From contig NC_092575.1 of the NCBI RefSeq assembly GCF_037975245.1, positions 945,001 to 1,009,000 of the forward strand: DNA of 64,000 nt, read 5' to 3'. The position numbers and the translations under genes were made by a program. Below the pieces are notes generated by a model. It worked only from the letters and a program-made list of their open reading frames with translations, did not search any database and was not told the DNA's origin. This DNA is from Apostichopus japonicus (lineage: Eukaryota; Echinodermata; Holothuroidea; Aspidochirotida; Stichopodidae). Of the stretch, positions 1 to 64,000 are shown one piece after another (the first letter of the stretch is position 1; the number at the start of each line of letters is the position of its first letter).

Positions 1-89
1 AGATACTATATCCCCACCTAAAATAATGGGGTGAAATGTTCCCCCCCCCCCGTTCCCCCCCCCCCCCCATGATCGCCGCCCATGCTTAC

Positions 90-296
90 AATCACTGTTG
101 CTGTGTGCTCCAAGCCACACAGCAGTTGATGGTTCAATAAGACGATAGACAAAGTCATTCTCCATCGGCGATGAAATCGTAACAAGATCACTTCTTTTAG
201 TTTTGCGACATGTTTTCCGAGCCTGTCGAAAGTTCTTTTTCTCCGGATGGTATTGATAACAACTGGTCATGAAAGGAACAAAACCGGCCGGGCACT
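90..296 (-). CDS. Exon 5: N-terminal half of a C-type lectin domain
   Basis: 207 nt, phase 1-1, after a pyrimidine-rich tract ending AACAG. It reads ECPAGFVPFMTSCYQY at the start, then TCRKTKRSDLVTISSPMEND, and ends at AVWLGAHSNSD: the opening Cys pair of a long-form CTLD, the LVTI-S-x-x-E motif and the WIGL-type motif. The exon stops at the same place in the fold as exon 53034-53243 of the large gene. The second half, with the calcium-site residues, is outside the window. Confidence 0.75.
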
Positions 297-3200
297 CTGT
301 TTTTGGAAGAAAGAAAAATGATGCAGGAAGTAAAAATAGAACCATCAACTAAAAGAGGCAACACGATATCTAAGAGAAGTTCAAGCAAATGACTGTAAGG
401 GTGGGTGGCTTAACATGAAAAGCGAAATATAGGGCGGTGGAGTGTGGGTGGGTGGGAGAGAGGGTTAGAGTGGAGTGGCACTTCTTTGGTCGATAATTGG
501 GCATATCTAAAAGTCCAACGCTTAAGGTACATATCAAATGCAACAAAACAGTTACCTGTACAAACTCGCTAGAAGAACTCAATGACTGGCTAACCCTATC
601 GGGCTCAACAAGGAAGTGTTAGCGAAGTGATGACATACCCAGTGGGAAACCTATAGTGGATTTCAGGTATTAACATATCAACCCTATCCCCGCCCTCTCC
701 CTCCACCCTATACAATAAATGAAACTGTAAAAGATAACTGCGCTAAAAACGCTACTTTGATTGTCGTAACATTTAAATCGTATAGCTAAACAATACTGAA
801 ACAACATGCAAGCATATTTTTACTTGACCGGCGCATTCATCTTCATTCATAGTGTAACGTAACGAGGTGAAGTGATTTGATATTTACTTTTGTAACATTC
901 CTTATTTTTTCTGTCTCTCACATAGCCCTTCTTGCAATAACACGCACGTGATCCTTGTTTTGTCTTTGTACAAGCTTGTAACTCTCCGCACCCGTGGTCC
1001 TCACAGACCAACGTCCCTGCGTCACACGTACATCTTTGAGAGCAGTCACTGGTAAGGAATGTGGATCTTGACTACCAACATGTGAAAAATGATATTACAA
1101 AATACTGTTATGTTTTATCAGTGCCAAAGCGAAACTCCTCACCTCACACTCCCCAACACACCAAAGCTAAAAAACAAAACAATATCCAATATTAAATGAA
1201 ATTTCGGTATATACTATTAAGATATATTTGTACGTCTGTCGTAAGTTAAATTGTATTTTTAAATCACCCGTAGATTTCGTGTTAATTCCGTAATATTTTA
1301 TAATTATATGATGCTTTTATCTCTCGTTTTTGAAGCACGTAAATAGTGCGTTACACCTGATACGAACGTTACGAAATATTTCAGATCAAACCAATTCTGA
1401 CGCAATCATTTTGTGGACCATCATAAACACGTCATTCCAAAATTTAGTATGCAAATGAAGATACACCTGATAAGTGAGATTGATGTATCGACGCTTAGGA
1501 AGTAAAAGTCGGGGAGGGGGTTGGAGGGGCATGGGGAGGGGGTATGGGCATGGGGGATGGGTAGGGGCATGGGGGAGGGGGATGTACAATATCGATTACA
1601 CATGCTTTCTGTGGATTGTTTGATTTCACTTTGGTAAAGTCTTTATTTATCGAAAAGTAATCCAATAGGCCCTCTCTTAAGTCACTATATCTTCGTGTAT
1701 CGATATGCGAGGAAGTTAAACGTAGAATGCATCACTTGCTACGCCACCAACGAGATCTTTCGTCAAGTTAGATTATGCAGACAATGATTTATCAGTTGAA
1801 TTTGAGAAGATCAAAAACAGCAAGAAGAAAAATAATGCTCAACTCACAGGAATTCGTTTCCCTTCTCCGATGATACAGTCAGGTAAACATTCTTCCTCTG
1901 ATTCCGCTAGAGACGAAGAAAACGTTCCAAACACAGAACAATCTTTAACAGGTTACTTAATAGTGCGTGATACAGGGGATGTTTGAGTGCATATGTAGGA
2001 CAGAGACAGGTAAAAAGAGGAGTTAAGTAAATTCAGTTACTTCATTGCTGACTTCACAAGAACTTTAAAACCAACAATATTCTAGTAGATTATAAATGAG
2101 TCTGGAATTACAGTTGTAAGCTTTGAAGATGTTAGATTTGGAAGGAAGTGGACGTTGACCATGAAGTATTAACATTATAAAATGAAGACAGGTAAGAGAG
2201 GGGTGCAGTAAATATGATATAAATAAAGCACGGTCCACATGCTAAGACACGTTCACCTGTTAGCAATATAAAGCAATATTCCGTACGAATTTGTGAAATA
2301 TTCCCCCCCCCCCCCCAAAAAAAAAAAAATGAAGAGTCAGATTCGAGATACTTAGGCCTACTTAACGCTATTACTAGAATAACAGAACATTTCGCCTATT
2401 CATTTAAATGCAAATTAGCTTACCTTTTAGCCTCATTCAATGAGAAACCTGCACAAGCTCAGTTCACTGTGAATATTGTTGATTTTTTTTTCAACGGTAT
2501 TTACTCTATATCAGTTGTGTATGACAAGTAAATTGTTTGTTTGTCATGCATATTTGAGATAACGCAACACGACGCTCACGTTAACTGACATACCCAATAT
2601 GATATCACAATATAAGTGACACGATGAACATGATAGTGGAGGTAAAATTGTCTCTCTGGCTTGCGATTGGACGTGATATTAATAACTAAAATGTTCAATA
2701 TTTTACCTCTTTCGACGAAAACATGGAACAGACAGCTTTCGATATTTTCTGCCTCATCGATGAAATCGTAGTACACAAGATGGCCGTCCTCCTCGCTTAA
2801 TGGGAAGCTGTCTCCAGAATGGAAGTTTTGCTCAAACAGGTTGGCCGTTGACACTTTATCCTCGGCCGTTGGCTCCGGCCATGTAGCTGTCGCTTCCGTT
2901 GCCGAGTCACATTTCGGTATCGTAAGATGAATATCATCCGGGCAGTAAGTTATGACAGGTCCGACTAGATCCGCTGAGATAACACAGCCATACAATCAGT
3001 CATTGAGGTATAATGAAAGAAGAGGCAAGACATGTAATTGTAAGAGGGCGAAGAGAGGAAGAGAAGGGAGGTGAGGGAGGGGAGGGGAGGGAGGGAGGGA
3101 AGAGAAGAGAAGGGGAGAAGAGAGAATGGGAGAGAAGAGGGGACAGGGTCCAGGGAATAAGACGCATATCATCAGGGCAGTAAGTTATGACAAGTCCGAC

Positions 3201-4554
3201 GAAGTCCGCTGAGGTAACACGGCCATACAATCAGTCAATGAGGTATTATGAACAAGAGTGTCAAGACATGTATTATAAGAGGGGGAAAAGAGGAAGTGAC
3301 AAGTGGCGTCGCCAATGAGTGGCATGAGGGGGGGGGGGGTTACGTGCCCTCCCATATAAACCATGCCCCTCCCCCACCCCAGATGCGATTACTCAAACAA
3401 AAACTTTTTTTACAACGGACGAAACGTATTATGTTCTTCAGTAAAAAACTTGTTTCCACCAACCATCACGATAACCAGTTGTTTTCTCACTACCAAGATC
3501 ACAGAGGCCCCGGCGTAAATCGCTAGTGATTAAACTTCACTACTACCCTGTTTTCAATTTTCAACATTCTAATTTAAAAACATTATCAAAGCAAAAGGGT
3601 TAATTTCCATTTTTGGTGTAACTTTTTTATCCGCCTCAATTAAAAAAAAAAAATATCGGACAGACTAAGCCCGAAAATTCTTGAACATAAAGTTACTTCA
3701 TGTTGCAAAATATAACACCAGATTGCATATAAGGACCCTTAATTAATATAAAAATTCTCACACCCTCCCCTTAGGCCTCTCCCCAGGACGGCATTCGCAA
3801 ATAAACAGTGTGCCCCCCCCCCCCCTAATGAGGTGTTGTGCCCTCCCTGTGCCCCCCAGATTGAAATGTCTGGCGACGCCACTGGAAGGGATGGGAAGGA
3901 GGGAAGAGAAGAGAAGAGACTGGGAGAAGAAAAGAAGAAGAGGAGGTGGGGAGGGGATGGGTGATGCAAATGGGGAGGGGATAAAGGAGAGGACGTAGGT
4001 GATAGAGAGAGAGAGTGGAATAAGAGAGAATGGGAGAGAAGAGGGGTAAGGGAGTAAGAGAAGGGGGAGAGACGGCCGGGAGAAGAACTGAAGAAGAGCA
4101 GGATGAGGGGGAGGAAGCTGATGGGGATGGGAGATGAGAGAACGGAGTGGAAGAAGAGGGAGGGGATAAGACGAAATGGGAGAGAGGGGAAAGGAAGGGA
4201 TGGGAGGGAGGGAAGAGAAGAGACGGGGAGAAGAACTGAAGAAGAGCGGGATGAGGGGGGAGGAAGCTGATGGGAATGGGAGATGAGAGAACGGAGTGGA
4301 AGAAGAGGGATGAGGATAAGACGAAATGGGAGAGAGGGGAAGGGAAGAAAGGGGAGGGCTAAAGTAGGAAGGGGGATGAACGGCAAATTTTATATGGAAA
4401 TGACAAACAAAAAAAGTGCTAACATACTGTTGTCAGGATCAATTTCACCCCTCTTGGACCTCTGTTGAAGAGAATTATATCCTGCCCAAGATGATTGCGT
4501 GAGTAGGGCCCACAGCAGCACTGAGAGAGCACTATGGCAAACAACACGCGCCAT
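90..4554 (-). CDS. Secreted HYR / EGF-like / C-type lectin protein, 5' part of gene (5 exons, incomplete)
   Basis: Spliced gene read on the minus strand; exons in order 4554-4428, 2973-2707, 1942-1848, 1071-888, 296-90. Phases agree throughout (1, 1, 0, 1, then 1 at the last donor). The predicted protein has a signal peptide, an RSKR processing site, one HYR domain, a short Cys-rich TIL-like piece, an EGF/VWC-like Cys-rich piece and the first half of a C-type lectin domain. The rest lies beyond position 1. HYR domains are Ig-like modules of extracellular proteins and CTLDs often bind carbohydrates, so a secreted recognition or matrix protein is likely. The last two domains resemble those of the large plus-strand gene starting at 10919, which points away from this one. 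The least certain exon is 1942-1848. No name can be given. Confidence 0.72.
888..1071 (-). CDS. Exon 4: EGF/VWC-like Cys-rich segment
   Basis: 184 nt, phase 0 to 1. The reading SDCSQRCTCDAGTLVCEDHG, continuing to a CYCKKGY motif, is the Cys spacing seen after TIL domains in zonadhesin/IgGFc-binding-type proteins. It aligns with the plus-strand exon 49741-49927 (SSNCSELCTC ... CYCQKGY). The acceptor is TTGGTAG and the donor GTAAAT. Confidence 0.68.
1848..1942 (-). CDS. Exon 3: Cys-rich TIL-like segment
   Basis: 95 nt, phase 1 to 0, with possible acceptor GTTAAAG and donor GTGAGT. It encodes about 31 residues with three Cys, ending ECLPDCIIGEGKRIP. The end resembles the end of the TIL exon in the large gene (ECVPVESCGCKMDNGVYIS), which is also followed at phase 0 by an EGF-like exon. 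Small size and weak acceptor make the exact borders uncertain. Confidence 0.5.
2707..2973 (-). CDS. Exon 2: HYR (hyalin repeat) domain
   Basis: 267 nt, phase 1-1, 89 codons. The acceptor TTATCTCAG precedes it and the donor GTAAAA follows. Diagnostic features are GPVITYCPDDI near the start, WPEPTAED in the middle, and HLVYYDFIDEAENIESCLF near the end: the conserved Cys pair, the W-x-x-P motif and the V-x-Y-x-x-x-D-x-A-x-N-x-x-x-C motif of HYR domains. A 5' fragment of this exon is duplicated at 3162-3290. Confidence 0.82.
3162..3290 (-). pseudogene. Truncated duplicate of the HYR exon start and its upstream intron
   Basis: The stretch closely matches 2928-3050, about 235-240 bp away: same acceptor context (TACCTCAG at 3209), then codons for ADFVGLVITYCPDDM. 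The match breaks about 47 nt into the exon and runs into purine-rich repeat, so no complete HYR domain or donor is present. It lies in the intron between exons 1 and 2 of the left gene. Confidence 0.65.
3302..3883. mobile_element. Putative MITE with 13-bp perfect terminal inverted repeats
   Basis: AGTGGCGTCGCCA at 3302-3314 is the exact reverse complement of TGGCGACGCCACT at 3871-3883. The ends resemble those of the element at 8249-9251. No transposase is visible inside, and the flanking duplication is not convincing. Confidence 0.5.
4428..4554 (-). CDS. Exon 1: signal peptide and furin-type site
   Basis: The ATG at 4554 opens 42 codons and one extra base. The start MARVVCHSALSVLLWALLTQ is a short polar N-region followed by a hydrophobic core, and SSWA-G is a plausible signal-peptidase site. 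Residues 32-35 are RSKR, a proprotein-convertase consensus, so a short propeptide may be removed. The donor GTATGT follows at 4427. Phase 1 joins directly to the HYR exon. Confidence 0.72.
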
Positions 4555-7500
4555 GATTCCTCCAGACTGTAGTAATGGCAGAGTTCTATCCTTGTATGTA
4601 TTGGATACTGAATCTTACACCGTTTTTCAACACAGTCAAACACCGTTTGTGAGCCGATATCATTAAAATAGCAAGTATTTCGTCGACGCCCAAAAGCATC
4701 ACTATTGTCTTCTTTTTATTTCAAGTTCATAACTATACATAATATTTGATGTGAGGTTACTTGCACGGCAGAAATGACAATAATAAAATGGTGAACTTTA
4801 AGTAACCGCGCTTTTATACACAAAATACTAAAATATTATATTTTATTTGATATTTTCCAGGTATGAAAGAAGATTGCATGTGACAAACTCGAATTTTATG
4901 TTTTTTTGGCTATGTAACTGCAGCCATTAATTATCGGTAAACGTGGTATAGCGCGAAAGGGTACCTGTCCCTCTCCCACCCCTAACACACCCTGGAGTTT
5001 ATATATAGACTACTGTTTCAATAAAGTAAGATCCATGTATAGACTGACAGGTGATTAAAGCTAATGTAACATACAAAAAATCATCATATTTATTCTACCC
5101 CTCCCTTCCCCACCCCCCCCTCAAACGTGACATCATATGATGAGAACTTTCTACTGTCATTTTGAAGATTCTGAAAGAGAATTAAAGACTTGCTAATTCT
5201 TAATGATGTTGCGGCAAAATAACCGTCTACAAAGTATACGCTATCTGAGTATATGTTTATACATATATATACTGATTATAAAACTTAAATGAAAATTTGT
5301 TATCTTGTGTTGTCTTTGCCTTCAAACCAGCAAATTTTCCAGCCAACACCTATTCCCTCTCTCCCACTCATTAATGGAACAAATTGAGCTGTTTTAGTTT
5401 TACTTTCCCCAAGTGAGTGAGAAAAAAATATGCCACGGTTTAAAGTGACTGCAATAATCCAACTCGTTTAACAAGCGTAGAAGCATTTGACAGAGTTCTC
5501 CACTAGTTCTGAATACTACCCCCACTTGGAATGGCTATATTACAACATCCAATGAAACGTGTACGGTGATATATATAGTAACTAAACTCAATTCCGGTGA
5601 CATTAAAGGAACCCATGCCAAAAAACGGAATTCATCTTTTTATTGGGGTCCTTGTCAATAAAAACCAAAAGATTCTGTAAAGGCGAATTCTCAATATTGT
5701 AAATATAATCTGAAGAGGGGTAAACCACGTTAACTAATTTTATCAGCTTATATTTCCAAGAGTCAACTTCCAATGGTGGGAATTTGTCAAAGTTGAAAAC
5801 AATATTCAATTAGCTTTTCCATGGGTAAGATTATCTCTGTGTTTTGCTAAACGCTTGCTGTGTCACATATAGTTATCCCAATAAATTGTAAACATCTACG
5901 TGTGCATATATATATATATAATTATATATATATAGCTCACAGCTGCATGCATTGTTTTTGGTAAACACCTACGTAAAGTGGTGAACCTTCGACTTATGTC
6001 GTAAATTTAAAAATTGGTAAATTTGATCGAATTTGGCAACCTTTTGTATGCTCCAGCAATAAACATATACGTGGTTTCAATTACTCCTGTGTTGATAACA
6101 TTGTTAAAGAAGCACGGTTATGTTTCTGCCATAAATATACAGACAGTAATAGTCTAGGTGATGTTTTTGTACGCATGAACGAAGAACATATATGTATCAT
6201 GGTGTACTTTGCATCAATTCCCATGTGTCTTTAACGTTGAAGAACAACATAAGAAGCAGACACGTTTTGTAACAAAAGTAACGGTGTGGTGTGACAACAC
6301 ATTGAAAATGTATATATTGTCTTTCCTGAAATTTAACGCCTTATCTTTTTACTTCAATTTTTTTTTACGCATTTCAATATAAAATGCATTACAGTCTTAA
6401 TCATCCCTTTTACGTAAAAGTTGGAATCCTATCAAATGCAAAGTCAAAATGAACATTCTCCATTTGAGTTTCAACTGGTAGAGGTGCCTGGTTTATGACG
6501 TCACACCATATGCTCTCAAGGCTAATCCATAAGATCTAGAACACTCAGCATATTCTCAAAGTCTTTCTTTCTTGTTTTTTTTTATTTATTTATTGTTTTT
6601 GAACAAGAAGAATTAATTTTAGAAATTCCGGGAAGAGATGGCAACGTGTTGATATCGTGCAGAAATTCCCTGTTTCCTTCTTCGGATGTTTATCTAACAG
6701 TATGAAGTCATGGCCGCGTAAAATTTCTTGGAAATGTACGTGTAGCCTCAAGATCATGTCTGGAAGTGTAAGTCGAGTAGTTACTAAGTTAAACCTTATG
6801 TTAAAACACCAAATAATAGAAAAAAGGAATATTTTGCAACGGAAAAGATTTCATCATGATGTTTGATAATTTCATAGACCTTTTCATATTTAATGGAGTC
6901 TTCTGTATACACAATATTTCGGAATTTTTGTGGTTAGGATCATCACATGCACTGATCATATAACAAGTCATTGTACAACATTACAATCATAGAGTATTTA
7001 CTTAGCCTATCATTTAAGTAATTATGAGCTAAGAAAACGTCCCGATTAATCAAACTAAAATTGTCCCAATTTTCTGAAGGTACTTGGGACATTTTTTTAC
7101 GGTACACCAACGTTGCACTTTACATGACCGCTTGGGAAACATGTTGGGACCAAACATAAACAAGTCTGATAGCCCCATAGTATAGCCACACACACTATGG
7201 AGGCAAAAGCTGTGTATCGAGGGCGACATAGTTGAAACAAATACTGCACACTAACGCTACTGTAGCTGTTTCGCGATAAAAAAGGAGTTTGTGACACTTT
7301 GCATATAAAAATAACATCGAGTATGATAATAAAGCACAAAATATGTATTAAGATTTACAAATAGCATATGATTTATACGTATTCAGATTTACACATATAA
7401 ACATATATACATATACATATATTTGATACTATGTATGAAATTTGATGATATATATATATATAGCATTAATATTCATATAGCATCAAATTTAATACATAGC

Positions 7501-8248
7501 ATCAAGTTTCTATACGTAGCACCGATTGCTTATTTAGGCCTAAAATAAATAAGTTCCAAATCATTACGGATCATCATGTTGCAGCATTATGTGTCACATA
7601 TCATCAACTGCCAAACCTAGACCAGCGTTACAGTTCTACATTTTGAAGGGAAACAAAAGATGTACCGTTTTCCGTGTAGTGGGAATATAGAAAAAAACGG
7701 AATGTGTTTTCCGGTTTAAAGTTTGTTGGGAAACTATGTAGACATCTGGCCTTATAAACGCTCAAGACGTTTTGTAGTGTATTAGTAAATGCGTGGGTAT
7801 AAATATGACCTGGAAGTTTAACCGGTATTTCCAAATATTTCAATAGCTACTTCTTTAATTGGAATTGTGTGGGATGTAGGTTTAACGGTCACAATGGTGA
7901 TTGTTCTCAAGCAAATAAAATGTAATACCATCAATGAAAGCAACAGTTGTCAAGAACACAACTGTTTAATAACAGGAAGTTGTTACGTTTTCAGACAAAA
8001 CGAAATATCCAGACATCGTACGTCATTGACATTTTAAACTTCATATTTTGTTTTCTTTTCATTTCTTTCACACATTTTTTATTGAGCAAATCTTCGAAGC
8101 CAAAGTCGACCCTGAAAATTAGCTTACGTTTTCTCAAACACTGACCCCCCCGATCTCCCTCGAATCTGGGACTGACCGCCCCCTCCCCCCCCCCCTCCTC
8201 TCGAAACTGGGATTGGTTTAGATTCTCGAACGGTACTGTACTTTTCAA

Positions 8249-9251
8249 CAGTGGCGTCACCAGACTTTTCAGTCTGGGGAACACAGGGGGCACCAGCATT
8301 TGATGGGGGGCCACTTAGGTGGATACGGATCGCCGTCCTGGGGGAGGGGTCTAAGGGGAGGGGGTGCCCTCTCCCCTTTGGAAAATTTTCGCATACGGAG
8401 GATGGGCTGGATGCAAAATGGTGCCACGGTTGATGCTAAATTCGATCTGAAGATATCTCCAGAAATTGCTATTTTTGAGGTAATGATTTAAACAACGCGC
8501 AGAATTTTGCAGAGGATATGAACCACATGCTGTCGATATTATGCCTAACCCTATCAATAGAACCTACATTTGTTGAATTAATGTGTGCATGACCCCCGAC
8601 TCCTTTCTTGTCCTTCTCGTTTTCTCCCATTATCTATTAAGATGTAACAGTTTCCAGCATCGTTATTGGCTCCTATTAGGGATCTCACCATGCAATCCAA
8701 AGTTTGATCACACATCGAGTATAGCTCAGTATGCAGGTGTGAACATTCGCCATTTGTTCCTACAAGCATCTGACCTCAAATGACCTCTGCACCCCCTACA
8801 CAACAGGGTTATTATATGGGTCCACAAATATAGGCAAGTATGGTGCCTGCGGACCCTCACATTCTCACATTTCGTCAGCTCCTAACCGGTCAACCTCAGA
8901 CCAAGGCAACATACTGCAGTACCCTCCCTTCTCACAGCAGGTCCGTATTTTCGGCATTTCACAGGCATCCAATTCACGAGTTGTGACGGCGCGGGTTACG
9001 GCTTCGATACCCGACGGTCAAGGATAAACTTTTTCATTTTTTCGCAGCTCATTTGAAGAAAATACGAATTACTGTGCTTCTTTGTCCTTATGAAAAACCA
9101 ACTCAGATGATGGGAGTTGAATATAACAAAATATATATATATATATTTTTTACCAACCCAAATCTCAGATGGGGGGGCCACTCGGGGGAACTAGGTTTTC
9201 CAGGGGGCACGTGCCCCCACCCCTGCCCCCCCCCCCTTGGCGACGCCACTG
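8249..9251. mobile_element. hAT-like non-autonomous element with 8-bp target-site duplication
   Basis: The left end CAGTGGCGTCACCA (8249-8262) and the right end TGGCGACGCCACTG (9238-9251) are inverted repeats with one mismatch. The 8-bp flanks are identical: CTTTTCAA at 8241-8248 and 9252-9259. An 8-bp duplication with CA(G/A)-starting ends is typical of hAT elements. The interior has poly-G/poly-C runs and no transposase frame. Confidence 0.7.
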
Positions 9252-10145
9252 CTTTTCAAGTATTAACACGTTTAGACCTTCTTAGCATGCTTCTTAAATG
9301 TCATCATTGATGAGTCTTATCTAAGCTTCGTAGGTATAGCAACCGTGGCGGTATAGCTGTGATTCTGTGTCGTCATTGCGAATGTGATCGGTTCTTGTAT
9401 TTTGTACGTTATGAAACTAGTAAAATATAATTGCCCTTTTCACGACACGAGGAAGGTTCACTGCGTACGTGTGGAGCCTTACATCGGTTAGTGTGTAGGA
9501 TCAGGTAACATATTGTTATGGAACAACTCCATGGTAGGATAGCTACCACGTATGTAGTGGTACGCAAACATGTTCAAGCTGATCTCCCGAGAACAACTCG
9601 TTAAATATAACGCCCCCACGAAAGATATTTTACAGACAAGAAAGTAAATTAAGGGTCTAAGTTTGTGAAACTTGAGTTATAAAATCCCGAACTATAACCT
9701 TTATACGGGTCGAAAAACGTAACATTAAAGATTTAAATTAGAGGACCTATCGAAACCAATGAACAACCTGTGAGACATAAATTTTCTGCAATGGAATCAC
9801 CGGTTAGTATACGGACTATAGAAGTAGGAGGAACCAACTGGTTTAATCCAAATAGATGTCTCCGGCCGGGTGTTTAAAATCACATATAGTTTTGGTGAGA
9901 ATGACCCAACTGTACCACTCGTTACAAATGACGTAATAATGTATCACATCACAAAAGGATATGCTACGAGCGTCGAATCACGATATGTCGATATATCGTT
10001 GAATCGTTCTAGGATTTCTCAAAACACTTTTAAATATTGATAAATCACCGCAAGTGTGCTTTTTAAGGCGCTCTTTGCAGTGCCGTTACTCCGCGGTTTT
10101 GGGTCTAATGGTGGCTTATCGATTTACAGATTCAAAACCAAGTTG

Positions 10146-10284
<139 letters not shown>

Positions 10285-10833
10285 AAATCATAGTGAGTTG
10301 GATATATATATATCTACTGCAGGAATTGAGGTAGAGGGTATTGGAGGGTACCTTAGAGGGATTGGGGGCGTAGTGCAAGAATGTTAACAGTCATTAGGTT
10401 TGGAAGTTCGGAGTGCGTACGTACAGGAGACAGGTCAGAGAGGAAGGAAATTAAACTACAATAGTTGTCTTTTCAATGTTTCCATTCCAGCATTCTTGAA
10501 AATATCGAAATAAATACCATTTACCTATCATTCCTAAAATACCTCATCACAAGGTCTTTTAAATATAAATCCCATCGGAATCGCACAAGAAATATTTCAG
10601 ATACATAAAAAAAAAGGAGAAGAGATTTTTAGGAAGGATTAAACTGATTCGTATAAACCTTACATGCATGTTTGAGTTTGGTGATATGAGGATTCTGTTT
10701 GTGAGAGGTCATAGGTCAAAAGGAAAAAAAACTGATGGGAAGTCGTTGACGCCGTGACGGGTGACACCTTCAGATTAGAACACTGTGGTTTTAACGATAA
10801 CCATGTTTTACTGAGTGAGGGTCTCCATATTTC

Positions 10834-10843
10834 CATATAAGAG
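10834..10843 (+). promoter_or_regulatory. Possible TATA box of the large gene
   Basis: CATATAAGAG lies about 80 bp upstream of the ATG at 10919, which would put initiation near 10865 and leave a 5' leader of about 55 nt. Only the motif and the spacing support it. Confidence 0.3.
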
Positions 10844-10918
10844 GAACATTCAAGTCTTGGTTATGACCAGAAGTGGTTCAAGTCTTCTCTGCAGGAATAT
10901 TATACATCGAGGTCCAGA

Positions 10919-10976
10919 ATGAGGTTGAAACCAGCTTTCACAGCCATTTGGTTAGCTTTCCTCGTGTTATGTGTTG
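10919..10976 (+). CDS. Exon 1 of large gene: signal peptide
   Basis: ATG at 10919, then MRLKPAFTAIWLAFLVLCVG with two basic residues and a 13-residue hydrophobic core. The donor GTAAGT follows at 10977, leaving phase 1. The next coding exon is 4.4 kb away at 15339, whose first residues (DSQRNTVS) fit a mature N-terminus. The start is chosen because it gives a clear signal peptide. Confidence 0.75.
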
Positions 10977-13900
10977 GTAAGTTGATACGCTCTCATCATA
11001 TATATTTACCCGCATACCAGTGTCTGCTTATTACGTATTTTATTTTTTCTATCAAATTTATATGATAGCTAAGAGTAGGTTTTGATATTTCAGTTCTGAA
11101 GTGAAGGAAGGTGGGAGAAGATAAGGGGGGGGGGGGGGTGGGGGGGGGGGCATTTTGCATTAATGAATATTTACAGCCGCATTAAAGATACGTAAATCTA
11201 GATCGGATATGGGTAGCCAAAGACAGACGTTAGGTCCATTACTGAATTTTGGTAGCCCAATATTGTGTACACGAGCTGTGGTAAGACAATTACCATCCAA
11301 AATGATAATATATTTTATGGTTAGCGTTTAATTTCAATTGAGTTAAGTATGTGTCGAGGATTAGTTACTGTATACTAAGAATTTAGTAAAATCAATTCAA
11401 ACTTTTTTTTCTGCACGGTAAGGAGAAACCCTAACTTCAAGGTCATAAAAGTCACAAAATGAGAATTCCTTCATCTCTCAGCGTCTCGTCGGGTCACTGA
11501 TAGGTCAAAATCATGTGGGCGAAATGACGTGTTGAATTTTTTTATTTAATCAGTTTTGTTGCTTGCTCTTGGCGGTGTAACTTAATATGTAGGTAATAGT
11601 GATTTTAAAGCAACGTATGCTATATTTAACATTTCAATATCGGACCTTAGTGTCACACGGCAGCCATAAAAGCCCACTGATTGACTTTCATATTATACGG
11701 ATTGTTTTTACGATCGCGAAAGTAGGCCTAGATGTATCCATTTAACATAACGATCAGAAACTTTCCTGAACGTCGTAACAGTCCCAGTTAATGCTATAGA
11801 GGCCTATGTAAGCGTACATGTGCTCACAGAGCCAAGATTATATCTAGGCTCACTTTGATTGAGGAAGGAAATTGCGTAACAGAGCTAGAACATATGTTCT
11901 TGATTTTAACATATGCATATTGCGTCATCTAACGGTTTATTTCGTAATAATTGAGCGATGCATAGTCACAAGTATTATGTATTGGCCTACATTGCGCAGG
12001 AGGGGGGGGGGGGCGGGTGTGGCACCCGTCAAGTAATTTGAGGGTCTAAGATCAGTTGCTAATACTGCGCAATGTAAAAAGTGATTTTTTTATCTTAAGT
12101 TGATGTTAATGCGCAAGACGGGTGACCGCATCAGGACCAGTGTCAGTTTTTACTTCACGTGCTCTTTACAGCAGTGGCGGATCCAGGATTTCGCCGAAGG
12201 GGGGGCCCAGATGGGAAATGCCTAATCGTCGTCCTGGGGGAGGTGTCTAAGGGGAGTGGGTGCCCCCCTCCCCTTTGGGAAAATTTCACAAAATATGGAG
12301 GTCCTCGGTGCAATCTGGTGCTACTTTTCGTGAAAGTTTGGAGTAAAATTTTTTTCCAATAAATCATGTATTCATGGTTTGCCGGGCATATATTTGCAAT
12401 TTCGAGCAATGAGCTGGGATTTACGTCTTTGGGGAGAAGGTGGTGATGCAAACTACTTTTTACCAGGCTACTCCAGGCCATTTCATCTTGGATGCCCCTT
12501 CCGGATGGAGACTATTGATGCAGTCAGAGTGCCCCTCTCACCTTCACTTTATCAGAATGATGATGTACTCTTTTTGCAAATTTATTTTACAAAAAATTAC
12601 ACGCACAGTGGCGTAGCTAGGATTTTTTGAGTGGGGGGGCACGGGGGGCTGTTCTTTCTTGTGGGGGGGGGGGGAGTTTACTATCTAAGCGGAGCGCCAC
12701 CTTGGTTGGCGCGGAGCGTACAGAGAAAATTTGAGATTTCAGCACCCCCCAGATCGCAGGAGATGGCACCTGTGAGGCAAAATAGCAACCAAAAAGATGT
12801 GCAACTTTGGTGACAGAAATGCAAAAAAAGTTATTTCTCTTTCATGCTGACTGGCCTTGCCAACTCAGCCAGACTTTTAACTTGAGGGAAGTTGGCATCA
12901 TTTGTCGTTTCAAGCTGTCAAGGCCTTTCTCCCAACTCAAACCCCTGTGGGCTACCGGTAGATTTGCAGGATATGCCCACATGTGGACTTAAATAGCATT
13001 AGAGGAAGGGGGTGGAAGACTAACACGAATCGATGTTTCGGTAATGGTCCACATTGATGGCTCGGTGCTTATTAGGCCATTTATTGGGTTTCTTGAGGCA
13101 GCTGTCATCAGAATCTGGCTTTTTGTGCCAATCGATGACCGATAACATGTATTGGTATGTAAATTTCTTCTTCATATATCTAGCAACACTCTAAAAACAA
13201 ATGAGTGGATTTCATTCCATTGGAGTGATCACTCGGCGCACTTCAAATTAAGAGTAAAATTTAACTCTATTGGAGTTAACCCTCACTCCTAATATGAGTG
13301 AATATAACTCTATTAGGAGTTAAGATTTACTCCAATGGAGTGGAAATTCACTCTTATACCGGAATGTGCTCAGTGATCACTCCCATGGAGTGAAATTCAC
13401 CTATGTTTTTATCAGTACAGTACAGTGCATATCATCATAGACGTACGTACGTACTACGTACGTTCGTATATCAGACGCACTCGATACCCACGATACGATA
13501 CGGTCCTGGAGAAACTATTTCCACTCATCATTTTTTAAGGCGATACAGTAGTGAGTATTGAACAGGCACAGCCTCATGTTTGCAGGAAATTCAGAATTCC
13601 CAATATTTTATATCTCTACCAGTAGTGAAAATCATGTTTCGACAGTTTCGTGGACATAAAAAGTTGTTTTGTGGAATATTCAATGACATATCAGGGGCGG
13701 ATGCAGCCGCGCCTGAACGTAAGACTATCTAAGCGGAGCGCCATCATCGGTTGGCGCGGAGCGTACAAGAAAATTTTTGGCTTTACAAACCCCCCAGATG
13801 GCCGGAAACGGCACTTCCCTAGTATTCTAAGCAGCATGTACCTAGCCTGAAAATATGGATCTCATGTCTGCAATTTCAGGCCCCCCGTAGCTACGCCACT

Positions 13901-16900
13901 GATAACGCATGGGGCACTTTCCCTCGAACGCGGTAAAAAAAATATAAAAAAAATCAGGATTTTCAAAAAGGGGGGGCCCGGGCCCCCCGGGCCCCCCCCT
14001 GGATCCGCCCCTGTACAGCGTTGCTGACCGTCGTAGCAATGACTTTACTAGTTCATTATAGAATAAAGGACCTTATAACGTAGTGAAATTTTAATTCTCC
14101 TTCCAAATTTGTGATAGAACGACTATATTAATTGGGGATTATACTATAGCATTTTCATTGGTAACAGTTTGCCTGTTTGTCTATAGTTATTATATTAATT
14201 ATATATAAATATTGTATTCCTGGTGAGACAAAACGAAAAAAAAAGAAAAGGAAAAAAGAGAAATGTTTTGCTACACATTTCGTTCATTACTGATATGAAT
14301 TGTTTAATAGGGTGATCGAGCACGGCCATATTTTGTCTGGTGAGTTCCGTAAATATCGAGAACGTACACAACACAAACCAGGACAATTTTTTATCACTAA
14401 ATCATGTTTTAGGTAATTTACTTTTGTAAACAGGAAAATGATTCACCGAAGGTTTATGTCCGACCATCACTGGTTTTGGTTTGTTATTGAAACGGCAGTT
14501 ATCTGGCCACAATCAATTTCCCGGATGTATACAAGACTTCAAAAAAATGTTACTGTTAAGCATGCACACAACCTTATTTTTTTTTCTTTATTTAACTGAC
14601 AAAAACCTCGGTAACGTTAACTTTTTTAGTAAAACAGTTTGTGGTGGGTTGTAACTGATACTCTTACCAGTCATGGGGCATTCATACCATTGGATCAGTG
14701 GATGCACTAAGCGGGGGAGGGGTGAGGTGGGGAGGGGGTGCTCCTGCCGCACCATCGTCAGTCGGGGCATTTTTCAAACTTCAAAAGTTTTTATTAGCAT
14801 CATCGTTGCCTGCAATTAAACCTAATTTATAGATTAAATATGTCTCAGAATGCACTTTTGATCCTCTAAACTATTAAACCATTAGAGTCCCACAGGTGGG
14901 AGAAAATTCAACGATCCCATATCCACAATCCTCATTCGTAACATTTTCATAAGCTTACACCCCCCCCCCCCCCCCCGTCAATCAAGGTTTCTACTTTCTC
15001 CCCTACCTATAAATCAGTCGGAAAAAATTTGGAATCATACTCCACCAATTGTGAGTACGTCACTGCATTGGGTACACCGCATTCTGAGTAACAACAGCTC
15101 GACGAGGTTCAAGTTAAAAAACTTTTAGGGTTCAACCGAACGAATGAGAAGTTATTGTGTCACTCTCATGTAATGTAAAAGACGCACAGAGAGGCAATAT
15201 TGCACACATAAAAAGGAAAATCTCTTTTGTTCCCTTCAAAGTAACCGTAGTTCATTAAAAAGGCCTGTTTATATTTTGGACTCGATTAAAAGCATTTTAG
15301 AACTCTGATTTAGATATATAAAATTTACATTTTTGCAGATTCCCAAAGGAATACTGTTTCCATTGGATACTACCACGTGAGGTTCGAGTACACGACAAAT
15401 CAAAATGGTCAATTCTTAACTAAAACGACATCAACCGCAGTTAGCAGAAATCGAGTGACAATAGTTGGCCACAGTCTATGGAGGTCTGAACTTTACGCAA
15501 GTCGAGAGGATACAGGAGTGAAGAGAGTGATTGAATACCAACTGCTGGATCATGAACAAGCGTCTAGAAGATTACCACCAGGAGGAACTCTTATATTTAC
15601 CACGGCTCTGAAGTAATTATTTTCTGTTTTTATTGTTTTTATTCCGATCTCAAAGAGAGAAGATACTATTATTATATTATTACTTTAAGCTATGCGTATA
15701 TTACGAGTGGATGTGCAGCAATGCGACTATGTATTTTGGGTGTCAGTATGTTAATTTCACGCACCATCGGCGTCGTTCTGACAGATTCAGTATAAATTAT
15801 AAAACTTTAACCACAGACACGGCCCAAGGACCTGTTTGAAGTTGTGACCAACAGCATTGTGTTAGTTTGCTTTCCGAGAGTTTGCATTAGAAGCAGACAT
15901 CCCATGACAGGTGCATGAGAATGTACCCGTTTGTCAAAATTGTCGACAAACAAGGCAGAAGACAACGATGTCAAAGAAAGTACAACAACATTATATGCTA
16001 ATTCATGTACTTATGTCATCGTCTCCGGGGTTTCAACAACTTATACACTGTTGACCTAAGTCACTTACGTGTGTACTCTATAAACGCATTACGTGAGTTT
16101 GCAGTCTATATATATAAATATATATATATATATATACAACATATATATATATAGCCTATATATATATATATATATAAATATATATAGCCTATATATGTAT
16201 ATAGCCAATATATATCTGTATCTAATATATACATATAGCCGATATATATAGTCGACATATATAGCCGATATATATATATAGCCGATATATAGCCGATATA
16301 TATTAAAATGCTGTTAAAAAGCCGATTAAAAAGCTATTAAAAAGCCGATTAAAAAGCTATTAAAAAGCCGATTAAAAAGCTATTGCTATTAAAAAGCCGA
16401 TATATATTAAAATGCTATATTAAAATATATATAGCCGATATATAGCCGATATATATTAAAATGCTGTGTTGGGGGAGAAATTGTGGTGCAAAAATCTTGT
16501 CTGGGGGCTGCCATTTTGTCAATGTGTGATGTCATAGAGTCCCTAGGAGGAGAAACTATTTAGTTTCTTTCTGTTCTATATATTTCAAAAGGCGAACGTA
16601 AACAGCGTTGACAATAAAACCAACGTCAGTGGGATGTCATGTCACGAACTTCAATATTTGTTATGCTTTCTAAATTTGTAAGACAATGCCACAGTAAGTC
16701 GCTTAATCAAAAACTGTTTATTACTTTTAACTACCTGTATACCTGAACATTCCGCTGGTTATGAGAGGTCAAAACTAGTATCATTTATGTCAAGTGCTAA
16801 CCTAAGCTAATACTAAAGAACAAATCTTATGGTGAATCGCTTTATTTACAAAAAATGCAAAATGCACCATTAACGTGCCATTCCTTGACTTTCTTTCTTT

Positions 16901-19363
16901 TAGTGTGAATGTTAACGACTATGCTTCGTTTACGCATCTCTGCGTTAAACTCTCGAAGCATCCGAATGCCTTTCCAGATTATGTCTTTGCATCGGGAGCA
17001 AACGACTTTGTTACCATCTGTCGCCCTATTCCAGAGGGTAAGTGCCTCACTCAGGAGCGGGGGGGGGGGGGAAGGGGATCAGTCGGAATGCTGAGGGTGG
17101 GGTTTCAACATGTGACTTTGAATTGAGAGAACTGCAAAATTGTCTCAACACATCCGAAATATGGAACGTCCCTGTAATTTATACCATAGTAGTTCATTTG
17201 TTTTTAATATAAAACTAGCGGTAATTCTTATTTATTATTATTTTTTTCTAGTTTCTCTAGCAATAGCCTCAAAAGGCACTTTCTAATTACAAGTTTTGAA
17301 CAATGGCGCACTTTGTAAAATAGCAATATTAAGAAAGGGGACGCTGGCGCTTCATATTTGTGGAAAGAAACACTTGGAGGGGCATGCAATTTTGAGACCC
17401 CCCTCCCACCCCCACCCAGACGGTGCCTCCCCTTGCATCTCTCTATCGATATCGAATGTATTACTCAGCCACTGGTCAATAGCTTAAATATTGGTTACAG
17501 AAATTGAAGGGTGTATGGCAACTCAGGGGCGTCGGAGCCGGTACGGCAGGTCCGGCGCAAAAAAAAAAGTAGGACTAAGAAAAAAATATGGCAAAAAATA
17601 ATCTGGGAGGTATATTTTTCAATAATTTTCAATAATGATGACGGCAAGTAGGCTAAATGTGATTACTCTGGCATGGCAGGGGTCTTGTTTTCAAGCTCGG
17701 GAAGTGCCATTTCCTGCAATCTGGGAGGCATATTTTCAAAATGTTCTCCATTACGCTACGCGCCAACCATGGTGGCGCGTAGCGTAGTCTGACCTACCAA
17801 ACATCCCCCCGATAATTATGATAGATGGCCACACTTTGATCTGCCGTACCAATCCCAAATAGCTTCCGACGCCCCTGCAACTATATCATAAATTCCTTTA
17901 TATTCTTAGCTTACTTCGTAGAGTGGCAAAATTTTAGTTTTTCCTAGCATCGATTACAGTTTTACCCTGCTTCCCTCTAAGCCCGATCAGTGGACGTCAA
18001 CTTTTGCCGTTACAGCTTACTTAATCTTTGATACGATAACCAGCGACATTCTTACAAATTTCTTCTTTCAATTTGTGACCTCAAGATGAAAGAAAGTTTC
18101 CTTCCAATAATTTCGTGTATATCAGAGATTTCTATCTTTTCAGGCAACTATTATTTTCACTTACATTCTGCAAGATTAAAGCAAACCTTCACGCGTAACA
18201 TATCACTGCGATTCATTTCGTTACGTACCATATTGGAGTAACCCCATAATGTAACCCCATATCACGAATTTTCAATTTACTTAATTATTTATGATTCTTA
18301 TTCCAACCCAAGCCCAAGTCCAAGAGGCCTCTGAAATCAGACTTCAGTATTATCGAGCCAGTTATCAATACGAGCACTCATCATCTCCTACGTCACGGGC
18401 CACGTCGACCTACCTTACACAAGTTCAGGTAGATTCTAGGACGCTCCCAAACTCCCAGACAGTAGGTGGGCGTAATGTATGGCGGATGATGCTCTTTCTA
18501 AGCCCACACCAAGATGGATCAGGTGCTCGTCTCATCCTCTCAAGACAACTGCTAAACACCAACCAGGCCTCGATGTACGTCGGTCCAAATCAACAGTTCT
18601 CCTTTGTTGCAAACAGGAGGTAAGTCTCGAGCCAATGGAAGGCTTGACGATACTTAGAATGTGCTGATCTATTGTGTGACAATAGTAACATTCCAATCGC
18701 GAGATAGAAATGCATGGATTACACTCTAAATTGGGTTAGTCGAACCAGGAATCATTCGTCAATGAGTGTAAGTTATTTTTTAAGAAGAACGTTGTTATTG
18801 TCATGTTAAATATGCTATAGTTATAGCAAGTGGTTCAACTGTTAGTAATTGTGTTTGTCGGTTGATCGGTTTTGTCATGGTTCGGCCTGCACCAGAAACT
18901 TCACATCAAACCCGCAAAAGATAAAAAGGGGGTGAGGGGGGGGGGAAGGAAACAAAGAAGTAAAAAAAACGATATTAAGACACAGGAAATGTCAGACTAG
19001 TTTTTCTTACTCCGTTTGCATCGTTACCTCAGTATCCACCTATACATATATATATATACAAATGAAAATCGTAATGAGTTGGAAAATCAAGAACAGTGAA
19101 AAAACTTTCAGCCTCCACCGGGATTCGAACCACGGGCCTTCCGCTCTGAACGCGGACACCCTAACCACTAGGCTATGGACGCTGATTGTATGTCCAGAGG
19201 TTCGAAACCGGTAAGGAAGATCGTAATTCCACTGTAGGCGTTTGCCACCTGTATCGAACAATACTAGTTCTGTTTTTGGTGACATATTTTGCCTTACTCT
19301 AGAGATCAAATATGATGCTAACCAACTCGAAATCATTTGTGATTCCTAAAGCCGGATCTCGAA

Positions 19364-19421
<58 letters not shown>

Positions 19422-22400
19422 TTCGTTTAATGAAGATGAAATCGTATCGTATACGTCCTAATTTCTAATACTGTTTTGAGCATCTTCTTTCTGTTTCTTT
19501 TTGTTGTTGTTGTTGTTAGGTTTAAGGTGGACAACTTTGGTCCGGGGACGGCGTATCCGTATGTATGTACGGAGTTGAATACAACCGCATCATCAAGGTA
19601 TCTCTTAAATTTTAATGGCCAACGAAGCGCCATAACGTGCAGCACTATACGGCTAGGTGAGTTTGAAAGAGCAATTTGATAGTGAGAGTGTATGTTTCAC
19701 TACATCGGTAAAAAAAAAAAAAACCTCTTACATAGGATATCTGAACTCGCTTTCACGGAACTCACTAACAGTAAGGCAGTTACATTGACTGTTGTAACCG
19801 TATTCGGGATTGCTAAGACGACCGCACTCTGCCCGACGGCACGCTACCCGACTCAACTCGACGGCTGTAACAAGGAAATCTTGGACAGCAAAGCAGTGCG
19901 TGTTTACAGTTACTATTGATAAAGATTGGAACAGTTGTTTATCGCGACGACATATGTACTTACATATGATTCACGATATGTAATAATTTGGACGGTGAAA
20001 TACGATCCCATGCGGCAAACTGGGATTGAATGTTGGGAATGCCGTCTGGGAAAACCACGAAGTAACGTACAACAAATTCTTTTGCAATTAAAACAATCAC
20101 AAAGTGATAGTTCTAGCTTATTTGAGATGTAAAAAAAGAAAGATAATACGTTGACTAAACCATTATCTCATGTGGGCGAAGTAGTATCGTCAAAACTAAA
20201 CTTCTTTTGGGAAAGATCCCGAAACCTGTCCAGATTTCTCTACCCTCCCCAATACATTAAACACGTTTTCATAGCTTCCTAAGCCATTGATAAACTGCTT
20301 CTACAAATCACGAGGATTCCTCCATCTGATGTTAGAGTTTGAAGTATTTCGTAACTAGTTTGCGAATGATTTTTATTTCCATTGCTGTGTGTTGTCAGGC
20401 GCGTAGCCAAGGGGGGGGGGGCGAATGGGGCAGCCGCCCCCCCCCCCTTGAGCATATTTTTTAATGTTTTTTTAATGTTTTTATGATATCGCTAGTATTT
20501 TCAAAAGAGAAAATGCTTAGATGCAACTTACAAGGCCTGGGAAGTGCCATTTCCAGCGATCTGGGAGGCATTTTCAGCCAAAATTTTCTTGTACGCTTCG
20601 CGCCAACTTATGGTGGCGCTACTCTTAGATAGTTGCAATGCCGAATCTAAAATTTCGCCCCCCCCCCCTTGGCAAATTCCTGGCTACGCGCTTGCGTGTT
20701 GTTATGTTTGTCTTGTATTTTTATGTGTCTTCTATTAATTTTTTGCATGATTTATATTTAAAGTATGAACGGTTTGTATTAATTGAAAGATGTCTGCTTT
20801 ATTTTAGCGCCCAGAACACTTGATGACCACATAGTTGCGGTAGCCAGCTACGATGCCCGAATCGGATATTCCCGACCAAATCCGAGAATTAATGAAGCAT
20901 TGGCCAATGTATTTTACGTTATCAGATTTGCTGAATCAACTCCCATAATCCAAGGAACGTCTGTATGGCAAATTCAAATGTTTGCGAGTCAACATGACGA
21001 TGGCACAGGTCAAAGACATCTCGTTTCTCAGCAAATTTTAAATCCAGATCAAATGGCAGTCAGTGCAGGAGCAGGAAAGCAGATTACATTCCAGGCAATT
21101 CAAAGGTAATGTTTCTTCTTATTTCTTCAACAGTCTGTATCTTGGAGAATTTGACATTTTATTAATGCATCTGGCAACAGCACACTTGTAGATGTCATAA
21201 TTACGATTGGATTTTGGGGGGGGAGGGGGGTGGGGGCAGGGAGTGCAGACACTGCTACGCGATAAGGCAATATTACCCCAAGCTTGTTAATCTCTTTCCG
21301 TGAAGACGTCATGTAGTTGGTATTTGAATTGAGAGAACGAACAAGGTAGCCTCAATGAATGCGGCTTCGACCGTGTCACTTCCGACTCGACTCCCTAACG
21401 TGACATATGGAGGGTGGGGGTAGCAGTTAGATTACCTTTTAAGATAAGGGCGAGGCTTTAAAGGCATCTCAGTGTTGACTGGTACTATAGATTTTATGGA
21501 ACAATGGTCAAATTTCCACGTTTCTGTAATATATCATCCGAACCAAGCTCTTGTTCAACTTTCAAAATCGGAATTGGTCATATGGAAATTCTAATTATCC
21601 GCGGACAGTACATTTATTCCGGTATCACTTCCAGCTACACTTTGTATTAAAAGACGGTATATGACAAACGGCGACTTCCCCTGGGAAACAGGGGACCTTT
21701 GGTCATCTTACGGTATTTCTTCATATTGTCTTTCCAAGATTCGACGTCACCGGTCTAGGATCTGATAATGGTCTTCCTTACATGTGCATTGCGTTCAGCA
21801 AACATCCGCTTTCTACTGTAAATATCAGTTTTCAAGGAGACTCGGTCATTACAACATGTGACCTTATTCCTCAAGGTTTGTATGGGCAAGAGGCTGAGTG
21901 AAGCTCTGGCTGGTTATAACGTATCCATGATTTTAAGTGAATTGCCTAAATTACGTATAACTTTAAATGGACGTTAAATGGATGTGTACCGAGATTGGCT
22001 TCGGTCAGCTTGCGAGTCTAAAAGCCTCCATGGCTTCTTTCGCGAGTTCCTGCTTGCGGGAAGATCACATATACATACATACATACATACATACTTTAAG
22101 CAATTGTTTACTCAGCTTAGCGTGAAATATTGATATCCGATATGGATAGATAGGAAACAAATTCATATTTTTAGGTTAAAATGTAGCTGTTCCGTAAATA
22201 ATTTCAGATAGCAATTAATTTCAACGTTTTGATTTTCGTGTCGGCTCATGATGGTTAGCGTAACTTGTGATAGGGGTAATAGTTTCTCATTCTCAAGCTA
22301 ATTTCAAGAACCGCTACCTTGTAGTCATCTTCGGTATTTTAAGATGTTTGGTGGATTTATAGTTTAACGTTTATAGTTTTATTTCTCAACGATAGAAATG

Positions 22401-25400
22401 CTACAAATCGCTGATCAAACACCTCAGGCCATCATAAGAGGAGCTAATGTGAATATGAGATTTACAGACACTGACCCATACGACACCATGGTTGATACCA
22501 GTGTTGTCTTCAATGTTGGTTTCAGTAGCTACTCCGACTCCATAAGAAGTGGAACGCCTCTCTGGGTTCTGAGACTCTTTGCTAGTCAAAACGAAGATGG
22601 CACGGGAAACCAAAGAGAACTGTCAGCGCAATTGCTAAACAATGATCAGATGTCATATGGCGTTATTCCTGGAAGACAGCTCCAATTTTCGGGTGGAGAA
22701 AGGTAATAATTAAACAGCTTCCTAACACATCTATAGATGGTATTTTACTTTACTGGGTGAACGTCATTCCGTTTATTCAATGTAACTTTCGTATGCAATT
22801 ACACGAATTATCAAGAAGTAGTATAATTTCGAACCAACTTTATTTCGCCTGTTTCTCACAGCATCGATTTCACTGAGATGGGTCTGGGATCTGACTTTCC
22901 TTACATCTGTGCCTCATTAGAGAAGAACCCTGATGCGGACATGGAACTCGTTTTGGGGGAAGATGATACTGTCACGGGATGCCAGGCTCTACCAAGATGT
23001 AAGTATATGTCATCCATCTTTTCCACGTTTAGTCCTTGTTCATTTTGGCATGAAGGACGTGGTCACTTCTCAGCGTTAATTTTATATGCGTAGATTGTAT
23101 TTGACTTTAATTAGTAAATTAATTAAGGAATCCACAAAGCTAGTTCTTTCTAAATGAAATTCTTAGTTCGGATGAAATAAATTATGGTCAACTTACATCA
23201 GTGAAGAAAAAAAAACCATTGATGAAATATCAATTTCCAACGTTGCTTCATGTTTACGTGATTGACTTCACTGCTTTCAACATTGAATATTGTCAAAGAA
23301 CTGAAATGAGAGCGTGAACATGACGATGTCAGAATTAAATAGTGAATCTTTTTTCAATCATTTCGAATGCTTATCAACATTATAATCCGATCGGAAACTT
23401 TTGTGTAGTTTATTTCTCTTTCTTATTTTCAGTTCAACAACGACCACGTCCTGTTGTTGGTAAGTAACACTTTTTCTTCAACATTGGGAGGTTTCATGTC
23501 AATGCATGTTACTCTCGATAAACAAATGGAAAACGTTTTCACTAGATATTAAGTACAGGTAATGATCCTATTTAGCACGAATCCGATACCAATTGGATAT
23601 GATATTAGTTGAAAGTTGAAATCACCAAAGGAAGACGTGATATTAGTGTCAGAATGAAATTGCAGGAAAACATTCCCTTTTTCTGCTAACGAAATGTAGA
23701 TTTGGACTTCAAAGACGACTCTCAGGCAAGACTATGGGTTATGTAAGTCTCATTTCAAGCGTTTCATGGATCCACAAGAGTCTCACCTATCATCATTTTG
23801 CAACAAGTAAAAAACAATAGCCTCTCTCGTTCTCTTCCTACATCTCGGGGATCAATTGTGTTGGTAACATAAACATGTAAGGCTACTTCTGTCGACACAG
23901 CATTGGTATTTCCTATATATTTCTATTTTTAAGCAAAAAATGCATTTACGATGCCAGCATCTGAACTTGTTTAGAACTTAAACACATACTTCTTTATCAA
24001 AAATAAAATGTGTTTAATCAATCACAAAATACGAAGTTGCAGGCCTTGAATCGTCTTGTAATCACCGTCCTCGTTTCATTTCTCTCTTAACAGACGTACC
24101 GATCGCTGACCAAACACCTCAGGCCATCATAAGAGGAGCTAATGTGAATATGAGATTTACAGACACTGATCCATACGACGCCATGGTTGATACCACTGTT
24201 GTCTTCAATGTTGGTTTCAGCAGCTACTCCGACTCCATAAGAGGTGGAACGCCTCTCTGGGTTCTGAGACTCTTTGCTAGTCAAAACGAAGATGGCACGG
24301 GAAACCAAAGAGAACTGTCAGCGCAATTGCTAAACAATGATCAGATGTCATATGGCGTTACTCCTGGAGGACAGTTCCAACTTTCGGGTGGAGAAAGGTA
24401 ATTATTAAACAGCTTCCTGACACATCTATATATGGTATTTTACTTTACTGGGTGAATGTCTTTCCGTTTATTCAATGTAAATTTCGTATGCAATTACACG
24501 AATTATCAAGAAGCAGTATAATTTCGAACCAACTTTATTTCGCCTGTTTCTCACAGCATCGATTTCACTGAGATGGGTCTGGGATCTGACTTTCCTTACA
24601 TCTGTGCCTCATTAGAGAAGAACCCTGATGCGGACATGGAACTCGTTTTGGGGAAAGATGATACTGTCACGGGATGCCAGGCTCTACCAAGATGTAAGTA
24701 TATGTCATCCATCTTTTCCACGTTTAGTCCTTGTTCATTTTGGCATGAAGGACGTGGCCACAGTTTTAATTTTATATTCGTAGATTGTATTTGACTTTAA
24801 TGAGTAAACTAATTAAGGAATCCACAAAGCTACTTCTTCCTAAATGAAACTACTAAATTCGGATGAAGCAAATTTATGGTCAACTTACATCAGTGAAAAA
24901 AAAAACCATTGATGAAAATATGAATTTACAGCGTTGCTTCATGTTTACGTGATTGACTTCACAGCTTTCAACTTTGAATATTGTCAAAGAACTGAAATGA
25001 GAGCCTGAACATGACGATGTCAGAATTAAATAGTGAATCTTTTTTCAATCATTTCGAATGTTTATCAACAATATAATCCGATCGGAAACTTTTGTAGTTT
25101 ATTTCTCTTTCTTATTTTCAGTTCAACAACGACCACGTCCTGTTGTTGGTAAGTAACACTTTTCCTTCAACATTGGGAGGTTTCATGTCAATGAATGTTA
25201 CTCTCGATAAACAAATAAAAAACGTTTTCACTAGATATTAAGTACAGTAATGATCCTATTTAGCACGAATCCGATACCAATTGGATATGATATTAGTTGA
25301 AAGTTGAAATCACCAAAGAAGACGTGAGATTAGTGTCAGAATGAAATTGCAGGCAAACATTCCCTTTTTCTGCTAACGAAATGTAGATTTGGACTTCAAA

Positions 25401-28400
25401 GACGACTCTCAGGCAAGACTATGGGTTATGTAAGTCTTATTTCAAGCGTTTCATGGATCCACAAGAGTCTCACCTATCATCCTTTTGCAACAAGTAAAAA
25501 ACAATAGCCTCTCTCGTTCTCTTCCTACATCTCGGGGATAAATTGTGTTGGTAACATAAACATGTAATGCTACTTCTGTCGACACAGCATTGGTGTTTCC
25601 TATATATTTCTATTTTTAAGCAACAAATGCATGTACGATGCCAGCCTCTGAACTTGTTTAGAACTTAAACACATACTTCTTTATCAAAAATAGAATGTGT
25701 TTAATTAATCACAAAATGAGAAGTTACAGGCATTGAATCGTCTTGTAATCACCGTCCTCGTTTCATTTCTCTCTTAACAGACGTACCGATCGCTGATCAA
25801 ACACCTCAGGCCATCATAAGAGGAGCTAATGTGAATATGAGATTTACAGACACTGATCAATACGACGCCATGGTTTATACCAGTGTTGTCTTCGATGTTG
25901 GTTTCAGCAGCTACTCCGACTCCATAAGAAGTGGAACGCCTCTCTGGGTTCTGAGACTCTTTGCTAGTCAAAACGAAGATGGCACGGGAAACCAAAGAGA
26001 ACTGTCAGCGCAATTGCTAAACAATGATCAGATGTCATATGGCGTTATTCCTGGAGGACAGTTCCAACTTTCGGGTGGAGAAAGGTAATAATTAAATAGC
26101 GTCCTAACACATCTATACATGGTATTTTACTTTACTGGGTGAATGTCATTCAGTTTATTCAATGTATATACGAAATACCAAGAAAGTAGTATAAGCAACT
26201 TCGAACAAACTTGATTTCGCCTGTTTCTCACAGCATCGATTTCACTGAGATTGGTCCGGGATCTGACTTTCCTTACATCTGTGCCTCATTAGATAAGAAC
26301 CCTGGTGCGGATATGGAACTCGTTTTTGGGCAAGATGATACTGTCAAGGGATGCCAGGCTCTACCAAGATGTAAGTATGTCATCCATCTTTTCCACGTTT
26401 AGTCCTCGTGAATGTTGGCATGTCGGTCGTGGCCACTTCTCAGCGTTAGTTTTACTGCATATATTATACTTGTCTGTAATTAGTAAACTAATTAAGGAAT
26501 CCACAAAGCTAGTTCTTCCTAAATGGAACTTCTTAGTTCGAATGAAACCAATTTATGGTCAACTTACATCAGTGGATAAAAAAAACATTGATGAAAATAT
26601 GAATTTACAGCGTTGCTTCATGTTTACGTGATTGACTTCACTGTTTCAACATTGAATATTGTCAAAGAACTAAAATGAGAGCGTGAACATGACGATGTCA
26701 GAATAAAAAATTCAATCCTTTTTTCAATCATTTCGAATGTTATCAACAATATAATCCGATCGGAAACTTTTTTGTAGTTTATTTCTCTTTCTTATTTTTA
26801 GTTCAACAACGACCACGTCCTGTTGTTGGTAAGTAACACTTTTTCTTCAAAATCGAAAGGTTTCATGCCAATGAATGGTACTCTCGATAAACAAATAAAA
26901 AACGTTTTCACTAGATATTAGGTACAGTAATGATCCTATTTAGCACGAATCCGATACCAATTGGATATGATATTAGTTGAAAGTTGAAATCACCAAAGAA
27001 GACGTGAGATTAGTGTCAGAATGAAATTGCAGGCAAACATTCCCTTTTTCTGCTAACGAAATGTAGATTTGGACTTCAAAGACGATTCTCAGGCAAGACT
27101 ATGGGTTATGTAAGTCTCATTTCAAGCGTTTCATGGATCCACAAGAGTCTCACCTATCATCCTTTTGCAACAAGTAAAAACCAATAGCCTCTCTCGTTCT
27201 CTTCCTACATCTCGGGGATCAATTGTGTTGGTAACATAAACATGTAATGCTACTTCTGTCGACACAGCATTGGTATTTCCTATATATTTCTATTTTTAAG
27301 CAACAAATGCATGTACGATGCCAGCCTCTGAACTTGTTTAGAACTTAAACACATACTTCTTTATCAAAAATAGAATGTGTTTAATTAATCACAAAATGAG
27401 AAGTTACAGGCATTGAATCGTCTTGTAATCACCGTCCTCGTTTCATTTCTCTCTTAACAGACGTACCGATCGCTGATCGAACACCTCAGGCCATCATAAG
27501 AGGAGCTAATGTGAATATGAGATTTACAGACACTGATCAATACGACGCCATGGTTTATACCAGTGTTGTCTTCGATGTTGGTTTCAGCAGCTACTCCGAC
27601 TCCATAAGAAGTGGAACGCCTCTCTGGGTTCTGAGACTCTTTGCTAGTCAAAACGAAGATGGCACGGGAAACCAAAGAGAACTGTCAGCGCAATTGCTAA
27701 ACAATGATCAGATGTCATATGGCGTCATTCCTGGAGGACAGTTCCAACTTTCGGGTGGAGAAAGGTAATAATTAAACAGCTTCCTAACACATCTATACAT
27801 GGTATTTAACTTTACTGGGTGAATGTCATTCCGATGATTCAATGTATATACGAAATATCAAGAAAGTAGTATAAGTAACTTCGAACAAACATTATTTCGC
27901 CTGTTTCTCACAGCATCGATTTCACTGAGATTGGTCCGGGATCTGACTTTCCTTACATCTGTGCCTCATTAGATAAGAACCCTGGTGCGAATATGGAACT
28001 CGTTTTTGGGCAAGATGATACTGTCAAGGGATGCCAGGCTCTACCAAGATGTAAGTATGTCATCCATCTTTTCCGCGTTGAGTCCTCGTGAATTTTGGCA
28101 TGTCGGTCGTGGCCACTTCTCAGCGTTAATTTTATGTGCGTAGATTATACTTGTCTGTAATTAGTAAACTAATTAAGGAATCCACAAAGCTACTTCTTCC
28201 TAAATGAAACTACTTAGTTCGAATGAAACCAATTTATGGTCAACTTACATCAGTGAAAAAACCACTGAAGAAAATATGAATTTACAACGTTGCTTCATGT
28301 TTACGTGATTGACTTCACAGCTTTCAACATTGAATATTGTCAAAGAACTGAAATGAGAGCCTGAACATGACGATGTAAGAATTAAATAGTGAATCTTTTT

Positions 28401-31400
28401 TCAATCATTTCGAATGTTTATCAACAATATAATCCGATCGGAAACTTTTGTAGTTTATTTCTCTTTCTTATTTTCAGTTCAACAACGACCACGTCCTGTT
28501 GTTGGTAAGTAACACTTTTCCTTCAACATTGGAAGGTTTCATGTCAATGAATGTTACTCTCGATAAACAAATAAAAAACGTTTTCACCAGATATTAAGTA
28601 CAGTAATGATCCTATTTAGCACGAATCCGATACCAATTGGATATGAAATTAGTTGAAAGTTGAAATCACCAAAGAAGACATGAGATTAGTGTCAGAATGA
28701 AATTGCAGGCAAACATTCCCTTTTTCTGCTCACGAAATGTAAATGTTGACTTCAAAGACGACTCTCATGAAAGACTATGGGCTATGTAAGTCTCATTTCA
28801 AGCGTTCCATGGATCCACAAGGGTCTCACCTATCATCATTTTTGCAACAAGTAAAAACAATACGCTTTTACGTTCTCTTCCTAAATCTCGGTGATCAATT
28901 GTGTTGGTAACATAGACATGTAATACTTCTTCTGTCGACACAGCATTGGTGTTGTCTTTACTTTTCTATTTTTGAGCAACAAATGTATTTACGATGCCAG
29001 CCTCTGAACTTGTTTAGAACTTAAACACATACTTCTTTATCAAAAGTAAAATGTGTTTAATTAATCACAAATTCGAAGTTGCAGGCATTGAATAGTCTTG
29101 TAATCACCGTCCTCGTTTCATTTCTCTCTTAACAGACGTACCGATCGCTGATCAAACACCTCAGGCCATCATAAGAGGAGCTAATGTGAATATGAGATTT
29201 ACAGACACTGATCCATACGACGCCATGGTTGATACCACTGTTGTCTTCAATGTTGGTTTCAGCAGCTACTCCGACTCCATAAGAGGTGGAACGCCTCTCT
29301 GGGTTCTGAGACTCTTTGCTAGTCAATACGAAAATGGCACGGGAAACCAAAGAGAACTGTCAGCGCAATTGCTAAACAATGATCAGATGTCATATGGCGT
29401 CATTCCTGGAAGACAGTTCCAATTTTCGGGTGGAGAAAGGTAATAATTAAACAGCTTCCTAACACATCTATAGATGGTATTTTACTTTACTGGGTGAACG
29501 TCATTCCGTTTATTCAATGTAACTTTCGTATGCAATTACACGAATTATCAAGAAGTAGTATAAACAATTTCGAACCAAATTTATTTCGCCTGTTTCTCAC
29601 AGCATCGATTTCACTGAGATGGGTCTGGGATCTGACTTTCCTTACATCTGTGCCTCATTAGAGAAGAACCCTGATGCGGACATGGAACTCGTTTTGGGGG
29701 AAGATGATACTGTCACGGGATGCCAGGCTCTACCAAGATGTAAGTATGAGTCATCCATCTTTTCCGCGTTTAGTCCTTGTACATTTTGGCATGAAGGACG
29801 TGGGCACTTCTCAGCATTAATTTTATATGCGTAGATTGTATTTGACTTTAATGAGTAAACTAATTAAGGAATCCACAAAGCCAGCTCTTCCAAAATGAAA
29901 TTCTTAGTTCGGATGAAAAAAATTATGGTCAACTTACATCAGTGAAGAAAAAAAAATCATTGATGAAAATATGAATTCACAACGTTGCTTCATGTTTACG
30001 TGATTGACTTCATAGCTTTCAACATTGAATATTGTCAAAGAACTGAAATGAGAGCCTGAACATGACGATGTAAGAATTAAATAGTGAATCTTTTTTCAAT
30101 CATTTCGAATGTTTATCAACAATATAATCCGATCGGAAACTTTTGTAGTTTATTTCTCTTTCTTATTTTCAGTTCAACAACGACCACGTCCTGTTGTTGG
30201 TAAGTAACACTTTTCCTTCAACATTGGAAGGTTTCATGTCAATGAATGTTACTCTCGATAAACAAATAAAAAACGTTTTCACTAGATATTAAGTACAGTA
30301 ATGATCCTATTTAGCACGAATCCGATACCAATTGGATATGAAATTAGTTGAAAGTTGAAATCACCAAAGAACACATGAGATTAGTGTCAGAATGAAATTG
30401 CAGGCAAACATTCCCTTTTTCTGCTCACGAAATGTAAATGTTGACTTCAAAGACGACTCTCATGAAAGACTATGGGCTATGTAAGTCTCATTTCAAGCGT
30501 TCCATGGATCCACAAGGGTCTCACCTATCATCATTTTTGCAACAAGTAAAAACAATACGCTTTTACGTTCTCTTCCTAAATCTCGGTGATCAATTGTGTT
30601 GGTACCATAGACATGTAATACTTCTTCTGTCGACACAGCATTGGTGTTGTCTTTACTTTTCTATTTTTGAGCAACAAATGTATTTACGATGCCAGCCTCT
30701 GAACTTGTTTAGAACTTAAACACATACTTCTTTATCAAAAGTAAAATGTGTTTAATTAATCACAAATTCGGAGTTGCAGGCATTGAATAGTCTTGTAATC
30801 ACCGTCCTCGTTTCATTTCTCTCTTAACAGACGTACCGATCGCTGATCAAACACCTCAGGCCATCATAAGAGGAGCTAATGTGAATATGAGATTTACAGA
30901 CACTGATCCATACGACGCCATGGTTGATACCACTGTTGTCTTCAATGTTGGTTTCAGCAGCTACTCCGACTCCATAAGAGGTGGAACGCCTCTCTGGGTT
31001 CTGAGACTCTTTGCTAGTCAATACGAAAATGGCACGGGAAACCAAAGAGAACTGTCAGCGCAATTGCTAAACAATGATCAGATGTCATATGGCGTCATTC
31101 CTGGAAGACAGTTCCAATTTTCGGGTGGAGAAAGGTAATAATTAAACAGCTTCCTAACACATCTATAGATGGTATTTTACTTTACTGGGTGAACGTCATT
31201 CCGTTTATTCAATGTAACTTTCGTATGCAATTACACGAATTATCAAGAAGTAGTATAAACAATTTCGAACCAAATTTATTTCGCCTGTTTCTCACAGCAT
31301 CGATTTCACTGAGATGGGTCTGGGATCTGACTTTCCTTACATCTGTGCCTCATTAGAGAAGAACCCTGATGCGGACATGGAACTCGTTTTGGGGGAAGAT

Positions 31401-34400
31401 GATACTGTCACGGGATGCCAGGCTCTACCAAGATGTAAGTATGAGTCATCCATCTTTTCCGCGTTTAGTCCTTGTACATTTTGGCATGAAGGACGTGGGC
31501 ACTTCTCAGCATTAATTTTATATGCGTAGATTGTATTTGACTTTAATGAGTAAACTAATTAAGGAATCCACAAAGCCAGCTCTTCCAAAATGAAATTCTT
31601 AGTTCGGATGAAAAAAATTATGGTCAACTTACATCAGTGAAGAAAAAAAAATCATTGATGAAAATATGAATTCACAACGTTGCTTCATGTTTACGTGATT
31701 GACTTCATAGCTTTCAACATTGAATATTGTCAAAGAACTGAAATGAGAGCGTGAACATGACGATGTCAGAATTAAATAGTGAATCTTTTTTCAATCATTT
31801 CGAATGTTATCAACAATATAATTCGATCGGAAACTTTTTTGTAGTTTATTTCTCTTTCTTATTTTCAGTTCAACAACGACCACGTCCTGTTGTTGGTAAG
31901 TAACACTTTTTCTTCAACATTCGAAGGTTTCATGTCAATGCATGTTACTCTCGATAAACAAATGGAAAACGTTTTCACTAGATATTAAGTACAGGTAATG
32001 ATCCTATTTAGCACGATTCCGATACCAATTAGATATGAAATTAGTTAAAAGTTGATCATCAAGAGGACGTGAGATTAGTGTCAGAATGAAATTGCAGGAA
32101 AACATTCCCTTTTTCTGCTCACGAAATGTAGATTTGGACTTCAAAGACGACTCTCAGGAAAGACTATGGGTTATGTAAGTCTAATTTCAAGCGTTTCATG
32201 GATCCACAAGAGTCTCACCTATCATCCTTTTGCAACAAGTAAAAAACAATAGCCTCTCTCGTTCTCTTCCTACATCTCGGGGATCAATTGTGTTGGTAAC
32301 ATAAACATGTAATGCTACTTCTGTCGACACAGCATTGGTGTTTCCTATATATTTCTATTTTAAGCAACAAATGCATGTACGATGCCAGCCTCTGAACTTG
32401 TTTAGAACTTAAACACATACTTCTTTATCAAAAATAAAATGTGTTTAATTAATCACAAAATGAGAAGTTACAGGCATTGAATCGTCTTGTAATCACCGTC
32501 CTCGTTTCATTTCTCTCTTAACAGACGTACCGATCGCTGATCAAACACCTCAGGCCATCATAAGAGGAGCTAATGTGAATATGAGATTTACAGACACTGA
32601 TCAATACGACGCCATGGTTTATACCAGTGTTGTCTTCGATGTTGGTTTCAGCAGCTACTCCGACTCCATAAGAAGTGGAACGCCTCTCTGGGTTCTGAGA
32701 CTCTTTGCTAGTCAAAACGAAGATGGCACGGGAAACCAAAGAGAACTGTCAGCGCAATTGCTAAACAATGATCAGATGTCATATGGCGTTATTCCTGGAG
32801 GACAGTTCCAACTTTCGGGTGGAGAAAGGTAATAATTAAATAGCGTCCTAACACATCTATACATGGTATTTTACTTTACTGGGTGAATGTCATTCAGTTT
32901 ATTCAATGTATATACGAAATACCAAGAAAGTAGTATAAGCAACTTCGAACAAACTTGATTTCGCCTGTTTCTCACAGCATCGATTTCACTGAGATTGGTC
33001 CGGGATCTGACTTTCCTTACATCTGTGCCTCATTAGATAAGAACCCTGGTGCGGATATGGAACTCGTTTTTGGGCAAGATGATACTGTCAAGGGATGCCA
33101 GGCTCTACCAAGATGTAAGTATGTCATCCATCTTTTCCACGTTTAGTCCTCGTGAATGTTGGCATGTCGGTCGTGGCCACTTCTCAGCGTTAGTTTTACT
33201 GCATATATTATACTTGTCTGTAATTAGTAAACTAATTAAGGAATCCACAAAGCTAGTTCTTCCTAAATGAAACTACTTAGTTCGAATGAAACCAATTTAT
33301 GGTCAACTTACATCAGTGAAAAAACCACTGATGAAAATATGAATTTACAGCGTTGCTTCATGTTTACGTGATTGACTTCACAGCTTTCAACATTGAATAT
33401 TGTCAAAGAACTGAAATGAGAGCGTGAACATGACGATGTCAGAATTAAATAGTGAATCTTTTTTCAATCATTTCGAATGTTTATCAACAATATAATCCGA
33501 TCGGAAACTTTAGTAGTTTATTTCTCTTTCTTATTTTCAGTTCAACAACGACCACGTCCTGTTGTTGGTAAGTAACACTTTTCCTTCAACATTGGGAGGT
33601 TTCATGTCAATGAATGTTACTCTCGATAAACAAATAAAAAACGTTTTCACTAGATATTAAGTACAGTAATGATCCTATTTAGCACGATTCCGATACCAAT
33701 TGGATATGAAATTAGTTGAAAGTTGAAATCACCAAAGAAGACGTGAGATTAGTGTCAGAATGAAATTGCAGGCAAACATTCCCTTTTTCTGCTCACGAAA
33801 TGTAAATGTTGACTTCAAAGACGACTCTCAGGAAAGACTATGGGCTATGGAAGTCTCATTTCAAGCGTTCCATGGATCCACAAGGGTCTCACCTATCATC
33901 ATTTTTGCAACAAGTAAAAACAATACGCTTTTACGTTCTCTTCCTAAATCTCGGTGATCAATTGTGTTGGTAACATAAACATGTAATACTTCTTCTGTCG
34001 ACACAGCATTGGTGTTGTCTTTACTTTTCTATTTTTAAGCAACAAATGTATTTACGATGCCAGCCTCTGAACTTGTTTAGAACTTAAACACATACTTCTT
34101 TATCAAAAGTAAAATGTGTTTAATCAATCACAAAATACGAAGTTGCAGGCATTGGATAGTCTTGTAATCACCGTCCTCGTTTCATTTCTCTCTTAACAGA
34201 CGTACCGATCGCTGATCAAACACCTCAGGCCATCATAAGAGGAGCTAATGTGAATATGAGATTTACAGACACTGATCCATACGACGCCATGGTTGATACC
34301 ACTGTTGTCTTCAATGTTGGTTTCAGCAGCTACTCCGACTCCATAAGAGGTGGAACGCCTCTCTGGGTTCTGAGACTCTTTGCTAGTCAATACGAAAATG

Positions 34401-37400
34401 GCACGGGAAACCAAAGAGAACTGTCAGCGCAATTGCTAAACAATGATCAGATGTCATATGGCGTCATTCCTGGAAGACAGTTCCAATTTTCGGGTGGAGA
34501 AAGGTAATAATTAAACAGCTTCCTAACACATCTATACATGGTATTTTACTTTACTGGATGAACGTCATTCCGTTTATTCAATGTAACTTTCGTATGCAAT
34601 TACACGAATTATCAAGAAGTAGTATAAACAATTTCGAACCAAATTTATTTCGCCTGTTTCTCACAGCATCGATTTCACTGAGATGGGTCCGGGATCTGAC
34701 TTTCCTTACATCTGTGCCTCATTAGAGAAGAACCCTGATGCGGACATGGAACTCGTTTTGGGGGAAGATGATACTGTCACGGGATGCCAGGCTCTACCAA
34801 AATGTAAGTATGAGTCATCCATCTTTTCCACGTTTAGTCCTTGTACATTTTGGCATGAAGGACGTGGCCACTTCTCAGCATTAATTTTATATGCGTAGAT
34901 TGTATTTGACTTTAATGAGTAAACTAATTAAGGAATCCACAAAGCTAGTTCTTCCAAAATGAAATTCTTAGTTCGGATGAAAAAAATTATGGTCAACTTA
35001 CATCAGTGAAGAAAAAAATCATTGATGAAAATATGAATTCACAACGTTGCTTCATGTTTACGTGATTGACTTCACAGCTTTCAACATTGAATATTGTCAA
35101 AGAACTGAAATGAGAGCGTGAACATGACGATGTCAGAATTAAATAGTGAATCTTTTTTCAATCATTTCGAATGTTATCAACAATATAATTCGATCGGAAA
35201 CTTTTGTAGTTTATTTCTCTTTCTTATTTTCAGTTCGACAACGACCACGTCCTGTTGTTGGTAAGTAACACTTTTTCTTCAACATTCGAAGGTTTCATGT
35301 CAATGCATGTTACTCTCGATAAACAAATAAAAAACGTTTTCACTAGATATTAAGTACAGGTAATGATCCTATTTAGCACGATTCCGATACCAATTGGATA
35401 TGAAATTAGTTAAAAGTTGATCATCAAGAGGACGTGAGATTAGTGTCAGGATGAAATTGCAGGAAAACATTCCCTTTTTCTGCTCACGAAATGTAGATGT
35501 TGACTTCAAAGACGACTCTCAGGCAAGACTATGGGTTATGTAAGTCTTATTTCAAGCGTTTCATGGATCCACAAGAGTCTCACCTATCATCCTTTTGCAA
35601 CAAGTAAAAAACAATAGCCTCTCTCGTTCTCTTCCTACATCTCGGGGATCAATTGTGTTGGTAACATAAACATGTAATGCTACTTCTGTCGACACAGCAT
35701 TGGTGTTTCCTATATATTTCTATTTTAAGCAACAAATGCATGTACGATGCCAGCCTCTGAACTTGTTTAGAACTTAAACACATACTTCTTTATCAAAAAT
35801 AAAATGTGTTTAATTAATCACAAAATGAGAAGTTACAGGCATTGAATCGTCTTGTAATCACCGTCCTCGTTTCATTTCTCTCTTAACAGACGTACCGATC
35901 GCTGATCAAACACCTCAGGCCATCATAAGAGGAGCTAATGTGAATATGAGATTTACAGACACTGATCAATACGACGCCATGGTTTATACCAGTGTTGTCT
36001 TCGATGTTGGTTTCAGCAGCTACTCCGACTCCATAAGAAGTGGAACGCCTCTCTGGGTTCTGAGACTCTTTGCTAGTCAAAACGAAGATGGCACGGGAAA
36101 CCAAAGAGAACTGTCAGCGCAATTGCTAAACAATGATCAGATGTCATATGGCGTTATTCCTGGAGGACAGTTCCAACTTTCGGGTGGAGAAAGGTAATAA
36201 TTAAATAGCGTCCTAACACATCTATACATGGTATTTTACTTTACTGGGTGAATGTCATTCAGTTTATTCAATGTATATACGAAATACCAAGAAAGTAGTA
36301 TAAGCAACTTCGAACAAACTTGATTTCGCCTGTTTCTCACAGCATCGATTTCACTGAGATTGGTCCGGGATCTGACTTTCCTTACATCTGTGCCTCATTA
36401 GATAAGAACCCTGGTGCGGATATGGAACTCGTTTTTGGGCAAGATGATACTGTCAAGGGATGCCAGGCTCTACCAAGATGTAAGTATGTCATCCATCTTT
36501 TCCACGTTTAGTCCTCGTGAATGTTGGCATGTCGGTCGTGGCCACTTCTCAGCGTTAGTTTTACTGCATATATTATACTTGTCTGTAATTAGTAAACTAA
36601 TTAAGGAATCCACAAAGCTAGTTCTTCCTAAATGAAACTACTTAGTTCGAATGAAACCAATTTATGGTCAACTTACATCAGTGAAAAAACCACTGATGAA
36701 AATATGAATTTACAGCGTTGCTTCATGTTTACGTGATTGACTTCACAGCTTTCAACATTGAATATTGTCAAAGAACTGAAATGAGAGCGTGAACATGACG
36801 ATGTCAGAATTAAATAGTGAATCTTTTTTCAATCATTTCGAATGTTTATCAACAATATAATCCGATCGGAAACTTTAGTAGTTTATTTCTCTTTCTTATT
36901 TTCAGTTCAACAACGACCACGTCCTGTTGTTGGTAAGTAACACTTTTCCTTCAACATTGGGAGGTTTCATGTCAATGAATGTTACTCTCGATAAACAAAT
37001 AAAAAACGTTTTCACTAGATATTAAGTACAGTAATGATCCTATTTAGCACGATTCCGATACCAATTGGATATGAAATTAGTTGAAAGTTGAAATCACCAA
37101 AGAAGACGTGAGATTAGTGTCAGAATGAAATTGCAGGCAAACATTCCCTTTTTCTGCTCACGAAATGTAAATGTTGACTTCAAAGACGACTCTCAGGAAA
37201 GACTATGGGCTATGGAAGTCTCATTTCAAGCGTTCCATGGATCCACAAGGGTCTCACCTATCATCATTTTTGCAACAAGTAAAAACAATACGCTTTTACG
37301 CTCTCTTCCTAAATCTCGGTGATCAATTGTGTTGGTAACATAAACATGTAATACTTCTTCTGTCGACACAGCATTGGTGTTGTCTTTACTTTTCTATTTT

Positions 37401-40400
37401 TAAGCAACAAATGTATTTACGATGCCAGCCTCTGAACTTGTTTAGAACTTAAACACATACTTCTTTATCAAAAGTAAAATGTGTTTAATCAATCACAAAA
37501 TACGAAGTTGCAGGCATTGGATAGTCTTGTAATCACCGTCCTCGTTTCATTTCTCTCTTAACAGACGTACCGATCGCTGATCAAACACCTCAGGCCATCA
37601 TAAGAGGAGCTAATGTGAATATGAGATTTACAGACACTGATCCATACGACGCCATGGTTGATACCACTGTTGTCTTCAATGTTGGTTTCAGCAGCTACTC
37701 CGACTCCATAAGAGGTGGAACGCCTCTCTGGGTTCTGAGACTCTTTGCTAGTCAATACGAAAATGGCACGGGAAACCAAAGAGAACTGTCAGCGCAATTG
37801 CTAAACAATGATCAGATGTCATATGGCGTCATTCCTGGAAGACAGTTCCAATTTTCGGGTGGAGAAAGGTAATAATTAAACAGCTTCCTAACACATCTAT
37901 ACATGGTATTTTACTTTACTGGATGAACGTCATTCCGTTTATTCAATGTAACTTTCGTATGCAATTACACGAATTATCAAGAAGTAGTATAAACAATTTC
38001 GAACCAAATTTATTTCGCCTGTTTCTCACAGCATCGATTTCACTGAGATGGGTCCGGGATCTGACTTTCCTTACATCTGTGCCTCATTAGAGAAGAACCC
38101 TGATGCGGACATGGAACTCGTTTTGGGGGAAGATGATACTGTCACGGGATGCCAGGCTCTACCAAAATGTAAGTATGAGTCATCCATCTTTTCCACGTTT
38201 AGTCCTTGTACATTTTGGCATGAAGGACGTGGCCACTTCTCAGCATTAATTTTATATGCGTAGATTGTATTTGACTTTAATGAGTAAACTAATTAAGGAA
38301 TCCACAAAGCTAGTTCTTCCAAAATGAAATTCTTAGTTCGGATGAAAAAAATTATGGTCAACTTACATCAGTGAAGAAAAAAATCATTGATGAAAATATG
38401 AATTCACAACGTTGCTTCATGTTTACGTGATTGACTTCACAGCTTTCAACATTGAATATTGTCAAAGAACTGAAATGAGAGCGTGAACATGACGATGTCA
38501 GAATTAAATAGTGAATCTTTTTTCAATCATTTCGAATGTTATCAACAATATAATTCGATCGGAAACTTTTGTAGTTTATTTCTCTTTCTTATTTTCAGTT
38601 CGACAACGACCACGTCCTGTTGTTGGTAAGTAACACTTTTTCTTCAACATTCGAAGGTTTCATGTCAATGCATGTTACTCTCGATAAACAAATAAAAAAC
38701 GTTTTCACTAGATATTAAGTACAGGTAATGATCCTATTTAGCACGATTCCGATACCAATTGGATATGAAATTAGTTAAAAGTTGATCATCAAGAGGACGT
38801 GAGATTAGTGTCAGGATGAAATTGCAGGAAAACATTCCCTTTTTCTGCTCACGAAATGTAGATGTTGACTTCAAAGACGACTCTCAGGCAAGACTATGGG
38901 TTATGTAAGTCTTATTTCAAGCGTTTCATGGATCCACAAGAGTCTCACCTATCATCCTTTTGCAACAAGTAAAAAACAATAGCCTCTCTCGTTCTCTTCA
39001 TACATCTCGGGGATAAATTGTGTTGGTAACATAAACATGTAATGCTACTTCTGTCGACACAGCATTGGTGTTTCCTATATATTTCTATTTTAAGCAACAA
39101 ATGCATGTACGATGCCAGCCTCTGAACTTGTTTAGAACTTAAACACATACTTCTTTATCAAAAATAGAATGTGTTTAATTAATCACAAAATGAGAAGTTA
39201 CAGGCATTGAATCGTCTTGTAATCACCGTCCTCGTTTCATTTCTCTCTGAACAGACGTACCGATCGCTGATCAAGCACCTCAGGCCATCATTAGAGGAGC
39301 TAATGTGAATATGAGATTTACAGACACTGATCAATACGACGCCATGGTTTATACCAGTGTTGTCTTCGATGTTGGTTTCAGCAGCTACTCCGACTCCATA
39401 AGAAGTGGAACGCCTCTCTGGGTTCTGAGACTCTTTGCTAGTCAAAACGAAGATGGCACGGGAAACCAAAGAGAACTGTCAGCGCAATTGCTAAACAATG
39501 ATCAGATGTCATATGGCGTTATTCCTGGAGGACAGTTCCAACTTTCGGGTGGAGAAAGGTAATAATTAAATAGCGTCCTAACACATCTATACATGGTATT
39601 TTACTTTACTGGGTGAATGTCATTCAGTTTATTCAATGTATATACGAAATACCAAGAAAGTAGTATAAGCAACTTCGAACAAACTTGATTTCGCATGTTT
39701 CTCACAGCATCGATTTCACTGAGATTGGTCCGGGATCTGACTTTCCTTACATCTGTGCCTCATTAGATAAGAACCCTGGTGCGGATATGGAACTCGTTTT
39801 TGGGCAAGATGATACTGTCAAGGGATGCCAGGCTCTACCAAGATGTAAGTATGTCATCCATCTTTTCCACGTTTAGTCCTCGTGAATGTTGGCATGTCGG
39901 TCGTGGCCACTTCTCAGCGTTAGTTTTACTGCATATATTATACTTGTCTGTAATTAGTAAACTAATTAAGGAATCCACAAAGCTAGTTCTTCCTAAATGG
40001 AACTTCTTAGTTCGAATGAAACCAATTTATGGTCAACTTACATCAGTGGATAAAAACTATTGATGAAAATATGAATTTACAGCGTTGCTTCATGTTTACG
40101 TGATTGACTTCACAGCTTTCAACATTGAATATTGTCAAAGAACTGAAATGAGAGCGTGAACATGACGATGTCAGAATTAAATAGTGAATCTTTTTTCAAT
40201 CATTTCGAATGTTTATCAACAATATAATCCGATCGGAAACTTTTGTAGTTTATTTCTCTTTCTTATTTTCAGTTCAACAACGACCACGTCCTGTTGTTGG
40301 TAAGTAACACTTTTCCTTCAACATTGGAAGGTTTCATGTCAATGAATGTTACTCTCGATAAACAAATAAAATACGTTTTCACTACATATTAAGTACAGTA

Positions 40401-43400
40401 ATGATCCTATTTAGCACGAATCCGATACCAATTGGATATGATATTAGTTGAAAGTTGAAATCACCAAAGAAGACGTGAGATTAGTGTCAGAATGAAATTG
40501 CAGGCAAACATTCCCTTTTTCTGCTCACGAAATGTAAATGTTGACTTCAAAGACGACTCTCAGGCGAGACTATGGGTTATGTAAGTCTCATTTCAAGCGT
40601 TCCATGGATCCACAAGGGTCTCACCTACCATCATTTTTGCAACAAGTAAAAACAATACGCTTTTACGTTCTCTTCCTAAATCTCGGTGATCAATTGTGTT
40701 GGTAACATAAACATGTAATGCTTCTTCTGTCGACACAGCATTGGTGTTGTCTTTACTTTTCTATTTTTAAGCAACAAATGTATTTACGATGCCAGCATAT
40801 GAACTTGTTTAGAACTTAAACACATACTTCTTTATCAAAAATAAAATGTGTTTAATCAATCACAAAATACGAAGTTACAGGCATTGAATCGTCTTGTAAT
40901 CACCGTCCTCGTTTCATTTCTCTCTTAACAGACGTACCGATCGCTGATCAAACACCTCAGGCCATCATAAGAGGAGCTAATGTGAATATGAGATTTACAG
41001 ACACTGATCCATACGACGCCATAGTTGATACCACTGTTGTCTTCAATGTTGGTTTCAGCAGCTACTCCGACTCCATAAGGGGTGGAACGCCTCTCTGGGT
41101 TCTGAGACTCTTTGCTAGTCAATACGAAAATGGCACGGGAAACCAAAGAGAACTGTCAGCGCAATTGCTAAACAATGATCAGATGTCATATGGCGTTACT
41201 CCTGGAGGACAGTTCCAACTTTCGGGTGGAGAAAGGTAATAATTAAACAGCTTCCTAACACATCTATACATGGTATTTAACTTTACTGGGTGAATGTCAT
41301 TCCGTTTATTCAATGTAACTTTCGTATGCAATTACACGAGTTATCAAGAAGTAGTATAAACAATTTCGAACCAAATTTATTTCGCCTGTTTCTCACAGCA
41401 TCGATTTCACTGAGATGGGTCTGGGATCTGACTTTCCTTACATCTGTGCCTCATTAGAGAAGAACCCTGATGCGGACATGGAACTCGTTTTGGGGGAAGA
41501 TGATACTGTCACGGGATGCCAGGCTCTACCAAGATGTAAGTATGAGTCATCCATCTTTTCCACGTTTAGTCCTTGTACATTTTGGCATGAAGGACGTGGC
41601 CACTTCTCAGCGTTAATTTTATATGCGTAGATTGTATTTGACTTTAATTAGTAAACTAATTAAGGAATCCACAAAGCTAGTTCTTCCTAAATGAAATTCT
41701 TAGTTCGGATGGAAAAACAATTAAGGTCAATTTACATCAGTGAAAAAAAAAAACCATTGATGAAAATATGAATTCACAACGTTGCTTCATGTTTACGTGA
41801 TTGACTTCACTGCTTTCAACATTGAATATTGCCAAAGAACTGAAATGAGAGCGTGAACATGACGATGTCAGAATTAAATAATGAATCTTGTTTCAACATT
41901 TCGAATGTTGTAACTATTATAATCCGACCGGAAAGTTTGGTACTTTAACTTTATTTTTCTTTCATATTTTCAGTTCAACAACGACCACGTCCTGATGTTG
42001 GTAAGTAACATTTTTCCTTCAACACCACAAGGTTCCATCTCAATTGATAAGACGTGAAATTTGAGATATGTCCTTCAGAGACCATCCTGCAGCTCCGGCT
42101 ACAATAGGCCAATAAAATGCAATAAACACAGGAATGTCATCGGTCTGCAAGGTTCTTTGCTTTCATGTCTTTTCTTCCATTAACCTCGTCAACAATTCAT
42201 AGTAATAACACGCAAATCGAATGTTCTCCTCTCACGTGCTCGTAATCAATTGTGTTACTTTGTAAGGAGTACTATGTTTTACACATATTCGAGAGTCGAT
42301 GCCGAAGCTAACTAGTAAAGAACAAGCAATTATTTCGTTTCTAGATGTCTTTTTTAAACTATTTGTCTCAACTACCCAGAATACTGTAGTTACACGTCTC
42401 GCAAGATAACTTCCAAATTCCTTCCTCATGTTCCAGTGATCGCTGAACAGAGCCCCCAAGCCATCGTTAGAGGTGCCAATGTTAACATACGATTTACAGA
42501 CATAGATCCGTACGACGCCATGGTCGATACCAGTGTTGTATACAATGTCATTTTCAGCAACGTCTCGGACGCCATAGAAGGCGGAACGCCTCTGTGGATG
42601 CTGAGACTCTTTGCCAGTCAAAACGAAGACGGCACAGGGAAGCATAAGGAACTTTTAGAGCAGTTGCTAGACAATGATCAGATGTCACATGGCGTTACTC
42701 CTGGCGGTCAATTACAATTGAGAAGTTACGAAAGGTAATTTGTTTAGTGCAGGTTTCTGACAAATATTGATGTGCTTTAAGCAATTTCGGTTCCTTTTTT
42801 TTCAAAGCAAGTATTTGGAATATAAATTGAGTAAATTCAATTCTACATTCTTCACAGCATCGTTTTTACTGATATTGGTCCGGATTCGGAGTTTCCTTAC
42901 ATCTGTGCGTCATTGGAGAAGAACCCTGATGCATATATGGAAATTAATTTCGCGGACGCTAGTGCTGTTACAGGATGCGAAGCATTACCAAGATGTATGT
43001 ATGCTGTACAGTTTGTCCACGTTATGCTTTGAAAATTATTTAAAGCTTCTTTAAACTTTCTAATGCGCACTTTCTCAGCTGTGCATTCAAGAAAATGAAT
43101 GTGTAATCCATGACAATTGATACCGTATCTGAGAACGAATTGATCATCGATTTCTGGTTAACTCGATTCCAAAACAATGAGGTGTATCATTAAACAAACG
43201 TACCTCTGCATATATCTTTTTCGTTCAGTAAATAAATATACATATCACTTCGATCGAATTCTTATAAAAATAATGAAAGATAATTCTAAATAAGAACTAT
43301 CAAAGTGTTTCAATAATAATTTGCAAGGATTATGTACCATTGAATCAGACCGAATTGTTTCTGATAAAGAAATATATTTCTGTTTCGTTTCTTCTCAGTT

Positions 43401-46400
43401 TCACATCAAGCACGTCCAGTTGATGGTAAATAGCAACTTTGACCTTCTATGCTCACTTTGTTATTAACTTGATGCTTAATTACCTTTGCAACTCGTTTGG
43501 CAACCATATTATACTTTTGTTTCGAATTATTCAAATATTTGTATCAAGTTTGTTATATCATAATCCAGATATGAAATTACATGAGATGGACACTGATGGT
43601 ATATTGACCTTTTTAACCTTTACTAGCTATGTATGATTTCATGCAAAATTTAAGTACTTTCGTTCTGCCTGATATAGAGTTTAACATAACATCAACAACA
43701 ACAATAATACTAATAACGTTTAACACAAAACGCCAAGGCTGACAATTGCTTCTATCCTTTTTCTTCTGTTTTTTTAATCATACAGGTCTTCCTTTGAGTC
43801 AGCAAGTTCATCTGGTGCAACATAACACAAGAATCAGTACATCCCGTGCTGATCCTTCGAGCAACGTGATGGTTGCAACAGTGCAATATCTTCTGAGGTT
43901 TCCGCCATCTACATACATCTTCGCGGGGGATAATCCTCTTTGGCTACTGGAACTTTTTGCAAGTCAAAATGATGATGGAACGGGCTCAAAGAAATTGATC
44001 TCTCCCCAGCTTTTAGACCATGAACAAATGTACGAAGCCGTTCAGCCACGAGATGTGATAAGTTTCACAGCAAGTGAAAGGTAAAGGTGTTTGTACTATT
44101 CCAGTGTCAAACCTTGTCCAGTGCTTGATATACTGTATGTGCCATAGACCACTACTGTTGGGGAAGACGGGAGGTGGAGGGGGAGGGGGCAATATAGGGT
44201 GGTCAGTGTGTGAAAGGAAAAGGGATAACTTTTGTTCTCATTGATCATGTATTTTATTTATAATTCTTTGTTGCATGAAAAGTTATTTTCTATTTGGGCG
44301 GAGTTTATTTCTTGTCAGACAAAAGGTAACAAGTTAGTTAGTCTAACTCTCCTAAGTATTTTGAAAAGTGTCGTAGCTGCATACATATAAAAGGTGAAGG
44401 TCGATAGATGCGGACATTAGAAGTCCCTCTCTCCGGATCCATTGTATCTTTCCGCTTAAAATTTATGATAGTATTTCAGAATTGTTATCAAACAGTTGTT
44501 AATGACTAAAACTCCAAAGCAAAATTGTCTAGAACGCCTCGTGTGTCACAATTAATATAACCATGCATGCGGCATTGCAATTACAAATTTCGTTAATCCT
44601 CTTTGCACCAAAGCTTTGAAGCAGATGAAATTGGAGCTGGTACGGATCTGCCTTACATCTGTTCCTCACTTAACTCTCATCCTCTAGCAAATTTCGAATT
44701 GATCAATGGAGAAGACAATTTCATAACAACATGCGAAGAATTGCTCTTGCGTAAGTCTTTACATGCTAACATCACACAGAAAATGTATAAAGTATCAAGT
44801 CAAAACACACGTAAGACAGAGAGACAGCTCATTATTGCTCTTAATTTTTTTTAAGTAGCTTAACTGTTCTGTATTAGCTATTAGAATTAGCTGAATAAAC
44901 CGAGATCGGTATTGCACTGAAGGAGAAAACAAAATTAGACCATGAATCGGATGGTAGTTACAATGATTTCACTCTAGGTGTTACAGCTTCAAGCAGCACC
45001 AATTACATGCCTAATTGATATGGTCTTCGCCCCAAAAATGTAACCGCTATGAAAGTATTATTCAAGCAATATATGCAAAACAATCTTAGCAACGTAGGCC
45101 CATTTTTGTACTTTCTACCACTAATATCGCAACCGAAGCAACACAAGTTGTTTTCTAAAGAGTAGGCACATTGTTACGTAATTTCATCCCATTTATGGTA
45201 AATTTAACAAATATTCTTATTTTGTAGCTCACTCGCTCAGCCAAGAGGAAGAACAACATGCAGAAGGTATTGAATCTTTGTTGTATTGTTCATAAAGAGC
45301 CAACGATTGATTGATATATGTATATTCTACGATATCCGATTGAAGTGAACTTTGTCTCATGTTAGAGATACATGTAACTGTATATGTTCCTCCCAGAAAC
45401 AGAGCCTGCACCCCCAGTATTGTAAAAAGAAAAAACACAAAGTTGCCTCTTCTCTTCATAAATATGAAGTGCCCATTTGATAAAAAAGTGCCCTTTTGTA
45501 GAAATAATTACAACATAACAGTAATTTAAAGTGTCCTGTGGTTGAAAAATTACGAAAAATTGTAATTAAAAAGTTCACTTCGGTTGAGAAACACTCAAAT
45601 ACTCGAATTAGCGAATGGTAAGCGGAATTAGCAGCCTCCAAATCAAAGTCATAAGTGTCAATGCTCCTCGGAGTTTGTGCCCCTTCCCCAGGATCAACCC
45701 TCTTCGGCAATCGCCGCAAGGGAGGAAAAGAAAAATTAGCTTACAGTATTTGCCCATGAACACGTGACTCGATTTACGAACACAAGATATTACTCTCACA
45801 TTGATACAACAGCATCCAAGACTGCCGCATGCCGTATATGGGGTGATCCTCATCTGAAATCATTCGATGGCTATGGACATTCTTTTCAAAACGTTGGCGA
45901 ATATGTCGCCGTGCAAACTTGTAAAGATGACGAGCGAACGGTTCCGACGTTTCAGTTGTCATTCGAAACATTCCGAAGGCGTCCATCAATACCAGTGTCA
46001 TATATTCGAGAGTACACACTGAAATACAACGGCGAAGTTTACGCATTAACTCACCCGAGTAAGGTTTCCGTAAATGGCGTGACAGTAACCTTACCCTTCA
46101 CAGATCACAACGGCGTCAGGGTACATTATGCTGCACCCCATCAGGTAAACATTCTTGTACCCCATCAGGTGCCGGCATTAATTCTATTTAATGCCCGTAT
46201 TAACTATATTTAATGCCGGTATTAATTCTATTTAATACCGGTATATAACAAGCTCAAAATTCGCTAATGTGAATGGCCTATTTAATGCCGGTATTAATAC
46301 TATTAAATACCGGTATATATATACCATTTAATGTCGGCATATATTCATTTTCATGTTTTGATACCGGCATATAATTTATTTATTGCGGGCACATAATGTA

Positions 46401-49400
46401 TTTATGAAGGATATAAATGCTTTTTATGTCCGTATATATTAAAATTAATACCGTTCTTTAATTTGTTGAATACTGGCATATGAAGCTGCATGGTGATTGG
46501 CTGATAACTAATGTCGGTATTAAAAAGAATTAATACCGGTAATAATTTTAATTCATACGGACATTAAATCGCTAATTATTTCCCGTATGGCCTACCATAA
46601 ACGGTTACTGCAGTAAGATTCGATGGATGTCGTTTGACGTAGCCTGTATATGTTGCGGGTTTCCATAGATGTCATCGGTAGCTATGACGTAACAACCAAT
46701 AAGGTCAAATCAAGCTCTTCCAGGCTCGAAAGCTATATTTATGGGTCATCTTGAAGGATTTTTTAGGGTCTTATAGTTTCTAAAAATCCATGTTTTATTA
46801 ACGCTTTAGATCCTTACCACCGATTTTGGTTTAGTCATCCGTCTGGACAATCTACACAACAGTGACGTAACGCTTACAGATATATTTATGGGCAAAGTAT
46901 GCGGACTCTGTGGAAACTATGACATGGTTAGAGGGAATGAATGTCATTACAGGAACGGAACACAGGTGAGGTATTAATCAGCTATGCAAAGGTTTAACTA
47001 TGGGTATAGTCTCTATGTTAGCTCCTACAAGAATTCAATCATCTGAAGAGTTTGTGCTCATAATTTCCATGTTAGTAAACAGTCTCTAAGATATCACCTC
47101 CCCCCCCCCCTCCGTCCCCTCCCCGAAGAGTAACGGATATGTAAAAATTAGATACTCGATAACAACCTTGTCTTTGTTATGTAATTAAAAAACATATTCA
47201 TGGAAGGAGTAAAGTTAACACAAAAGCATGTTGGAAATACAGATTCGAGAATATAAGTAGATCAGGTAAGGTTTGAAGCTGCTGTTTATTTATTTGTTTG
47301 TTGTCGTGGTGTTTTTGCCCTTCATGAGGTCTCTAACTGACTACGTACAGAAAGGTGTTAAGGGAGCACTCCCATTCCCATTTGTTGTTGTAACTGTTGT
47401 TGTTATTGTTGTTATTTAACATCTGTTCTCGAATAGAATGAACTCTACGCTCTAAAAACCATTCAAATGTGATTCCATGAAATGCGTGCAAGAGGGCAAG
47501 GGAATTTAGGCGTCAGCGTAACATATATGTTGGTATTACAATATTAAGGTCCATAATATCAAATTAAAAAGTTTGGTTTATTGCTTGAACAGATGCAGCG
47601 TCGAAATGAAGAATGTAAACAAGTTTTCGTCAACGAATGGACTGATGAAACTCCAGACCTCCCTTACCCAGAGCACATTAAAGATTTTAGACCATGTGGA
47701 GAAGGTTCTACCCTGTATGATGAGGCTACTACACACTGTGGCATATTAAACGATCCCACAGGTACAAACATCACATGTATAGCGCTGTTGTTGTTGTTGT
47801 ATGAATTACACATGTTTTATGTACAGTTAATAATATTGCGTAGTGTTGTCGAGTTGCATATTATGTATCATTTTGTACAGTCTATACATCCTATGCTCGA
47901 CTGGTTAACACCTCAGCACCAGCAATAAACATGTTCCCAATTTACACGTTATGTCATCAAGTCTGGTATATCCTTAAACTCCCAACTACTACTCTCGTAA
48001 TACGACCATGCCCCCTGCCTTTACATCAATAACGTGAATGTATCACCATAAATATATTTTCATCATAAGTTGACAAGCATAGGCCTATATTTAAATATAT
48101 TAAAGCTCACAAATTGTAAATGTGCATGGTTATTATCTTAATTTATCAACAAAATTGTGGTATTTACCAGCTTTCTAGCTTAACCATATGTTTGCACTTT
48201 AACTCATACAGTAAGATATATTTCAAAACTATTGTGGATTCCACAGGTCCTCTTGCAAGTTGCCATCCATACGTAAGCCCAGATATATACTACAACAACT
48301 GCGTGTTTGATTTATGCCAGCTTCTTCCTTCGGCATCATTCTTGTGTGGTAGTGTGGAAGCCTATCTTTACGAATGTGTACAGGTTGCTGGTGAGAATGT
48401 ACAAGTTGGAGATTGGAGAAATTCTACACAACAATGTGGTAAGTCTACCGATATGCAATAAGGCGCATGTGTACTTAATGTACGAATAGAGGTACAGATA
48501 CAATCAATACTTGGAAACGGGCACGCGCACTGCGAATATCCGGATATGATACAGGTTACACCACACGTGTCATATCGCAACGAGAATTATCCTTCAATTG
48601 GACTAATAAACCGCTTTTCATTTGTGTCTATGCTTCATATACGTTTTGTCACGTGAATTAATTCCTATACTCATCTTTGGTCAGTTGAACACCTCCACAT
48701 AATGAAAAGTTATTACAATATTACTTGTATGTTACTCATGGCCCCCGTAATGCCTCCGAGACCCTGATCTGTGCCGCCTCCTCCCCCTCCCCCCCCCCTC
48801 CCTCCCCCAACACGTCAACTATCTCTCATCATATCTATACTTAAATGCTATCATACAAACACACATTTCAGATCTTCTCAACTTTATCACAACAGAACCA
48901 CAGTGTTCAGAGAACATGGTTTTCGAGAGCCGCGGGAGTGCCTGTCCTCCTACCTGTGCAGATCCAGAGGGTGTTCGAGAAGACTGTCCCTTCTCCTTTC
49001 TCGAGACTTGTGAATGTGCTGAGGGTATGGTATTAGATGGTACTGAATGCGTACCTGTGGAATCCTGTGGGTGTAAAATGGACAATGGGGTATATATTTC
49101 GGTAAGCCATTTTCTTAAGTTCTCTTTTCATTCTTCGTGTGGAATAAAGACCCATAAATCAACGATGCCATTTCAGCCGTATGTTTATTAAAGTAGAATC
49201 TCTCTATCAGTGACTATTAGCCCGAAAACCCTAAAGGAACGACAACACATGTCTTGCTACCTTGGATGTTTAGGTAACTTTGTGCCGTATACGTTACATG
49301 TAGATATGTCAATATGTGAAGATAGTGTTATTTACCATTTATCCAAACAGATCATTTTTCCGCTTCCTAAACTCTTCTGTAATTTCCGACACGTACCAGG

Positions 49401-52400
49401 TACCGAAAACATTCGACGCGGTCTCGCTGCCACCCCCCCCCCCTAAAAAAATTGTCCAAATAAGGATATACAACATACCGTCGTGCACACATAACACAGT
49501 GATAGAATTAGGCCGCTTACATCATTACTTACATTACACTTCAGACAGGCTTGCCGAGAGGGGGAGGTAACAGCCCCTGGGTCCGTGTTAATTAGGGGAC
49601 CGGAGACATGCGGGATTGACGTTAATGTATTCTCATACCTCTGTGAATGTACCATATGGGTTTATAGGATGACATACATGTCTCTCGAAATACTTTCTGT
49701 ATGTTAGCAACTCTTTTTATTCTCGTTCTCTTAAATAAAGGTTGGAGAAGAGTTTATGTCCTCCAATTGTTCGGAGTTATGTACGTGTGGTGAAGTATCT
49801 GGTTTAGTTTGCATATATCCTGTGACGTGTGCTGACAATGCCATGTGTGGCGTAAAAGGAGGACAACGAGACTGTTACTGCCAAAAAGGTTACGTGGGTA
49901 ATGGAAGATACCAGTGTATGGATCAAGGTATATACACTTTCTCATTATAAGGTGGTAGGGAACAGGATTCCATACTCAACGGGGCAGAATCATATTCTGC
50001 TTGCAAATTTGGAGGAGCCAGTCCATCCTTCAGTTTTACCTTGTGTGGGAAACAAACGTATATGAACACCCCTCCCTTCTCCCCAAATAGAATCCCAGTT
50101 TACCTATTTATAATTCTTTTCGGTTCTATAGGGTTTTAATCCCCTACCCCGACAGAATTTACCCCCCCCCCCTCCGAATGAGGTGGAACAACCCTCTCGG
50201 CTAACTTTTGAAGATTACCTGTTTACGTCATAGGTGGTAACTGTTTATTCGTTTGAGATATCAACATCCAATAAGTCATCCAGTTTTTATTTGAGATATG
50301 TTTATTTAGTTATTTTTATTTTATTTTATTCATTTTTTGGAGTAGAATACAAAACTTGCAGGATTTATGGCGACCCCCATTTCCTGACGTTCGATGATGT
50401 CTTCTACTCGTTCCAGGGGGGTTGTGTATATACAGCTGTTCATACGTGTAGACCTCTATCCAGAGGTGCGCCTCCCTTCCGAATCGTTATAAAGAACGAA
50501 AGATTGATCCCGGAGGAGAAATACACTTACACAACAGTTGTCCAATTGCTGTTTCAAAGTAAGGCCTACCGAATGGCTTATACTGGTCGTGTCACCGTGG
50601 ACGGGATAGTCATGGACAGCCGTTTGCCTTACTCAGACGAGGAAACTGGTATTGAGATATCAAGAAATGAAACGACCTTGGTACGTATCAGAATGGTTCC
50701 CTCGAGGTTATCAAGTTATTCATTTTACATATTGTGGTAGCGTCATCAAAAACTAGTCAGTCGTGCCTCATGCATGGTATAGTGGGATCAGTTATTTCAC
50801 CGAGCATATAGGTAATCAGGAGAATAATGTCTATTACTTACGAAAATACGACATATGTAAGTGACAGTTGGGGCAGGTGTAATGGAGTCGGTGGCATGGT
50901 GCTTATAGAAGTGATATGTTATCTGGTTGAAATGTGGCTCAGTGAATAACAGTATCGGTACATTTCGTATTATATATAGCCAAATCATTTAGACATATAT
51001 TATGGCTGTTACTATTATTACTATTATTGCTGTTGTTATTGTTATTGTTACTGATATTGCTACTGTTAATGTTATGTACTATATTTGGGAGCATATTAAT
51101 CATGTGCTGGATGCTATATGAGCCCTTTTCAGTTTGTACCATATTTGGGGGACATAAAAACGACACACATACAAGTTTATGATGATTAGTTTAACTTCTA
51201 TTGCGCAAACTCAAAAATCACTTTTTCATATTAAGTTACTTATATCTATGAATCTTCTTTGCATTAACAGTACCTTCGAAGTGTCTTTGGATTGGAAGTC
51301 AGCATCAGTAACGACAATGCACTAGCTATTAAACTACCCTCGGCATATTTCGGTAAAGTATGCGGACTATGCGGTAATGCTGACGGAAATGACGAAAACG
51401 ACAAAATGTTGCCAAATGGAACTTTGGTGAGGTTCAAGCTTGTGGGTTATTCACTAGATATTAATTTCATCTTCATAGCTTGTCTGACAATTGTCACTCT
51501 TTTTGGTTTTCAACACTTCCTTTATTGAAAGAAGAACCGTTTGGTAAGATGATACGTTTCGTCTGGTCTGTCTAACGGGACTATATTTCCAGGGGGTGGA
51601 GGAGAGGGGGGGGGCTTTCTCACTCTCCTTTTTATTGGTAATAAATAAATAAATTGGTAAAATAATGATAAATATATTTATAGGCTACTTCGATCATCGG
51701 GCCATATCTCAAATCGCAAATGTTATGCCGTCTGTTGTGATTTTTTATAAAATTATATCAAAACTATAATAGCTGTTTTCATGAAATATGGATAATGAAA
51801 TGGTACTTGTTTTACATATATAGGGCAAGAAACTACCGTTTGCCAACTCATGGGCTTTTGGCCAATGTGTTCCATTGGACGAGCCAATTGAAAACTGTGA
51901 AGATGGGAGTGATGATTATGCAGAGGCTGTAGATTTGTGTAATGAAATCATACGGAAAGATGGTAAGAATTAAAAGTTCTACTTTACAATAACGGAAGTT
52001 AAGTAGGGGCGGAGGAGCCGGGAATAAGATTTAGAATGCATGCCCCCCCCCCCCCCCCACCGAGGCATAGCAATAGGGGTTTCATTGAACCAAGTCCCCA
52101 CTCAAACCTGGAAGTAAACTCTATAGAAACAGAGTACAGTAAATTTTCTATATATATATAAATAAAATATAGTTAATTCTTTTCACACGTTTTCTTTGTG
52201 ATTCAGTGTCTACTAACATTATCCTTTTGTCTATAGGTCCCTTTGCATATTGTCATGACTACCAAAGTCCCCTTCCATTCTTTCACTCCTGTGTCTTCGA
52301 CCTGTGTGGGAACTTGCCTGACACGGAGCTCTTCTGCGCAAGCGCTAATCAGTACGTCCAGGCATGCGCAGATAAAGGAGCAGGAACAGGTCTCGACTGG

Positions 52401-55400
52401 AAGAAGGATGTCCCTGCATGTGGTATGTGCCAATACTTCAATTAAACATATTGAACACACGGGGCAGGGGGGGGGGGGTGACATACACCGTCCGTGAGTT
52501 TGTGAGTGAGTGAGCGGGTGAGTGTGTGGGTGAGTGAGTGAGTGAAAGCGATATGCAGCTTTAAATTTCACACTGACTTAAGTTTGTTTACAAAAGTCAG
52601 TTGTGTGACATTTATTACGTTTACTGTTTTAATAATATCAAGTATTTATTAATTTTAGCCATACAGATAATTTGACAATCCATGCAGATAATGTGCAAAG
52701 GTGTATTTCATATTTCATGTTATTCTGAATTTCACAAAATCTGATAGTAACATACTCGATCGTTAATAAATTTCCTACCTGATAACGTAATGTAAATATA
52801 TTTACCCCACCCCCACCAAAACAGAATTGCACCAGAAACGTGGTTGAAAATTAAACATGAAGACATATATTAATTTTAATATAAAATCAGGGTATTGTTG
52901 TTACCAAATACTCAAATTGAAATGAGAATTATTCAACCCCCCCCCCCCCCCACCACCACACCACACCAGATTCTCCTGCTTACAAGTGTCAAAATGTCCT
53001 CCATGAAAGCAAAATGTTTTATCCATTTCACAGCGCCGGTAGATTGTCCAGAAGGGTACACGCCATTTAAGCGGTCTTGTTATAAGTTTTGGAGAATTAA
53101 GAAGAATTTTGAGGATAGCAAATCGTTCTGTAAGGTGAAAGGGGGACATTTAGTGACCATCACGTCTCGAGAGGAAAGCGATTTTGTATCTGAACTAGCT
53201 GGGACACGACGAGTTTGGATCGGAGCCGAACGCAACTTCTCTGGTGAGTGGCAATAGTAATAAATCTTCAGTAGATAGTTCATATAGACAACGTTGCTAT
53301 TTGTTCCCAATTATTATTACAGAGAGAGCATGAGGTTTTAGCGGACTCTTCTCTGTTTTACCATTTGTTTATCTCGCACCCAGCCCCCCCCCCCCCCCAC
53401 CCCCCGGCCCTTCCTATAGAAAAAAAACATTAAATATGGCTATAAGGTTGGTCAAGTTACCATTGGACTGCAGTAATACCCTAAAATGGAGGCTAATAGC
53501 AAAATGTTCTATATACCATTACAGATTTTATGTTTTCCCTCTTAAAAATACGGCAAATTTGACCGTCTAAAAACTCTAAATATTGTCCTTGGTTCAGTCG
53601 GGGACTAATGACAGTCGTTGGGTTCATATACATTCAGTCGGGGAACAATTAGACCACTCCTCCACGCCCTGGACTTCCTTTCAAAAAGATTCATGCCCCT
53701 GACTAGATCAGTTAGGGAATTTAGAATTTGTCCCTCCACCTTTGAAATCCAAACATGTGCACAGCACTGTACGTACTGTTTTTAACATGGTTGTAATCTT
53801 CGTACCAATTTATAGCTTATTCAGCAATGTTACATCTTATTCAAGAAAATAAAAATATGTCGATCTTCAACATCAATATGATCAGAGACTAGTTTGTAGC
53901 TAGTCTGTTCCAGAAAGAACAGTTCGCGGAACTACCATGCTATGGCATAGACACTATCCATTTGTAGTGCACACTAAACTACGGCCGAATCCGAAATTTC
54001 ACCAGATGTTAATGTATCGAATAACTATGAATGATAAATTCCGATGATATGTTGTCTGCTGTTTTGTGACAGTCTTTGTATTGAAGCATTATAGTATGAA
54101 AAAATTGAAATGTATCATGAAACTTACCCGCAGAAATGGACGAGGCACAACGAATGATGGAAGCTGAAACTTTTATGGGCGGATGTTGGTATGTGCATTT
54201 GGTATAGGCTGCTGTTATCTCATATTCGTTGTCAAGTTCGATATTGTTTTCTATTCACCAGCTTCGTTCCAGACGTACAACTCCTCCGGTGATGATTCCT
54301 ACACGTTTCTACCGGATCGTATTCCCAGAGGCATTGGGTCTATACGGTTCAGTATAACGGCACGGAGTGACGCATACATCATACTGAGCCCAACAATGGA
54401 GCCAGACGAACACACACCTGTGTATGAAATTGGTAAGGCCTAACAATGCGAACTTTTGGGGATTATTCCAGTGCACGTGCGCGCTACAATATTGGTATTA
54501 CTTGCCAGGTGAACGATACCTACTTGACTAGACTTTCAAACTTACAGTTTCATATAGTCTCTGTACGTTTGCAGTTTCAGAGGCTAGCTGCGCAGGCAAC
54601 TTATTATAAGCCTGTCATGGCGCTCACAAGCGCCCTCACTTTGTATCGGTACCTACATGACTATACTTCCTGGTGTGTTGTCCGCCCAAACAATAACACC
54701 ATGAACAACCGAAAATTTCTTCCTAATACTTCAAGCACTCCACGCGCACTACAATAATGCGTAGTTGCAGGCAAATGCAGTTCTAGTTTCAGTTTGGTTT
54801 TGGGACATTTCACGTATACTTAGTGCTGTCGTCTTTGTACTTTATGTAACATTGGTACCTGTAAATCACGCCCTCATCACCTGACCAGAATCCACATACA
54901 CTGTGATCGTGTGTCATGGTATTCTGTAGGGCAATGGTATGCAGAAGTGCATGCAGGTTCAAGTTTTCGCATTATTCATAAAATAAATGCAGGCTTTGCT
55001 TATGATTATCCGCCACCTTTAACAGGAACTATAGATTTATGGCGATGGCAGCCAACTCAATAAATGTATACATCATATCATGGAATCCTGCAGTAACTTA
55101 ATCCGTACTTTACATTTTATGGATTCTTACAGCAATCGGAGTTAACAGGAGAAATTTCATCAGAAGGTGCATGGATTGTCCAGAAGAAGATTCAGAGCAG
55201 AAATACCTTCTGGGGGCAAATACCGAACAACGTTTCTATGTCAATTTTCGCGATGGTAACGTCCGCGTTGGTCGTTATACAATACGAAATATAAACCTTC
55301 ACTTCATTGATCAAAATCCATTCCGTGTGTATTATGTGGGATTCAAAACGGTTGGTGAAGCAGGCACGTGGAAATTCTTTGACAGTAAGTTACTCCATCG

Positions 55401-56329
55401 CTTTGTCTGTTATATATTAATGAATGCACTGGTTTATAGTAAGTAATGGTAGTCCACAAGCATAAAATGTAGCACTTACGAGGGCTGATTTTTGTTCACA
55501 TTGTGAGCTGGAAGTCTATCCGAAATGCCTCTTAATTAATGTGTCCCTTACTGTAGATATAAGTGTTTGAAAACCTTTATAAGGTCTTCTACGTGATTAC
55601 TGGGTCTCAGTGGGGTGGAGGTGGGGTGAGGGTGGGGTGTTACGTCATTATACTGTCCAAGTTGTTGAACTTTCCCTTTGTACTATATTGTTACAAAATA
55701 TTTGCTTTAGCTGTTGTTGTGCTTGGAATCCATTGCTTCCACGTCCATTTTCGGTAACTAGGGACACGCCAGATATCAAACCTATATCTCAGACATATCA
55801 AAGAAGAACAGTTTTAAACCCTACAGTTTAACAATATAAAAAGGGGACTTCGAACCTGGCTTAGCTATCAACACGAGGGACATTGAGATCAAACCTAGCC
55901 TAAAGCTATCACCAAAAAGAAAGAACATGTTAATCAAATCCGTCGCTTTGCTATCTAAACGAAGACCATGAGGATTGAACCTGGCATAGTTATTTACAAG
56001 AAGTTCATGAAGTTGTTTAAATATCTAGTAGATGGCTCACCTATATAGCCTTGCTGTAACTAAAGCAGCAAAATACTCACCCCCAAAATGAACGAAAGAC
56101 AGTCGGATTGACGTTGGGAAACTTAAATTTCAGACGTCTTTACTTTTTCCTTTCAGATGACTTTATGTGGCTGACTTCCGAGAGATGGAGTTATGACAAT
56201 TACCGATACGGAGAACCCAGTAACTACGACGGACAAGAGAATTGCCTAGAGACTAATTTCGATTCCAAGATTGGAGCTTGGAATGATCACTTCTGTAATC
56301 TCAAAAAGTCGTTTGTTTGTGAGATTTAA
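10919..56329 (+). CDS. Giant secreted modular protein: 17 novel modules, two VWD-C8 units, C-type lectin with inserted FAMeT domain
   Basis: Spliced gene of 63 exons by my assembly; coding length 10851 nt, an exact multiple of three, giving 3616 residues. Order: signal peptide (1-20); 17 tandem modules (20-2633); VWD (2633-2874); C8 (2874-2938); TIL and EGF-like (2938-3077); VWD (3077-3287); C8 (3287-3349); CTLD first half (3349-3419); FAMeT (3419-3560); CTLD second half (3560-3616). There is no transmembrane segment after the signal peptide, so it should be secreted. VWD-C8-TIL assemblies are known from mucins, VWF, zonadhesin and IgGFc-binding proteins, where they support multimers. All module borders are phase 1. 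Every exon has a GT donor and AG acceptor in frame, but exon use (all modules in one transcript, FAMeT included or skipped) needs RNA evidence. No ortholog name is justified. Confidence 0.78.
12172..14013. mobile_element. Composite hAT-like element with a nested insertion
   Basis: Outer ends: CAGTGGCGGATCCAGG at 12172 and its inverted counterpart CCTGGATCCGCCCCTG ending at 14013, flanked on both sides by TACAG. Inner ends: CAGTGGCGTAGCTA at 12606 and TAGCTACGCCACTG ending at 13901, with flanks sharing ACGCA. Two copies of a hairpin-forming segment (AGCGGAGCGCCA ... TTGGCGCGGAGCGT) lie at about 12688-12722 and 13732-13767. No transposase is visible. The nesting order is inferred from the ends alone. 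Confidence 0.5.
13190..13395. repeat. Array of short palindromes built on ACTCCAATGGAGT
   Basis: Repeated units such as ACTCCAATGGAGT, TAACTCCTAATA and CCATTGGAGTGATCACTC occur in both orientations over about 200 bp, so the segment can fold back on itself several times. The outer arms (GAGTGATCACTC at about 13220 and CAGTGATCACTCCC at about 13371) are also inverted copies. Confidence 0.7.
15339..17037 (+). CDS. Module 1 (exons 15339-15612 and 16904-17037)
   Basis: First and most divergent copy of the novel module. Exon A (phase 1-2, 274 nt) has the module core as VTIVGHSLWRSELYASREDT followed by YQLLDHEQ and ends at a beta-like FTTAL. Exon B (phase 2-1, 134 nt) has the Cys pair as FTHLCVKL and VTICRPIP. 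No linker exon follows; the donor GTAAGT at 17038 joins module 2. The introns hold no gene; 16105-16460 is repeat. Confidence 0.68.
16105..16460. repeat. TA microsatellite grading into a GCCGATATATA / AAAAAGC(C/T) tandem array
   Basis: After TATATA runs, the units GCCGATATATA and ATTAAAAAGCCG / ATTAAAAAGCTATT alternate many times to about 16460. It is a simple intronic satellite with no coding potential. Confidence 0.8.
17524..17877. mobile_element. 354-bp MITE with CAGGGGCGTCGG ends and internal hairpin
   Basis: CAGGGGCGTCGG (17524) and CCGACGCCCCTG (ending 17877) are perfect 12-bp inverted ends. CAACT flanks both sides (17519-17523 and 17878-17882). Around 17755-17785 there is a strong hairpin (CTACGCGCCA ... 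TGGCGCGTAG) related to the hairpins at 12.7, 13.7 and 20.6 kb, so these elements are one family. Confidence 0.65.
18313..19656 (+). CDS. Module 2 (exons 18313-18619 and 19520-19656)
   Basis: Exon A reads EASEIRLQYYRASY near the start and NVWRMMLFLSPHQDGSGARL at the core, ending FSFVANRR. Exon B reads DNFGPGTAYPYVCTELN and ends AITCSTIRLG, the same G-PY-C ... TC spacing as other copies. Three AGs six bases apart (ending 18312, 18318, 18324) are all in frame, so the exon start could also be 18319 or 18325. No linker exon follows. Confidence 0.7.
19048..19183 (-). mobile_element. tRNA-derived SINE
   Basis: Minus-strand 19183-19110 is a tRNA-like head of about 74 nt: A box TAGCCTAGTGGTTAGGG, B box GGTTCGAATCCCGG, and an anticodon-type stem TCCGC/GCGGA. 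It is followed by an AT-rich tail ending in a TA repeat near 19048. Mismatches in the acceptor and T stems argue for a SINE rather than a working tRNA gene. It lies in the intron of module 2. Confidence 0.65.
19369..19420. repeat. (TA)n microsatellite
   Basis: About 50 bp of TA dinucleotides between the SINE region and exon B of module 2. Confidence 0.9.
20396..20694. mobile_element. 299-bp hAT-like MITE
   Basis: Inverted ends CAGGCGCGTAGCCA and TGGCTACGCGCTTG (one mismatch). The 8-bp flanks are TGTGTTGT (20388-20395) and CGTGTTGT (20695-20702), seven of eight identical. The interior has a G-run, a C-run and the family hairpin (CGCTTCGCGCCAAC ... GTGGCGCTAC) near 20596-20625. Confidence 0.65.
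20808..21875 (+). CDS. Module 3 (exons 20808-21105 and 21739-21875)
   Basis: Exon A (298 nt) carries the full core GTSVWQIQMFASQHDDGTGQ, then QQILNPDQMAV and ends ITFQAIQR. Exon B (137 nt) reads GLGSDNGLPYMCIAFSKHP and ends VITTCDLIPQ. It is intermediate between modules 1-2 and the array copies. No linker exon is seen between it and module 4, so the linker exon arose with the array type. Confidence 0.75.
22070..22094. repeat. (ATAC)n microsatellite
   Basis: About six ATAC tetranucleotides in the intron before module 4. Confidence 0.9.
22396..23459 (+). CDS. Module 4, array unit 1 (22396-22702, 22862-22998, linker 23433-23459)
   Basis: First copy of the homogeneous array. Exon A is 307 nt, one codon longer than the next eleven, because its start reads EMLQIADQTPQ instead of DVPIADQTPQ. 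The core is GTPLWVLRLFASQNEDGTGN and the end FSGGER. Exon B reads MGLGSDFPYICASLEKNPDA and TVTGCQALPR. The 27-nt linker exon encodes FQQRPRPVV (phase 1-1). A degenerate exon-A relic follows at about 23699-23850. Confidence 0.8.
24094..25148 (+). CDS. Module 5, array unit 2 (24094-24397, 24557-24693, linker 25122-25148)
   Basis: Exon A 304 nt, exon B 137 nt, linker 27 nt. 'D-type' sequence (DPYDAMVDTTVVFNVGFSS) with the QNED core and a TPGGQFQLSGGER end. Exon B has LGKDD where most D-type copies have LGEDD. Confidence 0.8.
25781..26828 (+). CDS. Module 6, array unit 3 (25781-26084, 26234-26370, linker 26802-26828)
   Basis: First 'Y-type' copy: DQYDAMVYTSVVFDVGFSS in exon A, and IGPGSDFPYICASLDKNPGA with VFGQDDTVKGC in exon B. 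The linker acceptor is TTTTTAG rather than TTTTCAG. Confidence 0.8.
27461..28504 (+). CDS. Module 7, array unit 4 (27461-27764, 27914-28050, linker 28478-28504)
   Basis: Y-type. It differs from unit 3 by ADRTPQ for ADQTPQ at the start and GANMEL for GADMEL in exon B; the surrounding introns are almost the same. Confidence 0.8.
29136..30199 (+). CDS. Module 8, array unit 5 (29136-29439, 29603-29739, linker 30173-30199)
   Basis: D-type with the ASQYENGTG core (Tyr and Asn replace Asn and Asp of the QNED copies) and IPGRQFQFSGGER. The whole unit is nearly identical, introns included, to unit 6. Confidence 0.8.
30831..31895 (+). CDS. Module 9, array unit 6 (30831-31134, 31298-31434, linker 31869-31895)
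   Basis: D-type; exons identical by eye to unit 5. After about 31750 its intron switches to the sequence type seen in units 8 and 10, marking a recombination breakpoint. Confidence 0.8.
32525..33567 (+). CDS. Module 10, array unit 7 (32525-32828, 32978-33114, linker 33541-33567)
   Basis: Y-type. First half of the 3365-bp two-unit block that recurs at 35890. Exons are identical by eye to unit 9. Confidence 0.8.
33760..33957 (+). pseudogene. Degenerate exon-A relic in array unit 7
   Basis: Between the linker of unit 7 and exon A of unit 8, the translation RNVNVDFKDDSQERLW and, further on, PIIIFATSKNN parallels ANVNMRFTDTDPYDAM and VLRLFASQNED of live exon A. It lacks an in-frame acceptor and donor. 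Units 1-6, 8, 10 and 11 have the same stretch broken by stops; unit 12 lacks it. The homology is weak and read by eye. Confidence 0.42.
34200..35260 (+). CDS. Module 11, array unit 8 (34200-34503, 34667-34803, linker 35234-35260)
   Basis: D-type with MGPGSD and LPK at the exon B ends. The linker starts FRQRPRP instead of FQQRPRP. It repeats at 37565. Confidence 0.8.
35890..36932 (+). CDS. Module 12, array unit 9 (35890-36193, 36343-36479, linker 36906-36932)
   Basis: Y-type; copy of unit 7 exactly 3365 bp downstream, with introns also the same apart from scattered single-base changes. Confidence 0.8.
37125..37322 (+). pseudogene. Degenerate exon-A relic in array unit 9
   Basis: Copy of the unit 7 relic, 3365 bp downstream and still open for 65 codons. 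It has no usable splice sites in phase with its neighbours, so it is not included in the gene model. Confidence 0.42.
37565..38625 (+). CDS. Module 13, array unit 10 (37565-37868, 38032-38168, linker 38599-38625)
   Basis: D-type; copy of unit 8 exactly 3365 bp downstream, sharing its FRQRPRP linker and LPK end. Confidence 0.8.
39255..40299 (+). CDS. Module 14, array unit 11 (39255-39558, 39708-39844, linker 40273-40299)
   Basis: Y-type, 3365 bp after unit 9. It has ADQAPQ for ADQTPQ, and its acceptor region reads CTCTGAACAG rather than CTCTTAACAG. Its intron is slightly more diverged than units 7 and 9. Confidence 0.8.
40932..42000 (+). CDS. Module 15, array unit 12 (40932-41235, 41399-41535, linker 41974-42000)
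   Basis: D-type with the QYENG core but a TPGGQFQLSGGER end as in unit 2, so the exon is a mosaic. The linker ends RPRPDV. The intron after this linker no longer matches the array and has no exon-A relic. Confidence 0.78.
42437..43425 (+). CDS. Module 16, array unit 13 (42437-42734, 42858-42994, linker 43399-43425)
   Basis: Diverged copy: core GTPLWMLRLFASQNEDGTGK, exon B IGPDSEFPYICASLEKNPDA and AVTGCEALPR, linker FSHQARPVD. The acceptor is TGTTCCAG. The introns are unrelated to units 1-12, so this is outside the recent duplications. Confidence 0.76.
43786..45266 (+). CDS. Module 17, array unit 14 (43786-44080, 44614-44750, linker 45228-45266)
   Basis: Most diverged C-terminal copy: NPLWLLELFASQNDDGTGSK then LLDHEQMYEAV; exon B IGAGTDLPYICSSLNSHP with ITTCEELLL. 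Its linker exon is longer (39 nt) and acidic (SLSQEEEQHAE) rather than Arg/Pro-rich. It joins at phase 1 to the first VWD exon. Confidence 0.72.
45747..47761 (+). CDS. VWD domain 1 (exons 45747-46144, 46810-46965, 47593-47761)
   Basis: Phases 1-0, 0-0, 0-1. The first exon has CRIWGDPHLKSFDGYGHSFQ, including the GDPH motif at which several VWD proteins self-cleave between Asp and Pro. The second has DIFMGKVCGLCGNYD with the CGLCGN motif. The third carries the end of the domain (WTDETPDLPYPEH and further Cys). About 240 residues in all. An in-frame second donor 24 nt downstream of the first exon (exon end 46168) would add eight residues. The first exon's acceptor GCTTACAG (45746) is chosen because it keeps phase with module 17. 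Confidence 0.85.
46165..46580. repeat. Cluster of ACCGGT-centred palindromes in the VWD1 intron
   Basis: Many variants of TTTAATGCCGGTATTAAT and TTTAATACCGGTATATA occur in both orientations over about 400 bp between two VWD exons. Several are perfect TACCGGTA palindromes. No coding potential. Confidence 0.8.
48247..48438 (+). CDS. C8 domain 1
   Basis: 192 nt, phase 1-1. It reads ASCHPYVSPDIYYNNCVFDL and later SFLCGSVEAYLYECVQ, ending QQCG. This is the C8 spacing (C...Y-NC-FD-C...LC......Y...C) that follows VWD in mucins and zonadhesin. It directly follows VWD 1. Confidence 0.85.
48872..49101 (+). CDS. TIL (trypsin-inhibitor-like Cys-rich) domain
   Basis: 230 nt, phase 1-0. It begins PQCSENMVFESRGSACPPTC, continues ETCECAEGMVLDGTECVPVE and ends NGVYIS. 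The Cys pattern and the G-x-x-L-D-x-x-x-C-V-P motif are those of TIL domains, here in the usual place after C8. Confidence 0.85.
49741..49927 (+). CDS. EGF/VWC-like Cys-rich domain
   Basis: 187 nt, phase 0-1, ten Cys. VGEEFMSSNCSELCTCGEVS opens it and CYCQKGYVGNGRYQC closes it. It links the first VWD assembly to the second. The left gene has a closely similar exon (1071-888), there followed by a lectin domain instead of VWD. Confidence 0.8.
50346..51962 (+). CDS. VWD domain 2 (exons 50346-50680, 51271-51426, 51824-51962)
   Basis: Same exon plan and phases as VWD 1; the middle exon is 156 nt in both. CRIYGDPHFLTFDDVFYSFQ keeps GDPH, and YFGKVCGLCGNADGNDEND keeps CGLCGN. The third exon ends in a Cys-bearing tail (FGQCVPLDEPIENCEDGS). 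The shared plan indicates an internal duplication of the VWD-C8 block. Confidence 0.85.
51003..51060. repeat. TTA/TTG trinucleotide-rich microsatellite
   Basis: Interrupted trinucleotide run in the intron of VWD 2; its reverse strand reads as poly-Asn/Ser, which is not a gene. Confidence 0.8.
52237..52422 (+). CDS. C8 domain 2
   Basis: 186 nt, phase 1-1. It reads PFAYCHDYQSPLPFFHSCVF, continues DLCGNLPDTELFCASANQYV and ends DVPAC. It follows VWD 2, but no TIL or EGF-like exon comes next; the gene moves straight to the lectin domain. Confidence 0.84.
52499..52550. repeat. GTGA-rich microsatellite
   Basis: GTGA tetranucleotides with GGGTGA and GTGTGG variants just after C8 domain 2. Confidence 0.85.
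53034..53243 (+). CDS. C-type lectin domain, N-terminal half
   Basis: 210 nt, phase 1-1. DCPEGYTPFKRSCYKFWRIK gives the extra N-terminal disulfide of long-form CTLDs; then SFCKVKGGHLVTITSREESD and RVWIGAERNFSG (WIGL motif). The exon ends just where the long-loop region should begin. That region is found only in the last exon, 2.9 kb on. Confidence 0.85.
53244..54261 (+). other. Intron between lectin half 1 and FAMeT
   Basis: About 1 kb with a poly-C run near 53384-53405 and no exon seen. Nothing else recognisable. Confidence 0.5.
54262..55384 (+). CDS. FAMeT / Methyltransf_FA domain inserted in the lectin (exons 54262-54432 and 55133-55384)
   Basis: Two exons, each phase 1-1, about 141 residues together. 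IRFSITARSDAYIILSP, VYEIG, then NRRNFIRRC, FYVNFRDGNVRVGR and FRVYYVGFKTVGEAGTWKFF follow the plan of the farnesoic-acid-O-methyltransferase-type domain (PF12248): A-x-x-DA-x-I-x-LS, Y-E-I-x-I-G, and the G-x-W-x-F end. In most animals this domain occurs in proteins without shown methyltransferase activity, so catalysis is not claimed. It lies between the two halves of one CTLD. Removing both exons, or either one, keeps the reading frame. Confidence 0.8.
56157..56329 (+). CDS. C-type lectin domain, C-terminal half, and stop
   Basis: Last exon, phase 1, stop TAA at 56327-56329. It starts DDFMWLTSERWSYDNYRYGE if joined directly to 53243, continues PSNYDGQENCLE, and ends with GAWNDHFCNLKKSFVCEI. 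It has an EPS triad in place of the EPN of mannose-binding CTLDs, plus ENC and WND, so a calcium-dependent sugar site is plausible. Together with 53034-53243 it makes a complete CTLD of about 127 residues. Confidence 0.85.
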
Positions 56330-59300
56330 TAACTTTCATACCACCGAATGCTACACTGAATTGAATTAAACAGATTAGTCTAAGCCTTCAGTCGTTTTCA
56401 TTTACAAAACAATATAGAGGCATATAAGAAAGTTAAAGCAGTGTATCCAGAGGCTGATGCTGTTGGTTCAAAAGACAAAACAAAAACTATATGATGATTT
56501 TATGCGAAGCTGTATCTACAGGCCATCACATGGCATTGTAAAAACGCTCATTACTCAACCAAAATATTGTATATCATCTCAATAGCTTGATATTAAACTG
56601 AGTCAGTATATATGGCCTGCAATTGTCACTTTTGAGTTAATTTAATTTTCGATTTATTAGTGAAAACGATAGTTTAAGGATGACATATTTTGGTATGTTT
56701 GACTTTCTAGAAAAAAAAACATGTTAGTATTTTATCCTTGTATATCATGTTCTTTGTAAAGGTTGAAACTACATTATATTCTAGTTAGAATAAATTTTAA
56801 CCCAATTGCTTGCGATTTGACTTTCATAGACGATCTAATGCCATTACGAGATTATGTTTTAATTATAAGAACAGTCCATCCATTATGAAGATGAATACAG
56901 ATTTGAATCAATTTGCATAACAAATCAATTTTTATTTTATATTTGTATCTTTGCTATGATATTATTAACACTTAAATTCTGCTGGAAATCAAACTTTCAA
57001 AAAGAATAATTTAATAAATATTCATGTTTTTCTTTTCTTCTCGTTCACGCAAAAATGCACGTACAGTTTAACACAACACTGTCCAATGATACATGTGATC
57101 ATAGGACTTTTCTGTGCTTAATACATGAAAGAAACATCCATACGCGGCCGGGCATATCGTAATCGGACAGGTAGAATTAGTGGAAATATTCATAAATAGA
57201 GAGCAGTAGATAATACGGCGCTCATATGGAGCAGCGATGGGTGGTGTTCAAAAATGAATGTCAGAGGCGCGGCCACCATTTTGTTCTGTAAGAAAGGGAG
57301 GGAGGGAGGTGGGGGGGCGACTAGATACTATGTCGTCGAGGGCAGGGGTGGCCACTCGCTTTTGAAAAGATTTGGCAGAATGGGAATAAACTTAAGGTGC
57401 AAAATAGTGTTATATTTTGAAACAACGAAGAATGGTTTACTGTTTATGTGCACATACATACATGTTATATATTCATGTACTGCACACTTGAGTTATTTTG
57501 TATTATTCTGTCGGCCAGTCGAGGGGTTCCGGGGGTGGTTGGGGGGGGGTATGACCTCCTTTATATTTGACGTGGTTGTGCAGATCTGATGAGACTTTGT
57601 ATATAGACCAGTTGTTTTGACCGCGTCTTCTGTTTTTTATTCTTTTTAATTACTCACTTGAGCTGATTTACCCTTGATTACATTGTGAAACGATACAAAT
57701 GACGGTGGTTGTCTGTAGCATTCAAATTTTATCAAAATACCTTATAAAAACACTGCACATTTTTACTTATTTCGTTCAACAGTCAGGTCTTACATAAGGT
57801 ATAAAAAAATATCCAAAAAGTTTTGATCACAAATATTGCTGAGTGTAAAAATGTGGGTATCCAAACTTACATATAAATGACACTCAATCTGCACTAACCA
57901 TAATTTCCAATTTTATTTTACAAGCAACTTTTTGATCATTGAATACTCTACCTATCAAAAAAACACAACACTGGTCATTTATTTAAAGCACCTGCATACA
58001 CTCAGTGTGACCACCAAATTTTGCTGAGAATCCAACGTGCTAGCTAATCACTGTATTGGTTAAAACTTCAATAAAACTTAAAAAGTCAGCTGATAACATA
58101 ACAGTTATCCGATATTTGGTGATGAAGTTATCATGTATTTAGCTGGAAGACTGCAAACGCAAAGAACCGGGCATATGTAAGTTGGTGTATCGGCGTTTTC
58201 AAACAGTCAGGATGCAGGTAAAGCACCTGTTTGGCTTATTATTACAATACTTGCATTCACCCAGAGTCAATAAAATTTCCCAACTTCCAATTAACTTAGT
58301 TCCCTTTTTTAAAAGCTACCAAAGACAACTTTTTTTCTTATTGTGCATTGATGGTTTGGTGACCATACACTATCCGGAATGAATGATAAGTTCACGGTAC
58401 ATACAAATTAATAATTCGCTAATACCCTATGGATGTATATCATATTAATTTAAATACTGATGTCACACTGATGTTTAACACATGCAGGTATATTAATCTG
58501 ATAATACTGATATGTTTCACAATATCATGTAACAGATGGTTTTCAGAGCAGAAAATATTAAAATTACATCAGGGTCATCTGAGATCATAGTTACTTTAAT
58601 TTCATGTTATGAATAGATTAATGATCAGTTTATTGTAAACATTCTTAGTGATACCATTAGAACTCATTGATAACATTACATTGAGAAAATAAATTTTAAA
58701 AATGCCGAAATTGTCTGCATGTTAAAAACATTTTCAAGCCTGTGTAAAATCTATAAAAAATGGCAGCAACCCAAACAAATAAAAGTTAATTCTGTCAAGA
58801 TGTAACTCCCTTAACATTGTTTTAGATTTTGAGCAAGACCAGGTGTAACATGAAAGATATAGCATTTAATTACACAATGTTATAAATATGACTGTGATTT
58901 GCAACTTGATATATGACACTTATCATTATTAAGTACTTTGTCATTCGTTGACAGTTCATTCACAAATGAATAACTCTGAAAGACTTTAAAGAAACATGCA
59001 ATTTCACTGCAAATAGTACTGAGTTTACAAGATTTTATCAACCTGGGGCAATATACATTTCTTACAACCCTGCAAACAGCATTTTCAATGATATCAGAAC
59101 AACTCAATGCATATCAGATTGTAAAACAATTAATAATAATACAATTCCTGTTATTCCATGATTATGATCAGATAACTACCTAAGATTAATAGGTGGAAAG
59201 AAAGTCATTAACAAGATGACTGTAAGCTGTTATTTGAAAATGACTCTCAGTGATTGTGGGACAATAAATCCATATAATGTTAAAATTAATCATTGTGAGC

Positions 59301-60290
59301 AATAAGTGTTCTAATGCAATGCTGAGCAAAAAGTCACATTTCCTAATATGGACAAACTATTACAACTATTTGCATCCAAGATATAAATGCAAATATGACA
59401 TTACTGCATTGACACACACATGGGTCTCATTGTCAGAACACAGCTAAAAGCAGGCTTGTAAGGCACTGAAACATGCAAAGGCATATCTGAACACAGGGCT
59501 GTAAGATAAGACAACATTTAGGTCTCACTGCCAGATCTCAGATGAAAGCAGAGCTCAAAGACAATGCCACACACAATGGCCTCCCTGTCCCAGCAAAGCA
59601 GAAAAGAGGGATGTAAGAAAATAAAACGGAAACAGCACCACTTCATGAGCATACAGTAGCTGAAAGCAAGCCCCCAAAACACAAAGGCCTCACATGTCCC
59701 CTAACAAGGGCAAACAAATCTAGAATAAAGTAAAACACTTTCAGACTCCACTGTAAGAACACACCTCAACTATAGGAAAACAGAACAATAGAGCAACAGT
59801 CTTATTGTTGGAACACAGCTGTAAGCAAGGCTCAAAGACAATGAAACACACAAAAGGCCCCAATGTCCCCCCCCCCTTCCCTGCAACTGCAAACAGGGCT
59901 ATAGGACAATGAACTAGAGAGTGGGCTCATTGTCAGAACATAGCTATGAGAAGGGCCCATCATAGACAGTGAGACTCTTGTACGTCATTGCATATGAACA
60001 GTATGTTTCTTTAAACTTCCCAAAATTGACAACTGAATTGAACATTCTACTAATTCCTTATTGTATACAACTAACCAAACTTCCTTCCTGTTACAATTCA
60101 CCTCACAAATGAATTTCAGTACCTGTGATAGACCTACCAGCTTCCTTCTCTTTGTCCAATGTGAAGCGTTGACAACATTATAACAACTTTCCGAGTACAG
60201 GAATACTGAAAACTCCATTCAAAATCACCAAAATAGGCACAAAGGCATCTTGTAGTTTGTTATTTTATTTTTGGTTTCTGATCGTTAAAA
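56330..60290. other. 3' regions of two converging genes
   Basis: No coding exon seen. Possible poly(A) signals for the large gene are ATTAAA at 56365-56370 and AATAAA at 56789-56794. A reverse-strand AATAAA at 60264-60269 lies 22 nt after the stop of the minus-strand gene. Sequence is AT-rich, with a G-rich patch at 57295-57320 and a degenerate tandem repeat at 59420-59960. Confidence 0.45.
59420..59960. repeat. Degenerate ~60-100-bp tandem repeats
   Basis: Variants of TCATTGTCAGAACACAGCT followed by AAGC(A)AGGCT...AAG..AATGAAAC recur about six times (near 59426, 59524, 59740, 59803, 59925), with spacing changes and much drift. Probably an old satellite in the 3' region of the minus-strand gene. 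Confidence 0.6.
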
Positions 60291-62413
60291 TCATTCTTTC
60301 CTTTCGTTGAAGTATTCGTGCATGGATTCTATGGTGAGTTTCATATGATATAAACTATCTGGGTGGGTAGCCTTTGAATGATGTAAAACGTATTGACTGG
60401 ACACCCAAGGCGTACGTATCGTCATCTCTTCCTCCACCAGGCATCCGGGTCCCCCTTCTTCATCCTTCGGTTTAAATGTTCGGATTATGTTACCGGACAA
60501 CCCAGCATACCAGATGTGGTAGTGAATACGGAGTTCCTCTCCAGGTCTGAAAGGTGGCAACAAAATATTTATGTTGAGTGTTGTATTTTATTGTATTGGA
60601 AAGAACGTTGTAAAGATTAATACAGAAGAATTCAAATTTTAGTGGGTAATATATTGCTGGATAAAATGTTCATCGCATATAATTTTTAAAGAAATTTAAG
60701 AAAATATATATAGTAGAAAGAAAACTACATAGAATACCTCAACTGAAATCATATACAATCAAAGTCCAAGCTAAAACATTACAATTTGTCTCGGACTTGG
60801 TAGGTCAGAGTACATGTAGTGAGGAAAGACAGGTAAGGCAGCACATGAGACGACCACCTCAAATGAAAGTGTCTGCATTATTTCTTTTGGATAACAAAAT
60901 GACCGCCCAATTATTGTATCACAGGTACTTTACTAACTCAGTGATGTACTGAACAAGAGCATTGGTCTTTTCATTAATACTAATCCTGGGAAACAAAATC
61001 TTCTCCACGTTGAATAGGTGATCAGTATGGCACAACATCTGCTAGAAATTCAGATACTGGTCACCCAGTGACAAATTTCAACAAGCACTTTCTAAACCTG
61101 TCACTCTAATAGCAGGTATCCACACTGAAACATTTAATTGTCTATTTTAACAATCCTTGATGGCTGGGGAATCTTTTGGAAAAAATTAGAAACTTCATGA
61201 AAGTACTTTTGATAAATTTAATTTTAAGAGTGCCATTCAAAAGACCATAATACTGTCTTGATACAAGTCCTGTACAAACATGAATTTACAGTACACAAAC
61301 ATCAGTTAATATATATAAATATATATATATCTAAATATTTTCAATATTCATCAGCGGAAATGACACAGTCCCCAAGTTTACTGTCCTACAGAAAACACAT
61401 AGTTACTTTTGTTTTATAGTTACTTCCCCATGTAACTGATAGCTACATATAATGAAAGTCAAAAGTACATATCACACAGATTTTTCAACAAGTAGAGAAG
61501 AAGAAGAAGAAAGGCATAAAACTTACTTTGTGAATTCAAAGACAGTATCGAATACCAAGGTGTACTCCCAGTCGAATAGACCCAGCGGAATAACTTCTGT
61601 GACTTCATACACTTCACACTTTACGTTATCATCTCGGGTATACTTCTCTTTCACAACAGCTTTCCGGCTGAAATGTTTGGAAGATATTTCAAGGATTAAC
61701 AGGGCATATTTTTTCTCGAGAGAATATCATGAGGAATCAAGAGTAACAGATTTATAATAACACAGACTTTAAATTCTACTATCTATTTAATCAAACCAAG
61801 ACACAACATCCTGATGGAGTACTTTGTTACAAGTACCATTTCTTTGCAACATACTGTACAATGTGAGTTACGCATCTAATCCATGGAATGCACGGATTAT
61901 AAATCTTTTACAGGATGATGCACAGATTGAACTTGTTTCCTTTTCATGGTTTCATATTATTAATCTGTCATATTATAATTTTGTAGTGATGAAGATGATA
62001 CTTATTGATTCAAGTCAGACAAGGAGATCTATGTGGCTTTATACAGAAGACACTATTTAAGGTAACTTGTGATGATTCTGAAAGAAGTTTGCATTCATGA
62101 GGTCATTATTTGCTCAGAACTCTGGTGATATTCTGTGGATTTTTTTAGTTTTCTTAAATACAAACAGAAAATTTGCATAATTTGTTTATACTCACCCATA
62201 CTTGTGATTTTTCATGTTGAGTTGGATATCACTGACTTTACTGTATACATACTTTGGATCTCGATAAATAAAAATACTAGAATTTAAGTTGACATCGGTT
62301 GGTCTCAATAGAAAGTACAACCCAATAGCGACCAGAATCACTAAGATGGTAGTTTTTAAACCCATGTCTGATAGGTATGGAGTAAACAAGGGAGCCGCCA
62401 CAGTTGAAGACCT
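60291..62413 (-). CDS. Probable membrane-anchored SRPBCC/START-like protein (3 exons, 5' end uncertain)
   Basis: Exons 62413-62196, 61667-61527 and 60546-60291, phases 2 and 2 at the joins, stop TGA at 60293-60291. From the ATG at 62365 the product is 188 residues. Upstream of that ATG the exon stays open to its acceptor (TTTCAATGCAG), so an earlier start in an upstream exon is possible. Residues 1-20 (MGLKTTILVILVAIGLYFLL) form one hydrophobic segment, a signal anchor. The rest resembles the helix-grip SRPBCC fold: IYRDPKYVYSKVSDIQ at the start, alternating strands (YEVTEVIPLG, FDWEYTLVFDTVFEF, LRIHYHIWYAG, CLVEEEMTIRTP) and a C-terminal amphipathic helix (HMKLTIESMHEYF). SRPBCC domains usually bind lipids or other hydrophobic ligands; no ligand can be named. 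The fold call is by eye. Confidence 0.6.
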
Positions 62414-64000
62414 CTGCATTGAAATAAGAAGCATGAAAATTTGTATCATGAACAAGACAGACTTTCAGTCAAGAAAATTATAATATTGTGTTTACATAGT
62501 TAGTGCAAAGGTTGGTTCCCATGTGAGCACACTGGAAGAATCCCTTAATACCCCAGAAAACCGGTACGGTTATACTGTTACACAGGAGATTGGTTTACGA
62601 ACCTTTGTTTGGAAAATGTTACTTGTTTTTAAACTTGTTGGGATTCACATTGGGATCAAGACCCATATCATGGCTGTCAGATTGTTCCCAAATTCTTGTA
62701 TTACAAGTACTGTACAGTACTACCTAAGTGTTTAATTTGCTGGGATTCACATTGGGATCAAGACCCATACCATGGCTGTGGGATTGTTCCAGTTGGTTGA
62801 TACAACAGCGTCATCATTCTTTTTGTTCTCAAATTAGTCTATTTTGAGAATGACACAACCACAATGCCTTAATTATTTTATTTAAAGGGTGTGAAGACTC
62901 GCGCACAAAGAAACGTCTCATGCCGGTAATCTGACCTAGTTTCGAATGAGGTGTAACAGAAATGTAAGACACCACCATCGATACAAGAAAATATACATAT
63001 ATAGTGTACAGTCAACATACAGCTACGGTCAATACCCACAACACAGTGTATATAGCAGCGTGGACATCTCAGGTCTAGATAAAAGATAACAAGGTATCAT
63101 GTTTCATTAATGTCTGCATTTTGTAGCTACAAGAAGAAAACGTCATTTGCAAGCAACAGAAAGTTAACTTTTTCAGAGCTCGGCACGCGGTTTGGGGCGA
63201 GTCTTTAATGCCTTTAATGAACTACTGTTTAAAGCAAATTTTTACAAAATGACAGCAGTCAAGTGTTCTGGTTCTCATATTGTGTTGAGAATGGCAATCA
63301 CAAGCTTAGTTTACAGATAAAACAAATGGAAGAAACTGATCAGCACAATATGGGTCTTGATCCTTATTGTAGCCTTCAAGTTCAAGTACAATATTGACTG
63401 AAGTTTGCCCTACATTACTGCACTTAGGCTAATACTAGACTTGTACCTCGGTTTCACCTTACTCAAGCCACGAAAGAGTGCTAGGAACATAACTTAAAGG
63501 ATATTATTCTGTCTTAGGCACCAAGCAATCCTTTCATCAGTAAGGGCTAGGGCTACTCCTAGTCCTACTCCTTGCGTTCGAATTGATAGTTACATAACGT
63601 AAAACCTATGCACGCGATAGGCTGCAGTGTAGGCAAGACTGGTCGAATACAAGTTTACAAGTTACATAACCCCCACCTAATACTGCTTTCTAAAAAGTTT
63701 CTACAGGCCCCAAGAGCCTTACCAGTTCATCTATGACAATATAAAGCTGGATAGTCTTAGTCCTTCGCTTGCTTGTAGTATTCAATCTGTACTCTTCAAA
63801 AAGCGTCGCGTTGTGGTTTGTAATTACAGAAATTCTGTTTGTATTCGGTTAATCATTGGTCTCCGACCAAGGCTGTAACTTGGGGTGCATCCGTGTACGA
63901 CAAGTTCCATTCATGTGGTGTATCACTAAAGCACAATACTTCCTCGCTTTTTCTACAACAGAGACAGCGAACGGAAAGGCGAAACACTACCCGGCCACCT
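62414..64000. other. Upstream region of the minus-strand gene
   Basis: It likely contains the first exon and promoter of the SRPBCC-like gene, but no clear exon can be chosen. A segment of about 40-50 bp starting at 62641 (ggattcacattgggatcaag) is repeated at 62743, 102 bp on. Nothing else recognisable. Confidence 0.4.

What the first reader, a model, noticed from the sequence alone, without database searches (positions are those of the whole stretch)
53034..56329. FAMeT domain nested inside a C-type lectin domain as a symmetric phase 1-1 exon cassette
Exon 53034-53243 ends after the WIGL motif of a CTLD. The remainder of that CTLD (long loop, EPS/ENC, WND, last Cys) is only in exon 56157-56329. 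Between them lie two exons that form a complete Methyltransf_FA-type domain. All three intron joins are phase 1, so the cassette can be included (lectin with a domain inserted before its long loop) or skipped (intact lectin of about 127 residues). This would be either a true nested-domain protein or a splice switch between two surfaces. I know of no established example of this arrangement, but I could not search.
Basis: partly seen in the sequence, partly recalled or inferred. Interest (0 to 1): 0.86.

Follow-up and report, generated by a model that had tools for sequence, protein, structure and literature searches.

The report
One domain nested inside a lectin
In what appears to be the Japanese sea cucumber genome, a sugar-binding-type protein domain is encoded with a second, unrelated domain set into its middle, and the same arrangement recurs in four sister genes, so it is an old, kept design rather than a sequence accident; whether the insert is ever spliced out is not known.

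Summary
Exons 53034-53243 and 56157-56329 are the two halves of one C-type lectin domain (CTLD). The two exons between them (54262-54432; 55133-55384) encode one FAMeT domain (Pfam Methyltransf_FA). All three introns are GT-AG and phase 1. Pfam finds Lectin_C in two pieces around FAMeT when the cassette is included, and one continuous Lectin_C when it is skipped. Their cassettes share only 22-44% amino-acid identity and silent sites are mostly saturated, so the nesting is old and constrained. Nine of ten cassette-free split CTLDs examined carry a phase-1 intron at that same turn, so a phase 1-1 module evidently entered a pre-existing intron, probably once. Most likely the cassette is normally included, giving a two-domain head on a VWD/C8/TIL protein resembling echinoderm adhesive proteins. 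No transcripts, structures or other species could be reached; a splice switch is neither shown nor excluded. New variant of a known kind (domain insertion by exon shuffling); eight searches of one open-access library showed no description of it.

The parts
53034..53243 (+). CTLD 5' half (two N-terminal Cys, SCYKF, FC..GGHLVTI, WIGAERNFS), ends phase 1 with G
   Evidence: Lectin_C 36.3 bits alone
53244..54261 (+). phase-1 intron, 1018 bp, GT-AG
54262..54432 (+). FAMeT exon 1 (SFQTYNSSGDD...PVYEI), phase 1 to phase 1
54433..55132 (+). phase-1 intron, 700 bp, inside the FAMeT domain at YEI|AIG
55133..55384 (+). FAMeT exon 2 (AIGVNRRNFIRRCMDC...GTWKFFD), phase 1 to phase 1
   Evidence: found independently by the whole-genome PF12248 search at C15:1000135
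55385..56156 (+). phase-1 intron, 772 bp, GT-AG
56157..56329 (+). CTLD 3' half (FMW, GEPSN, ENCLETN, WND, last Cys) and stop TAA 56327-56329
   Evidence: Lectin_C 29.8 bits alone
52237..52422 (+). C8 domain exon directly upstream, phase 1 into the CTLD
50343..51962 (+). second VWD domain and spacer exons (50343-50680, 51271-51426, 51824-51962) of the same gene
   Evidence: VWD 106.8 bits; joined open frame
45813..49927 (+). first VWD, C8, TIL and TILa exons (45813-46144, 46810-46965, 47593-47761, 48247-48438, 48896-49101, 49741-49927)
15467..44750 (+). upstream tandem array of a ~150-residue repeat; its last unit (43786-44750) joins in frame to the VWD part, the rest is taken to belong by position and strand; no Pfam family
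56789..56794 (+). AATAAA, 460 bp after the stop (possible polyadenylation signal)
90..296 (-). CTLD 5' half of neighbour gene E, which has the same cassette beyond the left window edge (FAMeT exons within C15:944375-943042, CTLD 3' half C15:942925-942758)

Best explanation
The gene encodes a large modular protein (repeat array, VWD-C8-TIL-TILa-VWD-C8) that ends in a C-type lectin domain with a complete FAMeT domain built into the turn after the WIGL strand. SHOWN: the two CTLD halves, the two FAMeT exons, the phases, and the same layout in five paralogues; cassette-free CTLDs in the same genome have a phase-1 intron at the same turn. INFERRED: a phase 1-1 FAMeT module entered that intron once by exon shuffling, and duplication made the family. 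INFERRED, most likely: the cassette is normally spliced in, so the folded head is a discontinuous CTLD with FAMeT emerging beside the long loop that carries the EPS/WND calcium-site residues, the insert being joined by linkers of a few residues on both sides. It would act as a two-surface binding tip (lectin plus FAMeT) on a secreted mucin- or glue-like network protein. What FAMeT binds is unknown.
For: Pfam on inclusion forms: Lectin_C in two stretches and Methyltransf_FA over its cut-off in 5 of 5 genes (A 63.7, B 85.0, C 110.8, D 67.9, E 26.4 bits; cut-off 24.2); on skip forms one continuous Lectin_C in 5 of 5. The order CTLD5'-FAM1-FAM2-CTLD3', all phase 1, is found in genes A (window), B C15:19798772-19794063, C C15:20740817-20743909, D C15:925429-927358, E C15:945300-942758. 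Control: exon HMMs built from the other four genes find the held-out cassette in 5 of 5 (E weakest, iE 8.8e-5 and 3.9e-10), while the ten cassette-free stretches give nothing better than iE 0.75. Pairwise amino-acid identities are 22-44% for FAMeT and 29-53% for CTLD, with synonymous sites saturated in 18 of 20 comparisons and non-synonymous differences per site fewer: both parts look kept by selection. Cassette-free split CTLDs: 9 of 10 examined have a phase-1 GT-AG intron at the same turn. Tree: the five cassette CTLDs fall on one side of a branch (88/90; 89% of 200 bootstrap trees), with a cassette-free CTLD (C9:20472705) next to them; FAMeTs 74/91, 70%. Linkers: 2-3 residues between the FAMeT W.F(F/Y) and the CTLD strand in 5 of 5. 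The turn codon that skipping would form is Gly in 8 of 9 cassette-free phase-1 introns but Asp, Ala, Asp, Glu, Tyr in the five cassette genes. FAMeT domains occur in several sea star footprint proteins (PMC9382459, passages and section 9).
Against: No transcript or protein was seen, so inclusion is not shown. The skip form would be a complete CTLD in all five genes. The lost Gly is weak evidence: the five genes share ancestry, and the cassette-free CTLD grouped with them (C9) also has Asp there. Tree support is moderate (one starred inner branch of 14 in the CTLD tree, none of them on the cassette group), with long branches for D and E. E's FAMeT passes the Pfam cut-off only narrowly. No solved FAMeT structure was found by sequence and no model was made, so closeness of its ends is inferred only.
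Confidence: 0.74

Rival explanations
1. Splice switch: the two-exon cassette is skipped in some tissues or states, so one gene makes either a plain CTLD tip or a CTLD-FAMeT tip.
For: All joins are phase 1 in 5 of 5 genes, and skipping gives a near full-length Lectin_C match in 5 of 5.
Against: Two exons must be skipped together every time; symmetric phase follows from insertion into a phase-1 intron and is not evidence of skipping; the usual turn Gly is absent from all five. No RNA data.
Confidence: 0.2
2. The FAMeT exons belong to a separate or dead gene lying in the intron, or the locus is misassembled.
For: None found; genes inside introns do exist (general knowledge).
Against: Same strand, matching phases on both sides, no stop inside the joined frame, and the same layout at five loci up to 20 Mb apart. 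The published assembly that it resembles in size was built from PacBio HiFi reads (PMC10344927, passages).
Confidence: 0.02
3. Not exclusive of the best explanation: the cassette entered CTLD introns several times independently, so the site is a hot spot rather than one old event.
For: A phase-1 intron at this turn is common among split CTLDs of this genome (9 of 10 read); tree support for one origin is moderate.
Against: All five are on one contig; 4 of 5 have a C8 exon upstream; both trees allow a single origin; the internal FAMeT intron lies at the same place, YE(I/F)|(A/V), in 5 of 5, whereas the C4 and C9 FAMeTs have no such intron.
Confidence: 0.1

Closest known systems
Sea star footprint proteins (Sfp1, Sfp3, Sfp4a, Sfp5, Sfp7, Sfp8 carry FAMeT; PMC9382459)
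   Same: Secreted echinoderm adhesive proteins with FAMeT domains; the figure legend of the set also lists vWF D, C8 and TIL/TILa domains; role of FAMeT in the footprint stated as unknown. That Sfp1 itself combines VWD, C8 and TIL is recalled, not read here.
   Different: 'C-type lectin' has no occurrence in that paper's main text and its figure legend lists only a D-galactose lectin domain; no nesting is described in what I saw of it; expression of the window gene in adhesive cells is untested.
Integrin alpha subunits with an inserted (I) domain
   Same: One domain interrupts the chain of another, expands ligand binding and obstructs the older pocket (abstract of PMC10659397 in the listing).
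   Different: Unrelated folds; the host there is a beta-propeller (recalled), here a CTLD.
Tandem CTLD and FAMeT genes of the same genome (C4:425-434 kb, C4:567-577 kb)
   Same: FAMeT and CTLD in neighbouring exons, FAMeT as one phase 1-1 exon.
   Different: FAMeT lies between CTLDs (order CTLD3', FAMeT, CTLD5'), not inside one; single exon; a Cys at each end of the domain.
Cassette-free split CTLDs of the same genome (e.g. C9:20472705, C12:21261530, C15:14036952)
   Same: Same domain, intron at the same turn in phase 1.
   Different: No FAMeT exons in the intron; C9:20472705 follows an F5/8 type C domain, with no VWD or C8 found in the 8 kb upstream.

Membership tests
C-type lectin domain (Pfam PF00059) | profile match over the curated cut-off across the domain | tested here: met
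   skip form 74.3 bits, profile 2-106/107; inclusion form 69.9 bits in two stretches
C-type lectin domain (Pfam PF00059) | contiguous domain in the encoded order | tested here: not met
   interrupted by two FAMeT exons in the gene order; contiguous only if skipped
C-type lectin domain (Pfam PF00059) | calcium/sugar motifs EPN-type and WND (motifs recalled) | tested here: inconclusive
   EPS and WND in A, B, C; KPS/WVD in D, EPN/WSD in E; binding untested
FAMeT domain (Pfam PF12248) | profile match over the curated cut-off | tested here: met
   5 of 5 nested cassettes; E only narrowly, 26.4 against 24.2 bits
FAMeT domain (Pfam PF12248) | methyltransferase activity implied by the name | not testable with these tools
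   PMC9382459 says that outside arthropods its function is not known (passage)
Domain insertion (nested domain protein) | host domain exists without the insert in relatives | tested here: met
   10 split CTLDs read whole, none with a FAMeT hit better than iE 0.75; 9 of 10 have the intron at the same site in phase 1
Domain insertion (nested domain protein) | insert folds within the host in the mature protein | not testable with these tools
   spliced proteins are outside the stated rule of the structure tool; none was sent
Alternative cassette exon (splice switch) | skipping keeps the frame | tested here: met
   5 of 5 genes
Alternative cassette exon (splice switch) | both isoforms observed | not testable with these tools
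   no RNA data held
Sfp-like echinoderm adhesive protein | VWD, C8, TIL and FAMeT domains in one protein (combination recalled for Sfp1) | tested here: met
Sfp-like echinoderm adhesive protein | secreted (signal peptide) | not tested
   the first exon was not located
Sfp-like echinoderm adhesive protein | expression in adhesive gland cells | not testable with these tools
   no expression data
Sfp-like echinoderm adhesive protein | sequence homology to an Sfp beyond shared domains | not tested
   the protein database was off

The most novel reading that the evidence does not exclude
A family of echinoderm secreted proteins uses one conserved CTLD intron as a port: the two-exon FAMeT module there is switched in or out by splicing, so each gene displays either a plain lectin or a lectin whose binding loop is flanked by a second nested recognition domain. 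Five genes would share this switch.
Probability: 0.18. Interest if true: 0.82.

Novelty: new variant of a known kind. Interest (0 to 1): 0.6.

Why it matters
CTLDs are among the commonest extracellular recognition folds (general knowledge). A complete foreign domain set into the turn next to their binding loop, kept in five diverged genes, shows a natural insertion site and one concrete exon-shuffling route to it: a phase 1-1 module into a conserved phase-1 intron. It also places the poorly understood FAMeT domain, known from sea star glue proteins, in a defined position beside a lectin site, which makes its role testable.

Tried and rejected
Rejected: separate gene, misassembly, a second CTLD half nearby. 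Considered and not relied on: dN/dS, because silent sites are saturated in 18 of 20 comparisons; the loss of the turn Gly as proof of constitutive inclusion (P = 0.003 by counting, but the five genes share ancestry, the C9 relative also lacks it, and L034 and L058/L059 are near-copies); the Cys at both ends of the C4a, C4b and C9 FAMeTs (absent at both ends from the five nested ones and from C23, 9 rows), which hints that the ends of the domain lie close together but does not correlate strictly with nesting; a sigma-70 promoter and terminator scan, pointless for an animal gene. Rows dropped: the FAMeT tree leaves out the C11, C5 and C4:8617 kb genes (partial or differently split exons); the CTLD tree uses 9 of 10 split CTLDs (L058/L059 left out as a near-copy of L034) and 3 of 20 single-exon CTLDs fetched (L036, L040, L050). 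The ten split CTLDs were picked by eye (150 of 392 candidates scored there); of the loci asked for, six (C4:1122900, C4:545000, C3:2912000, C18:1586600, C17:5851000, C15:14091700) were never obtained.

Full report
What is there. The four exons named or implied in the finding are real: 53034-53243, 54262-54432, 55133-55384 and 56157-56329, with GT-AG introns of 1018, 700 and 772 bp, all phase 1, and a TAA stop at 56327-56329. Joined, one frame is open (stops in the three frames: 10, 1 terminal, 23). Pfam on the inclusion form gives Lectin_C in two stretches (69.9 bits) around Methyltransf_FA (63.7 bits; cut-off 24.2). The skip form gives one Lectin_C over profile positions 2-106 of 107 (74.3 bits).

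The gene. Upstream exons join in one open frame of 1111 codons from 43786 to the stop (17 exons): a repeat unit, VWD, C8, TIL, TILa, VWD, C8, then the CTLD with the cassette (Pfam). Further upstream lies a tandem array of a ~150-residue repeat, matched from 15467 to 44743, without a Pfam family (two units tested). The first exon and signal peptide were not located, so secretion is inferred from the domains.

Which genome. The window is C15:945001-1009000 of a 671,581,487-base genome in 35 contigs. The published Apostichopus japonicus assembly is 671.60 Mb (671,643,915 in its Hi-C table) in 34 scaffolds, with 23 chromosomes of 18.21-46.02 Mb, from PacBio HiFi (PMC10344927, passages seen); contig C23 here is 18,203,763 bases. 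The totals are close but not identical. I infer this species; no marker gene was tested.

The same nesting four more times. A whole-genome PF12248 search gave 17 matches, four of them in genes A-D. Fetching around the matches and scanning with tblastn and exon HMMs shows the order CTLD5', FAM1, FAM2, CTLD3' at five places, all on C15: A (window), B (19.79-19.80 Mb, minus), C (20.74 Mb, plus), D (925-927 kb, plus), E (942-945 kb, minus; its CTLD5' exon is window 90-296). E's cassette was missed by the PF12248 search and found by reading the intron. All joins are phase 1 in 5 of 5. In all five, Pfam splits Lectin_C in the inclusion form, joins it in the skip form, and passes Methyltransf_FA (for B-E, for A; E narrowly, 26.4 against 24.2 bits). 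The HMMs were built from these five genes and match them by construction; in a leave-one-out test the other four still find the held-out cassette in 5 of 5, E weakest at iE 8.8e-5 and 3.9e-10. A, B, C and D have a C8 exon upstream; E has HYR and TILa.

Other FAMeT genes. In the stretches fetched around the other matches (two C4 genes, C4:8617 kb, C9, C11, C23, two C5; 10 kb each, 30 kb for C11), CTLD halves were found only beside the two C4 genes, and there in the order CTLD3', FAMeT, CTLD5', i.e. FAMeT between CTLDs. Those FAMeTs are single phase 1-1 exons, as read.

Age and constraint. Pairwise amino-acid identity among the five is 22-44% in FAMeT and 29-53% in CTLD. Synonymous distance is saturated in 18 of 20 comparisons, with fewer non-synonymous differences per site. 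Host and insert have therefore probably both been under purifying selection for a long time.

The insertion site. Of ten cassette-free split CTLDs (L033, L034, L035; seven pairs, their intron interiors), nine have a phase-1 intron at the same turn, between WIGLND..EG and xFxW in the typical ones; one (L062/L063) has a phase-0 intron elsewhere. None of the ten gives a FAMeT hit better than iE 0.75. L034 and L058/L059 are near-copies. The split codon is Gly in eight of nine and Asp in the C9:20472705 CTLD. Skipping in A-E would give Asp, Ala, Asp, Glu, Tyr. In a tree of 17 CTLDs the five cassette CTLDs fall together (88/90; 89% of 200 bootstrap trees) next to the C9 CTLD; in a tree of 9 FAMeTs the cassettes fall together at 74/91 (70%). 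Support is moderate and D and E are long branches. The simplest history, inferred, is one entry of a phase 1-1 FAMeT module into an existing phase-1 intron, then duplication. The C9 CTLD's gene has an F5/8 type C domain upstream and no VWD or C8 found in the 8 kb fetched.

How it probably works. The insert sits in the turn after the WIGL strand, at the entry to the long loop that carries the EPS and WND residues (topology recalled). The links are short: 2-3 residues from the last FAMeT aromatic to the CTLD strand in 5 of 5. In A, B and C an N-x-S/T sequon lies at the junction; D and E lack it. Three non-nested FAMeTs (C4a, C4b, C9) carry a Cys at both ends, while the nested ones and C23 carry none (9 rows), which suggests, without proving it, that the two ends of the domain lie close together, as nesting needs. 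I take constitutive inclusion as most likely: selection keeps the cassette, and the usual turn Gly is gone in all five. The weak point: the five share ancestry, and the C9 CTLD also lacks the Gly. No RNA evidence exists here either way.

Known relatives. Sea star footprint proteins carry FAMeT domains, and the authors state that their role in the footprint is unknown (PMC9382459, passages and section 9). 'C-type lectin' has no occurrence in that paper's main text. Literature searches for the combination showed in their listings no description of FAMeT inside a CTLD; I saw listings (for 20 of 224 papers, for 15 of 56), passages of PMC9382459 and PMC10344927, and a term search without hits in PMC13114784. 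They cover one open-access library only. A protein database search could not be made and no structure was predicted. A PDB sequence search with the window's FAMeT found one match up to E 1, at E 0.91, not significant.

Verdict. Real, old, conserved nested-domain architecture; new variant of domain insertion by exon shuffling; splice switching open.

Noticed in passing
window 15467-44743 (+): Tandem array of a ~150-residue two-exon repeat: about 13 close units from 22407 to 42993 at roughly 1.5-1.7 kb spacing, with diverged ones on both sides, and near-identical units 3365 bp apart; no Pfam match for the two units tested. It looks like a recently expanding unnamed extracellular repeat.
   Followed up: partly
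C15:905-1001 kb (loci L009-L012 and window): Three nested CTLD/FAMeT genes (D, E, A) lie within about 100 kb, in mixed orientation; D carries three VWD-C8 units upstream.
   Followed up: partly
window about 2700-3000 (-) and 880-1060 (-): Neighbour gene E has a HYR domain (40 bits) and a TILa exon (27.1 bits against a cut-off of 27) upstream of its CTLD.
   Followed up: partly
L019, L020 (C4): Two genes with a single-exon FAMeT, Cys at both ends, placed between CTLDs: a tandem version of the same domain pair.
   Followed up: partly
L066/L076/L067 (C9:20472690-20473490): Cassette-free CTLD that groups next to the nested ones (CVETNF..GLWNDHFC), in a gene with an F5/8 type C domain.
   Followed up: partly
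window 45830 and 50357: Both VWD domains start with a GDPH motif; in sea star Sfp2 such a site is reported as auto-catalytic (printed there as GPDH, PMC9382459 section 9). Cleavage here is untested.
   Followed up: no
window 46170-46344 and 51013-51075: Short tandem arrays (periods of about 22-24 bp, and 6 or 30 bp) inside introns of the same gene.
   Followed up: no
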